Below are positions 1 to 64,000 of a DNA stretch of 64,000 bases, in pieces. Both the position numbers and the translations under genes were made by a program. Position 1 is the first letter of the stretch; every line of letters starts with the position of its first letter. The notes under the pieces are model-generated. The model had not been told where the DNA came from, did not search any database, and was given only the letters and a program-made list of their open reading frames with translations. The DNA comes from Strigamia acuminata (Eukaryota; Arthropoda; Chilopoda; Geophilomorpha; Linotaeniidae): NCBI GenBank assembly GCA_949358305.1, contig OX442322.1, positions 3,534,001 through 3,598,000 on the forward strand, given 5' to 3'.

Positions 1-586
1 CCACCAATCTCGTATCGCAGGAAGTGGATACGGAGATGCAAACTTGGATTATGCTAATCCTTGACATGAAACAGGAAATGGATACCGGGGACCGGAAGTG
101 GATACCCAGGACACATTCCCAAGTCACACATTAATCCTCTAATCCGCATGGTCACTATTCCAAGAATGTGACCAATTCTTTCTTCCAATCATTCAATACA
201 ATAATATAACTTTATATTATTGTCAAGTTAAATAATCTAAACCAATATATTAAATACTTATTTAATATATTGAATGTTATTTATTTAATTCCGTATTTCG
301 AATTTACCGCTGATTTGCGATAGCGCCATCTAGTGGCGACATTGCTCATTGACAAATGCGGTTTTAGCCGACGAATCCTTGTAAATCGGCCGTGATATTT
401 TAGTATCATGTGGAAATGAGTGTTTATTCATATCAATAAAACATCTTTGGAATTAAAACACCATAAATAACTTTATTCAGGACTTTTATCACATTTACTG
501 CAAATACAGCTAAAATACCACCATAATGGCGCAACAGCGCCTTCTGGTGGGAAATCAGGCATTTATAGCCATATTAATTTGTCACA
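1..586 (-). repeat. W1 3' LTR, partial
   Basis: Direct repeat of 4725-5310. On the minus strand the LTR starts TGTGACAAATT at position 586. It contains a CTCF-like motif at 321-340. It continues beyond the left edge of the window; by comparison with the right LTR about 1.3 kb is outside. Confidence 0.9.
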
Positions 587-598
587 AATCCCCCTTAA
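587..598 (-). other. W1 polypurine tract
   Basis: Read on the minus strand this is TTAAGGGGGATT, directly before the LTR start TGTGAC. This is the expected place for the plus-strand primer, and it fixes the orientation of W1. W2 has the related AAGGGAGATG in the same place. Confidence 0.75.
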
Positions 599-1150
599 AT
601 AATTGGAAGTGTTTACACTTTCACTTATTTCCATCCTAATGGATATAAATGCTTTTGTCAGGCTTGATATATCTTGGGAGATGCTGTGACTTCCAATTCT
701 GAATTTAGTTGTTTAACTCAATTAGATTGCCTAAGTTCAGGATTTTTCAATAGCACAAATTCGATTTTGTTCTACGTAATTTAGTCAAGTTTATTAATAA
801 ATAATAAAACTTCCTTCCGATAATATTGACAATTAAGCATCATCACGTCCCCCTTAATTGTCGTGACTATAGTCAATTCTTTAGAAAAGACATCGCATCG
901 CACAATTGCAAATTCCCGAGCTCTCAAAGCTCGCTTTAACGATTTTTGGCCCTTTTTCTTGGATAGTTACATGGTGATGTATAGTGTAACTTGTGTCGTA
1001 TCTCTAACGACCGTAAACCTGGAGTTGGCATTCGAACACGTCGGTGTGTATGTGCCGATTGCAAACATTGGTTTGTAATCAAAGTTTCTTCACATACAGC
1101 TGTGTTTGGTAATTGAAAACGCTTGTTTTCAGTTCTTAATTCCTCTTTTT
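599..1150 (-). other. W1 3' untranslated region, AT-rich
   Basis: No coding region is visible between the end of the W1 ORF and the purine tract. Blocks near 1080-1145 are recognisably related to W2 around 16980-17045, so the segment is part of the element rather than host DNA. Confidence 0.6.
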
Positions 1151-1552
1151 TTATCGAGTTAAGTGAATCAAACCTTTCACTTGAAATAATTTGATTCGCC
1201 AAGTTTTGACTGGGGTTTCCACAATCAAGTGACTTTGATTGGGCTTTAGCAGAGAATCCACTGAATTCAATGGAACATTATCTGGATTTATCCACTGATT
1301 TCGTTTATCCATAGTTTTTACATGAAGTATTGCTTCCCTTAGGATCGCAAATCGATTTCGATCTAATTCATACACTTGACAGTAGACTGTCAGATCATCC
1401 GGAATTACTTCGGATTGATTTTTGAACGGTTGGTAACTTAGATCTAAGTTTGCCTGCTCATTTTCTCCTAAAGGTTGATAACTTAGATTTAAACTATCAC
1501 CTTCATTATCTCCTTCTTCAGAGTCAAATATGGTAAACGGTTGTTGAGCCAT
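1151..1552 (-). CDS. W-family protein, short version (unknown function)
   Basis: A 133-codon ORF whose start MAQQPFTIFD matches the start MAQKPFNMFD of the longer W2 ORF, so this ATG is probably the real one. The early part has two copies of a NLSYQPLGE-like segment. It is followed by a module with the pattern YC-x4-L-(D/N)-x3-F-x2-(I/L)-x-EA, which occurs three times in W2. There are no zinc knuckles, protease, polymerase or integrase motifs. The protein is less than half the W2 length, so it is probably shortened by a stop or deletion. I do not recognise the family; a link to the C-terminal half of RNase H1/viroplasmin hybrid-binding folds (F...EA..YV) is only a weak resemblance. Confidence 0.6.
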   Translation of the reverse strand: MAQQPFTIFDSEEGDNEGDSLNLSYQPLGENEQANLDLSYQPFKNQSEVIPDDLTVYCQVYELDRNRFAILREAILHVKTMDKRNQWINPDNVPLNSVDSLLKPNQSHLIVETPVKTWRIKLFQVKGLIHLTR

Positions 1553-3393
1553 ATTAAAACTTGAACAATTCAGAAATAAAGAATTCTTTAGTATTAAAGA
1601 ATTAAATATACACTTTTAAAAGAACAATACAATACACTTTCAAAAGGAAACCACTTCTAAATCTTTAAAAAAGTGAAATTAAACTTTGCGTTGTTTAATA
1701 CGCGTTAAACTTTCAAAAGAATTAAAGCAAAACACTAAATATCAGAATTTTAAACTGGCGTGATTAAAAGCACGCTTAATTCAAAGTTAACAATAAAAGA
1801 ATAAACAATACTTAGCTTTGCAGGTTACGGCGCGGTAATTCGAATCGGGACTAAACGGGACGGCGTGGTCAAGATGGCTACTGGAACACATCTATCCGGG
1901 TCTGGTCTGGTGGTCTGGGTCCACGCTTAAATCTGGATCCTAATCTGCGCCTCTGTGATTGGTGAATTTTGGTTTCACCTTAATTAGTAGTTCTCTACTA
2001 AGTCCGTACTTCTTGGAATTTGGACTTTTTTACCAATTTAAATAATTAAATAATTTTTCTTCGAAAAATATTTTTTCTTTAAATATTCCGTTTGTGTGTA
2101 ATATTATTACAACCACAGTTTTAATAAAGTTTTCGACTTTCAACATTGTGTATTTTTATTTCCGATAGAAAAAAAGTGATTTGATCCAGTTTTACATTTT
2201 CAGGGGTTAAATTCCATTTTTCGAGTGGAAAAGTATAGTTATAATTGTTTAATAACATCCATTTCCCCCTTTTTTAACAAATTTTTTAACAAATACAAAT
2301 TCGTTAAAATCCTATAAATTTTCCACGAGAAAAATTCTCTAATTCTTACTTGCGAAGGACGTGTTTTTGATTATTAGTTTTAATAATTTGTCCCCCTTAT
2401 CTCTAATAACGAGATGTTTGTTGAAATCTTTTCAATTTTTCGAATGAATGAATATTTAGATCACAATTCTGTAAATACCTTCATTTGTTACAACATTTCC
2501 CCAATTCAAATTTTCGAATGAAAAGATAAACCTGGAGAATTTCACTGAATTCAGAGTCCAGAGTGCTAATCAGGATTCGTAATGTTCGACGAAAAAATAC
2601 TACTCCACGTGGTCAGTAACTTTAATCGCCGCCATTTTACATTTCTTTAATTTCCATTGTTTTCGAATGAAAAAATGTACTTTTGAAACTAGTTAATTCC
2701 TTCAAATAAAGGTAAATTTTAATTTCGATTTGCAAATTTCTTTTTAGCAAAATGAAATATGTTGTTTTTCAAAACAACTAGATCGTTTTTGGATACCGAC
2801 GGTCAGTGGAAACAATTTCGCAACGCTTACACAAATCTCTACGAACCTTGTGTAACGTTTCCACGCTGTTTTTGATACACTGTCCGCCCTAATTTCCAAG
2901 CATTCGTTCGCACCTTGCATCGAAGGTTTGAGTGGCTTTCCTGCCGCGTTTATGACGGAGATCGTCGCTTGTTGAAGCTGCGGTTTGGTCGCTTGGCATC
3001 AGTGTCGACGTACTGTTTCGGAAAACTTAATTTCCGTAAGTATTTTCACCAGTTCGTTTGTAGTAGTCTTCTACTAGGTCCGCTCTTTGGTCTGGTCAAT
3101 CTTTTTACCGATTGAATATTTTCCTTCAAAAATATTTTTATAAAATTTATAAAATACCAGCCAATTTTATGTGAAAAAATTAATAAATAATTCTACTACA
3201 ATATTTCGAGTGTTTTTCCTACACACGTAACATTCCCTTTAATGTTAGATATTCTTACGAATTCTAACATTCTTAAAGAAATTTTCCTACTTCGCAAAAG
3301 TAGAAATATATAATTCGTTTCAAAATGTTATAATCTTTATTTATCTCAATTTTCACTTTTATTTAAATTCGGTAAATTTAAACTTTGCAACCT
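1553..3393 (-). other. W1 leader / non-coding interior with degenerate modules
   Basis: AT-rich and without a supported ORF. It holds two copies, near 1983 and 3058, of a module that starts with an imperfect hairpin TAGTAG-loop-CTACTA, continues GTCCG, and is followed by T-rich, ACC(A/G)AT and TTC-rich/AAAATATT blocks. The same module is in W2 near 18630 and 30062. A block near 2915-3040 is related to W2 32165-32290. Confidence 0.55.
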
Positions 3394-3411
3394 ATCTCGG
3401 TAGAACCTCCA
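3394..3411 (-). other. W1 primer binding site, tRNA-Gln-like
   Basis: The plus strand reads ATCTCGGTAGAACCTCCA, which differs at one of 18 positions from the insect tRNA-Gln 3' end ATCTCGGTGGAACCTCCA as I remember it. It lies 2 nt inside the 5' LTR edge at 3414. The same site is found in W2 at 33096-33113. Confidence 0.7.
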
Positions 3412-3413
3412 CG

Positions 3414-5310
3414 TGTGACGGTGACGACCACAACTCCTATCGCATGATAGTACCGGGTATAAGTCGCGCAAATAGTGAATAGAATATGAGATAATAAAGA
3501 CAACAGAGTTTCTCAAAACGTGACATTTATTGGTTTTATCCAATACAATCAATTACTAAAGTTATACATAAACTAATGCCGACATTTGGCAAGTTAAAAG
3601 CAAGTTAAACTATACAATAAAATGGCCGAATGGCCCTAAAATAATAACATTACGGTTATTGGTGATCCGGGGTTCGGGAACGGCAAAACGCCCGCTCGAC
3701 CGAGTTAAAAGATGTCATCTACGCGTAGCCGGGCTGGCTGTGTCCTCGCGGCTTCCGTCGGCGCTTCGTAATCGTGGAACTGGTTCCTTCGCGTTCCAGG
3801 TTCGTATCGTGTAATGGTCCGTGTAATGCTTCTTGGTTCGATCCGAGAGGTGCGGTTGACTTTTAACTGCACCGTCACTACTTAGAGTTAGACATTGGTA
3901 ATGAATAAATGAAGTCATTTATTCTTCAAGGTTCCGCTTGCGAATTATAATTAATTCGGGACGTTGTGAGTTTAATAAATTAACTCAATAAATTGTATTC
4001 AATTTATTGTTACGAATTTGATTCGTCATACAGTGAAATAAGTCTCGTGACTTACTTCGGTTGTTTACTTGTTGTCAAGTTCAAACAATTAATGTTTATT
4101 ATCAACTACAAAATAAATTAGGGTTAAACATCGCAACACACAATTGCCGTCAAAGTTCGCCTTGCTGAGCAGAACAGTATCGCGCGTGCCCTAATTAACA
4201 GTGCGGTGAGAGACGGCACTGGTATTCAGGGGGATATAGCCCGCAGTTCTGCACAACAGAATTAATCACCCGAGATACTACTCATAAGTAGACTGCTTTG
4301 GCACCATCACCGAAGAGATATAACCTTCCCAAACACATAGTGCTACTGGCGGTTACTACATGTTTTGCATGCAGACTGCTTTGGCACCATCAAGTGATGG
4401 AGTCAATCTCTTGCAGTAACAGTGCTACTGACGGTTACTAAATACTTTGGTATCACACGTGATTCTATTGTCCGACCACGAGGATACTTATGCGGGAGGC
4501 TTTCTCCTCGGCAAGACCGTTTGACGGAAACATTAATAGTCCGAACTTCGCCTTCAGTTGACGGGGGTTGCATGGCTCAGCAGAGCCATGCTATGCATGG
4601 TCCGGTAGGACCATGCCCTGAGTAAGAAACGGCTATTTGACATGCGGACATACCAAATAACCAGAAAACAAGACTAACTTAACTTCCTGTTGTCAGGGAG
4701 TTTTATACTCGGTGGGATTAAGTTCCACCAATCTCGTATCGCAGGAAGTCGATACGGAGATGCAAACTTGGATTATGCTAATCCTTGACATGAAACAGGA
4801 AATGGATACCGGGGACCGGAGGTGGATACCCAGGACACATTCCCAAGTCACACATTAATCCTTTAATCCGCATGGTCACTATTCCAAGAATGTGACCAAT
4901 TCTTTCTTCCAATCATTCAATACAATAATATAACTTTATATTATTGTCAAGTTAAATAATCTAAACCAATATATTAAATACTTATTTAATATATTGAATG
5001 TTATTTATTTAATTCCGTATTTCGAATTTACCGCTGATTTGCGATAGCGCCATCTAGTGGCGACATTGCTCATTGACAAATGCGGTTTTAGCCGACGAAT
5101 CCTTGTAAATCGGTCGTGATATTTTAGTATCATGTGGAAATGAGTGTTTATTCATATCAATAAAACATCTTTGCAATTAAAACACCATAAATAACTTTAT
5201 TCAGGACTTTTATCACATTTACTGCAAATACAGCTAAAATACCACCATAATGGCGCAACAGCGCCTTCTGGTGGGAAATCAGGCATTTATAGCCATATTA
5301 ATTTGTCACA
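3414..5310 (-). repeat. W1 5' LTR (1897 bp)
   Basis: The right edge is set by identity of 4725-5310 with 1-586. The left edge is set by TGTGACGGTGACGACC, which also starts both W2 LTRs (10305 and 33116) and directly follows the primer site. A CTCF-like motif lies at 5045-5064. The right flank ACGCA (5311-5315) should be the target duplication, but the other flank is outside the window. Confidence 0.85.
4291..4450. repeat. Tandem duplication inside W LTR
   Basis: GACTGCTTTGGCACCATCA occurs at 4291 and again at 4374. GTGCTACTG(G/A)CGGTTACTA occurs near 4340 and 4421. The unit is about 82 bp. W2 has the same duplication at 33963 and 34037 with a period near 74 bp, so it predates the split of the two copies and may be part of the LTR regulatory region. 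Confidence 0.7.
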
Positions 5311-5402
5311 ACGCAAACATCTATCATTCTGACCATTTGATCCTCGGGCCAAATAAGCGGCTTTTAGTTGCCAATTTTGTTAGTAGATGGCGCCGACAAT
5401 AG
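5311..5402. other. Short non-W flank between W1 and gypsy 1
   Basis: About 90 bp with no ORF. It continues on the other side of gypsy 1 at 10092, since gypsy 1 is bounded by a 5-bp duplication. It contains AGTAGATGGCGCCGAC, another copy of the ATGGCGC motif seen in many LTRs here. Confidence 0.6.
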
Positions 5403-5407
5403 AGGCC

Positions 5408-5578
5408 TGTGGTGTAGTGTTTACCTGTTTGATGTCAAAGACCGCCACGAGAGGGCGGCATTGTATGACGAGATTATAAAGGTGTGAGAGAGGCAATAAA
5501 CATCCAGTTTGGAATCAGCTAATGAATGGAAGTGTATGTGTGCGTTATTGACATCGGGACATTTAGATGGACATTACA
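5408..5578 (+). repeat. gypsy 1 5' LTR
   Basis: Starts TGTGGTGTAG and ends GGACATTACA. It contains GCAATAAAC, a likely polyadenylation signal, and a short GC hairpin (CGCC...GGCG) around 5450. It appears identical to the 3' LTR. Confidence 0.95.
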
Positions 5579-5579
5579 T

Positions 5580-5589
5580 TGGCGACGAG
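5580..5589 (+). other. gypsy 1 primer binding site, tRNA-Ser(GCU)-like
   Basis: TGGCGACGAG starts one base after the LTR. It matches the complement of a tRNA-Ser(GCU) 3' end (CTCGTCGCCA) as known from animals. Gypsy 2 has a 13-nt version at 19156-19168. Confidence 0.6.
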
Positions 5590-5676
5590 CGGGATAATTT
5601 TGTATCGGGAACGTTTGGCGGACGATTGAACGTGTGAGTTACGATTTTGTGCGGACGTCGGCGTGTTTGAACTTTT

Positions 5677-5688
5677 CCAAGATGGCGG
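5677..5688 (+). promoter_or_regulatory. YY1/Pho-like motif over the gypsy 1 start codon
   Basis: CCAAGATGGCGG overlaps the ATG at 5682. It fits the AAGATGGCGGC consensus known for YY1 and, in flies, the GCCAT core of Pho. It can also simply be a good translation-start context, so a regulatory role is inference. Confidence 0.4.
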
Positions 5689-8600
5689 AGACGAAGCCGG
5701 TGGTGGGCGTGGCGCCGGGACCAGCTAGTTTCGTGCAAGCGCTTGGCCTACCTGTTTTTGACGTTCACGGGGAAGTGACAACGCAGAACCAACGTTGGAC
5801 CAGATGGGTGAAGCGTCTGGAGACGTATATGGTCGCCGCGGGAATAACTGATGATGCGAGGAAGGCGGCGATGTTACTTCATCATGCAGGCGAGGAGGTG
5901 TTCGTGATATACGAAACGCTTACGTTGGCGGACGGTAAATATGAGACTATTAAAACTGGGCTAGCAGCATATTTCGCACCGAGAAAAAACGTGGAATTTT
6001 GTAAATATAATTTTCGGATGAGTCGCCAGAGGGCGGGCGAGACGCTGGACGAATTCCGCACGCGTTTGAAGCAGTTGTCGGTCGGATGCGATTTCGCGGA
6101 CGATAATATGGAAATTAAATCGCAGATCATCATGGGAACGTCGATGGGTCATTTGCGTCGGCGAGGTCTTCGAGAGGCGTCGTGGGTTCTGAAGGATTTG
6201 TTGGATGCGGGACGTGGATATGAAGTTTCTGAGTGGCAGGCCAAACAAATGGAGGCCGTGAGTAATTCGGATGAATTAGACATTAATTTGGTTCGTTTTG
6301 GCAATTCCAGACGTGGTACGGACAGGGGAAGTTTCTCGAAAGGAGGCGGACAAGTTAGGAGATGTTTTAACTGTGGGAGGAATTGGCCGCATGCGGACGG
6401 ACAGGCGTGCCCCGCGAAGAGTGTTAAATGTCATGGATGCGGCAGAGTTGGACATTTCATCAGATTTTGTAAAAATAAGCAAGATGGTAAGGAGGATGCG
6501 AAGCAGAAGGTTAACGTCGTGGATAAAGCAGCGTCGGGCCGAGACGATAGTTTTGAGGATGAGATGCCGATTTGGAATATTGGCCGAGTTGGTTCACAGG
6601 AAGGAATGCCAAAGGTGGAGTTGCTGATGGGAAAACAAAAGGTGAAAATCTTGTTTGTGGTGGACTCGGGTACGTCGGTGAATATTTTAAGTAGAGAGGT
6701 TTTTAGACAATTGAGACCGGTGCCGGAGTTAAGGAGGAGTGATGTCCGATTGTTACCATATGGGGCGACGGAGCCGTTGCCTTTGTTGGGGCGTATGAAG
6801 ACGAAGTTGGAAGTTGGAGACGGAGAAGAGATTGTGGTGGATTTGTTTGTGGTCGACCGTCCAGGGGAATCGTTGTTAACTTACGAGACGGCGCGTCGTT
6901 TGGAAGTTATTGGACCTGTTAACAGCGTGGTACAAAGGGATTTAGCGGCGCAGATAGAGGGTCAATATCCGGAACTTTTTTGTGGGATAGGAAAGTTGGT
7001 TGGACGGCAAGTTCACTTGCACGTGGATGAGTCGGTCCCGCCGGTGGCTCAGAGATATAGGCCATTGCCATTCAATTTACGAAGGAAGGTAGAAAAGGAG
7101 CTGAAGCGGTTGGTGGATATGGATATCATTGAGCGAGTGGATGAGTCGATGGGGCCCACATCATGGATTTCACCGATACACGTGGTCGACAAACCGAAGG
7201 ATCCAAATCCGGAGGCGATTCGCATCTGCATGGACGCTAGGGAGGTGAATCGGGCAATTAAGCGGGTGAGGCACACGTCCCCACGTCTGGAGGATCTTAT
7301 TGCGATGGCCGAGGGAGCGACTGTGTTTTCAAAGCTAGATTTAAACCATGGATTTCACCAGTTGGAACTAGACGAAGTGTCGCGCCAATACATGGTTTTC
7401 GCGACGCATGTAGGTTTATTTCGTTTCAAGCGCTTGGGTTTCGGAGTAAATTCAGCGCCAGAAATCTTTCAGGATTCTGTTGAAAAGGTGATTGAGGAGG
7501 TGGATAACACCATAAACATTATGGATGACATCTTTGTGGTCGGTAAAAAGGATAGTGATCATGGAGTGGCGCTACACGGAGTTTTACGGAAACTTAAGGA
7601 AAAAAAGCTCACGTTGAATAAGCAGAAGTGCGAGTTCGGAAAGAAGGAGTTGGTGTTCTTTGGACATGTATTTTCGGAGCAGGGGATCGCTGTCGACCCA
7701 AAGAAAGTTGAAGCAGTGCTCAAAATGGAAACACCAACGAATGCGGGGGAAGTTAAAAGTCTGCTTGGGATGATTGTTTATTGCGCGCGATTTGTGCGCA
7801 ACATGGCCGATAAAACGAAGGCTCTGAGAGATTTGACAAAGAAGAGCGTGGTATTTGCGTGGAAACCGGAACATCAAAGTGCGTGGGAATATGTAAAGCG
7901 AGAGCTGAGTAATAATGAGATTTTGGCCTATTATGATTCGACGGCGAAAATCCATTTGACAGTCGACGCGGGTCCGCACGGATTGGGGGCGATTTTGGCT
8001 CAGCTGCGAGAGGGGGAAGTTGAACCACGGGTCGTTGCGTATGCTAGTAGAGCATTGTCCGAGGTGGAATCACGGTATTCGCAGATAGAAAGAGAGACAT
8101 TGGCGGTTGTTTGGTCGGTGGAACATTTCTACTTATATTTGTACGGGACGACGTTTGTGATTTTTACAGATCATAAACCGTTGGTGAGCATCTTTAATAA
8201 CCGTAGAGCAAGACCATCGGCGAGGATTGAACGCTTGTGTCTCCGGATACAACAATACGAGTTCGAGGTTCGACATACATCAGGAGCCACGAATCCGAGT
8301 GATTATTTATCACGACATCCGGGGACACGGTTGGGATTGACAGAGAAGGTGGTCGAGCGATATGTGAATTTTGTGGTGGAGTCGCGGTTGCCGACAACAA
8401 TAACGAGAGATGAGGTGGTTCGGGAGACTGGAGGGGATGAGGTTTTGCAATTGTTGAGGAAAGCTTTACACGGATTGGGAGGTGAAGGGGAGAAGCTGTG
8501 GCGAGATGAGCGGCTGAAACCATTCACGATGATGAGGGATGAGTTTACGAGTACGGAGGATGGTATTCTATTGCGAGGGGATCGAATTTTAATCCCGGAA

Positions 8601-9788
8601 TCATTGAGATCGAGAGTGGTAGAGATAGCGCATAGAGGACATCAAGGAATAGTGAAAACGAAGAGTTTATTGAGGGAGAAGGTATGGTTTCCGGGCCTAG
8701 ATAGGCGAGTCGAGCGGAGGATCGCACAATGTGTGCCGTGTCAAGCTAGTTTGGTGGTTTCGCGGAGAGAACCTTTGCAAATGACTGTACTGCCAGAAAG
8801 ACCATGGCAGAGGTTGGCGATGGATTTCCTCGGGCCATTTCCAGATGGGAGAATGTTGTTGGTGATCGTTGACGAATATTCGCGTTTCCCATTCGTTGAT
8901 GAGGTGAATTCTACGGCGGCAAGGACTGTAATTCCTGTTCTTGAGAAGAGATTTGCAGAATTGGGCATTCCGGAGTCGATCAAATCGGATAACGGTCCTC
9001 CATTCGCTTCAGAGGAGATGCGAGTTTTTATGGACAGTTCGGGAATACGACACAGAAGGGTGACCCCATTATGGCCGGAAGCGAATGGAGAAGTTGAAAG
9101 AATGATGCGGACTTTGAACAAAGCAATACTTACAGCGGTAACAGAGGGGAGAGTGTGGAGTAAGGAGATTCACGAATTTCTTTTAAATTATCGTGCGACT
9201 CCACATTCAACAACGGGTGTGGCACCGGCGAAATTGCTATATCAGCGAGCATTACAGACGAGACTGCCACAGAATTTTGAGAAAGTAAATGATGAGACAG
9301 TGCGACAACGAGATGAGGAAGGAAAGGAGAAGATGAAGTTGGAGGCAGATGATCGAAGGAGAGTATGCCCGCATGGTTTGACGGTCGGTGATCAGGTTTT
9401 GGTAAGAAGACGGAAAACAAATAAGTTAATGACCCCATATGACCCTGAGTTGATGACGGTGGTGAAGGTTGAGGGCTCGCGGATTACAGCCAAGCGAGGA
9501 CAATATCAGGTAGTAAGGAATTCCTCGTTCTTCAAAAAGATAGAGCGAGAGGTGGATGATGGAGAGGAAACAGAAAATGGTGAGATGGAGCAGTCGGTGT
9601 TGGAGGAGGAGGAGGGGATGGTTGAGAGAGAAGAATCCCAACAACCTGGTGAAGTTCAACAACCGATTGTCCAGCAGGCCATTGAACAGCAGCAACAGAT
9701 AGTGAGCCCGGAACGAACGAGACCAGTGCGTGAGCGACGGGAACCGGACCGATACACGAATGCGAAGGCGTCAGTGAAACGAAAATGA
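5682..9788 (+). CDS. gag-pol: gypsy 1 Gag-Pol polyprotein
   Basis: One open frame of about 1368 codons makes the capsid and all enzymes for reverse transcription and integration. I choose the ATG at 5682 (MAETKP); the frame is open upstream but has only a GTG at 5634. Order by residue: Gag; two zinc knuckles near 227, the second canonical (CHGCGRVGHFIRFC); aspartic protease VDSGTS near 327; reverse transcriptase with LDLNHGF near 553 and IMDDI near 613 in place of YMDD; RNase H with VDAGPHGLG near 761; integrase HHCC zinc motif near 984-1020; catalytic D of MDFLGP, D of SDNGPPF and E of NGEVERM. Gag and pol are fused without a frameshift or stop. The C-terminus is acidic and glutamine-rich. 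No chromodomain was seen. Confidence 0.95.
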   Translation: MAETKPVVGVAPGPASFVQALGLPVFDVHGEVTTQNQRWTRWVKRLETYMVAAGITDDARKAAMLLHHAGEEVFVIYETLTLADGKYETIKTGLAAYFAPRKNVEFCKYNFRMSRQRAGETLDEFRTRLKQLSVGCDFADDNMEIKSQIIMGTSMGHLRRRGLREASWVLKDLLDAGRGYEVSEWQAKQMEAVSNSDELDINLVRFGNSRRGTDRGSFSKGGGQVRRCFNCGRNWPHADGQACPAKSVKCHGCGRVGHFIRFCKNKQDGKEDAKQKVNVVDKAASGRDDSFEDEMPIWNIGRVGSQEGMPKVELLMGKQKVKILFVVDSGTSVNILSREVFRQLRPVPELRRSDVRLLPYGATEPLPLLGRMKTKLEVGDGEEIVVDLFVVDRPGESLLTYETARRLEVIGPVNSVVQRDLAAQIEGQYPELFCGIGKLVGRQVHLHVDESVPPVAQRYRPLPFNLRRKVEKELKRLVDMDIIERVDESMGPTSWISPIHVVDKPKDPNPEAIRICMDAREVNRAIKRVRHTSPRLEDLIAMAEGATVFSKLDLNHGFHQLELDEVSRQYMVFATHVGLFRFKRLGFGVNSAPEIFQDSVEKVIEEVDNTINIMDDIFVVGKKDSDHGVALHGVLRKLKEKKLTLNKQKCEFGKKELVFFGHVFSEQGIAVDPKKVEAVLKMETPTNAGEVKSLLGMIVYCARFVRNMADKTKALRDLTKKSVVFAWKPEHQSAWEYVKRELSNNEILAYYDSTAKIHLTVDAGPHGLGAILAQLREGEVEPRVVAYASRALSEVESRYSQIERETLAVVWSVEHFYLYLYGTTFVIFTDHKPLVSIFNNRRARPSARIERLCLRIQQYEFEVRHTSGATNPSDYLSRHPGTRLGLTEKVVERYVNFVVESRLPTTITRDEVVRETGGDEVLQLLRKALHGLGGEGEKLWRDERLKPFTMMRDEFTSTEDGILLRGDRILIPESLRSRVVEIAHRGHQGIVKTKSLLREKVWFPGLDRRVERRIAQCVPCQASLVVSRREPLQMTVLPERPWQRLAMDFLGPFPDGRMLLVIVDEYSRFPFVDEVNSTAARTVIPVLEKRFAELGIPESIKSDNGPPFASEEMRVFMDSSGIRHRRVTPLWPEANGEVERMMRTLNKAILTAVTEGRVWSKEIHEFLLNYRATPHSTTGVAPAKLLYQRALQTRLPQNFEKVNDETVRQRDEEGKEKMKLEADDRRRVCPHGLTVGDQVLVRRRKTNKLMTPYDPELMTVVKVEGSRITAKRGQYQVVRNSSFFKKIEREVDDGEETENGEMEQSVLEEEEGMVEREESQQPGEVQQPIVQQAIEQQQQIVSPERTRPVRERREPDRYTNAKASVKRK

Positions 9789-9902
9789 ATTTGAACATTG
9801 TATTTTATTGTTTATATTGTGATACTGATTCTGAGTTTATTTGATTTCAATTTTGTTTAAGTATGATTCCGAATTTTGATGTGAACAGATTTATGTTATT
9901 GT

Positions 9903-9915
9903 AAGGGGGAAGGGA
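9903..9915 (+). other. gypsy 1 polypurine tract
   Basis: AAGGGGGAAGGGA directly precedes the 3' LTR start TGTGGTG. Confidence 0.85.
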
Positions 9916-10086
9916 TGTGGTGTAGTGTTTACCTGTTTGATGTCAAAGACCGCCACGAGAGGGCGGCATTGTATGACGAGATTATAAAGGTGTGAGAGAG
10001 GCAATAAACATCCAGTTTGGAATCAGCTAATGAATGGAAGTGTATGTGTGCGTTATTGACATCGGGACATTTAGATGGACATTACA
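9916..10086 (+). repeat. gypsy 1 3' LTR
   Basis: Appears identical to 5408-5578 and is followed by the second copy of the AGGCC target duplication. Confidence 0.95.
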
Positions 10087-10091
10087 AGGCC

Positions 10092-10304
10092 CATTTGATT
10101 AATCCCCACTTTCACTTTTCTCAACCTTCACTTTTCCAAAATCATCCATTCGGCCATATTAGGAAATTAACAAACTCCCGGATTAGCAGAACGACCATCT
10201 AAAAAAAACAAAATGGCGTCATTTGTCAGTAAATGGCGCTGGCTAACCTAAACCTAACCTAACCTAACCTAGACATCCTCATTCTCCGTCCAGGAACTAC
10301 CACC
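10092..10304. other. Non-coding flank between gypsy 1 and W2
   Basis: A 213-bp segment that continues the pre-insertion sequence of 5311-5407. No ORF. It holds an AAAATGGCG motif and the CCTAA tract at 10243-10271. Its last bases CACC (10301-10304) match CACC after W2 (35033-35036), so a 4-bp W2 target duplication is likely. Confidence 0.6.
10243..10271. repeat. Short (CCTAA)n tract
   Basis: About five units of CCTAA with one extra A. The complement is the insect telomeric unit TTAGG. It is too short to be a telomere and such interstitial tracts are common in some insects. The other strand reads TTAGG. Confidence 0.8.
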
Positions 10305-10464
10305 TGTGACGGTGACGACCACAACTTCCTAGCTCGGCTAGTACCCGGTATAAGTCGCATAAACAGTGAATAATAACGAGATAAATACGAGACAAACATG
10401 GCTATCAAAACAACTACATTTATTGTTACCAAACAATATGATCGCTACTAAAGTTATACATGAG
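10305..10464 (-). repeat. W2 3' LTR, left fragment
   Basis: 160 bp nearly identical to 33116-33275. It stops abruptly within ACATGAG, where copia 1 coding sequence begins with GAGCGTTCAG. The equivalent of 33276-34087 (about 812 bp) is missing. Confidence 0.85.
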
Positions 10465-13400
10465 CGTTCAGTTTAATTTACTATTCAATAGAGGAGCAAT
10501 ATCACGAATTGCTCAGCGGAACTGAAGACGCCAAAGCAGCTTGGGACACTTTAAAGGCGAATTTTGAACCAGTCTCTCGAGCACGGATCATTCGACTACT
10601 AGACGAATTCTTCAGTGTCAAATATGATCCGACAACTGAAACAATTGGAGTTTTCGCAGCGAAAATACGCAATGCGGCGAAGAAGCTCGCCGATGTCAAA
10701 CACAAATTAGAAGATTTGTACCAGGCTTTCCAACTCATACGATACTTACCACAAGAGTACCAATCGATCGTCCAAAGTATCTACAGATGGGAAGATATCA
10801 ACTTCACTTTAGAGAAGGTCGAAGCAGAATTGGTCGCCGAAGAAGGGCAACTGGCACAGCAGCGAAGAGATTCAGGCCAGGGGCCGATCACAGACGCCTT
10901 CAGCATGGGACCAAGCTCAACCAACTCTAAAAGTGGCGACAACTCGTCAAAATTCCAACAACAGGGAACCAACAACCAGAATAATAGGGGAAATCAAAGC
11001 GGACAGAAGGAAGGACGATCGAATTATTGAGGAAACGAAAACGCGAGGAATTTTAGAGGGAATCCAACCGGATCATCAGGACGGGGGCCGTGTTTTCGGT
11101 GCAACCAACCAGGACACTGGGCCAGAGATTGCACGGTGCAGCTCCCGCCAAACAACAACTTAAACACAAGCAGTGTGGAAGAATTGGACGCCAATATGAT
11201 GGATGTTGGCTTTCTGACCGAATTGGACAAGGAGGAAATGTTACAGTGCAGCGCAGCCAACAATTGTTGGATATACGACACCGGAGCCACTGGACATTTC
11301 TGTAAGGAAAAGGAACAATTCTTCAACTTTAAACAAACTACGGGTACAATCAGCCAAGCAGACAAAAAGACATTAATTCAAATACAAGGAGTTGGTGATG
11401 TCTGCGTGATGTGTGTTGTGGGAAAGGAAACGATTCCGATAACCTTAAAAAAGGTTTATTACGCGCCGGATTTGAGACGAAACCTGATGTCGGGGCCGTG
11501 CATCGATGAAGCAAGGTGCAAGGTTGCAATAGGCTCTGGAATTGTCAAAATTTACGATCCGCAGTGGCGAAGACAACTAATGCAAGCAGAGAAAAGGGAT
11601 AGACTTTATTATATCAAGACAAGTGACCAGAAACCCGATATTGAGAAATTGAAACAGAAGCAAAACAGGAAAGCAAATGTTGGCAAACAGCAAACACAAC
11701 CGTCAACTGCACCAACTAAAACTACATCCAATCCAGAAGAAGCAAGGCTTTGGCACGAGCGATTAGGACACATTCACTTCCCTAGTGTACAAGCGATGAG
11801 CAAAGGGGATGCGGTAATTGGATTGCCCACTTTGAATGTGCCAATAACTCAATGCGACGTGTGCGACCTGGCCAAGAAGAAATTAGTTTCTCACAAGTCC
11901 ATTCCAGGAATAAGATCAAAGCAACCTCTGGAACTTTTGCATATGAATGTATGCGGAGCTTTTTCAACGGAAACGCTTTCAGGAAACAAGTATTTCCTTA
12001 CCATTACCGATGACTATTCGCGTTATTCATCAGTCTATCTAATGAAGAGGAAAGATGAAGTGTTCGACTTGTTTTGTAAACATGCGAAACGCATAGAGCG
12101 ACTGCTTGGGAAGCAGATTCTCGCAATTAGGACAGATAACGGAATGAAATTCTGTACTAACAAATTTGGACAGTATTTGGAACAACAAGGGATTGCCCAC
12201 GAGCGGACCAACGCGTATACACCCGCCCAGAACGACGTTTCTGAGAGATTAAACCAGACTTTGGCAAATGGGATGCGAGCCCTCATTTATGATGCGCAGT
12301 TGGAACACCGATTTTGGGGTGAAGCAATCCTCACTTTCAATTATCTTAGGAATAGAATCGCCAAACTGAACTCGAACAAGACACCCATGGAATTGTATTA
12401 TGGTCGAAAACCATCACTTCGACATTTGAGAAAATTTGGGAGTTTGTGCTTCGTACAGAAAAGGATTCGAGATGGCAAGATAGATAATAAGGAACTACAT
12501 AGAATCATGCTGGGATATTCAAGAATCACAAAAGGCTACCGAATTTGGCTACCAGACTTTGTAAAAGTCATCGAGACGAGTGATGTCAAATTCGTGGAAA
12601 GCAGGCGCGGAGTTGAAGGCGTGCTGGGCCTACCGGAAAAATATATCACTTATATTGACAATTTAAACGACAACCTAGAAAATGAGGATCGTCAATATTA
12701 TTCCAACGAAGATATCAGGCCACCACTACCGCCACCACAACCAATCAAGAAGAAAGAGCCTCAACAACAAGAACAGCCTGAAGTGAAGCTCAAATTTAGA
12801 TTGCCAAATGCAAAATTGCAAACAAGATTTCCTGAAATCAAACCTAACATACCAGGAGCTGAAACAAGAGTAGAGTTGCAAGACAACTTACCACAACCCG
12901 GCGGAGGTATTTTGAATCCAGTTCCAACTATACCTGCTCTAGTTTGGAGAAAAACCGAAAAGACGAGACCTACTGGACACAAAGACTATGAATATACGAT
13001 CGTGGGATACGATAAACCGAAGTTACGCTCAATACCAGACGTCAAACATTATTGTGCCGATCACAACCTTTGCCTTCCAGAACATCTCTTTGAAGACAAA
13101 AGAAAGAAGAAGCCTTCTGAGTCAAATGTAACGACGGATGATTTCGATTTGGACATTGATGAACTAACTCTCAGTTTTGAAGCAAATCATCTCGAAGTTT
13201 ACATTCCTACTCGCTTTGAACAAATAGCCAATTTACCGGAGAAAAAGGAATGGGATCAAGCGATGCATGATGAAATAAATACGATGCATGAACGTGAAGT
13301 GTGGGAATTGGTTCCACCACCATCCGACACCAAGATAATAGGATGCAAGTGGATCTACACAGTCAAACAGAACGACAAACAGGAGATTACACAATACAAA

Positions 13401-14777
13401 GCAAGACTTGTAGCACAAGGCTTTTCGCAAGTCTATGGCGAGTCGTACGAAGAAACTTTTTCACCTGTGGTCGACTTCTCCATTGTACGCTTCATGTTTA
13501 CGCTACTGGTATGCATGCTGAAATGGTCCTACGTCCAGGCTGATGTTAAATGCGCGTATCTTTACGCAAAGCTGCATAAGACTATATATATGCGCCAACC
13601 AAAGGGTTTTGGCTGCCCAGGCAAGGAGAACTACGTTTGCAGACTTCTGTGCGCAATATATGGACTACATCAATTGGGACGAGAATGGGGAATAGAATTA
13701 GAAGAAACCCTTTTAAAGCTTGGACTGCAACATGTCAACTGGTGCAATTGCGTCTACAAGTACGGAAATACTGCGTATTTAATCGTGTACGTCGATGACA
13801 TTGTTGTATTTGGCAAGAAATATGAAGACGCAATACACGTACTTGACATGATCAAAACACAGTTTGATTTGGTCATCCTAGGACAGACCAGAAAATTACT
13901 AGGAGTTGAATTCTACCCCTACGGACAACAGATGGTTTTACATCAAAAATCGTATGTCAACAAAGTCTTACTAAAATTCGAGGACCATCTGAAATTAGTG
14001 AAGATAAGGTCGCAGCCGATGATAAAGTCAACCATCCTCACAAAGCAACAATGTCCGAGTACGATTGAAGATTTTAAAGTCATGGAACGAATACCATACA
14101 GGAAACTGCTTGGATGTTTAGCATTTATTAGTTCGAGGACAAGACCCGATATCACCTATGCTGTCAATATCTTGAGTCAATTCCAGTCCAATCCAGGATG
14201 GGACCATTGGATCGCATTGCTGGATTTGCTCAGCTATCTGAGAACGACCAAGAATTTTGGACTAATGTTATTTCTGAATGATCGAGTCGAAGTCGTTGCC
14301 TACAGTGACTCCGACTATGCAAATAACCGGGACGACAGAATTTCCGTTGGAGGAACTCTGGTAACACTGGGAAGTTCACCCATTTACTGGAGAACCTTCA
14401 AACAACGAAACGTCACATTATCGACAATGGAAGCGGAGTATGTAGCCCTTACTGAAACTGTTAAGGACTACATATGGATTGTGCGAGTTCTTTATGAAAT
14501 TGTTCCCGAGTTGGCAGATGAATTTCATCACCACGTTTTGTGTGATAATATCTCGACGGTCGACTTTACGAAATCGAATGTGGAAAATCGAAAGACTAAA
14601 CACATAGATGTCCGGTACCACTTTATTCGGGAGCTTGTAAGGAGAGATAACCTTTAAATCACACATGTAGGGACAAAAAGTAACTATGCGGATATCTTTA
14701 CGAAATTCGTTGACAAAAACGATCTTGTACATTTTTGTAACCGTTTCCTAGTTGATTTAAGTATTTTAAGTGCTTGA
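10464..14777 (+). pseudogene. gag-pol: copia 1 Gag-Pol, truncated, two nonsense codons
   Basis: The frame runs from a partial gag (AFSLIYYSIEEQYHELL) to the pol end, in one phase. TGA at 11028-11030 falls where copia 2 has an arginine codon. TAA at 14655-14657 falls where copia 3 has glutamine; the normal stop is 14775-14777. Visible domains: zinc knuckle CFRCNQPGHWARDC near 11095, protease YDTGATGHF near 11275, integrase LWHERLGH, CDVC, DNGMKF, reverse transcriptase YVDDIVVFGK near 13790, RNase H STMEAEYVAL near 14430. In integrase the first D of the copia 2 motif HMDVCG reads HMNVCG, and NGVSERL reads NDVSERL. So beyond the stops a catalytic integrase residue is changed. Confidence 0.92.
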
Positions 14778-14780
14778 CAA

Positions 14781-14794
14781 TACGGGGGACCGAT
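14781..14794 (+). other. copia 1 polypurine tract
   Basis: TACGGGGGACCGAT directly precedes the LTR start TGTTAG. The same GGGGG(A/C)CCGA core precedes the copia 2 and copia 3 3' LTRs. Confidence 0.75.
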
Positions 14795-15124
14795 TGTTAG
14801 AATAGTATATGTCATTACCAATCATTCTATATGTATTCTTATATCGTATTGTCAAAGCAATAACGCTTTCTATATTTATGTGACCATTTGTTTCTGTCTG
14901 CAATTAGCTGCGTCAATTGCGACAGCTTTGTTTACAAAGTGTTTGTATTCTCTGGCAGAAGGTGGCGTCGTATACCTGATGGCAAGTCACATGACTACCT
15001 TAATAAATTCACTCTATGTTTTGATTTCTCACCTGCAAACACCTGGCACATTATTTCACAACTAGTTTATTCCACACCACTGCATTTCTATGCATTCAGA
15101 AGTGATTTCAACACGAAATCAACA
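14795..15124 (+). repeat. copia 1 3' LTR (330 bp)
   Basis: Starts TGTTAGAATAG and ends AATCAACA. It shares an ordered block with the LTRs of copia 2, copia 3 and Z: AAGGTGGCG (14959), then GTATACC, then GTCACATGAC, then AATAAA, then CACTCTATGTT. The block probably holds the enhancer and the polyadenylation signal. Confidence 0.88.
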
Positions 15125-16043
15125 CTTACTTGCGGTAACGGAATACGTTCATACCGCAAATGGCCACTTGGTCCTGTCCGGAGGATACTGAATTGCACAG
15201 ACGGCGGGTTCTCCTCGGCGCAACCGTACATTGGAACATGTAAGCAACGTAACAATCCAATACGTCGACTTCAATTGCCGGTGGTTGCATGATTTGGTAG
15301 AATCATGCCGCGGTTCTTTGCGAATAAATGAACAAAGAACCAAAAGGTTTTTTACTTGAACAACGAATCATATTTCATTAGTAAAATACCAAAACCGAAA
15401 TAATCAAACAGAGCTGCCGAATGGCCGGTTGTTCGGGTTTATATAACCTGACTGGATTAAGGATTAATCCACGAATCCCTCCAATCCCGTATCACCGGAA
15501 GTGGATACGGAGGAACAATATGCTAATTCACACCACAACCGGAACTGGATACCCAGGATCGGAAATGGATCCACCAATCAGGTCGAAAGAACGATCGATT
15601 GATCGCTAAATGTCCTGTCTCGCAGAAAATGGAAGTTACATTGTATTTAACAATGTCAGACATTTAATATATATTAATATTAATGTTTAACACAATTTAT
15701 TCACTTGATTAAATATACGTTTATATTTAATCATGAGGTTTTCAAGTTCGTATTCGAATTTACCACTAATTGCGATCGCGCCATCTAGTGGCGATATGGA
15801 GCATTGACAAATGCGGGTTTTTAGCAGACGACTCTTCGTAATTTGGCAGTGATATATTTATATCATGTAGAAATGAGTGTTCATTCTTAATAAACGAACA
15901 TCTTTGTATTTGAAACATCCCAAATATCTTTATTTAGGAATTATACCAGATTTACACAAAATATCTTTGAAATACTATGATAATGGCGCAACAGCGCTTC
16001 TTCGGTAGAAAATAGGCATTTATACCCCTTGTAAACCGTCACA
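15125..16043 (-). repeat. W2 3' LTR, right fragment
   Basis: Matches 34088-35032 except for a 26-bp deletion near 15470 (equivalent of about 34435-34460) between short TCCA repeats, plus scattered substitutions. It contains a CTCF-like motif at 15776-15795 and ends ACCGTCACA at 16043. Confidence 0.88.
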
Positions 16044-16931
16044 CATCTCCCTTAATAACACAATTATATAAAATTTTATAGAATTTTTGTTATTCTCTTA
16101 ATTAGCATAAATGCTATTTTCGGACTTGATGTGTCTTGCGAGATATTGTGACTTCCAATTCTGAATTCGAGTTTTACGTAAACTAATTGAATTATCTAAG
16201 TTCTGATTTTCTGCCGAAATAACTTTTCTAATAGTACAAATTCAAGTTGAGAATTTATTTTCAAGTCTTCTTTTGAAGAAACCTTCGTCATTCATAAAAT
16301 CATCATTCGTATCATCACGAAATATTTATTTTTGTATCTAATCAAAATGTATCATTATAAATAATAGTTCTAGATGATAAGTTTTGACAATTAGAAATCA
16401 TAATTGTCCTCCTTAATTGTCATGACCGGAGTCACTTGGTATTCTTTGTACAATTGACTAATTTAATTAAACTAGTTGACTTTTAATAATGTAGCATTAC
16501 TTTTTGAGATTTGTTAATTTTAACTTTATATTTTGTTCTCCTTTTCTCTAGAAAAGAGGTCATGATTTATAGAAAAAGATTTTTCTGTTTACACTATAAT
16601 CGGGGAATCTTTGTATATCTTATCATGTTTAGTCAACATGATTCCTTGCAAAATATTGGGCTCGCTTAATGGCGAATTCCCGAGATCTCTCAGCCTGCCT
16701 TAATGATTTCTTTCGGTGCTTTTCCTTTGAACAGTTACATGTAGTGTACTCACTTGGCAGTGTAAATGACCGTGACGACCCAAACTTTCGCTTTAGGTCA
16801 TCTCTGGAAAACCATACATGAATAGGACCCTCATTGGAAAGCCATACGTGGAAAGGACCCATATTCGGAATTATGAAACTTCGCAACTTACGAGGGGCTT
16901 TAAGTTGGACACTAGGTCGTGGAACTGAGGA
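16044..16931 (-). other. W2 purine tract and 3' untranslated region
   Basis: On the minus strand the LTR is preceded by TTAAGGGAGATG, the polypurine tract. The rest is AT-rich and shows no supported ORF; an 85-codon frame at 16629-16886 has no counterpart in W1. Blocks are related to W1 599-1150. Confidence 0.6.
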
Positions 16932-18279
16932 CTAGAAACCTGGGTTTATAGTCAGCTTTCGAACATGTTGGTTTGTACCTGAAGTTTCTTCAAAACTAGC
17001 TGGGCTTGGTGACCGAAAATGCTTGTAAGAAGTTCTTAATTCCTCTCGTTGAGATGAATTATTCTGGATATTGCAGGGGTGCTTTCCAGGCGCAAATTGT
17101 TGTACTCCAGTCAGATTGACGACTGGGTCGGGGTTTATTTGTTGAGTACGGTATTGACTTTGAAATACAAATTGTTGCGCTTCGTCTATACTAGTAAATT
17201 CAGCTGAATTTAACTGGTATTGTTTACAATACTGTTCGAATTGATACCGAATCTCCCGTGGGTTAGTCAAACAACTTTCTTTTTTAGATTTAAAGTCTTT
17301 CTTAATATCGTGCTGGTAACACTTTTTCAAGGGAAAAGTTTGCTTGACCTTTTTCTGATTTGAAATGGGCGTTAGTCGATTGGAGTCGACTGGGAATCGT
17401 TTCTGTCGGTCTATGAAATGTTTCTAAACATTTCGATGATAACATAGAAGAATGTCTATGTCCGTGTACATTAATATAATTGGGTTGTTCCAAATCATAT
17501 GTCCGCAAACATGAGTTTGTGATCGGCGATCGGGTACGTTGTTGCAAGTTAAGTGACTGCAAACGTTTGTTTGGAGTATGTAAACTACTCTTCTCGTTCG
17601 CGGGATTGGAAAACGAAGTCGTAAATCCATCGCAAGAATTTGGCGACAGCAAATGTTTATTTGCAACCCGAATATCTTTCCTTTGTGCTGATATAGGTGG
17701 CCCAAAACTTTTGTTTACGGTTCCCCATTCTTTTGATAGCGGTAGGTTAATTGGCAGATTAAGACTAGCCACATATCGTTGTGCTTCAGCTAGATTAGCA
17801 TATCGAACTGAATTTAGCTGATCCCGATTGTAACAGAGTTTTAATTTGTTCTGAACAACCGACTGGTTAGTTAAGGAACTCTCTGGACGAGAATTATTAG
17901 GTTTATAATTCTCTTCCCCCTTATCTACCGAATTAGGTAGTTTAAACTTTTCCAAGTTGGATCCACTTCTGGATGTTTGAAACATAGTATGAGAATCTTG
18001 ATTCACTAAGTTTCGACTGGATATTTTTGGATTCCGTACTGGATCTCGATGCGAAGATTGAGATTGGGTACGATCTCGCCAGTTCCTAGCGGTTACATAG
18101 TTCGAGGCTTCGATTATATTTTTAAACTGGGTTTTATCTAGTCTATGACGATTACAATACAGAGTAAAATGATCGGGAATCATTTCCGTTTGATCGCCAA
18201 GTGGTATACAACTTAAATTTAAGTTTGTCTGTTCATTATTTCCTTTTGGATCGAACATATTAAATGGTTTTTGAGCCAT
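16932..18279 (-). pseudogene. W-family protein, long version, one frameshift
   Basis: Starts at MAQKPFNMFD (18279), the start shared with W1; an upstream in-frame ATG at 18300 is less likely. The main frame runs to 17302. The related sequence then continues in another frame to 16932, so there is a frameshift near 17300-17330. The protein is hydrophilic and rich in N, S, Q and R. Three modules of pattern YC-x4-L-(N/D)-x3-(F/Y)-x2-(I/L)-x-EA-x2-(Y/F)V occur: TLYCNRHRLDKTQFKNIIEA; LCYNRDQLNSVRYANLAEAQ (C and Y swapped); and QYCKQYQLNSAEFTSIDEAQ in the second frame. A different repeat ending near NKHLLSPNS, NKRLQSLN and YKHFRSPSP also recurs. No gag, protease or polymerase motif is present. Function is unknown; it may be a Gag replacement or packaging protein, which is speculation. 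Confidence 0.65.
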
Positions 18280-18300
18280 ACTAAATTCAAAATCTGACAA

Positions 18301-18987
18301 TTTTGATTCTTTATTTTATAAAGAACACGAAGATACTACAAGAAAATACTTCTAAATTTTTCTTTTAACAAAGTAAAATTAATACTTCGCGTTTGTTTAA
18401 CACGTGTTAGAATTGCAGGTTACACGGTACAAAATTCGAATCGTGACTTAAATCGGACGACGTGATCAAGATGGATACAGGAACACGTCTGCGGGTCTGG
18501 TCTGGAAGCGAATGATCAATGTCTGATCTGGTCCTCCTTTAATAGCAGGGGGCTGGGGATCCCTAGATCTCCTAGCTCCTGATTGGCAGATTTTACCGTC
18601 AACCAATGGTATAATGGACGTTACACCTGATTAGCAGTTCTCTACTAAGTCCGTTCTCTTCACCATTTCAGTTTTACCGATAAAATAAAATTCCTTCGAG
18701 AAATATTCGTAAACATGTCCAAATGTATTTTTTTATGAAAATAAGTAAATTCTACTTCAACTTCTTGAACTTTGGGTTTTTCACCAATCCAAATAATTAA
18801 ATCATTTTCTTCGAAAATATTCTTCTTTAATTATTCTGTTTTTGTGTGTAATACAGGTATCATTACTTGTACAACCACAGTTTTAATAAAGTTTTCTTAA
18901 ACTCTCAATTTTACTATCTTATCCTTATTCTCAATAGGAAAAAATAATTTGATCAAGTCTTTTAAACTTTCAGGGCTAAATTCTTTA
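18301..18987 (-). other. W2 interior left of gypsy 2, non-coding
   Basis: AT-rich W interior with one TAG(C/T)AG-loop-CTACTA/GTCCG module near 18630. It ends at CTTTA (18983-18987), the target duplication of gypsy 2. Confidence 0.6.
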
Positions 18988-19154
18988 TGTCGTGATTTGA
19001 TATGTATCCGCGTCACTAGATGGCGCTACGTATGGTGACACCTGGCGCCGGTGTTTACCTGCGTTGATTACAGTGAATAAAACATCAGTTTATATTAGTA
19101 CATCAATCAATGCTTACGTGTCCTTATTTCATGCATCGATCCAAGGATACGACA
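18988..19154 (+). repeat. gypsy 2 5' LTR
   Basis: Starts TGTCGTGATT and ends GGATACGACA. It contains CACTAGATGGCGCTACG at 19014-19030, a close CTCF-like match, and GAATAAAACATC, the likely polyadenylation signal. Confidence 0.93.
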
Positions 19155-19155
19155 T

Positions 19156-19168
19156 TGGCGACGAGGAT
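19156..19168 (+). other. gypsy 2 primer binding site, tRNA-Ser(GCU)-like
   Basis: TGGCGACGAGGAT one base after the LTR. It is complementary to the tRNA-Ser(GCU) 3' end ATCCTCGTCGCCA. Confidence 0.65.
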
Positions 19169-19285
19169 TAAAGCCAAGTGTGAATCCACTGGCATCAAAT
19201 GCGGCGCTTGACATCAAGCAACTCAGGTACTGTGAGTGTGTTTATAAAGTGGGCGTGACCGCGGCGAAAGTGATTTAGCACGAAA

Positions 19286-21613
19286 ATGGCCACAAATTTG
19301 AACTTGCCAACGGTGGGAAACTTTGACATTTCGACGGGGAATTTGGATTATCGCTGGAAAAAGTGGAGCAAGGCGTTTGAATATTATTTAGTTGCGGCAA
19401 GAGTCGGGGAAGCGCAGAAATTAGCCACGTTGCTACATCTCGCCGGGACTGACGTGCAGGACATTTACGACACGTTTGACGCCGCAAATAAAGTTACATA
19501 TGATTTGACCTTGGCAGCTTTGAGTGTTTACTTCAATCCGCGAAAAAACCTCAGGTTTGAAAGGCATGTGTTCAGACAACAGACACAGGAACCCGCCGAA
19601 TTGATGGACGCTTTTGTGACTCGATTAAAGACAATGGTTAAAAGCTGCAAGTTTGATCGTTGACCAAGTGTTAGAAAAAGGCCGCGATAAAGGTTTGCGG
19701 CGGCGCTTGTTGCGCGAGACAGACCTGACTTTGACTCAATTGTTGACGTTGGCCCGTTCGTCAGAGGCCAGCGAGCAGCACGCAACAGCGATGGAACGTA
19801 CGGCGACGGAAAACAGCAAGGAAAACCTCGTAAACCAACTCACGGGTGAGAAAAAACCATTTTTCAAAAATCGGGGCAAAAGTGGTTGTGGCACATTTCG
19901 AAAGTCCAACGCGAAACCACAGAATGTGGATGACCGACGTAATGATAAATTCCAGACGGTGAAAGAGTGCTTTCGTTGCGGACACCGAGACCATTTAGCC
20001 AACGATTGCACCGTGGCAAAGAACAAAGAGTGTGGTTTTTGCCATAAAATTGGCCATTTTGCGAAAGTGTGCAGATTAAAAAGCGCCGGAGGTCGTGCAC
20101 GTGGCAAGAAGCGTGTCCAGTACGTCGGCGTGAACAAATACGACTATGACAGCGAGTATTCGTGCTGCATAACGTCTCACGAACTGAATAATGGCGTGAC
20201 GGTGAAGATTGAACAACAAAACGTAAGAGTTTTGATTGATTCCGGTTCATCGATGAATACAGTGGGTCAAAAGACATGGACATTATTAAAAAGAAAGGGA
20301 ATCAAATTAACACCGACAAAGACAAGACTGTTTGCGTATGGAGTGAATGAGCCACTAGTAGTTAGCGGTGAATTTAATACGCAGGTGCAAGCGGCTGGAA
20401 AATCAGTAAACGCGAGATTTTTAGTCGTTCCGTCGGGAAAAATGCGTTTGTTGTCTCGAAAAACATCCAAAGAGCTGGGATTGTTGAGAATTGATGAGGA
20501 AACTGTTAATGAAATTAATAATGATGACATTTTATTTGATGAGTCCATAGGGAAGCTGCGAAAGGACCTTGCCAACCGGATTACAAAATTTCGTGACGTT
20601 TTTAAAGGAATCGGAAAATTGAAGGAGTTTGAACTGGGACTTTACATGGATTCGGACATCAGACCGGTGGCACAATCAGTCCGACGAATACCCTTCCATA
20701 TTCGTAAGCAGTTGGACATTGAAATTGACAATCTTTTACAGGCAGATATCATCGAGCCAGTCACCGGGGCGACGGAGTGGGTTTCACCCGTCGTGCCCGT
20801 GAAAAAGCCTGACGGCTCAATTAGATTGTGTCTCGACATGCGTGCCGTCAACGAGGCAGTGAAGAGGAACCGCCACCCGCTCCCCACGATGGAGGAGGTT
20901 CTGGATGAAATTGACGGTGCCGAGTTGATTTCAAAACTCGATTGTCGGCAGGGATATCTGCAAATTCCTCTCAAACAGATTTGCGACGTTACACCGTGTT
21001 CGTGACACACAGGGAACTTTTCCGCTACAAGAGACTTTTCTTCGGAATTGCGAGCGCACCGGAGGAATATCAATGGATAATTCAGAACATCTTGGCCGAG
21101 TGCGAGGGCACGAGGAATTCTCTTGACGACATCGTCGTGCACGGGAAAACAGTCGAGGAACACGATCAACGTCTGGAAAAAGTTCTCGAAACACTTTCTC
21201 GAAATGGATTGACTTTGAATCTTAAGAAGTGTTGTTTTGGCGTGTCGAAGGTCACGTTTCTTGGACATGTCATCTCGAAAAGTGGCATTTCCGTCGCGGA
21301 ATCGAAAGTTAAAGCGGTGCGAAATGCAGTTGCGCCAAAGAACGAGACGGAAATTCGAAGCTTTCTGGGCCTAATCAATTACTGTGCCCGGTATATTCCA
21401 AACTTCGCGACTGAGGCGGAGCCACTACGTTTAATGGCCAGGAAAGACGTCGTTTTCGAGTGGGGGAAACGTCAGAACGACGCATTTGAAAAATTAAAAA
21501 GACTTTTATGCAGCTCGGACGTTTTGGCATTTTTTCGCAAAAATGTTGAAACTGAATTAATTGTCGACGCGTCACGGGTCGGTCTTGGAGCCGTGCTGAT
21601 CCAACTTCAACCC
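19286..21613 (+). pseudogene. gag-pol: gypsy 2 Gag-protease-RT, 5' half
   Basis: Starts at ATG 19286 (MATNLNLPTVG). Gag runs to about 19655, where several codons appear lost compared with gypsy 1 and the frame shifts; the second frame continues IVDQVLEKGRDKGLRRRLLR. Two canonical CX2CX4HX4C knuckles lie near 19970-20075 (CFRCGHRDHLANDC, CGFCHKIGHFAKVC). The protease motif is LIDSGSS near 20235. RT begins near 20640. A second frameshift lies near 20965-20990, between GYLQIPL and QTDLRRYTVF. RT resumes with LDDIVVHGK near 21120, and RNase H starts VDASRVGLGAVL. The frame is cut at 21613 by copia 2, with the duplicated AACCC on both sides. Confidence 0.9.
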
Positions 21614-21951
21614 TGTTGTGGAACAGCTTTCTATCTGTGTAAGCTGTAGAATTGTGCAGTGGCTTGGAAAAACATGTGGTGAGGAGAAATAACTTGTGAT
21701 GTCAGCAGTTGAGAATCAGAACATAGAGTGAGTTTATTCTCTGCAGTCACATGACCCACAGGTATACAGCGCCACCTTGTGGATGAAATACAAAGTAATA
21801 AATGTCAACATGATACAAATAGTACTGCAGCCAGTCGTGCAGGTAAGTGCAAATAAGGATACATGATCGGTTAAGATTAACAATAGTAAACAACAGTGTC
21901 GCTTGATGAGACGACATAAATATGTATACAAGAGGTTTACAATATCCAACA
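21614..21951 (-). repeat. copia 2 3' LTR
   Basis: Minus-strand LTR beginning TGTTGGATATTG and ending CCACAACA. It holds the conserved copia LTR block: CACAAGGTGGCGCTG (CTCF-like), GTATACC, GTCATGTGAC, AATAAACTCACTCTATG. Confidence 0.93.
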
Positions 21952-21966
21952 ATCGGCCCCCTCGTA
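21952..21966 (-). other. copia 2 polypurine tract
   Basis: Read on minus: ACGAGGGGGCCGAT, directly upstream of the 3' LTR. Confidence 0.75.
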
Positions 21967-21969
21967 TTA

Positions 21970-24900
21970 TCAAGCACTTATGAGGTTTAGATCAATCAGA
22001 AACCGATCACAAAAGCGCAGCAAATCAACTTTGTCAACAGACTTCGTAAAGATGTCCGCGTGGTTGTATTTGGTGCCCACATGCACGATATGGAGGTTAT
22101 CTCTTCTTACGAGCTCTCTTATGAAATGGTATCGCACGTCTATGTGTTTTGTCTTTCTATTTTTAACGCAGGATTTGGTGAAATCTACCGTTGAAATATT
22201 GTCGCATAGAACATGGTGAGGAAATTTGTCCTCCAAATCGGGGATGATTTCATGTAGAACCCGGACGATCCAGATGTAGTCCTTAACAGTTTCTGTAAGG
22301 GCCGCATATTCGGCCTCCATAGTTGATAATGTGACATTCCGTTGTTTGAAGGTCCTCCAATAAATGGGCGTAGTTCCCAAAGTCACAAAAGTTCCTCCAA
22401 CGGAGATCCGGTCGTCCCTGTTGTTAGCGTAATCGGAGTCGCTATATCCGATAACTTCAATCCGATCGTTTGGGAACAGCATTAATCCATGATTTTTCGT
22501 TGTTCTCAAATAGCTAAGCAGGTCTAGCAGCGCAATCCAGTGATCCCAGCCTGGGTTCGATTGGAATTGACTTAGGATGTTTACGGCGTACGTCAAATCG
22601 GGTCTCGTCCTCGACGCAATGAATGCCAAACATCTAAGTAGGCTTCGATAGGGAATTGCTTCCATGGTCTTAAACTCGTCAATCGTGGTTGGACACCCTT
22701 GCTTCGTGAGAATAGTAGCTTTAGTCATTGGTTGCGATCGAATTTTTACAGAGTCCAAATGGTTCTTAAATTTCAAAAGGACCTTGTTGATGTACGACTT
22801 TTGATGGAGAATCATTTGTTGCTTGTACGAATAAAATTCGACGCCTAACAACTTCTTTGTTTGTCCAAGTATGACTAAGTCAAACCGCGTTGCGATCATG
22901 TCGAGAACCTTCATCGCATCTTCATGATGTTTTCCAAAGACGACTATATCGTCCACGTAGACTATCAAATATGCAACGCTGCCATATTTGTAAACGCAAT
23001 TGCACCAGTTTACGTGCTCAAGTCCTAGTTTCAATAAAGCTTCCTCCAGTTCTATGCCCCATTCCCTCCCGGATTGGTGTAGTCCGTATATGGCTCGAAG
23101 GAGCTTGCAGACATAGTTTTCTTTGCCTTCAATGATGAAACCTTTTGGTTGTCGCATGTAGACGGTCTTATGCAACTTTGCGTAAAGGTACGCACACTTG
23201 ACGTCGGCTTGAATGTACGACCATTTGAGCATACAGACGAGCAGCGTGAACATGAAGCGCACGATCGAAAAGTCTACCACGGGTGAGAATGTCTCCTCAT
23301 ACGACTCGCCGTAGACTTGGGAGAAACCCTGCGCGACAAGTCTCGCCTTATAACGCGCAATCTTCCCCTTTTCGTTCTGTTTGGTCGTGTAAATCCATCT
23401 GCAACCCACTATCTTAGTGTTGGGCGGTGGTGGAACAAGTTCCCAAACTTCGCGCTCATGCATGGTGCCAATCTCGTCGTTCATCGCTTGGCGCCATTCA
23501 TTTCTTTCGGGTAAAGTCGCGATTTCCTCATAACGTACGGGTACGTGGACTTCTAGGTGATTAGCTTCGAAGTTGATATTTATATCATCAAAGTCCACGT
23601 CAAGATTATCCGCCGTCGTATTCGATTCAGAGGGCTTTTTCTTTCTTTTGTCGTCAAACAAATGTTCGGGAAGACGAAGGTTATGTTCAACACAGTAGCG
23701 TTTCACTTCCGGAATGGAACGCAATCTCGGTTTATCATATCCTTCGATTGTATATTCAATGTCTTTTTGACCCGTTGGTCTTGCCTTCTCGGTCTTTCTC
23801 CACACGAGAGCTGGTATGTTCGGAATTGAGTTTGGAAAAACCTGTCCAGGTTGTTGCAAAATGTTTGGTTGCTTCACTGCTGGCAAGTTGTGTCGCAACG
23901 CATCTTCTGGCTGTCTGAATTTCAGTCTAACTGGAGGTAATTCCTCTTCCTCTTTCTTCTTTATCGGTGCTGGCGGGGGTAGCGGTGGCCTCACATCCTC
24001 ATCGGAATAATATTGACAATCGTTGTTGTTATCCAAATTATCGTCCAAACTGTCGATATATGTCGTATATTTGTCCGGTAGGCCCAGCACGCCTTCAACT
24101 CCGCGCCTGCTTTCCACGAACTTGACATTGCTGGTTTCAATGACTTTAGAAAATTCCGGGAGCCAAACTCTATATCCTTTTGTGACCCTGGAATATCCGA
24201 GCATTATTCCGTGTATCCCTTTGTTGTCTATCTTGCCGTCTCGAACTTTCTTTTGAACAAAGCACAAACTTCCAAATTTTCTTAAATGGCGTAAGGATGG
24301 CTTACGACCATAGTAAAGTTCCATTGGTGTTTTATCTGACTTTAACTTGGCTATCCTGTTTCTCAGGTAATTGAAGGTTAAGATAGCTTCACCCCAGAAT
24401 CGATGTTCCAATCCCGCGTCGTATACAAGTGCTCGCATGCCATTCGCTAGTGTTTGGTTGAGTCTCTCCGAAACTCCATTCTGGGCAGGTGTATACGCGT
24501 TTGTGCGTTCGTGTGCGATCCCTTGTTTTTCCAAATATTGTCCAAATTTGTTGGAACAGAACTCCATTCCATTGTCTGTTCGGATCGCAAGAATTGACTT
24601 TCCCAACAGTCGCTCAATACGTTTCGCGTGTTTGCAGAACAAATCGAAAACTTCATCCTTGTGCTTCATTAAGTAGACGGTGGAGTAACGCGAAAAATCA
24701 TCCGTTATCGTCAGAAAATACCTATTTCCCGACAGAGTTGCTGTGTTGAATGCTCCACATACGTCCATGTGTAAGAGCTCCAGTGGCTGTTTCGACCTGA
24801 TCCCAGGTATAGACTTGTGTGAAACAGATTTCTTCTTTGCTAAATCGCAAACGTCACATTGTGTGATGGGCACATCCAAGATAGGAAGTCCAACGACTGC

Positions 24901-26414
24901 ATCGCCTTTACTCATTTCCTGTAAGCTTGGAAAGTAAATGTGCCCCAGTCGCTCATGCCAAAGTCTTGCTGCTTCTGGATTTGACATCTTCTTGGTTGAG
25001 GTAATTGATCCTTGTTGCTTTTCTTCACCAACATTAACTTTGTTGCTCTCCTTCTGTCTTAACTTGTCAAAGTCGGGTTTTTGATCACTTAATCTGATGT
25101 AGTAGAGTCTGTCCTTCTTTACTCCCTCCATCAATTGCCTCTTCCACTGTGGATCATAAATTTTGACAAGTCCAGAACCCACGGCGAATTTGCATCTGGC
25201 TTCGTCGATGCACGGCCCCGATAACAAATTCCGTCTTAAATCTGGCGCGTAGTAAAGTTTCTTTAATGTGATTGGAATTGTCTCACTTCCGACCAAACAC
25301 ATTATGCAAACATCTACGCCCTGGATCTGAATTAGTGTCTTTTTATCGGCTTGACTTATTGTTCCACTTGTCTCTTTGAAATTGAAGAATTGGTTTCTGT
25401 CCTTACAGAAATGTCCTGTGGCCCCGGTGTCATAAATCCAATAGTTGTTGGCTGTGCTGCATTGCAGCATCTCCTCTTGACTTAATTCCGTGAGGAAACC
25501 GACATCTAGCATGTTATTGTCCAATTCTTCCGCGGTATTTGTGTTCAACTGGTTGTTCGAATTATTTGGTGCGAGTTGCACTATACAATCCCTCGCCCAA
25601 TGTCCTTGTTTGTTGCAGCGAAAACACGGCCCCCGTCCTGGTGATCCGGTTGTATTTCCTCTGAAATTCCTCGTGTTTTTGCCGCCGCGGTAATTTGATC
25701 TTCCGCCCTTTTGTCCGCCTTGATATCCTCCTCGACTATTTTGGCCAGTATTGCCTTGTTGCTGTGAATTATCGCTGGTTTTGGTGTTCGTGGCGCTCGT
25801 GCCCATGCTAAAAGCATCCACTATTGGTCCCTGACCCGAATCCCTTCGTTGTTGGGCCAAACGTCCCTCTTCTGCGACCAATTCGACTTCCACCTTTTCC
25901 AAAGTAAAATTCGCGTCCTCCCACCGATAAATCGCCTGGACAATCGATTGATATTCTGCTGGCAGATACCGAATTAACTGAAAAGCTTGGTATAAGTCCT
26001 CCAATTTGTGTTTAACGTCGGCGAGCTTCTTCGCCGCGTTTCGAATCTTTGCTGCGAAGACTCCGATTGTTTCCGTCGCTGGGTCGTATTTCAGACTGAA
26101 AAATTCGTCCAACAAACGAATTATCCGCGCTCTTGAGACTGGTTCGAAGTTTGCTTTCAATGTGTTCCAAGCCTTCTTGGCGTCGTCGACCCCGCTGAGC
26201 AATTCGTGATACTGCTCCTCTATCGAATAATAAATCAAGCTGAAAGCTCTTCCTTGTCGTAGCTTGAAGTCCGAGCGGTCGCGCCAAGATGCTCCAGGTG
26301 CCAAAGCCTCCTCCGTCCCTTCCGCAAACGCCCAGCATCCGTGATCTGTTTCCAGCTGTCATAGTTGGTCCTGTTCAGCAGTGTAACCTTTCTTTCTGGT
26401 TTGTCCGTATCCAT
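21970..26414 (-). pseudogene. gag-pol: copia 2 Gag-Pol polyprotein, one N-terminal frameshift
   Basis: A frame of 1444 codons runs from 26304 to 21970. A better start is ATG at 26412-26414, whose first ~25 codons (MDTDKPERKV, NYDSWK) are typical of a copia gag but lie in another phase. A 1-nt indel near 26325-26345 therefore seems to break gag. Domains by residue from 26304: zinc knuckle CFRCNKQGHWARDC near 228; protease YDTGATGHF near 290; integrase LWHERLGH near 450 and CDVC; catalytic D of HMDVCG near 513, D of RTDNGMEF and E of NGVSERLN near 606; reverse transcriptase YVDDIVVFGK near 1115; RNase H YSDSDYANN and STMEAEYAAL near 1300-1330. All catalytic residues I checked are present. It is the best-preserved member of the copia 1/2/3 family here. 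Confidence 0.93.
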
Positions 26415-27196
26415 CTCGAATTAAGTGTCCGCCACTTGAAAAACACTGAATCCACACACTTATTTCGTCAAAAACACTGATAATACTGGTAATCGCAACT
26501 GGGTGCAGTGTTGCGATGTTAGTTCGCTCTTAAATTAGGTTAGTGTTTATCCTAGTACAACGCTAAGCTAACAATGCAGTAATATCAAATAATATCGAAT
26601 AAAATGCGAAAATTATCGATAAATATGGCAAATTGTTCATTAAATTTCCAGTTGTTGTGCGCTGTCTCCAATTCTCGTTCACACTTCACGTGTGGTTGTC
26701 GAGAAATGCTGTCCTCGTCTAACTCTTGTAGAAACGTGGAAAACGCTGTTTTTCGTCCGGAAATAACCCCAATTTGTCCGATAACTTCCTTTGTTTTGGA
26801 ATCCTTTTTGTCCGTTTTCGTTTGGTTAAATTCCCGTTCACACTTTCCGTGTGGTTGCTGGGAATTTGTCACCGTCGTCGCCACGTCTTCTCGCTCGAAG
26901 ATAGTGTCACGTCGGCGAAACGTATTGCGCCTCGCAATACGGGAAAAATCGTCCGAAAAACGGAAAAACAAACTCGTAAATAAATAGTGTAATACTGTTC
27001 GAACCCGATTAATGTTCCTGTGTGGTTGGATGTCTAGTTGTGGCTTCCAAAACCGTTGATTCTCGGCACAAACACAAGCTGTCATTTTCCTCCATGGGCG
27101 CCGCCATCTTGGATTTGGAGGAAAAACTTCACTGCTGACCTCCAAATGATGGAAAAATTTCCAAAATCACTCCAAACGTTTTTCCAACGTTATATT
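26415..27196 (-). other. copia 2 5' leader
   Basis: About 780 nt between primer site and gag. An open frame at 26585-27145 has no recognisable protein features and I leave it out. The minus strand carries CCAAGATGGCGGCGCCCATGG at 27092-27112, a YY1-like motif. The first ~200 nt are clearly related to the leader of element Z (49847-49996). Confidence 0.6.
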
Positions 27197-27208
27197 GGCC
27201 CATAACCT
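27197..27208 (-). other. copia 2 primer binding site, initiator-Met internal type
   Basis: Minus strand AGGTTATGGGCC next to the 5' LTR. Drosophila copia is known to prime from an internal fragment of initiator tRNA-Met with a GGTTATGGGCC site, so the same mode is likely. Z has the identical 12 nt at 49835-49846. Confidence 0.65.
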
Positions 27209-27546
27209 TGTTGTGGAACAGCTTTCTATTTGTGTAAGCTGTAGAATTGTGCAGTGGCTTGGAAAAACATGTGGTGAGGAGAAATAACTTGTGATGTCAG
27301 CAGTTGAGAATCAGAACATAGAGTGAGTTTATTCTCTGCAGTCACATGACCCACAGGTATACAGCGCCACCTTGTGGATGAAATACAAAGTAATAAATGT
27401 CAACATGATACAAATAGTACTGCAGCCAGTCGTGCAGGTAAGTGCAAATAAGGATACATGATCGGTTAAGATTAACAATAGTAAACAACAGTGTCGCTTG
27501 ATGAGACGACATAAATATGTATACAAGAGGTTTACAATATCCAACA
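27209..27546 (-). repeat. copia 2 5' LTR
   Basis: Near-identical to 21614-21951; flanked on the right by the second AACCC. Confidence 0.93.
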
Positions 27547-27551
27547 AACCC

Positions 27552-29284
27552 GATGGCCAAATGAAACCAATTGCGTTCGCCAGCCGAACGTTGTCGGACG
27601 TTGAACGTCGATATTCTCAAACCGAGAAGGAGGGGCTCGCAGTCGTTTGGGGCTGTGAGCGCTTCCGAATGTATTTAATTGGCATGCCGTTTCTCCTCAT
27701 TACAGACCACAAAGCATTGGAAACCATCTACGGCACTAGGTCGAAGCCATCAGCCAGGATGGAAAGATGGGTGCTGAGATTGCAGCCATTCGAATTCACG
27801 ATTCGTCACCGGCCGGGCAGCGCGAACATAGCGGACGCGCTGTCTCGTTTGCTGCCCGCCGGAGAAGGAAAAAGTGTTTTTGGACAAACGGAGGGCCATG
27901 TGCGGTTTGTGGTGGAGAGTGCGCTGCCAAAAGCAATGACTTTACGAGAAGTCGAATTGGCGTCGAAAGCAGACGGAACTATTTGCGAAATCGATAAATG
28001 TTTACAAAATGGGACTCAATTTAATGACAATTTAAAAAAATTTCAGCTTGTTAGGAGTGAATTGGCGATGGCAACCGGAGTTTTACTTCGTGGACCACGA
28101 ATTGTGATGCCCGAGTCGTTGCGGAGAAAAGTGGTCGAATTAGGACACCAAGGTCACCAAGGAGTCGTCAGGACGAAACAGCGCCTACGTGAGAAGGTCT
28201 GGTAGCCTGGCCTGGACCACGACGTCGAGCGTGCGGTGCGGCAGTGTCATGCTTGCCAGCATAGCAGTGCGACGGAGAAGCCGAAGCTGATCGTGAGTAC
28301 GCCGCTGCCAAAAGGACCATGGCGGGAGTTGGCGATCGACATTTGCGGGCCGTTTCACGACGGCCATTCTATTGTCGTGCTTGTCAAGAATTACTCGCGT
28401 TGGCCTGAGGTGCGGATTTTAAAGTCAACGAGATCGGAGGCGATAACTGTTTGGTTACGCCGTGTTTTCGAGCGGTGGGGAATTCCAGAGTCGCTGACTT
28501 CAGATAACGGACCTCAGTTCGTGGGGGAGCACTTCAGGAACTTTTTGATCGAACATGGAGTCCATCATCGCAGAGTGACCCCATACTGGGCCCAAGCTAA
28601 CGGCACAGTTGAACGGCTGAATAAGTCGTTCGTGAAGGCTTTCCGGGCAGCACATGTCGAGAACAAGGACTGGAAGAGAGCGCTCGGAACGTTTTTGGAG
28701 TCATACAGGAGCACTCCACATCGAACAACATGAGTTTCGCCTTACGAGCTGATGACGAACAGGAAAATGCGAACAAAAATTCCGCAAATGATGACCAAAG
28801 AAAGAGGAAAATTGCATCGTTTGGTAAAAAAGAGAGATGCCGAAGAGAAGGACAAATCGAAGCAGTATGCGGATAAGCGTCGCAAGAGCAAAGAAAGCGA
28901 CATCCAACGAGGCGATAGAGTTTTAGTGGCGAAGTCAAGAACGCACAAGCTCGACCTCGCATACGAGCACGATCTGATGACGGTATTTCGGAAAGACGGG
29001 AACTGTTTATTGTTAAAAACAAGCGATGGCAGAATCATAAAAAGAAACATCACAAAAGTTAGACGATATTTCCAATTAGATGACGACAGCATTCCAGTGG
29101 AGGCGGTACCAGCGCAGCCAAGGCCGAATGCCCATTTGCAGCCTGGGCCACCATTGAGAGGCGTAGGACGTGGAACGAGACTTGCACCGGACCCCAATGT
29201 CGTGCCAAGGAGATCCGAACGGAAAAAAGAGCACCGGAATATTTGGGCGGTTTTGATATGTCGACACGTCGCAGAAGGGTTGTT
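27552..29284 (+). pseudogene. pol: gypsy 2 RNase H-integrase, 3' half
   Basis: Continues the RNase H frame after copia 2 (PIAFASRTLSDVE, ITDHKALE near 27700). The integrase zinc motif begins H-x3-H near 28145 and C-x2-C near 28245. TAG at 28203-28205 replaces what is probably an aromatic residue (gypsy 1 has WFPGLD). Integrase catalytic residues are kept: D of AIDICGP, D of TSDNGPQF, E of NGTVERLN. TGA at 28731-28733 sits where the motif TT(G)VSP needs glycine. Near 29222-29227 a run of A shifts the frame; the original end was probably FDMSTRRRRVV with TAA at 29282-29284. The element is non-functional. Confidence 0.88.
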
Positions 29285-29448
29285 TAATGTTGTTGTTCAA
29301 AGAGTACTAATATTTAACAAAAATATTGTTTGTGTAAAGTGTGAAAGTTCAGGCCTGGACGAAAAATGTTATTGTGAATAATTTGAAATTGTTTAATGAT
29401 TTTAATTAATTTATTTATTTTAAAATAGTTGTTACATGTTATTATTTG

Positions 29449-29462
29449 GAAAAAAAGAGTGA
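29449..29462 (+). other. gypsy 2 polypurine tract
   Basis: An A/G run (AAAAAAAGAGTGA) immediately before the 3' LTR. Confidence 0.7.
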
Positions 29463-29629
29463 TGTCGTGATTTGATATGTATCTGCGTCACTAGATGGCG
29501 CTACGTATGGTGACACCTGGCGCCGGTGTTTACCTGCGTTGATTACAGTGAATAAAACATCAGTTTATATTAGTACATCAATCAATGCTTACGTGTCCTT
29601 ATTTCATGCATCGATCCAAGGATACGACA
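29463..29629 (+). repeat. gypsy 2 3' LTR
   Basis: One difference from the 5' LTR; followed by the duplicated CTTTA. CTCF-like motif at 29487-29503. Confidence 0.93.
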
Positions 29630-29634
29630 CTTTA

Positions 29635-30421
29635 GACTTTTGGGTGAAAATTATTCATCAAAGCTTTTTTGATTGCTTTTGATTTTTCGAGAGAAAATAT
29701 CTAGCTAAGTTCCAATTTTCCTGAGCGGACAATTGTTTTCACAATTGGTTATTCCTTTTGTGGTATTTACGAAGGACGTGTCTTTGATTATTCGTTTTTA
29801 ATAATTCGTCCCCCTTATCTCTAACAACGAGATGTTTTTGTAGAAATCTTTTATCTTTCTAATGAAAGAATATTTAGATCGCAATTTCCGTAAATACCTT
29901 CCTCTGTTGCAGTATTTCCTCAATTTAACTTTTCAAAAGAAAAAGACAAATCTGGAGAACTTCACTGTCAAACTTCTATTCCTATCGCACCAAAAATTCG
30001 TAATTCACTTACTTGGAATTTTGAATAACCCGTGACACAATATCGGTATCGATGTCACAATTAAGCAGTTTACTACTCGGTCCGCCCGAGGACATGTAAA
30101 TTACTTTTTTGCCGATAAAATAATTTTTTCTTTGAAAAATATTTGTAAACGATTTTTCACTACTAATAAAATAAAATGAATTTATTCCAACTTTCGTTAA
30201 TTGCTTCTACACAATCATAACATTCTCTTTAATGTGGGATTTGCATCGAAATTCCGTTTTTTAAAAGAACTTTTCCTTTTACTTATCGCAAATAAAACAT
30301 ATTACAATAGTTTTTTGTTTTAAATTTACTAAATTTACTAAATTACTAACGAACTATATTCACATTCCATTAGCTTTTTAGGAAAATTGACTAAATTCTT
30401 AATTTCAGAGAAAATAATATA
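29635..30421 (-). other. W2 interior, non-coding
   Basis: AT-rich continuation of W2 after gypsy 2. Blocks at 29760-29950 are related to W1 2340-2540. Another AGCAG-loop-CTACT/GTCCG module lies near 30062. No ORF. Confidence 0.6.
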
Positions 30422-30703
30422 CAGGGTGTCTTAAAAGTCTGGTTCCCTCCAAATATTTCCTGAGCCATTGCATCTAGGCCAACTTTGATGAAGCAATCGT
30501 ATAGGAAGTTGGGTGAGAGCAATCCAATGACGTCATCAAATTTGACCTTGAAGGTCATTTTCAAGGTCATTCACTTGCTAACTTTTAAACCGTTTAAGAT
30601 ACAGCAAAATTTCCAAATACAAAGTTGTAGAGCACCATCAAATTAGTACAAAACAACTTATCTTAGTTATCTTAAGTTAAATGTTTCTTGTTAATAAAAG
30701 AAA
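30422..30703. repeat. Left terminal inverted repeat
   Basis: Pairs with 31160-31431. It contains TGACCTTGAAGGTCA at 30543-30557 and TCAAGGTCA at 30561-30569, plus a palindromic TGACGTCA near 30530 that is changed in the right copy. Confidence 0.85.
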
Positions 30704-30940
30704 TTTTTAATCAAAATGTTGTAATCAAATTAGCCTAAATAATGCAACAATTGACTGTTCAACAAAGTTTATAAGTGAGAATAATCATTGATAAATTAAC
30801 CTTCAGCTTGACTAATGCTCATTACACAGTTTCCTTCAGATCAGTTTAGTTAAGCAGCAATAGTTCCAATCAGAACTGTCTAACTGCCGAAGGAAAACAC
30901 ATTGAACAACTACTTAAGTGATACGTAGAAACCAACCACC

Positions 30941-31052
30941 AACCCATCCACCTACACTTCCTCCCATCCAATCATTAACCCATCCACCTACACTTCCTCC
31001 CATCCAATCATTAACCCATCTACCTACACTTCCTCCCATCCAATCATTAACC
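30941..31052. repeat. 36-bp minisatellite, 3.1 copies
   Basis: Units start AACCCATC(C/T)ACCTACAC at 30941, 30977 and 31013, followed by a partial AACCC. Only one or two substitutions separate units. It lies in the loop between the inverted repeats. Confidence 0.9.
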
Positions 31053-31159
31053 CGGTGATCCATAATATGTGCGATATTCGTACGTGCGACATGTAAGAAT
31101 AATTCTTACACGCGACCGCGCATATGAATAGCACTGCCATGCGTTACTGCGATATTGCG

Positions 31160-31431
31160 CGTTCTGAAAAATTTAACTTAAGATAAATAAGATAAGTTAT
31201 GTAGTACTAATTTGATGGTGCTCTACAACTTTGTAATTGGAAATTTTGCTGTATCTTAAACGGTTTAGAAGTTAGCAAGTGAATGACCTTGAAAATGACC
31301 TTCAAGGTCAAATTTGATGATGTCATTGGATTGCTCTCACCCAACTTCCTATACGATTTATTCATCAAAGTTGGCCTAGATGCAATTGTTCAGGAAATAT
31401 TTGGAGGGAACCAGACTTTTAGGACACCCTG
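31160..31431. repeat. Right terminal inverted repeat
   Basis: Inverse of 30422-30703. The nuclear-receptor-like sites are kept at 31284-31292 and 31296-31310. Confidence 0.85.
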
Positions 31432-31433
31432 TA

Positions 31434-32638
31434 TATAGAATATTTCCTTCTTTCGAATAAAATCTATGTTCAATAGAAAATAAACTTATTTTCTTCGTTT
31501 AGATCAGCTACGGTATCTGATTTTAAATCTTCAATCCAGTCAAGAAATATTCGCTCTGGAAATATTTTATGTGGCAAAAGTTCGTAGCCACAAATGGATT
31601 TGTTATTCCGGTTTAAGAATTCTCCACGGGGGAAAACTGTCCGATTAGATTTCTAAAAATATTCGTTGTTTTTCAAACAGCTAAATTTCATTTAGAAATT
31701 CTCAAAATTTGGGCGATCCAAATATCGTTGGAAACTTAAAACACTGTTAACATTTCCGAAAAGAGAAGATTGGATAAAATCTTTTACTTTTCCGAGGGGA
31801 AGCGTTTATCGATGATTCGTAACTTTTAAATGAAAAAATATTACTCCACGTGGTCGGCAATCTTCATTCGCCGCCATTTTATATTTTCTTAATTTCCATT
31901 GTCCCGAATGAAAAAAATGTACTTTTTGAAAATAGTTAATTCCTTCAGATAAAAGTAATATTTATTTCGATTTTTAGCAAATCTTTTTCGCGAATGGAGT
32001 GTGTTGTTTTTTTCAAACAACTAAATCGTTTTTTGGGTACCGACGGCAGTGGAAAATAAGTTCACGACAATTAAATAAATCTCTACGAACCTTCGGTAAC
32101 ATTTCCACGCTGTTTTTTATTCGTTGTCTGCCGTAATTTCCAAGAATTCGTCCGCACCTTGTGTCGAAGGTTTGAGTGGCTTTCCGGTCACGCTTTAACG
32201 GAGATCGTCGCGTATTGCTACGGCGCGTGGTCGCTGGGTATCGGCGTCGACGTAATGTTTTGGAAAACTTAATTTCTTGTAAACATTTCCACATAGTTTT
32301 GCGGTGTTTTCTTATTTTAACGTTCAAGTGGAAAGATAAATCGGTAAGAAGTCCGCTGTCTAAACTTTATGTATTCTAGCTTTTTCAAATAAAACAAACA
32401 TCAAAAAATATCTTTTTTTTCTTATTTCACTCGAAACTTTTTTGATTTCTTATTTTAAAATACTTCGTATTCCTTAAATTTTTGAACGAAAACTAGGAAA
32501 GAAAATTCACTAAACGTTTCCAATTCATCAGCCTAACATTTCACATAAAAATGTAAACTGAAAATCTATTTGCCCGTTTTTTAACTAAATCGTTTAGTTA
32601 ACTTTTAAGTTCAAGATTCACTTTTACAATTCAATGGA
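31434..32638 (-). other. W2 interior, non-coding
   Basis: No supported ORF; a 104-codon minus frame at 32013-32327 has no W1 counterpart as protein. The block at 32165-32290 is related to W1 2925-3050, and that at 31800-31930 to W1 2580-2690, so this is the W leader. Confidence 0.6.
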
Positions 32639-33113
32639 TTTAAATTGCAACCTATCTCGCTAGAACTTTCACTTGTGATAGTTTGAGATTTCGAAATTCT
32701 TTTTGTAAAGGACTGGGTTTTTAATTTTCTTCGAGAAAATAAAATATGTTTTGAAACTGTTACTTGTCAAACTTATTTAAAGTTTTAATCTCAATTTATC
32801 TCTGAATTCACTTTATTAAATTCTCATGAATTTAAACTTTGCAACCTTATCTCGGTGGGACGTTCACTTGTGAGTGAGTGTTCCACCTATGATAGGTTGG
32901 TAGTTTGTGAAATCCTTCAATTTTTCCGACGAAAATGATGAAGGAAAATCTACTACACGTTTCTATTTTATCAATTTAACTTCTCGGATGAAAGGTAAAA
33001 ACTGAAAAACTACTTGTCTTTTTTTAACTAAACTTTTAGTTAAAATTTATCTTGATTATTCACTGTTGCAATTCAATCGAATTTAATTGCAACCTATCTC
33101 GGTGGGACCTCCA
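32639..33113 (-). repeat. W2 primer site with two upstream degenerate copies
   Basis: The true site at 33096-33113 (ATCTCGGTGGGACCTCCA on plus) lies 2 nt from the 5' LTR and matches tRNA-Gln at 17 of 18 bases. Two further copies of the surrounding block, each starting with a TTTAAA-type run and GCAACC, then ATCTCG(G/C)T, then CACTTGTGA, occur near 32639-32685 and 32833-32875. W1 shows only the LTR-adjacent copy. Confidence 0.6.
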
Positions 33114-33115
33114 CT

Positions 33116-35032
33116 TGTGACGGTGACGACCACAACTTCCTAGCTCGGCTAGTACCGGGTATAAGTCGCATAAACAGTGAATAATAACGAGATAAATACA
33201 AGACAAACATGGCTATCAAAACAACTACATTTATTGTTACCAAACAATATGATCGCTACTAAAGTTATACATGAGATTAAGCCGACATTTGGCCAGTTAA
33301 AAGTACAATTAAACTATACAGAAGTTGGCTGTAAAACAGCCCTGAAATAATAACATTACGTATCCTGGATGCGGGAATGGTCTGGTCACCACTCGACCGG
33401 GTTTACAGATGTCATCGTGGGGCCGGTCTGGCTTCGTCCTCGGGTTCGGGTCGGCTTCACTGTCTTGGTTTGCCTGTGTAATTCATCGCACGTCGATGAA
33501 TCGAGAGATCTGAGAGGTGCGGTTGACTCATGTGCACTGCCACAACTTTGGGAGGATATTGGTTTAAGTAAATGGATTCATTTGCTTACCAATATTCCGA
33601 TTACGAATTATATTTAATTCGTAACGTTGCGATTTAGTTCGTTGATAAATTGTCCCGAATTTATCGTTACAAAACAATGATTTGTTATGCATGTAATTCA
33701 ATCGTAAGATTGATTGTTTGACTTGTCTTCAAGTCAATTCTTGGTGTCCTTATTGTTGCTGTAAAATAATAATGATTAGGCTTCCCATCGCAACACACAA
33801 TTGCCGTTGATAGAATACGCCTTGCCATGCAGAACGGTATCAAGCGTCTCCTCCGTAGCAACACGGTCGTTCGTCTAGCAATTGACGGTATCGCAAACAC
33901 AGGAGTCGATAGCTCGCGGCTCCGCACAGCAGTTTTACCTTTCGTGGTACTAATTGCAAACCGACTGCTTTGGCACCAAATACCATGGGAATCAGCTTGC
34001 CAAACACTTGGTGCTACTCGTGGTTACTGTCAAACAGACTGCTTTGGCACCAACAGGTGAAGGAACCAATTCCCAACAATACCGGTGCTTACTTGCGGTA
34101 ACGGAATACGTTCATACCGCAAATGGCCACTTGGTCCTGTCCGGAGAATACTGAATTGCACAGACGGCGGGTTCTCCTCGGCGCAACCGTACATTGGAAC
34201 ATGTAAGCAACGTAACAATCCAATACGTCGACTTCAATTGCCGGTGGTTGCATGATTCGGTAGAATCATGCCGCGGTTCTTTGCGAATAAATCAACAAAG
34301 AACCAAAAGGTTTTTTACGTGAACAACGAATTATATTTCATTAGTAAAATACCAAAACAGAAATAATCAAACAGAGCTGATGAATGGCCGGTTGTTCGGG
34401 TTTATATAACCTGACTGGATTAAGGATTAATCCAGTTATCCAATTGGAACATGGGTTCCACGAATCCCTCCAATCCCGTATCACCGGAAGTGGATACGGA
34501 GGAACAATATGCTAATTCACACCACAACCGGAACTGGATACCCAGGACCGGAAATGGATCCCCCAATCAGGTCGAAGGAACGATCGATTGATCGCTAAAT
34601 GTCCTGTCCCGCAGAAAATGGAAGTTACATTGTACTTAACAATGTCAGACATTTAATATATAATAATATTAATGTTTAACACAATTTATTCACTTGATTA
34701 AATATACGTTTATATTTAATCATGAGGTTTTCAAGTTCGTATTCGAATTTACCGCTAATTGCGATCGCGCCATCTAGTGGCGATATGGAGCATTGACAAA
34801 TGCGGGTTTTTAGCAGACGACTCTTCGTAATTTGGCCGTGATATATTTATATCATGTAGAAATGAGTGTTCATTCTTAATAAACGAACATCTTTGTATTT
34901 GAAACATCCCAAATATCTTTATTTAGGAATTATACCAGATTTACACAGAATATCTTTGAAATACTATGATAATGGCGCAACAGCGCTTCTTCGGTAGAAA
35001 ATAAGCATTTATATCCCTTGTAAACCGTCACA
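33116..35032 (-). repeat. W2 5' LTR (1917 bp), intact
   Basis: Full-length partner of the broken left LTR. Ends TGTGACGGT and ACCGTCACA are 9-bp inverts. It carries the internal tandem duplication at 33963/34037 and a CTCF-like motif at 34766-34784. Followed by CACC. Confidence 0.9.
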
Positions 35033-35084
35033 CACCTTATGCCTCTAAGTTCCGTTGAGCCAGAAATGATGGATTGCCCATTAA

Positions 35085-35459
35085 TTGCTTGTGCCAAAGG
35101 AACCATTCTTACAACAACAAACAGGATATACACCACACTATCTTTTACGTGGATATGACGTGGAATTGACAGTAGATGTAAATCTTGATTTACCACAGAA
35201 AGAATTTATCTTAAGAACAGCAAAATTTATTCAAGAAGCCAGGAGAATTGCAAATGAAAAACTTGAAAAACAATCTGCAAAAAGCAAGAAAAGGTTTGAT
35301 GAAGATAGTCAACAAAGACTTTGAACCAGGAGAATTGGTTTATTTGAAGACCATCAACAGGAAAGTTGGCTTGTCAGAGAAGCTTTTACCGCAATTTTCC
35401 GGCCCTTGTGAAATTGTGCGAAGAACTGCACCTAACGACTACAAAATCATCAATTCCAC
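35085..35459 (+). pseudogene. gypsy D: integrase C-terminal fragment
   Basis: Coding remnant related to gypsy C below: QQTGYTPHYLLRGYDVEL, LRTAKFIQEARRI, KSKKRFDED, then in the next frame EPGELVYLK, KVGLSEKLLPQFSGP, VRRTAPNDYKI. A 1-nt indel near 35310-35322 separates the two frames. The left limit is near the W2 boundary; no upstream integrase is found on the far side of W2, so this was already a fragment. It ends at a fusion with the next feature within NST. Confidence 0.8.
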
Positions 35460-35672
35460 GGCGCGGGATTCAACTTCCCAAAATATGAACGTTGGTTTTC
35501 GCCAAAGGTGATGGAGCTAGATGGAGATAGTTGTGGGCCAATGATTCTACATTTTGCCTGCCGCTATCTTGAAAATCGAGATTTAATGAAGCTGGCTGAT
35601 GGAGTGGAGTTGCGAACGAGGATCCTGTACGAAATCCATAATGGAGAATTGGAATCATTTGATGAAATCTAG
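35460..35672 (+). pseudogene. Ulp1/C48-type cysteine protease, C-terminal fragment
   Basis: A frame GAGFNFPKYERWF..LDGDSCGPMILHFACRYLENRD runs to TAG at 35670-35672. The D-x-D-SCGP core is the cysteine motif of Ulp1-like (peptidase C48) proteases. It aligns along its length with the longer copy at 39438-39862 (GAGFVFP, LDEDSCGPTILYFACRYVENRD). The histidine and aspartate parts are missing. It is joined out of frame to gypsy D at TCCACGG, so the junction is probably a recombination or deletion point. Confidence 0.75.
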
Positions 35673-35914
35673 AACATGGGAACTAATTTCGAAATTTTGA
35701 GTTTGAGAGTTCTGATTTATGTTTTCTTTTGTTAAAATTTTTCCAAATATGTAAAATTAAAAAGTAAAAAAATGCAAGTGTTATAATAGTAATATTATAT
35801 TTAAGTTTGAAATGGTTTGAATTAAGTTGATGTAATTTAAAGTTTAATTAATCTTGTTAACATTAGAATAAAAGAGAGTGAATCTAATTTCAATATAATT
35901 TCTTCTGATTTATG
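35673..35914. other. AT-rich tail after the Ulp1 fragment
   Basis: About 240 bp, no ORF. It is probably the 3' untranslated part of the element that carried the protease, running into the 3' end of gypsy C; the border could not be placed. Confidence 0.4.
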
Positions 35915-38428
35915 TTATGAGATTTGAATAATGATTATGTAAGCAGCTGAGTGATGACTGTTTTGGGGCTTTTTAGCGTTAATTTTTACTTCTTTAACTG
36001 CTGCACTCTCCATTGACTTAGTTTTATTAGAATTTTTTGCCTTCACCTGAATTTCACTATTTCTATCCATTATTATAGACACTTCCTTCCTTGATTTGTA
36101 GGGTTTTAACCTTTCTACAATAACAATGACCGATTTTTTACCAGTTGAATCTATTATTTGGTAGTCATTTGGTGCAGTTCGACGCACTATTTTGTAGGGA
36201 CCAGAATACTGTGGCAATAACTTCTCACTCAGGCCTACTTTTCTGTTTGGTTTTTTCAAATAGACGTATTCTCCCGGTTTGATTCCACGATTCTTCTGTC
36301 CTTGTCGAATCGTTTCTTACTCTTAGCTGATATTTCTTCTAGTCTCCGGTTTGTGATTTTCCTCGCCTCCTCGATGAATTTGGCGGTTCTTAAAGTGAAT
36401 TCTTTCTTTGGGAGACCCAAATTCACATCGACGTTGTAATCTGCATCATACCCCCTTAATAAAAAGTATGGGGTATAACCAGTTGTCTCGTGAACCGACG
36501 TGTTGTACGAGAATAGCAAAAATGGCAGGAAATCATCCTAGTCCGTATGGTCAGCATTAACATAGTTTTGCAGCATTTTCGCAATGGTGGCATTAAATCG
36601 CTCCGTTAATCCATTTGTCCTGGCATGATATTTGCTCGTTGTTTTATGTTTTGACTTGAAGAGTCTAGAAACCTCCTCAATCAATTCATTTCGATACTCT
36701 GTACAACGGTCAGTCAAAATTTCCCGGGACTGGGATTATCAACATTATCTCATAAACCAGACCTTCCGCAGCGCTGATAGCCATGCAAAATGGTGACGCT
36801 CTTGCACATACTGCTCTCGATAAATAGTCAGTCATAATAAACACAAAATTGTTTTCATTTTTTGAAGTAGGAAATTTACCTAAAGTGTCAATCCCCACTT
36901 CTTCTAATGGTCTCGTCACGGTTGTCCGTGGTTGCAATAATCCCTTTGGTGGTGTGGTATCTGTTTTTGCTGCAGCGCACTTCTTGCAGGACAGGACGTA
37001 GTCTCTGACTTCTGCGTAGATTCTAGGCCAATGGAATCTGGTGCTTATTCGTTTCCAAGTTTTCGACAGGCCTAGATGAGCTCCTGGAAGGCCATCATGC
37101 ATCTCGTGCAGAACATCTTGCTGTAAGTGTTTTGGCACAACCAGTGATAACCTTTCGCTGCCCAGGAAATTTTTCCGTCTGAACAAAACATCATCTTGGA
37201 GCACGAACTGCTGTAGCAATCGTCTCCGCTTTTTTGAAAGGTGCTCACTATCTCGAAGTGCATCGACGCATTCTTTCAATTTCTGGTCCTTTCGCTGCTT
37301 GGCAGGTAAGTCCAGATATTCCAGTAGTAACAAAGATACGTCAATAATTTCTTCTTTGCCCACTGCCTCAGGAATACGACTTAACGCATCTGCATCTTGA
37401 TGTTTTTTACCACTCTTGTGTATGACCTCATAGTCATAATCCACCAATTGGAGTGACCATCTGGTGAGTTGTCCGTTGGGATTTCTCACTGTCTTTAGAC
37501 ACTGCAACGCTGCATGGTTCGTAAAAACGTAGAACTTTTGGCCATACAAGTAAGATGATCGCTAGGCACTCATGCTCCGTTGCATTATAGTTCTGCTCTG
37601 CTTTGCTAAGCAGTTGGCTAGCGTAGGCCACAACATGTTCTTGTTTATTAATCTTTTGTTTCAACACAACGCCTAATCCGTATGCACTGGCGTCAGTAGA
37701 AATCATAAAGGGCTCGCTGAAATTTGGATGAGCCAGCACTGGAACCGTAATTAGGGCCGTCTTCAGCTTCTGGAACGCTTCATCATGTGGCGGTCCCCAA
37801 TCATATTTTTCTTCTTTCTTTGCCAAGTTCACAAGGCACTTGGACACGTTCGAAAAACCACGAATGAATTTGCGATAATAAGAACATAATCCAAGAAATT
37901 CCTGCAACTGCTTTACTGATGTTGGTTTTGGGAACTTCGCCACAGACTCCAAATTGCGTGGGTCCGGTGAAACTTTTTTCGCATTGACGACGTGTCCCAA
38001 ATACTTAATGGTATACTTTCCAAAAGTGCATTTGCTTAATTTGACCTTTAAATTCGCTGTGCGCAATTTCGAAAAGACGTTGTCTAAATCAACCAAATGC
38101 TGGTCGAATGTCTTTGAAAAGATGATTAGATCGTCCAAGTAGGCTATACACACTTTTCCTAAGAAGTTACCAAGCACTTTGTTCATGAGCTTTTGGAATG
38201 CCGCAGGGCTATTGCACTAACCCTGGCCCAGTACATTGAATTCGTAATGACCAGAAGACGTTGTGAACGCAGTCTTTTTTTTATCCTCCTCATCGATCTC
38301 GACGATTTTCTTGGTTACTGCATTCAGCCGCCTCCAATCAACACAGAATCGCCATTTTCCGCCTCGTTTCTTAATTAAAAGCACTGGCGCACTCCATGGA
38401 CTCTCGGACTCTCTGATTACACCCATAC
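35915..38428 (-). pseudogene. pol: gypsy C: RT-RNase H-integrase, heavily damaged
   Basis: Minus-strand Ty3/gypsy pol. RT starts with [14 protein letters not shown] and [13 protein letters not shown], then jumps directly to [13 protein letters not shown]: about 30-35 residues with RT motif A are deleted near 38300. TAG at 38217-38219 replaces the leucine of the (G)LCNSP motif. YLDDLIIFSK lies near 38130 and RNase H STDASAYGLG near 37700. A frameshift falls near 37545, integrase HHCC near 37090-36980, another shift near 36720, then LTDRCTEY and NGLTERFN in the next frame, a TAG near 36539, and a final shift near 36285 before KVGLSEKLLPQYSGP. A basic tail follows to 35915. The 5' part is cut by the E LTR at 38429. 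The last third is the same family as gypsy D. Confidence 0.88.
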
Positions 38429-38923
38429 TGTTACGTGACTAAAAGACTACTAATTAACCACGTAAATAACTATTTCTAAACTGGACTAGGAGTTTGAATT
38501 GCATTAAAGTAACTTCTAATTAAGTTGCACATAAGAAGGAAATAAAGAGGACTCATTGATTTATTATATAAATATAAAAAGTATGTCTTTATTAAATCAT
38601 AAATACAATCTATAAATCAAATAATAAATTACTAAGACTAAATCTTAAAACTAACTTAAGTTTAAACAAGCATGAATAACAATCAGGGTGAGAAAACCTT
38701 GAGATGCCGCAGCAGTCACTGCTCGACAACCTCTGTCTCGAATCGGCTCTCGTTCATCGTTAAATAGACTTCGATCGTTCTATTATTATCTAATAGGTGA
38801 AATAATCACTTCATTTGCTTAAGGCAAACTCTAGTGAGAGTTTAAGGGGTTATTCTCTAATGATTGAATACGGAAGCGAGGTGGCGACAACTGGTTCACA
38901 GTATGTTCGCCAACCGCGTAACA
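38429..38923 (-). repeat. Element E 3' LTR (495 bp)
   Basis: Ends TGTTACGTGAC and CGCGTAACA, with a purine tract on the right, so minus orientation. It interrupts gypsy C exactly at 38428. The left flank CATAC would be the target duplication; the partner LTR is not in the window. Confidence 0.75.
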
Positions 38924-38937
38924 GCCCCCTTCTTTAG
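38924..38937 (-). other. Element E polypurine tract
   Basis: On minus: TAAAGAAGGGGGC directly before the LTR start TGTTACGCGG. Confidence 0.75.
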
Positions 38938-39437
38938 CTTTTTTGGACTCTCAAAAACAAGGTATCTAAATAATTAAACCAATTAATCAATCACGTTATC
39001 CATGCTTATTAGCTTTACTCCCCATGTTATTCATGCTTTCTTACATAATTTACGCTCCAATTCAAAATGATAAAACAATCAAAAAGAACAATTCCAAACT
39101 ATAAAATTTAAAATAATATGTCAATTTTCACCAAATACACTTCAAAGATAACACTTTTTTGATATTTTTCACACTTATATTACTTTTTTTTTCATTTTTC
39201 CTGTTTTCTATATAAAAACTAAACAATTCCAAATGAGAATAATACAATTCACTGTATTCAGTGCAAATAAAAAATGAAAACAATGACAAAATTAAATAAA
39301 AGATAAACAATATCAAATTTAAATGAAAAATAACGTCTCTGCTCGTTCCAGTACACCTGCGCTCACTTCATTGACAAAATAATAAAAACAAACAATATAA
39401 AAGGAAAAAAAATCAATTCACAACACTTAATGTCCGA
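38938..39437 (-). other. Element E 3' untranslated region
   Basis: Very AT-rich, about 500 bp, between the protease stop and the purine tract. A 62-codon minus frame at 39128-39316 is low-complexity and not supported. Confidence 0.55.
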
Positions 39438-39862
39438 TTAAGGCTGATTTTCTTCCTTTTCAAACGGGACTAACTTCTCGTGCAAAATCTCGTAAACTAT
39501 GCGCTGGCGCAGATCGATAGGGTGGCCATGTCGCATGTTGTCCCTGTTCTCGACGTAGCGACAAGCGAAATAGAGGATGGTCGGCCCGCAGCTGTCCTCG
39601 TCCAACTGCTGCATGCGGGGTGGATCCCATTTCTCAAATCTTCTTGGAAAAACGAATCCAGCCCCGACAAAACAATTATGCATACGTTCCCATGCTGGGC
39701 AGTCGAACGTCAACACACCGCTTGGATCGTACAACGCGACTTGTGTTGGGAAATATTTCCAATCAACTACAAATAGTTGCCAATGCTCGATTTCGGGTAT
39801 TGGAAATATCCAAAGCTCTCTTCCATGATGGTGTGGCAAGGTCGTTTTTGTGGTCGATGGAA
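39438..39862 (-). pseudogene. Element E: Ulp1/C48-type protease, 5'-truncated
   Basis: About 140 codons without an ATG, open to the 5' break at about 39865. The full C48 catalytic order is visible: H in EIEHWQLFVVDW (near 39784), D in ALYDPSG (near 39727), and C in LDEDSCGP (near 39589). Such enzymes cleave SUMO-like or polyprotein substrates. Related C48 proteases occur in some DNA and non-LTR transposons; as last ORF before a 3' LTR it is unusual. The stop is followed by 500 bp of 3' sequence, a purine tract and an LTR on the same strand, which places it in element E. The upstream part is cut by the unit starting at 39868. Confidence 0.7.
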
Positions 39863-39867
39863 TTTAA

Positions 39868-40175
39868 TGTGGGAATAAAACAAACTCATATTAAAAGTTA
39901 AAATGTTTATTAAGTAAACACAAACAAGAAAATAATAAAAGTAAAAAGTATTTCATTTGTCCTCTGTAGGACTGGTTCACACCAATTCTAATCTGCACAA
40001 TTGATTTTGTGTAATTACAAGACACAAATCAAGCTAAACTAAAGCTAAAAACACATAACTAACATTTCAATTAGACTAAACATATGTGATTGGTATGGTC
40101 TCGCCAATGTAACTAGGGGACTAATAACACTGGGTAGGGACGCATACATCACGTAATAATAACAAGATTCCCACA
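39868..40175. repeat. Possible LTR or solo LTR, 308 bp
   Basis: Starts TGTGGGAAT and ends ATTCCCACA, a 9-bp inverted terminal repeat of TG...CA type. It interrupts the protease at the left. AATAAA-type signals lie on both strands. I saw neither a matching target duplication (TTTAA versus ATATT) nor a clear purine tract or primer site, and no second copy. Confidence 0.35.
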
Positions 40176-41375
40176 ATATTGGTTGGTTGGCCTTTATTGT
40201 CGTTGTCTAGGGGTATGGGGAATCCCGTTACCCGTTGCAGGAGTGCCACGAAGGCACGCCGCACCGGCAACCGACCCGTCACACACTGGGCATGAGTCCA
40301 ATGTGTGACGTGGTCGGTTCGACATTACATTCATGCTGTACTTACCTACAGCCCGCAGTGACCACTCTTGGAGGCTGTATTGGGTGGTGAACCCAGATAC
40401 TGAGCATCGCTGTGGTGAATGGGAAGGAGATGCAGAGTCCTCACAGCCGGGACAGACTTGTCCCCTCGATGACTACAACTGGAACTCTTACCACACGACC
40501 GTCCTGGTCGGTGTCCGCACACTCTCTACATCTCCTCCCACACCACTCCGCTCCCTCCTTCCCCCGGGCTAGATCACTTTCCCCAATCAGGGGGTGATCT
40601 TGGGGCCGCACGGTGGTGTGTGGCAGTGACGTGGGTCACCCCAGGTGGCCAGATGGTCACATCTCCCCCCCAACGAAAAGTGAGAAAAACGGGGACCACA
40701 CACAACACCGTCGGGGTCACGCAAACCGAGGCAAGCACAACACTAGACTTCCGTGCCGGATGAGGTTCGGCGCCGCTTGCCCAAAGGCCACAGCACCGAC
40801 GTGCATCGAGCTAACGTTCGGAGCCGTTGGTCTGGAGACCACAGCACCATCCGTCCCTGATGGTAACGCACGGGATAACAGAACGCACCCAAGCCTAGAC
40901 TGGCCGAAACATAAAAATAATTCACCGGGTCAGAGCGTAACAGACCCGGGACACAGAAAACAAATCAACAATGTGTAATAAACAACAAGAAAAACAAGGA
41001 TGGGAGAGGGTGGTCAGTCTTCCAAATCACAAAAAAAAAATTCTTACGCTAGACAACTCAACTCATAAAATAAGGGAGGGAAAAAAAAAACGTATTCTAC
41101 AAAAACTACCAGCCGGGACCCGACCTAGATCCACGGGCCGGGAGGTTCTCGCGGACGAGAAACCTCAGTTGGCTTCTTCCCCTCGGTGGTCGCTCACGGG
41201 AGTGGTGCGGCGTCGGAGACGCACGAGGCGCATCTCTCTCGTGATTGAACATCCACGCCTCACCGGTATCAGCAGGATCCTAGGGAAACAGAAAACAAAA
41301 AAAAATATCCAGACCAAAACGGTCTTTCGTTTGTACAAATATCGGCACACCGCCGAGGTAGCAACCAAGGCCTTT
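40176..41375. other. Unassigned GC-rich region downstream of ORF F
   Basis: No supported ORF. It has a hairpin GTCACACA...TGTGTGAC at 40286-40317 and many short palindromes. Several short plus-strand frames (for example 40613-40978) have no protein features. It could be the 3' end of the unit carrying ORF F. Confidence 0.4.
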
Positions 41376-43330
41376 TCAGGAGCCTGGTGCACCCTTCGGT
41401 GGCTGCTCCGAGTGCGGGATCTCCTGCGAGACCTCGTCACTAAGGACGATTACCTCCTGCGACTCAAAAAGGGGCGGGGAGATATTCTCCGCCTCTCTGG
41501 TCGACATACGTGGCTCTGGGAGCTGGCCCAACCTGGCCCCCTCCTCCGCCATCGCAGCTGACGTCGTAGCCGTCGCAGTGGTGCGGGTACGTCTGGCCTT
41601 CCGTCCCTTCTTACGACGGGAATGGCGAGGTCTACCTGGCGTCCTCGGGATGTCATCCGGAATGTCGCTCTCTGCCGACGGCGGAGAAGGGGGCACGGTC
41701 GCATAAGCTCCTGCTCCCGACTCTTCCATCGGCTGTGTCGCCTGCGTCCCCCGAAGTCCTGGGCTACCAACCTCTGGCGACAGACCAACCAAGGGTGCGC
41801 CAGCACTGTTGATCCGCTCTCCCCAATGTGGCTCGACCAGTGCCTCCATCGTCTCCGCTTCAGCTGCCAGATCGGCCGGTGAGGGCGTGGTCTTGGCCGC
41901 CGGCAATATCGGCCATCTCTGGACGCTCAAGGATGGTGGGAGGTGTAAATACCAGCGTCTGACCGGCTTGCCCAGGCACGCCTGTAAAGCCCGCATGATT
42001 TCATCCCACCTCCTCAAGCGTGATGCTTCTGGCGCCTCAGCCGGAACCTGGAGGGACATGAGCATCTTGAGGCGCAGTGCGTCCGCTGTCCGGGCCTCGT
42101 TTCCGGAAGCGTCGACCAGCGCGATGTGCAGACTTCTCCATCTATTTAGTTCGGCTATCCACAGGTTCATCACCTCAGGAGATACCGTGGCCAAGCGCGG
42201 CACTCCCTTGATAATGCCCTCCCTCGTCACGTACGGGGTGTCCTGTGGTTCCCACCGGATTGCTGGCAACGGGTTACACTGATCCGGTTCCAGTGTCGCC
42301 GCCGCATCGTAGGTCAGGGGAGGCGAAACCGTTGCCGGTCTCCCACTTCCCTGTGCTGGTGGGTCCTGGGACAGGGGAGGCGAGACCGTTGCCGGTCTCC
42401 CACTTCCCTGTGCCCCTGACATCAAACCGCTGTTGGCGCGCCGCTGATCATGGGTCGCGAGGGACAAGTCCCCCCATCCATTCACGGGTGGCACGGCGCC
42501 AGCATCTGCTTGCTCCCTGGTGTCCATGGGAGGGGGCGTCATCGGTCCACGTCTTGGTGCCTGTTCCATCTCCACAGCTTGAGATTGGGCATGAGGCGTG
42601 GTCGCTCGCTCCGTCTCCATCGGCCGGCCGTCCTGGGCGATAGTGCCGTCGGAATCCGCTGACTCGATGTCGGAACCGTTGTCGACCTGCGTTGAGACCG
42701 CCACGGCCTCCAACTCTGCCTCTGCCAACGCCCGACGCCGTTTAGCCGCTGCACGGGCCTTTCTCGCGTTCTTCTTGATGCGGTTCCGCAGGTGTTTGGA
42801 CTGGAACCGCTCCTGGGCGGGCGTGGCGTTGGGCAGCCGCTTCCGCCAGTCCGCCATGGCGACTCGCAGCTTTTCCTCCTCCACCGCAGTCCACTTACTG
42901 GGTGGTGGAGGTCCGTTGACGCTTCGGGGCGGGCTGCGATAGCCCTGCCGCTGCTGCGCCGTGCGGACTCGGTCGCTGGGTCGTCGGACGGTAGGAACGA
43001 GAGGGACCCGGCTGGGGGTTGGAGAAATCCACCACCGGTCCATCCACGTACGGAGGAACATCCCGGGAAAACCCGGCGTCGACCAAGGCGTCCAGGCGGG
43101 CGTCCCAACTGGGGGTGCTCGCCCAAGTAACCGTTGATCGGCGCGAACGGTCTCTACCCGGGCGGGACTGGTGTCGCTCGAACCATCGCTGCAAAGGGCG
43201 TGACGCATGAACGAGGCCATGGCCCATGCAGTTCTGGCACGGTGACTCTCGCGTGTTCGGCTGCACGATCCACTTCTGTCCCAGGCAGATGGGGCAGGTG
43301 CTCCACCAGTCCCACCTCCTGCCCTCGAGG
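41376..43330 (-). pseudogene. ORF F: unknown proline/arginine-rich protein with CxxC motifs
   Basis: Two overlapping minus frames seem to be one gene with a 1-nt indel near 42895-42915. The upstream frame holds CPICLGQKW and CQNCMGHGLVH, a C2-C2 zinc-type motif, then a proline-rich stretch to KRQRTS. The downstream frame begins PPPPSKWTAVEEEKLR, continues with a basic segment LRNRIKKNARKARAAAKRRR, a 19-residue tandem repeat, a region with WIAELNRWRSLHIALVD, a second basic RRKKGRKARR patch, and ends at 41376. No ATG is secure; a stop lies just upstream near 43340. Composition is much richer in G+C than its surroundings. I do not recognise it. It could be a Gag or ORF1-like protein of a non-autonomous or broken element. 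Confidence 0.5.
42315..42415 (-). repeat. 57-bp tandem repeat inside ORF F
   Basis: CAGGGGAGGCGA starts at 42315 and again at 42372, each followed by about 30 near-identical bases. It encodes two copies of a 19-residue unit containing GSGRPATVSPPL. The in-frame period supports translation of this frame. Confidence 0.85.
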
Positions 43331-44749
43331 TCTCCAGAATGTCTCTATAATAGAAGCAATCAAAGAAAATTAATGCCACTGAATAAAAACAAAATACGAT
43401 CGCAAGGAACAATGATCCCCGGAAGAAATGTTCGAAATTTTAAAATTTGAGATGGGGAAGCAGAAAGAGAAAAAGAACAAACTCCCACGCCTCCCGAAAT
43501 CTCCTAATAAACAAGCTATCAAGGAAAAAGAAGCAGAAACTTAACAAAACTTTAAAAAATAAAAAAAAATAAAACTACAAGCTAAGGGAATCAAAGAACT
43601 AGCTGGGGTTGGAGATTCACACCGCACCGCCGAGAGATTAGTGACTAATCCCCCATTGACGCGGCTGACCCTCCACCGCCCCGTATTGTTTCTGCGGTCT
43701 GTGGTCAATGACTGGAGGGGCGTCGGTAAGCCGACAGTCGCCACCACGTTTGACCACAACCTGGACAATGTGCCTGTAAATACGCAAACCCCTGAGGGAC
43801 CGCCGCAATTGTAAAAACCAGCATCGGTCACCAAAAGGTTCGCCACCGTTTCCCGCTAACTAACGAAATGTGTGGGAAACTGGTGATGGAATGAGAGAGA
43901 AAAAAAAAGAAAGAAGAAATGACGATCGCGATGGCGAACGAAAAGTGAAACCAATTGCGACCCGAGCACGGTTTGTGAGTGGAAACGAAGAAAATTCTAA
44001 GTTTTCTCACACAAAACGTCCGTAATTTCGAGTCAGGAACACAAGGTGAGAAAATCCCACAAGTGTTTCCGTGACAACTTTCGAGATACGACGGGGTTTT
44101 GGCGAGCCAAAACCTCCGATCAGTCTCCGCTCTAGCCAACAGCAGTTGAACCACCGTTCGCATGGCGATGCGAGTAATTCGAGACGGAACGGGGCGAAGC
44201 GGGGGAAAGGAATGAGTGAGCAGCAACATGTGATAAAAGAAAGAGCGGACAAAGTCCAAACTCAAAAATCAGCCTACCTTCATAGCGAAGCGAAATAAAT
44301 TCGATGGGAGAAGGAAAAATCCGGCGCAACAAACGGGAAAGACTGATGTTGCTTGAAAGATCACTCAACACAGAATGAGGAAACAGGATGTAAATTGGGG
44401 ACCAAGAGCCTTTGGGTTGAAACAATACCCGAACCCTGCCCAGCGATTGGAGACCTAGCTCCCCCTCCTCCCCTTTATTGGGGCAATCCCAAATATTCCT
44501 GCGAAAAAATATTCCATAGGGATAAAAGATAAGAAAATTGAGGACAGCAAAATTAGTTTATTGCCAGGACAATTTCCTCCAGATGCCCCATGTGTTAGAA
44601 TAGTATTAGGTGCGAAAAACTCGCTTAAATTTCAGCGGCCACGATGTTTCTATCGTCGCCATGGATACGCGTCCACCGCGAGGTGTCGTGACGTCACGTT
44701 AGCGACCCGGCCATCCACACGTGGTTCCGTGGTAACACGAAAACACGAA
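43331..44749. other. Unassigned region between ORF F and gypsy B
   Basis: No convincing ORF. It contains an imperfect stem CACC-GTTTCCC...GGGAAAC-TGGTG around 43845-43885, a CRE-type palindrome TGACGTCA near 44690, and on the minus strand AATAAAGGGGAGGAGGGGG (44462-44483 area), which could be the gypsy B purine tract, although no TG-starting LTR clearly follows. The leader of unit F and the 3' end of gypsy B probably meet here. Confidence 0.4.
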
Positions 44750-47700
44750 TCAACAGCCATCACGGTATCTCAACGGCTTGACTGGTATTCGTTTTCCCAA
44801 AACTGGGCGCCGCGGAGAAATCCTTTTGAGCTTCTTCCGCGCGCGTTTGATTTTAATTTTAATGACTGGAGCGGGCGGAGCTACAGGTGCAGGTGACGGC
44901 GGGTCTGCCGCTGCAGGTTCAGTGACCGCAACAGGTGGGACCGCTTCCACCGCATCCTCAGCTACCGGCCAGGTGGGTGTGGTCTCGGGCGGAATATACC
45001 GCTTCAAGTTAACAATATTTATCGGACCTTTGCATTTCAGCGTAACAGGTGTCGCCACCGTATACACTAATGGACTGACGACCTTCGTAATTACATACGG
45101 GCCTTCGAATCGGTCCTCCAGCGATGCGGAATAACGGAGCGCCTTGTTTGACAGCGGGTGAGTACGTAGCAATACCAGGTCATCCACGTCGAAACTATCG
45201 TCGCTCCGATGTCGATCATAATAAGACTTCTGTTTCTGTTTAGCCAGCAACTTGTTTTTGAGCGCCGCCTTCAATAAAACGTCCATCCTGGCTACCAACA
45301 TTCTCACAGTGTCGTACGGCTGCTCGGGATCGAAGGGCGCATCGAGTGCCACACCACGACCATCCCAAAACGGACGCAATTCACGGAGATATGCCAGCAT
45401 CGCCGGTGACAATCCAGTCGTTGCAGAGGGGGCCGTGCCCAAAGCGAAATTAATTCCGTTAATGCATCGGTCCCACTGATCATGTTCGGACGTGAAAATC
45501 TGGAGCATAATTTTGATGTTCCGATTGACTTGTTCAGTGTAATTAGTTTGCGGGTGATATGGTGACGTCCTCAACGGAGTGACACCTGCCTCCCTGCACA
45601 ACTCATTGTATACTTCTGAAATAAATTGTTTACCATTATCGCTCACAATAAAGCGAGGGCACCCATGATTGTGAAAAAATGTCATCAATACCGGCACGAC
45701 GCTTGAAATCTTCGCCGTTCTTAATCGTGTCGCCTCAACCCATCCTGTGGCGTAGTCTACAATCACCAGAATATACCTGTTCCTATTTTTCGTCATAGGT
45801 TTCGGACCCATGAAATCGATACCAATTCTTTCGAATCGTCCCACCAGTGGTGAAACTGGCATCAAGAGTCCGCCAGGTTTCCTCTGCACAGGTTTACAGC
45901 GCTGGCAACGGTCACACCTTGCGATGTATTCCTTCATACTGCGTCTAAAACCAGGCCAGAAAAAACTACGACGCAACCTGTCAGTTGTGACATCGACACC
46001 ACCATGTCCAGACAACGGGTGATCGTGCACAACCTCAAGACAGCGGTCGTATAACGAAGCAGGCACCACAATTTTTAAACCAGAGCCATATTCCGTGTTC
46101 TCCAAAAACATGTCGGCCTTCAACGGAACATTTACATACAACACTCCGTTTGAAGCTAACATAAAATCAGTTTTATACTGTAACATCAGCGGAGAGAGCT
46201 GGGAAAGTTGGGCATCGTCCTCTTTCTCTGCTTCTAACCACTTAATGATTATTGCACAATCGGCATCAGCCAACTGACCCGCCCGAATCTTGTCCAGTGA
46301 TAGGGTGAGGTCAATCGACTCAGCGGCCGAAAGTGTGTGTGAAAACATGGTCGCGCCCACTTCCTCGGGTCGGGTTTCTGATGTCGTTAAGTCGTCATCT
46401 AGACCCACTCGAGAACGTGCGTCTGCCACCTTGTCGTCTATACCTTTCCTATATTTTATAATGAAATTTTCTTGCTGGAATTTCATAGCCCATTGAGCCA
46501 AACGACCGGACGGACTCTCACACGACATAAGCCATTTAAGAGCCATATGATCAGTTTCGACTACGAACTCTGAATACTCAACATACGGTTTGAACTTATT
46601 TACGGCCCAAACCACTTCTAGACATTCGAGCTCTGAAGCGCTGTAGTTAGCCTCTGCACCTTGGAGAGTGCGACTAGCATAAGCAACAGGTCTCACCTTC
46701 TCTTCGTCATCGGCTTGCATGAGGACTGCACCGAGACCGCCCGCACTAGCATCGGTGTGAATGATGAAAAGGCGGGCAAAATCAGGCAAAGGTAGCACGA
46801 TCCCATTAGCCAGCTGATCCTTTAGAGTCGTGAAAGCATCCTGGCACTCGCTCGACCAACTCCATGCGACATCCTTTTTGAGGAGCAGGAAAAATGGTTT
46901 CGAGGTGATGTTCAGATTTTTCAGTAATGGCGCGTAGAATCCAACCATACCGATAAAACGCTGCAACTGCTTTACGTTTTTCGGGGGCGGATACTCCACG
47001 ATCGCTTGCACCTTGCTTCCGTTTGGACTGTACCCCACAGGCGTCATAGTGAAGCCTAGGAAATCCCAGTTAGCAGGGCAAACAAACGATTTAGATGGGC
47101 TAGCCGTCAGGTTTACCTTCTCCAATCGGGCCAGCACATCCGCCAGATGTATCAAGTGTTCATCAAATGACTTGCTGTAGATGACAATGTCATCCAGAAA
47201 AGCCAGAGCCCACTTGAACTTCGCTTCTCCCAAAACCTCGTCCATCATGCGTTGAAACGCACTGGGTGCATTACACAACCCGAACGGCATTCTAGTGAAC
47301 TGAAACGTGCCCTCAGGGGTAGCAAAAGCCGTTTTGCACTTGTCGCTGGGCTTTAACTTGATTTGATAATAGCTTTTTGTCAAGTCTAGTGTCGTAAAAT
47401 AAACACTCCCCCCCAGACACGCCAAAATCATAGAGATTGACGGCATTTGATAGACGTCTTTCTCCGTGAGTTTGTTTAACTGCCTGAAATCGATACAATC
47501 AAGGGCGGATTCTTGTAACTGCTTTCGCATTTCTCAACCTCGCCCTTACTAAGTGAGTCCTCCACCAGTTGGCGAAAAATTTCAGCTTTAGCCGGTTTAA
47601 TTGGTTGATCTCTGCATTTGAACGGCAGGCTGTCACCGGTGGGGAACTTGTGTTCTGCATCCGGGTGGCATCCTGGCGTGTCGCTAAAGGTACGGCTGTA

Positions 47701-48420
47701 TTCGTTAATTAAATACGACAGCCTCACTTTTTGCGTTTCTGTTAATTCACATTTCGACATTAAACGTTCCGTAAGCGTGGGTTCAGCAGGGTCACCAGCG
47801 TTTCGAACGGATGTGGCGAGTTCCCACTGATCCACGACCGGGACCGCCAAGTCTACTCTGTATGGTTGGGGGTCAAAAGGAAATGTCTCCTCCGGATTAT
47901 CAAGGTGAAACCAATCATTCCGGGGTAATCTAATCACGATGTTGTTCCCTTTAATCCAGTTGCACCCGAGAAGGATGAAACACGAACTAGAGGGTAACAC
48001 CGGGAAACGGATCTTTTGACTCCCAGTTCTCCAGCACATGAGCAATTCAAGTATTCCTACAGGACTTGTAACTCTGTCACCCGTCATAACCCTAATAGGA
48101 TTCCTACAGGGTTCAAGCAGGTGCATGAGACCAAACCTGTCGGCCATAGCGCTACTGATATAAGGACCAGTTGCGCCGCAGTCAACCAAGGCTTTCGTCT
48201 CATGGCTATTAATGGTCACGTTAATGTAAGGTAGAGGGCAATTCCAATCCCGAACAGCAACGTGTACCGTATCAAACACCTCAACCTCGGGGACGCCCGA
48301 GAAGGGGTGCGGTTCTGACGGTGAGTAATCTGCAAAGATTTCATCATCCAGATCAGTTTTAGTTGGTGCTAAGACGGAAGCAATCTGATCGCAGGCCTCG
48401 GACGAATCTAATCCTCCGCA
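44750..48420 (-). pseudogene. pol: gypsy B Pol: protease-RT-RNase H-integrase with one break
   Basis: The first part (to 47476) is open from about 48420, in the -1 phase relative to gag. It holds protease ALVDCGATGPYIS, with DCG where D(S/T)G is usual, and leads to CESSYKNPPLI. The RT then continues in another frame from about 47512 (CIDFRQLNKLTEKDVYQMP). About 10-15 residues seem lost at this break. Further motifs: LDLTKSYYQI, LAFLDDIVIYSK near 47190, RNase H HTDASAGGLGAVL near 46755, integrase H-x3-H and CDRCQRC near 45950-45900, D of IDFMGP, D of VSDNGKQF, E of NYTEQVNR, then LEDRFEGPYVI. The C-terminus is proline/alanine-rich and then basic. Confidence 0.9.
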
Positions 48421-48554
48421 GCCTGCTCCAGCTCGTTTTCCGACTCAGCTTTCTCTTCAGACAAGCTCTTCGTGAAAAACACTGCTTTCGCTAGTTCCTC
48501 AGTCAGATGGGCCACGCGCTCCGCAGCCTTACCAGCGAGTTTGTGCTTGATTGT

Positions 48555-49484
48555 TCATTGCCGCTCAAAATGCGGTCCGCCACAATGCCAACAACCTGCG
48601 CCGGGAGGTGCAATAGCGTGATCTTTTAGGAGATTAGACGGGGGGCGGCCTGTAGCAGTCTTCGGGGTGTCTGCTGGCTTCCCACTAGGGGTCGCTGCAG
48701 GTTTACCCGTTGGCGGCTTCAGCCAGCTCTGCGTTCTATCTCCGCTTTTTAGGTCTGCATACTTTGACTGTGTCGAGGTCTGCGGCGCATGCCAGTGCGG
48801 GATAATCACACTGCCTGGGTCACGGAACCTCTCCATCGCCAAAGCTGCCGGGGCGAAACGTGCGCAAGAGCGTTTGAGACCTAGCCAGGAGTGATCCCAG
48901 GCCAAAGTGTTTGCCGCCATACTGCACGTCTCCTTCGTCATTGCCGCAAGGGCATAATTGATCTTATACTCATCGGCAATCGGCACTTGCATCTGGTTGA
49001 ACAACGCGTCCAGGTCCGTCCAGATTTGCAGCGCCGTCACGTCTTTCGCCTGCTTGATAGAAACTGCCTTCGCGAGCAGCTGGCTGTTTGACGGTGCAAA
49101 ACGGGTCTGGAAAGCGACCTCGAATTCGTCCCACGTTTTCACCGGCATCGTCGACTGCCACCATGACAGCGCATCGCCTGAAAAGAAACGTGACAAGAAC
49201 CTTCGGGCCACATAATCAAGCTGCAACTCGGCAAAGGACAGATTTGATCGTAACTGGATCAGAAAAGCCCTCGCCGCGGTGCGATCGCCCGAAAATGGGT
49301 CCATCCGGATCTGTGACACATGCTTAGTCAGCTGCTCCACGTCCGGCAAGCCCTTCGACTTTGGGATAGTGGACTGCGTTATCAATCTATCAGTAGGCAC
49401 ATCGACCCCGAGATGCATCGAGACGTCCGCGGCAAGGGGTGGAGTTGTCCACCTCCTCACCTTTTGGCCGGGCATCGCTTGCAT
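48555..49484 (-). pseudogene. gag: gypsy B Gag, stop codon in the zinc knuckle
   Basis: About 309 codons. The central part is a retrotransposon Gag domain (MDPFSGDRTAARAFLIQL, GDALSWWQS, FEVAFQTRFAPS). The end is CWHCGGPHFERQ followed by TGA at 48555-48557, exactly where the last Cys of the knuckle should be. The same frame stays open for about 45 more codons (AGKAAERVAHLTEELAKAV) to TAG near 48416. So this is either a TGC/TGT to TGA mutation or an unusual natural stop. The 5' end of the element is cut by Z at 49516. Confidence 0.8.
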
Positions 49485-49515
49485 CGATCGCGGATCGACA
49501 GGTTGGGGATCGGTT

Positions 49516-49834
49516 TGTTAAGATATGGCGTATATTAATAAGCAATTACTATTTACCACATGTACATATGTATATCTTTTCGTATTATCATGTAACCCGG
49601 TGTTAATGCATGTATTTGGCCAATGCGAGTAATCGCAGTGTTTGTTTACATACAGTGTTTGTATGCTGCCTACAGGTGGCTCTTATTGCAAAGAGGTCAT
49701 GTGACCAATCAATAAAACTCACTTGATGTTTTGTTACTCACCTGTAAAGATGGACTCCAATTCTTTATCCACCTGATGTTTTTCTAAACCACTGTTTTTA
49801 CAAGTCACTACAAACTCTATATGATTATTCAACA
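49516..49834 (+). repeat. Z 5' LTR (319 bp)
   Basis: Starts TGTTAAGATATGG and ends ATTCAACA. It carries the shared copia LTR block: CTACAGGTGGC (49671), GTCATGTGAC, AATAAAACTCAC, GATGTT. Confidence 0.82.
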
Positions 49835-49846
49835 AGGTTATGGGCC
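49835..49846 (+). other. Z primer binding site
   Basis: AGGTTATGGGCC, identical to that of copia 2, directly after the LTR. Confidence 0.7.
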
Positions 49847-49996
49847 ACAAACAACGTGGGAAAAACATCCAGAGTGATTGAAAACATTTCAAGTCAACCA
49901 CAGGTGAAAAAGAGGGCGTTTCTCCTCCAAATCCAAAATGGCGGCGCCCATGAGGAAGGTGATCAGCCTGTCTTTTGTGCCAAGGATCCACGGTTT

Positions 49997-50493
49997 TGTA
50001 GCAGAGGAGTGCGCAATTATCAGCGTAATTGCTGATAGGAAGCGTGAAAATAAACAAACGAGTCGTACTACGCGTACGAACGGGCGCGATACGACGCGTA
50101 TCGACTTCAGCAAATGCGCGCGGCCTAATGCCGCTTATAAGCGCTAACAAATGCACTGAAATGTGCACTAAATGAACGACAATGTTTAAAACAATAAAAC
50201 AAGTTTAATATAAACATAATACATTACAAAAGAGTCCAATCTTGGAAGAAAATCAGCTAGGACACACACGGCTGTGTGTGTCGCCATCTTGGATTCAGAT
50301 AACAGTGATGAGGGCACCCTGGTGCCGACAACTGACATTAGATATGAACAAATCATTGAATTGAAGAACAAATCATAACAGAATCGAATAATAGTATGGA
50401 ATTACATACGGGACAGCGTTAAATCAACTATAACATCGAAAACAACAAAGTATAAACATATTCATCGATAAAAACACGGTCTTTAGACCAACA
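49997..50493 (-). repeat. X 3' LTR (497 bp)
   Basis: Minus strand starts TGTTGGTCTAAAGACC and ends CTCCTCTGCTACA. It is related to the Y LTR (TGTTGGTCAAAGGACC start, same end). TATA-like TTATAAG is at 50134-50140. Hairpins lie at 50018-50037, 50063-50079, 50120-50134, 50152-50167 and 50261-50282. A CCAAGATGGCG motif lies at 50282-50292. Confidence 0.88.
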
Positions 50494-50508
50494 AATCCCC
50501 TCTTCGAT
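50494..50508 (-). other. X polypurine tract
   Basis: On minus: CATCGAAGAGGGGATT immediately before TGTTGGTC. Confidence 0.75.
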
Positions 50509-50697
50509 GGAAATATTTATCAGGGGACGAGACAAACGTATACTGGAATTACAGTTGATAATTAATGAGAAATGAAAATAATAAAGTCGAATCATCGGGC
50601 CGGGTACTGTGATTGAAGAACTCTTCCTTAAGGAAGCCCGAAAATTCCCTCGAATACTCGATGATCCTCAAAGTCGGGTGAAACTAAAATAGGAATG

Positions 50698-51894
50698 TCA
50701 TGCTCGGAAGATCTTCGAAATTAGCGATCGCAAACGTTCGGATGAAAGCCATTTGGTGAAAATGTCAGCGATATTAACCTCGCTGGCGACTTTTCGAAGA
50801 TCGAAGACTCCTGTCGTATACCACTCCCTGAGCCAATGATATTTCACGCGAATGTGTCGAGTTTTCGCGTTTTCGATGTCATTCGAAGTGAACTGAATAG
50901 CGGCCAGGGCATCGGAGTAGACGACAGGTCGAGATAAACGATTGAGAATCGGGAAATCGGTGTAGACGGAGTCCAGCCAGAATAGCTCCTTTACACATTC
51001 TACTAGGGCGATAAACTCCGCTTCCATAGTAGAGCATGCAACGGTCGACTGTTTGCGACAGGACCAGCCGATAGGGACGTTACCGATGTACACGATGTAT
51101 CCTCCGAAACTCAAAGATGTTTCCGGGTCGCTCGCCCACGATGCGTCGGTGAAAGCCGATAACTGGCTGGAAATGCAACCAGACAGTTCGATACAAAGGT
51201 CTGCGGTGTTTGCTACGTACTGCAGTACCTGGAGAAGGGCGCGGATGTGGGTTCGGTTGTAGCACGTGTTGTATTGTGCTAAGGCGATCACGGAGTATAG
51301 AATATCGGGACGAGTTCTCGATGCCAAAAACAGCAGTGAACCGATTACCGATCGATAGGGAAAATCTTCGAGGTTTTCGGTGGACCCTCTGACGAGCGTC
51401 GTTCCCGGGGTCACTGGCACCTTGACGAGGTTATTAGTCGATGTCCCGAACTTCTTTACAATCTTGGCGATGTAAGCACGCTGGGTGATAAACGTGCGTC
51501 CTGCGTCGCGAATGAATTCGACGCCTAGAAGTTTCGTGATCGGGCCTAGATTTACGATGTCGAACTTCGAAGTTATAAGACGAATCACTTGGTTGAAGAT
51601 GCTGTCGGATGCGTAGAATAAAACAATATCGTCCACGTAGACCAGCATAACAGCTGTGTTGCCGAATACGTAGACGCAATTACACGCCGGCATCTTCCGA
51701 AATCCGAGGGCCCGTAACGTCTCGTCGAGTTTCTCGAACCATTGTCTTCCGGATTGGTGAAGGCCATAAAGTGACTTGATGAGTAGCCACACATTATTCG
51801 GATCGGAGCATGTGGCATCTGCGGGGATTCGCATGTAGACTTTATGCTTTAACTCCCCGTACAGGTACGCACATTTTGTTGAAATTGCTTGTAT
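50698..51894 (-). pseudogene. pol: X Pol: RT C-terminal half and RNase H
   Basis: Begins inside RT at IQAIST-KCAYLYGELKHKVYMR, where copia 3 interrupts it. Then LIKSLYGLHQSGRQWFEKL, the active-site YVDDIVLF near 51635, RNase H FTDASWASD near 51150, STMEAEFIAL near 51010, and TRHIRVKYHWLRE near the end. The stop is at 50698-50700. The frame is open through this part. The N-terminal half of RT is missing from the window. The sequence is clearly different from the copia 1/2/3 family. Confidence 0.88.
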
Positions 51895-51899
51895 ACTTG

Positions 51900-52179
51900 T
51901 GTTAATTGCATAGTTCTGCAGCAATGGTGTAGAAAATGTCCAAAGTAAAAACACAGGTGTTTACAGGTATGAAATCAAACATAGAGTGAGTTTTATTTCT
52001 CAAGTCACATGACATGCCAATAGGTATACAACGCCACCTTATGGGAATAAAAGCAAACACACTTGTAAATAGAGCAGCGGCTATTTGTTTAGCCAAATGC
52101 AAAAGATAACAAAAGGTCACGATAAATATACAGTGTCACAGCTTGACAATACGATACATCAGCACATAATATCTCAACA
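51900..52179 (-). repeat. copia 3 3' LTR (280 bp)
   Basis: Minus strand starts TGTTGAGATATT and ends GCAATTAACA. It carries the shared block: ATAAGGTGGCGTTG, GTATACC, GTCATGTGAC, AATAAAACTCACTCTATG. Confidence 0.85.
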
Positions 52180-52194
52180 ATCGGCCCCCTCGTA
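52180..52194 (-). other. copia 3 polypurine tract
   Basis: On minus: ATACGAGGGGGCCGAT before the LTR, like copia 2. Confidence 0.7.
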
Positions 52195-52197
52195 TTA

Positions 52198-54140
52198 TCA
52201 AGCGCTCAATACATTCATATCGACCAGAAAACGATTACAGAAATACACCAAATCGGTTTTATCCACGGATTTTGTGAAAATATCCGCAAAGTTGCACTTA
52301 GTGCCCACGTGTGTGATCTGGAGGTTATCTCTTCTCACTAGCTCCCGAATGAAGTGATATCGCACGTCGATATGTTTTGTTTTGCGATTCTCGACGTTGG
52401 ACTTTGTAAAATCCACTGCCGAAATGTTATCGCATAACACATGATGATTAAATCTATCCGCCAACTCGGGAACAATTTCGTAAAGCACTCTCAGGATCCA
52501 TATGTAGTCTTTTACTGTTTCAGTAAGAGCTACATATTCTGCCTCCATGGTCGATAACGTGACGTTTCGTTGTTTGAACGTTCTCCAATATACGGGTGAA
52601 TTTCCTAGCAATATAATGGTTCCTCCAACGGAAATTCTGTCGTCCCTATTGTTGGCATAATCGGAATCACTGTAGCCAACGACCTCGACACGATCATTTG
52701 GGAAGAGCATCAATCCAAGGCTCTTTGTTGTCCTGAGGTAACTCAGCAAATCCAGCAATGCGATCCAATGGTCCCATCTTGGATTGGACTGAAATTGGCT
52801 AAGGATGTTGATGGCATACGTTAAGTCGGGTCTGGTTCTTGATCCAATAAATGCCAAACATCCCAGTAGGTTCCGGTAGGGGATTTTTTCCATAATCCTA
52901 AAGTCTTCGATCGTGCTCGGACATTGTTGTTTGGTAAGAATGGTAGACTTCACCATTGGCTGCGATCGAATCTTCACTAACTTCAAGTGGTCGTCGAATC
53001 TCAACAAGACTTTATTGATGTAGGTCTTTTGATGTAATACCATCTGCTCTCTATATGAGGTAAATTTGACGCCTAATAGTTTTTTCGTTTGTCCAAGAAT
53101 GACCAAATCGAATTGTGTTTTAACCATATTTAACACATTCATGGCATCTTCGTACTGCTTTCCAAAAACTACAATGTCGTCCACGTAAACTATTAAATAT
53201 GCGACGTTCCCATATTTATAAACGCAGTTGCACCAATTTACGTGTTGCAGTCCGAGTCCAAGCAAAGTGTCCTCCAATTCAATTCCCCATTCACGTCCTG
53301 ACTGGTGCAAGCCGTAAATTGCACGGAGGAGTTTACAGACATAGTTTTCCTTGCCTTGGCAAACAAAACCCTTTGGCTGGCGCATGTAAACGGTTTTGTG
53401 TAACTTTGCGTAGAGATAAGCACACTTCACGTCGGCTTGGATGTAACTCCACTTCAACATGCAGACAAGCAACGTGAACATAAATCGAACGATAGAGAAG
53501 TCGACTACTGGTGAAAATGTTTCTTCGTACGACTCGCCGTAGACTTGTGAGAAACCTTGCGCGACAAGTCTCGCTTTGTAGCGCGCGATTTTCCCCTCAT
53601 CGTTCTGTTTAGTGGTGTAAATCCACTTGCAGCCAATAATCTTGGTGTCTGGCGGCGGTGGAACCAACTCCCACACCTCACGCTCGTGCATCGTATCAAT
53701 CTCGTCGCACATCGCTTGATCCCACTGTTGTTTTTCAGGTGCATTGGCGACTTGTTCAAAGCGCGTTGGGTTAAATACTTCGAGATGATTCGCTTCCAAG
53801 TCAACGTCAATGTCATCCGCAGTTACATTCGATTCGGAAGGCTTCTTTTTCCTTTTGTCGTCAAAAAGGTGCTCCGGAATGCGAAGATTGTGCTCCACAC
53901 AATAGCGTTTGACCTCCGGAATTGAACGCAGTCTTGGTTTGTCGTATCCTTCAATTGTATATTCAATGTCCTTCTGCCCTGTTGGTCTTGCCTTCTCGGT
54001 CTTTTTCCATACGAGAGCTGGTATGGTCGGAATTGGGTTTGGAAAAACCTGTCCAGGTTGTTGCAAAACGTTTGGTTGCTGCACTGCTGGCAAGTTGTGT
54101 TGCAATGCATCGTCCGGCAGTCTAAACTTCAACCTGACTG
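52198..54140 (-). pseudogene. pol: copia 3 Pol: linker, RT and RNase H
   Basis: Open frame from the copia 4 junction (VRLKFRLPDDALQHNLP) to the stop at 52198. RT contains YKARLVAQGFSQVYGE near 53560, QADVKCAYLYAKL near 53430, YVDDIVVFGK near 53180; RNase H YSDSDYANNRDDR near 52660 and STMEAEYVAL near 52530; end VYFCNRFLVDMNVLSA. No stop or shift was seen, so it was probably intact before copia 4 arrived. Close relative of copia 1 and 2. Confidence 0.9.
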
Positions 54141-54632
54141 TGTTGGAATTTGGAGCAGTCATATGGTGCCAGCTTGTTATTGTCGCATGTTTCTGGACAT
54201 AGTGCGACAACGGCGCATTGCATTACCATTGTATTCTTGTCACGATGTCGAGCGCCAATTGTTATTAACTGGTATTGCGCGTGTTACGGTGCTACGGTTG
54301 GCGCATGCTTTGCAATGGTTAACGTTTGTGTCGTCTGCTCAGATGAGCTCTTATCGTTTAGTTTGCCCCAGCAGCTTATCCATTGTTAAGGCTGGTTTTA
54401 TGTTGATTATTTACTTTGTTTTGTAAAGAACAAATCAACCATCACTATGAATTGATTTGTTCTCATCTTTTATGTTTTGTAGACTTGAGAAGAACAAATC
54501 TCAAGTCATGACACTTGCTTTCTGTTTTCTGACAAATAAAGATGTCAGCCACCACTGGCTTAGAGTGGTGGTTTTAGCAATTCTGACTTTTTGGCTTCTC
54601 ACATGCACTCACCACGGTTTGGACACTGATAA
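54141..54632 (+). repeat. copia 4 5' LTR (end placed by primer site)
   Basis: Starts TGTTGGAATTTGG. AATAAA is at about 54535, followed by a GCCACCACTGG...AGTGGTGG hairpin. The exact end is uncertain: a CA lies at 54624-54625 (TTGGACA), 7 nt before the primer-like sequence. Confidence 0.65.
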
Positions 54633-54650
54633 TGATAGCAGAGGATGGTT
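54633..54650 (+). other. copia 4 primer binding site, initiator-Met type
   Basis: TGATAGCAGAGGATGGTT differs at one position from TGGTAGCAGAGGATGGTT, the complement of the initiator tRNA-Met 3' end. The exact form occurs in Y at 62225. Repeated at 59995-60012. Confidence 0.65.
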
Positions 54651-56247
54651 TTGGTGAGTGCTACGTTAATTTAACGCTCGGAATCGAATTCGCGACGAAA
54701 TTCTGGCCGGGAACGTCTTGTACGCGTCGACGGGAATTGCCGGAGCGGCAGGCAGCACAAGAGCGACGACTTTTCCGACCGGACGAGCGAGTTTCGCGTG
54801 CTTCGTAAAGCAGCGAAGTCGGCGAATTGCGACCCGAAGCAGTGAGAAGCGATTGTCAACGAATTTGGCGGCGAAACAGCTTGGAATCATCGTGGGATTA
54901 GTTTCCTGGACTGCAGGAACATTAGAAAGTATTTATCGAATTTATTTGGTGAAAATAACACCGTTTTTTCGTTGTTTCAAATCCACGATGACGCGATATT
55001 CCAAGATGGCGGCCCCCAGTGTGGTTTGTGAAGACGCCCGAGTTTAGGTGGTTTTCGAGTCGTGCAGCGGATTACAACGTTGGATTTGCCACGCTAGTGG
55101 TGTAACAAGACACGACGAATCGTTTAAGAGTAGTTTCGGAAGGATTTGAGGACAATTTTCGGTCGAAAACGGAATTTTCGGGACGGCGACGATCGCGAAC
55201 ATATTTCGCAACGTTTTGGCGACGTCTCGAAGCACAGCGCACGTTTTGAATACGTGCCCACCGAAGCTGGCAACGTTTTGGAAACGTATTTTGGTGGATT
55301 TCGGTGGATTTATGTCAGTTTTTCGTTCCCGGGACACGACACACGAGCGAAGACACTTCGGCGTCACATTCGACGATAAAGCGTCGAATATCAACGGATT
55401 TCAGCTGGAAATTACGTGGATTAGTGCCTGGAAATCAGGAAGAATTGCTAGAGACAGTAGGAACTCGAAATATAATTTATTTGTTGTATTTTTGCCGATT
55501 TTTTACCATGACGTGCGGTGCAGCCGAATCCAAGATGGCGCCGTCCATGCCAGTCTGGTGAAAACGAACGAGGATCGTTCACAGCTCGTCGTACGATTAT
55601 CCCAGCGTGGAATTACGTCGTGTAGACGTTCTACGAGTGTGCAACTGACGTTTCAGCGACGTTACGGAATTTTTCTAGGACATTTCGAAGTATTTGGAGC
55701 ATTTCTCGTTCGCGACGAGCGAAACGAGTGACGAATCGAGTTTAGCAGATCACGGATCAGCCCGGGACGGGTATCTGTGCTACGGTGGACAGGTTAAGTC
55801 TTGTGCCAGGTGCACAAGTGAATTGCAACGATTCGGATCGACGTTCTACGGCGTCTACGTGGGATTTTGCGACGCAAAAATCCCGCAAATCAGACAACTT
55901 GCTAACAAGTGTATTTTATTGTTTATTTGGGGTTGTCGTGAAACTTTGTATAGGTTTAAGGTTTTGTTTTGGGGTCCCTTTGTTTGTTTTCTGCCCTTTA
56001 CTCAGTCGAGTAGCAGAATCCTATTTTCACACAGGCTATTTCTGGCCACCAAGTGTCCCGCGGGCCCAGGTGCACCGGTCGGAACTTGGGAAATACTGTG
56101 TGGAGTTTTGCATCTCACTTAGTGAGATTTGTCCAAGGGAAATTTGTGATTTTTCTCCTTAATTTTGGTTGGGGAAAATCGGTGTTTTTGTGTTTTCAAA
56201 GTGGAAAAGTGTTTTTATTTGCGAAAGTGCTGCAAATAATTGAAGAA
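54651..56247 (+). other. copia 4 leader
   Basis: About 1.6 kb before the ORF. It has YY1-like CCAAGATGGCGGC at 55001-55013 and CCAAGATGGCGCC at 55530-55542. A hairpin, GGGATTTT-GCG...CGC-AAAAATCCC, is at 55861-55884. Open frames such as 55216-55731 are present but have no recognisable domain and I do not call them. Confidence 0.55.
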
Positions 56248-59200
56248 ATGTGTTTTGTGCCATCACTAAATTTGTTAGTGAGTATGCTGTGGCTTGGTAG
56301 TGCAAATTTCGTGCAACAAGCGTTTTGTGCAATAAGAAGGTCTTTAACAGACAATGTGAGTGCCTGCAACAAGCAGACAATGGATGACACACACAAGGCA
56401 CAATTGGAGATGAAAACACACGAACAGAAGGTCTTTAACGGACAGGCAGTGTATAACACACTTAATGAACAATTGAAAAGGAAAATTAGTGTTCTTGGAA
56501 AAGAAAAATTTGATTTGTGTTTTGATTTTGACAAAAGTGTATTGTTATTAACCCATTTAGTTTGTAAGAGCGCATTAACAGAAAACATTGATGTTATGGC
56601 AGGGGCCATTAGTGATCTAGTTTTGACACTTTGTGCAATGCATATGCATGTGAGGGAAGCAAATGGGGTTAGCAGTAACAAAGTGCAGGGCACTGGTGAT
56701 GGTAATCAGAACAGCAACATGGTTGATTCAAATATGATTTTGAATGCCATGAATGATGTGCAAAACATCAAATCCCAACATGGATACGGGGATTTAGAAT
56801 ATTTGAACAAGGTTCAAATTAGAAAAGGAAATAAAGAATTGAATTTCACCACAATTAAAGGTGGTAACCCCCTTAATTCTGTTAAAATAAAGAAAGAAAC
56901 TAGGCCTAAATTGACAGAAATGGAACATTTGAACCAGGTTCGGAATAAAAGGAACGAGGGGAACAAAGTTAATCAAATTAACATTCAAGGTTCTTGTAGA
57001 CAGAATCGACAAAGGGTTTTTGTAAAAACCGGGAAAAAGAATCCTCCTCCTTTAGAACAGAATAGGGAATTGAACAAATTGGATTGTGCAACCACAATTA
57101 AAAGTGGTGACTCCCTTAATGGCAATAGTCGGAACAATAGAAATGCAAATAGATTTGCAAAAATGGAATTTTCGAACCGGATTCGAAATAGAAAGAGAGA
57201 GGGGGACCCGAATAGAATTGGTTCTTTGAAGGACATTCCAGGGAAGTCTAAAAGGGGTTTGAATAACCAAAAGTCAAGTATGACAACAGGAATTAGACAG
57301 AGTGATCCCTTAAATTCCGGTATTAAAAACCAGAAAAAGAATTCTAGGAATGGAAAGTTTAACAAAGACAGGGTTCTTCCAATCTCATTGTGGCATACCC
57401 GGATGGGGTATTTAAGTGAAGAAAGTATTTACGCTATGAATGGATCACAAGATGCTTTTGGTGTCCGATTAGAAGACACGGGGTCCACCCCTATAACGGG
57501 GGACTTTGAAAAGGCAAATATTTACCCAACACAAAGAGATAATGACAGGACAGCTTTAGAAGCTGTACATTTGAGTGTTTGGAGGGCCCCAACTAGGGAT
57601 AAATATATCATTATAATAGATGATTGTTCTAAATTCACATGGTTTAAACCATTAAAGGGAAACAGCATTTTAATAGAATTCCAGAATTGGTTAAATGAAA
57701 TTAAATGCTTGAGAGGAACTGTAAATGGAGTTTATTTGGGCCCTGGGATGGATTTTTCCCCAAAAGAATTAACAGCATGGGTAGAAACAATGAGAAATTT
57801 TGGGATTACAATTGACAGTGTACATTCTGAGAACCCAATGGCTGACTCCATCTCCAAGAGGGCCAACACAAATATTGTAAACAGAGTGGAAGATTTGATT
57901 GTAGAAAATAAATTTCCAGGTTATTTGTGGTTGGAGCTAGCCAACACAATAATATATTTAAGGAATAGAGCCCCCAGAATTAATTTGAACTGGAAATCCC
58001 CGTACAATGTGTTGTATGACCGGTGTGTATCGGTACGACATCTCAGATGCGTGGGGTCTAGAGTTAAAGTTGCCCACATTAATGATGGGAAAAGATATTT
58101 CTGGATGGGTGCTCTGATCGGGTATTCTAATTCACGAAGGAAATACCGGGTCTGGGACCCAGTAAAAAACAGAATTTTCCAAGTTTCTCGAAACAATATG
58201 AAGTTTTGTGAGTGGACTTATTGGCACGAGGGGGAAGTTAAACCCTCTCTGGAATTCTCCAATAAAGATGAAACTTTAGATAATATGGGAAATGTAGGAA
58301 TTGAAATTCCATCGAAGGTTGTTGGAGTGCCAATATCCCCTCAGCTGGAAGTGCTTTCCCCATTGGAAATGGAGTTTGAAATTCCCCCATTGTTGACTTA
58401 TGAAGAAGTTGGCATCAATGAGCGTATGTTTACTGGAAATGAGGGGGAAAATTTGGGGATGGTTGAATCAAATCAATGTGATCCACAGGTCGATTTTAGC
58501 AATGGAGGACAGAATGAGGAAATTAATTCGACATTGCAAATTCCCCCATTGTCGCTGAGTGAAGAAGTGGACTTTAATAAGTGTGGAAGTATTGCAAACG
58601 AGGGGGAACACTTAGAAACACTTGCCACAAGTGATGAAGAGATTTATGAGGAACTCACTTGCGAACAGGAATCTTCCTCTTTAGTGTACACAGTGGAAGA
58701 TGATATTTCCCCATCATCAGGCGAGGGTAAAATGATTGAGACAGAGGGAAAGTTTGAAAGAAAATTTAGTGATAAAGGAATTGATTTGCTAATGGGAATT
58801 CCTCCAGTGTTAGCACATGAGGAGATTGGCGTGAATGATTCCGAGATTATTGCAAACGAAAGAGAAGGATTGAAACAGTCTATATTGGATTTTGAGCCCA
58901 AATCTGATGAAGGGTTTAGACAGGCCGATTCCATGAAAGTTTGTGAGATTTGTTCGACGTCACTGGAAGATGACATTTCCCCAACACCGTTAGAGACACT
59001 GATAGATGTGGGTGAACATAAAGTCATTAGGACAGAGGGGGAATGTAGAAAGACCAAAAGACGTAAGAAAAGATGTAAGAAAAACAAAAATGTAGCTTTA
59101 ATAAAAACAAATGACATTGAATGTGAATTGATGGCTGGTGAGCCGGATTGTATTAGTTATGTCCTGACCGAAGTGGATGTGAAATTTGAAGAGCTAAGCG

Positions 59201-59274
59201 AACAGGATAAACAAACTATAATAGATGAGTTAGGATTCACATGGGATGAAAACTACATTTACCCCAAATATTAG
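56248..59274 (+). CDS. copia 4 protein: integrase-like domain without catalytic residues, no RT
   Basis: An intact frame of about 1008 codons from ATG 56248 (the frame is open further upstream with only non-ATG starts). Order: hydrophobic start; helical region; a basic region with recurring units (EYLNKVQIRK, EHLNQVRNKR, EFSNRIRNRK; TTIKGGNPLN, TTIKSGDSLN). Then LWHTRMGYLSEESI, a relic of the pre-integrase LWHxRLGH motif with the second His lost and no CxxC. Then an integrase-like core: HLSVW for HMDVCG (Ser at 57574), YLGPGMDF for RTDNGMEF (Gly at 57739), DSISKRANT for NGVSERLNQ (Lys at 57856). The integrase C-terminal part (YLRNRAP, RHLRCVGSR, GYSNSRRKYRVW) is kept. The last 350 residues are acidic repeats and a basic patch in place of RT and RNase H. 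The protein cannot catalyse integration; DNA/RNA binding or a structural role is possible. Confidence 0.85.
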   Translation: MCFVPSLNLLVSMLWLGSANFVQQAFCAIRRSLTDNVSACNKQTMDDTHKAQLEMKTHEQKVFNGQAVYNTLNEQLKRKISVLGKEKFDLCFDFDKSVLLLTHLVCKSALTENIDVMAGAISDLVLTLCAMHMHVREANGVSSNKVQGTGDGNQNSNMVDSNMILNAMNDVQNIKSQHGYGDLEYLNKVQIRKGNKELNFTTIKGGNPLNSVKIKKETRPKLTEMEHLNQVRNKRNEGNKVNQINIQGSCRQNRQRVFVKTGKKNPPPLEQNRELNKLDCATTIKSGDSLNGNSRNNRNANRFAKMEFSNRIRNRKREGDPNRIGSLKDIPGKSKRGLNNQKSSMTTGIRQSDPLNSGIKNQKKNSRNGKFNKDRVLPISLWHTRMGYLSEESIYAMNGSQDAFGVRLEDTGSTPITGDFEKANIYPTQRDNDRTALEAVHLSVWRAPTRDKYIIIIDDCSKFTWFKPLKGNSILIEFQNWLNEIKCLRGTVNGVYLGPGMDFSPKELTAWVETMRNFGITIDSVHSENPMADSISKRANTNIVNRVEDLIVENKFPGYLWLELANTIIYLRNRAPRINLNWKSPYNVLYDRCVSVRHLRCVGSRVKVAHINDGKRYFWMGALIGYSNSRRKYRVWDPVKNRIFQVSRNNMKFCEWTYWHEGEVKPSLEFSNKDETLDNMGNVGIEIPSKVVGVPISPQLEVLSPLEMEFEIPPLLTYEEVGINERMFTGNEGENLGMVESNQCDPQVDFSNGGQNEEINSTLQIPPLSLSEEVDFNKCGSIANEGEHLETLATSDEEIYEELTCEQESSSLVYTVEDDISPSSGEGKMIETEGKFERKFSDKGIDLLMGIPPVLAHEEIGVNDSEIIANEREGLKQSILDFEPKSDEGFRQADSMKVCEICSTSLEDDISPTPLETLIDVGEHKVIRTEGECRKTKRRKKRCKKNKNVALIKTNDIECELMAGEPDCISYVLTEVDVKFEELSEQDKQTIIDELGFTWDENYIYPKY

Positions 59275-59502
59275 AGGGGGAATGATGAAGATTGCATGTT
59301 AATCTAATTGGAGTCTTTGATCTCAGGCGTGTCATGGGCAAAAATAGTGTTACCGGTTTGCTTTTATGTCACAACCCTAGGTAATTATATATTCGGGGCG
59401 CATTCGGAGTAATGTCGCAGTGTCGGGGTTGTTTCAAGTTGTCAGGGTAGTGTCACATTGTTTTTGTCCCAGTGGGGCCCCATATGCTGCTCAGAGGGGG
59501 TA
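59275..59502 (+). other. copia 4 3' untranslated region and polypurine tract
   Basis: 216 nt of untranslated sequence and then AGAGGGGGTA (59493-59502) immediately before the second LTR copy. The ORF stop is itself followed by AGAGGGGGAATG. Confidence 0.75.
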
Positions 59503-59994
59503 TGTTGGAATTTGGAGCAGTCATATGGTGCCAGCTTGTTATTGTCGCATGTTTCTGGACATAGTGCGACAACGGCGCATTGCATTACCATTGTATTCTT
59601 GTCACGATGTCGAGCGCCAATTGTTATTAACTGGTATTGCGCGTGTTACGGTGCTACGGTTGGCGCATGCTTTGCAATGGTTAACGTTTGTGTCGTCTGC
59701 TCAGATGAGCTCTTATCGTTTAGTTTGCCCCAGCAGCTTATCCATTGTTAAGGCTGGTTTTATGTTGATTATTTACTTTGTTTTGTAAAGAACAAATCAA
59801 CCATCACTATGAATTGATTTGTTCTCATCTTTTATGTTTTGTAGACTTGAGAAGAACAAATCTCAAGTCATGACACTTGCTTTCTGTTTTCTGACAAATA
59901 AAGATGTCAGCCACCACTGGCTTAGAGTGGTGGTTTTAGCAATTCTGACTTTTTGGCTTCTCACATGCACTCACCACGGTTTGGACACTGATAA
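59503..59994 (+). repeat. copia 4 second LTR
   Basis: Copy of 54141-54632. It serves as 3' LTR of the first unit and 5' LTR of the partial second unit. Confidence 0.75.
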
Positions 59995-61230
59995 TGATAG
60001 CAGAGGATGGTTTTGGTGAGTGCTACGTTAATTTAACGCTCGGAATCGAATTCGCGACGAAATTCTGGCCGGGAACGTCTTGTACGCGTCGACGGGAATT
60101 GCCGGAGCGGCGGGCAGCACAAGAGCGACGACTTTTCCGACCGGACGAGCGAGTTTCGCGTGCTTCGTAAAGCAGCGAAGTCGGCGAATTGCGACCCGAA
60201 GCAGTGAGAAGCGATTGTCAACGAATTTGGCGGCGAAACAGCTTGGAATCATCGTGGGATTAGTTTCCTGGACTGCAGGAACATTAGAAAGTATTTATCG
60301 AATTTATTTGGTGAAAATAACACCGTTTTTTCGTTGTTTCAAATCCACGATGACGCGATATTCCAAGATGGCGGCCCCCAGTGTGGTTTGTGAAGACGCC
60401 CGAGTTTAGGTGGTTTTCGAGTCGTGCAGCGGATTACAACGTTGGATTTGCCACGCTAGTGGTGTAACAAGACACGACGAATCGTTTAAGAGTAGTTTCG
60501 GAAGGATTTGAGGACAATTTTCGGTCGAAAACGGAATTTTCGGGACGGCGACGATCGCGAACATATTTCGCAACGTTTTGGCGACGTCTCGAAGCACAGC
60601 GCACGTTTTGAATACGTGCCCACCGAAGCTGGCAACGTTTTGGAAACGTATTTTGGTGGATTTCGGTGGATTTATGTCAGTTTTTCGTTCCCGGGACACG
60701 ACACACGAGCGAAGACACTTCGGCGTCACATTCGACGATAAAGCGTCGAATATCAACGGATTTCAGCTGGAAATTACGTGGATTAGTGCCTGGAAATCAG
60801 GAAGAATTGCTAGAGACAGTAGGAACTCGAAATATAATTTATTTGTTGTATTTTTGCCGATTTTTTACCATGACGTGCGGTGCAGCCGAATCCAAGATGG
60901 CGCCGTCCATGCCAGTCTGGTGAAAACGAACGAGGATCGTTCACAGCTCGTCGTACGATTATCCCAGCGTGGAATTACGTCGTGTAGACGTTCTACGAGT
61001 GTGCAACTGACGTTTCAGCGACGTTACGGAATTTTTCTAGGACATTTCGAAGTATTTGGAGCATTTCTCGTTCGCGACGAGCGAAACGAGTGACGAATCG
61101 AGTTTAGCAGATCACGGATCAGCCCGGGACGGGTATCTGTGCTACGGTGGACAGGTTAAGTCTTGTGCCAGGTGCACAAGTGAATTGCAACGATTCGGAT
61201 CGACGTTCTAACGGCGTCTACGTGGGATTT
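59995..61230 (+). repeat. copia 4 second leader, truncated
   Basis: Copy of 54633-55870 including primer site and both YY1-like motifs (60363, 60892). It ends at ACGTGGGATTT, where X integrase sequence begins. The sequence after the left copy (TGCGACGCAAAA) is not found here. Confidence 0.8.
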
Positions 61231-61717
61231 CGAAGTCGTTTGCAGAGTGTTCGGAAGCCTTTGAATCGGATCCCCTAGGCCACTGATGGTAATGAAGGTT
61301 ATCATCGAATGTGACGGATTGCTGATTCGGGCTCGGAAACGATTCTTGAGGTTGCTGTGATGAAATTTTAATGGACTTCCGATAGGATTGGCGTTCGTCA
61401 ACTTTGACGTGAATCGACTCATAAACTTTGTTGTCGGTTGGGCTCCAAATCCTGTATCCACGGGTCCCGGTGGCATAGCCGACTAAATATCCCTCCCAGG
61501 CCCGCGGATCCAGCTTCTTGCGGCCTGGTGCGGTGTAGTGCACCCAGCACTTGGAACCGACTTTTCGTAGATGTCGTAACGAAAGGGCTCTCTGTCGCCA
61601 AAGGATGTACGGAACTTGATTGTTGAGACGAGAATGAGGGCACCGGTTCTTGATGTACGCGAACGTAACCGCGAGCTCGGCCCAGAGCGCTTCCGGCAAC
61701 TTGGTTTCGGATAAGAC
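61231..61717 (-). pseudogene. pol: X Pol: integrase C-terminal fragment
   Basis: The frame runs from the Y junction (LSETKLPEALWAELAVTFAY) through YIKNRCPHSRLN, SLRHLRKVGSKCWVHY, GYLVGYATGTRGYRIW, to about ASEHSANDFE at the junction with copia 4. It corresponds to the end of the copia integrase core and its C-terminal domain. Catalytic residues would lie to the right, beyond Y. About 200 or more residues between this point and the RT part at 51894 are missing. Confidence 0.82.
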
Positions 61718-62222
61718 TGTTGGTCAAAGGACCACCTAGTTAATCGTTGTCGAATGTTTGTTTCATAACAATGTTTATATTTCCTTTTTAAGATGTCAAA
61801 TGGGATATTTATCTATTGTTTACATTGTCCCATATAAGATTCCATACGTTATTTCCATCGCAAGATATGATTTGTTCTTTGCTTAATTATGTTTGTTAAT
61901 TATTGGCACCAGAGTGCCAAACTGGTATCTTTTCACTAATCCAAGATGGCGCAGCACACGGGCGTGTGCTGCTCAGACTGTATTTCCACTTCAAATGTAA
62001 AGTATTTTCATTTAATTAAACCAATTTATATTTTTACACAACGGTATTAAGACACTTTTTGTGTCATTTAGAGCGCATATAAGCGACCTTAAGTCGCGCG
62101 CACTGGTCGAAACCATTTGCGACGTATCGCCGTCGTTCGTGCGAGTAGCACGACGCCATATTGCGCCCATTTTCACGCTTCCAGTCGGCCTTCGGTCGAT
62201 AATTGCGCACTCCTCTGCTACA
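61718..62222 (+). repeat. Y 5' LTR (505 bp)
   Basis: Starts TGTTGGTCAAAGGACC and ends GCGCACTCCTCTGCTACA. TATA-like CATATAAG is at 62076-62083. CCAAGATGGCG is at 61941-61951, followed directly by a perfect hairpin (61952-61971). Further hairpins are at 62051-62065, 62083-62097, 62137-62153 and 62185-62199. Confidence 0.87.
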
Positions 62223-62224
62223 TT

Positions 62225-62242
62225 TGGTAGCAGAGGATGGTT
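62225..62242 (+). other. Y primer binding site, initiator tRNA-Met
   Basis: TGGTAGCAGAGGATGGTT is the exact complement of the animal initiator tRNA-Met 3' end, two bases after the LTR. It forms an inverted repeat with the LTR end CCTCTGCTACA. Confidence 0.85.
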
Positions 62243-63120
62243 GCTGCCTAATATAACATTCTTTTCGTTAATTTTCGACGTATTCGTCGCGAAATTCGCG
62301 ACTTGTGCGCCGAAACTTGTTTATTTGCAGGTACGACGATCCTCGCCTCGCCAGTTTCGTTTCTTGAACGTCAGCGACGTTACCACGACGTTTTGGATAG
62401 CCAGGGCTGTCCATTTCACCGCCATTCGTTTAATTTTGTCCGGAATTTTGCGGGTCTCGCAGATTTCGAGACAAAATCTTATTTATTTTCAGATTTTTCA
62501 CCAAACTGGATTTTCGACACTGCTTAGCACGAAGCGGCAGTTACAACGAGAACCGAGCACTCGTTGTTCGCGGCTTAGTTCCCCGGAGAACGGTCGTTAG
62601 CGTCGATCTTTTCAAGATTTTTCAGAAAAGCCTCGAATTTTTCGAGAAGAATCCGAATTTCGAATTCGGATTGCGTTTTCTAGCAGCTTTTCGAGAAAGC
62701 TGTCTTGTGCCTTCATTTGCACGAGCTTGCAACCGCAAGAGATTCACCTATTTCTCCTTCTTGTCGCATATATCATTGTTAGCATTTAAGGGGGATTTTG
62801 GAGTGGGTTTATTAGAATCCTTGGTGCCCTACGCTCGAGTCCGGGCAAGCACCATTGTATTCTGTAACAAGGCTGAGCCCTGCCTCACCTAGTGTTTCCG
62901 CGACCCCAGGTGGTCACAAAGGGCACTAGGGGGATACTTGTTACAGGTTGTCAGCCGATCTTAGAATTGGCTCCCAATTTGAAGGTTTCCGCCTCGAAAG
63001 TGATTGTGAAAGTGCTCCGAAACCGAGTGCGTCGTTTGTGCAGTGCCATTCAACAGTGCTTCACGTACCATTCCTTAAGTCAGTGTGTTCTTCGCGACGT
63101 GTCCAGTTTTCGACGTCATC
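62243..63120 (+). other. Y leader
   Basis: About 880 nt before gag. Open frames overlap it but no protein features are seen; called non-coding. Confidence 0.55.
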
Positions 63121-63321
63121 ATGAAGAAAGCGTCGGAATTATCGGGCGGAACGGTTCCCATACTCAGCGTTGGGAACTATGAGACGTGGCGCAGATCAAT
63201 GTGCATGCTACTAAAGTCCGAGGGTCTGTGGAGACACGTGACCGAAGAAAAGGAAGTCGAACATTTGGCAACTCTCACCGAAAAGGAAAAAGAGCGCTAC
63301 ATGACCAGAAAAGATAAAGCG
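63121..63321 (+). pseudogene. gag: Y Gag N-terminus, interrupted
   Basis: ATG at 63121 (MKKASELSGG) leads to VGNYETWRRSMCMLLKSEGLW, the usual copia Gag start (NY-x-W-x3-M-x-LL). It ends after about 67 codons at MTRKDKA, where the next insertion begins. Confidence 0.8.
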
Positions 63322-64000
63322 TGTGACGATTCTACTTTTGGCTGATTTATTAGCCATTTTAAGAGATAAATCGGTCAGAACAAGACGTTGTTAAGACTAA
63401 CAACAACCTAACCGAGATAAGCTACGAAATGTGCGCTAAATGAATAAAACAACGAAATGATACAAACTTACGGTTTTACTTGCTTGTTTCTACGAATACA
63501 AATGGTTCGGGGTTCTGGATACGTGTAAGCGGCGGCTACACTGGTTGAGGATCCGGGCGATGCACGAAGGGTACGGCTGACTTTGCGGCATCGTCACAAA
63601 TAACGCTACGGAGACGTATTTGGTCCGCAGCTCGAATATCTAATAATACGAAGAGTCCTTCGTATGGAAAGGAATATTCTGTAGAATATTCCAGGTCAAA
63701 TAAATACAAAGTGATTAGTGGAATACAACAAATGAATTGTTGTATAAATATTAATGGGGCGGGGACAGTCACGACAGTCGACAGGACCGTCGCGGGAGTT
63801 GTTGAAGCTCCATCCGCCAGCATGCCTTACGACGACAAGATCTCGTGATCAGGCGCCGAGTATTTGTTTGTACGCTTTTAGTCGCTATCGGTGGTACCAA
63901 CCACCAAGTAAACATTCCTATGGACTTGCCAATTACAGGATTACCAATACCTGGGTATTTTATTTAGCACAGTATTTGTAATACCGTTCACGGGATACCG
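63322..64000 (-). mobile_element. Probable W-type LTR, partial
   Basis: Begins TGTGACG exactly where the Y gag is interrupted, with flank AAGCG as possible target duplication. TGTGACG is the left-edge sequence of W LTRs. Further right, CGGGGTTCTGGATACG and a GCGGCGG..GGTTGAG stretch resemble W1 3668-3705 in order and spacing. No ORF. The element runs off the window. Confidence 0.45.

Follow-up and report, generated by a model that had tools for sequence, protein, structure and literature searches.

The element analysed here lies on the forward strand (+) of a window of 64,000 nucleotides, the whole stretch of DNA that was analysed, and all its features are given on that strand in window coordinates. 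Its open reading frame begins at the ATG at 56248 and runs for 1008 codons (56248..59274), or 1086 codons from stop to stop, and it is as intact as the preliminary description had it. Upstream of the frame, a 5´ LTR of 491 bp (TGTTGG...CTGATA, 54141..54631), whose extent is taken from the LTR pairs of other copies, is followed by a primer-binding-like site, TAGCAGAGGATGGTTT (54636..54651), which we take to be a match to the 3´ end of initiator tRNA-Met. This site recurs 3´ of the LTR in other copies of the family and in L049, a complete copia elsewhere in the genome. The leader (54632..56247) fills the space between the 5´ LTR and the ORF, while a polypurine tract, AGAGGGGG (59493..59500), and a 491-bp 3´ LTR (59503..59993), delimited by comparison with other copies, lie beyond the ORF. 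The 3´ LTR is followed by a second, truncated copy of the leader, a tandem remnant (59994..61228) that repeats 54632-55865.

This arrangement changes the reading of the two terminal segments, which had been described as nearly identical 1.7-kb LTRs. The near-identity stands: the only differences found are a 1-base indel at 55847/61210 and a substitution at 54750/60112, and both fall outside the 491-bp LTR. An LTR of 1.7 kb is ruled out by comparison with the LTR pairs of other copies: the remainder of each segment is leader, present again after the 3´ LTR.

The encoded protein is built of parts with contrasting charge. The start of the ORF (56248-56331) is hydrophobic and ends in a signal-peptide-like FCA, and the first residues, MCFVPS, are kept in all seven other intact ORFs examined. 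A basic linker comprises residues 141-376 (56668..57375), with a net charge of +28 by charge count. It precedes the pseudo-integrase region, residues 377-666 (57376..58245), which includes a retroviral SH3-like domain (PF25597, 58018..58215, Pfam E 1.3e-6) that is also present in all 15 dead-integrase rows scanned. An acidic tail, residues 667-930 (58246..59037), carries a net charge of -44, and the C-terminal part, residues 931-1008 (59038..59271), is distinguished by a lower dN/dS than the tail. Across copies, the net charge ranges from +8 to +28 in the linker and from -20 to -44 in the tail. In the Pfam scan of the window ORF, which admitted E values of up to 1, the SH3-like domain was the only match, rve and RVT both being absent; neither a gag nor a zinc knuckle domain was matched in the window type. 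No RVT match (reverse transcriptase/RNase H) was found in the window ORF, L010, L012 or L052, which bears out the claim that reverse transcriptase is absent.

The preliminary description held that all three catalytic residues of the integrase had been replaced and that the HHCC zinc site was lost. The integrase region was examined at 38 places (the window, L009 to L028 and L029 to L045). Of these, L022 and L024 were set aside because of stops, and L013, L014, L015 and L026 because they duplicate other copies, which left 32 distinct copies; L001 to L008, overlapping other loci, were excluded from the counts. The first catalytic Asp (57574..57576) is Ser in 32 of the 32 distinct copies. The second (57739..57741) is Gly in 30, or 30 of the 31 with a residue there, the others having Ser (one) and a gap (one). 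The Gly codon is GGC in 19 copies, GGT in six and GGA in five, so that the residue is held while its codon varies. The third position (57856..57858) is Lys in five copies, including that of the window, but Glu in 25 and Asp in two. The replacement of both aspartates is thus upheld, whereas the exchange of Glu for Lys belongs to a minority, and triple catalytic loss is ruled out as a family trait because Glu is usually kept. The zinc site is only partly lost: the first Cys is present in 0/32 copies and the second in 9/32, the second His is replaced by Tyr in 26/32, and the first His is kept in 26/32. Asp occurs at the first or second catalytic position in none of the 32 copies, and an intact D-D-E is thus absent from all copies scored. 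L046, L047 and L048, copia relatives from this genome, retain D, D and E.

The loss of the aspartates is accompanied by conservation of the surrounding region. Its median dN/dS is 0.24 by the Nei-Gojobori method, over 490 pairs with dS over 0.05 that are not independent and were computed as if the copies had never recombined. The quartiles among distinct copies are 0.22 and 0.28 and the range is 0.14 to 0.47, at a median dS of 0.95. Compared part by part in eight copies, dN/dS is 0.52 for the first 140 residues, 0.77 for the linker, 0.25 for the integrase-like part and 0.63 for the tail; the C-terminal part gives 0.37 (11 pairs). The integrase-like part is the portion of the ORF most kept by selection. 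For the whole ORF the ratio is 0.48 in frame, versus 0.81 and 0.90 in the other frames. A ratio near 1, which would have pointed to decay, is therefore not what the copies display.

The predicted structure of the pseudo-integrase region (AlphaFold2, pLDDT 80) matches solved integrases in the PDB, and a model built from dead-integrase rows only, with a lower pLDDT of 57.5, is still predicted to match integrases; the integrase core fold recognised by eye is thus also found by prediction. In protein databases, a single-sequence search returned seven copia-domain proteins with identities of 21 to 27%. When a profile built from 15 dead-integrase regions was run against 5.8 billion proteins, none of 2069 candidates was a hit at E 1e-5; that search depends on shared 5-residue words, so that absence elsewhere does not follow.

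In the genome, the family is numerous: at least 98 rows were found at 44% identity or more and at least 37 at 36 to 38%, these being lower bounds, with 135 of 2460 candidates scored. The catalytic residues were read at 38 places of the former group. The rows at 36 to 38% include open frames of up to 1582 codons, and broken dead-integrase copies also exist. On the mitochondrial contig of this genome (L054, C157), COX1 is nearest to that of the geophilomorph centipede Mecistocephalus marmoratus (85%), with horseshoe crabs next (83%), which makes the host an arthropod and probably a centipede. In a tree of 45 rows, from which P0002 and P0007 were omitted for having no start motif, the 32 dead-integrase rows form one clade (100/100, stem length 1.08). 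This clade is nested in a 38-row clade (100/100) with L046 to L051, to which two other copias from the window do not belong. The grouping with copia integrases indicates that the dead integrase is of Ty1/copia descent.

The relatives within this clade differ in domain content. L049 (2852-7597) is a complete copia of 1582 codons with gag, knuckle, beta-barrel domain, integrase core, methyl-CpG-binding domain (MBD) and RT. Its MBD (PF01429, E 1.5e-10) lies between integrase and reverse transcriptase, and an MBD is also found in L050 and L051. No copia polyprotein with such a domain came up in the literature searches. L051 (2983-6162) combines an intact D-D-E integrase, a knuckle, the MBD and near-identical LTR stretches with no RT match in Pfam, and by its domain content it would be a second kind of non-autonomous copia. 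L052, from the 47% group, has a zinc knuckle, a beta-barrel domain and the dead integrase, again with no RT match; its beta-barrel lacks the D-T-G-A letters found there in L049. Since L052 retains knuckle and beta-barrel while the window type is without gag and knuckle, a stepwise loss of domains toward the window type is suggested. In L012 an MBD relative survives below the Pfam cut-off; in a single comparison it gives E 3e-17, with 39% over 66 residues.

Recent movement had been deduced from the window copy, and here the claim must be moved to other copies, which display it better. No target-site duplication was seen around the window copy. Its left flank matches the copia L053 over 441 bp at 93%, whereas the right flank, beyond a break at 61228, has no match to L053 except 14 bases. 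The window copy is therefore not a simple young insertion, and insertion into one host copia is ruled out by the mismatched flanks. Elsewhere, dead-integrase matches in the genome search recur at 5.69-kb spacing (four matches, C7:352820-370753), and intact-copia RT matches lie about 6.26 kb apart (C4:2572521/2578786, C5:2333357/2339621, C12:415679/421942). Because of this regular spacing in both kinds of element, it is suggested that tandem arrays form, as if sharing LTRs, and that the window copy may be the remnant of one.

Clean insertions are seen at other loci. Fourteen LTR pairs were compared, 13 from dead-integrase copies and that of L049 as a D-D-E-intact control, with no clean pair at seven further loci (among L009, L011, L020, L022, L024, L026, L027 and L028). 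A perfect 5-bp target-site duplication flanks 12 of the 13 dead-integrase copies; at the thirteenth, L014, the duplication test failed because the repeat is cut short. The two LTRs are identical in 11 of the 13 and differ by one mismatch in each of the other two, the pairs of L012 and L014 being compared over 212 and 471 bp. The integrase regions of L013 to L016 are identical at four places. From the duplications and the identical LTR pairs, it follows that these elements are recent insertions made by an integrase encoded elsewhere. They are non-autonomous LTR retrotransposons that have moved recently without encoding the enzymes needed.

The distribution of reverse transcriptase agrees with this dependence. 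The end part of the leader (55700-56247) gave 40 genome matches, 34 of them with a dead integrase 1.35-2.06 kb downstream and six with no dead-integrase match within 3 kb downstream. Judged against 63 of the 151 RT matches listed, none of the 40 leaders of this family has an RT match within 6 kb downstream, versus 29 of 40 elements with the L049-type RNA; as the RT searches were limited in rows, an RT-bearing member of the family may have escaped them. Candidate autonomous partners, as the preliminary description had anticipated, were found through the primer site, the LTR 5´ ends and a structured RNA. Dead-integrase copies and L049 have in common the primer site, the 5´ end of the LTR and the style of polypurine tract. 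The LTR 3´ ends vary among dead-integrase copies (CAACA, CAATA, CTATA, TGATA) and L049 has TATCA, so the match to a candidate helper at the LTR ends is imperfect.

The structured RNA is a stretch of 147 nt with three predicted hairpins near the end of the leader (55983..56129), common to D-D-E-intact copias, and scores 168.6 bits with a covariance model that includes this window sequence itself. The reading frame of the ORF is open upstream of the ATG (56014-56247), where it overlaps the RNA, and likewise in some other copies. In an alignment of 16 sequences (13 dead-integrase, three D-D-E-intact), 32 of 47 predicted pairs show compensatory change and 95.5% of cells pair, compared with 31 to 50% for slid partners; with the 13 dead-integrase rows by themselves, 28 of the 47 pairs are compensated and 96.4% of cells pair. 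Because these sequences also served to derive the structure, such counts favour it. Among 500 shuffles, none attains the observed pairing percentage, compensated-pair number or covariation score, although 76 attain its number of further pair types. Rfam gave no match at the gathering threshold over the window, nor at E up to 1 for 55900-56250.

With E values of up to 10 admitted, the covariance model has 32 matches, spread over 26 sources. Within the window, one further match and no third was found: an RNA of the same type, outside the element, in a neighbouring copia's leader (62816..62972, 49.7 bits, E 3.1e-10), whose sequence was kept out of the model. Matches without a dead integrase are followed, as judged by eye, by a gag-like ORF in seven cases (L049, both in L050, L012:1521, L019:6995, L028:7263 and L024:7924), and the gag after that of L051 is shortened. 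In the stretch read, L023:770, L016:9452 and window 62816 have no ORF of 120 codons after them.

Two types of leader can be distinguished when seven outside elements are compared. The RNAs of the window, L010, L013, L017, L019, L023 and L025 are nearest that of L049 (74 to 85%), and those of L012, L021 and L052 are nearest that of the gag-encoding copia L019:6995 (86, 85 and 92%); the RNA of L021 is slightly nearer to that of L023:770 (86%), where no ORF was seen. L012 and L017 are 91% identical in integrase nucleotides and 57% in RNA, while L012 and L040, the integrase piece of the L052 locus, are 63% identical in integrase nucleotides and 88% in RNA. Since RNA likeness cuts across the integrase tree, the leader has been swapped between elements. 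Such exchange may represent helper switching. According to PMC5454406, the Ty1 leader is required for helper-mediated movement of mini-Ty1, and by analogy the leader RNA may be a recognition or packaging signal for helper Gag.

Taken together, selection at a dN/dS of 0.24, the absence of D-D in all 32 copies and the predicted integrase fold support the earlier proposal of a lineage in which the pseudo-integrase is kept for another job. These elements probably form a long-lived non-autonomous, or satellite, lineage of Ty1/copia that persists beside the MBD-bearing copias. A non-catalytic structural role, in RNA binding or subunit mixing, fits best, since the core and SH3-like domain are kept, a basic linker and an acidic tail are present, and the metal-binding aspartates are gone. 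As a tentative and fuller proposal, this RT-less copia satellite, gag-less in the window type, would live by an exchangeable helper-specific RNA and a dead-integrase structural subunit, an RNA swap being a helper switch. Helper proteins would take up and copy the satellite RNA, the structured leader would be recognised and packaged by helper Gag, and dead-integrase elements would have changed helper by swapping leaders. The protein's part in this is put forward less firmly, as a possibility: it could serve as a structural subunit without catalytic activity, attaching to its own RNA through the basic linker and SH3-like domain and mixing with helper integrase by virtue of the kept fold. It may thereby bring satellite RNA or cDNA into the helper particle or intasome, with catalysis performed by helper subunits. 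The weak constraint on the ORF outside the integrase-like region (0.52 to 0.77; 0.37 at the C-terminus) counts against the satellite reading, and selection on the protein of a trans-mobilised element needs cis preference or shared benefit.

An unlikely alternative is interference, in which helper copias would be held in check by a dead integrase that poisons mixed intasomes. A kept fold with a lost metal site does resemble a dominant-negative subunit, but the satellite has inserted recently through the same kind of integrase activity, and its own movement would suffer. It is likewise improbable that the protein acts as a targeting or chromatin adapter leading the helper complex to chosen chromatin; the MBD of L049, L050 and L051 and its relative in L012 hint at methylated DNA, yet among three whole-scanned dead-integrase members and the window an MBD-like stretch occurs only in L012. 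Passive hitch-hiking, in which nothing would count beyond the LTR, primer site, tract and leader RNA and the ORF would be open through youth, would suit the many identical LTR pairs, the weak constraint on most of the ORF and the broken copies. We give it little credence in view of the low dN/dS among distinct copies at a median dS of 0.95, the lower whole-ORF ratio in frame than in the other frames, the invariant Ser and the Gly kept despite synonymous drift. Host domestication is very hard to credit, as the copies, though under purifying selection for a dead integrase, are many (at least 98 rows with an identity of 44% or above) and belong to LTR elements whose LTRs are identical and which are flanked by target-site duplications.

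Returning to the proposed satellite, non-autonomous LTR elements are usually thought to retain cis signals only, or Gag. The classes TRIM, LARD, TR-GAG and BARE2 are mobilised in trans by relatives and retain Gag, a defective polyprotein or no coding sequence at all; none of them is known to carry a dead integrase under selection. GIN genes are domesticated integrase genes of hosts. Autonomous Ty1/copia elements (L049, yeast Ty1) resemble the present family in descent, tRNA-iMet-type primer site, 5-bp target-site duplication, integrase and SH3-like fold and structured 5´ leader RNA, whereas the window type is without RT, gag domain and catalytic aspartates. The wheat RLG_Cereba and RLG_Quinta, in the excerpts of PMC11302176, are an autonomous/non-autonomous LTR pair with LTR ends and primer site in common and an intact ORF in the non-autonomous partner. 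RLG_Quinta differs in belonging to the Gypsy group and in encoding GAG and a domain of unknown function, with no dead integrase, and those excerpts describe no structured, exchanged leader RNA. HIV-1 integrase, which according to PMC7671690 binds RNA in particle maturation apart from catalysis, offers a precedent for a non-catalytic role, although there one protein does both jobs and here the catalytic job is apparently gone. Domesticated integrases (GIN; Imagin, PMC12863088) are also integrase-derived proteins; they are host genes, unlike the protein carried here by mobile LTR elements. Literature searches on RT-less, integrase-only, dead-integrase, helper-pair and centipede copia elements brought up nothing recognisable as this lineage. 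A dead integrase under selection suggests that a retrotransposon integrase has a job separable from catalysis, and the covarying leader RNA, with its two swapped types, makes helper-satellite matching directly testable.

Directly 3´ of the primer site, the motif GTGAGT (window 54652-54658) is a possible splice donor. Among 14 dead-integrase copies it stands at this place in 12 (the window, L012 to L019, L021, L025 and L052) and is absent from L010 and L023, and it is also absent from L049; a candidate acceptor lies inside the conserved hairpin, and a spliced leader is therefore not claimed. The window is nearly all retroelement, as judged by eye from motifs, and other gypsy/copia elements with long open frames were recognised by eye at 5598-9788, 10464-14657, 21970-26358 and 44750-49517.
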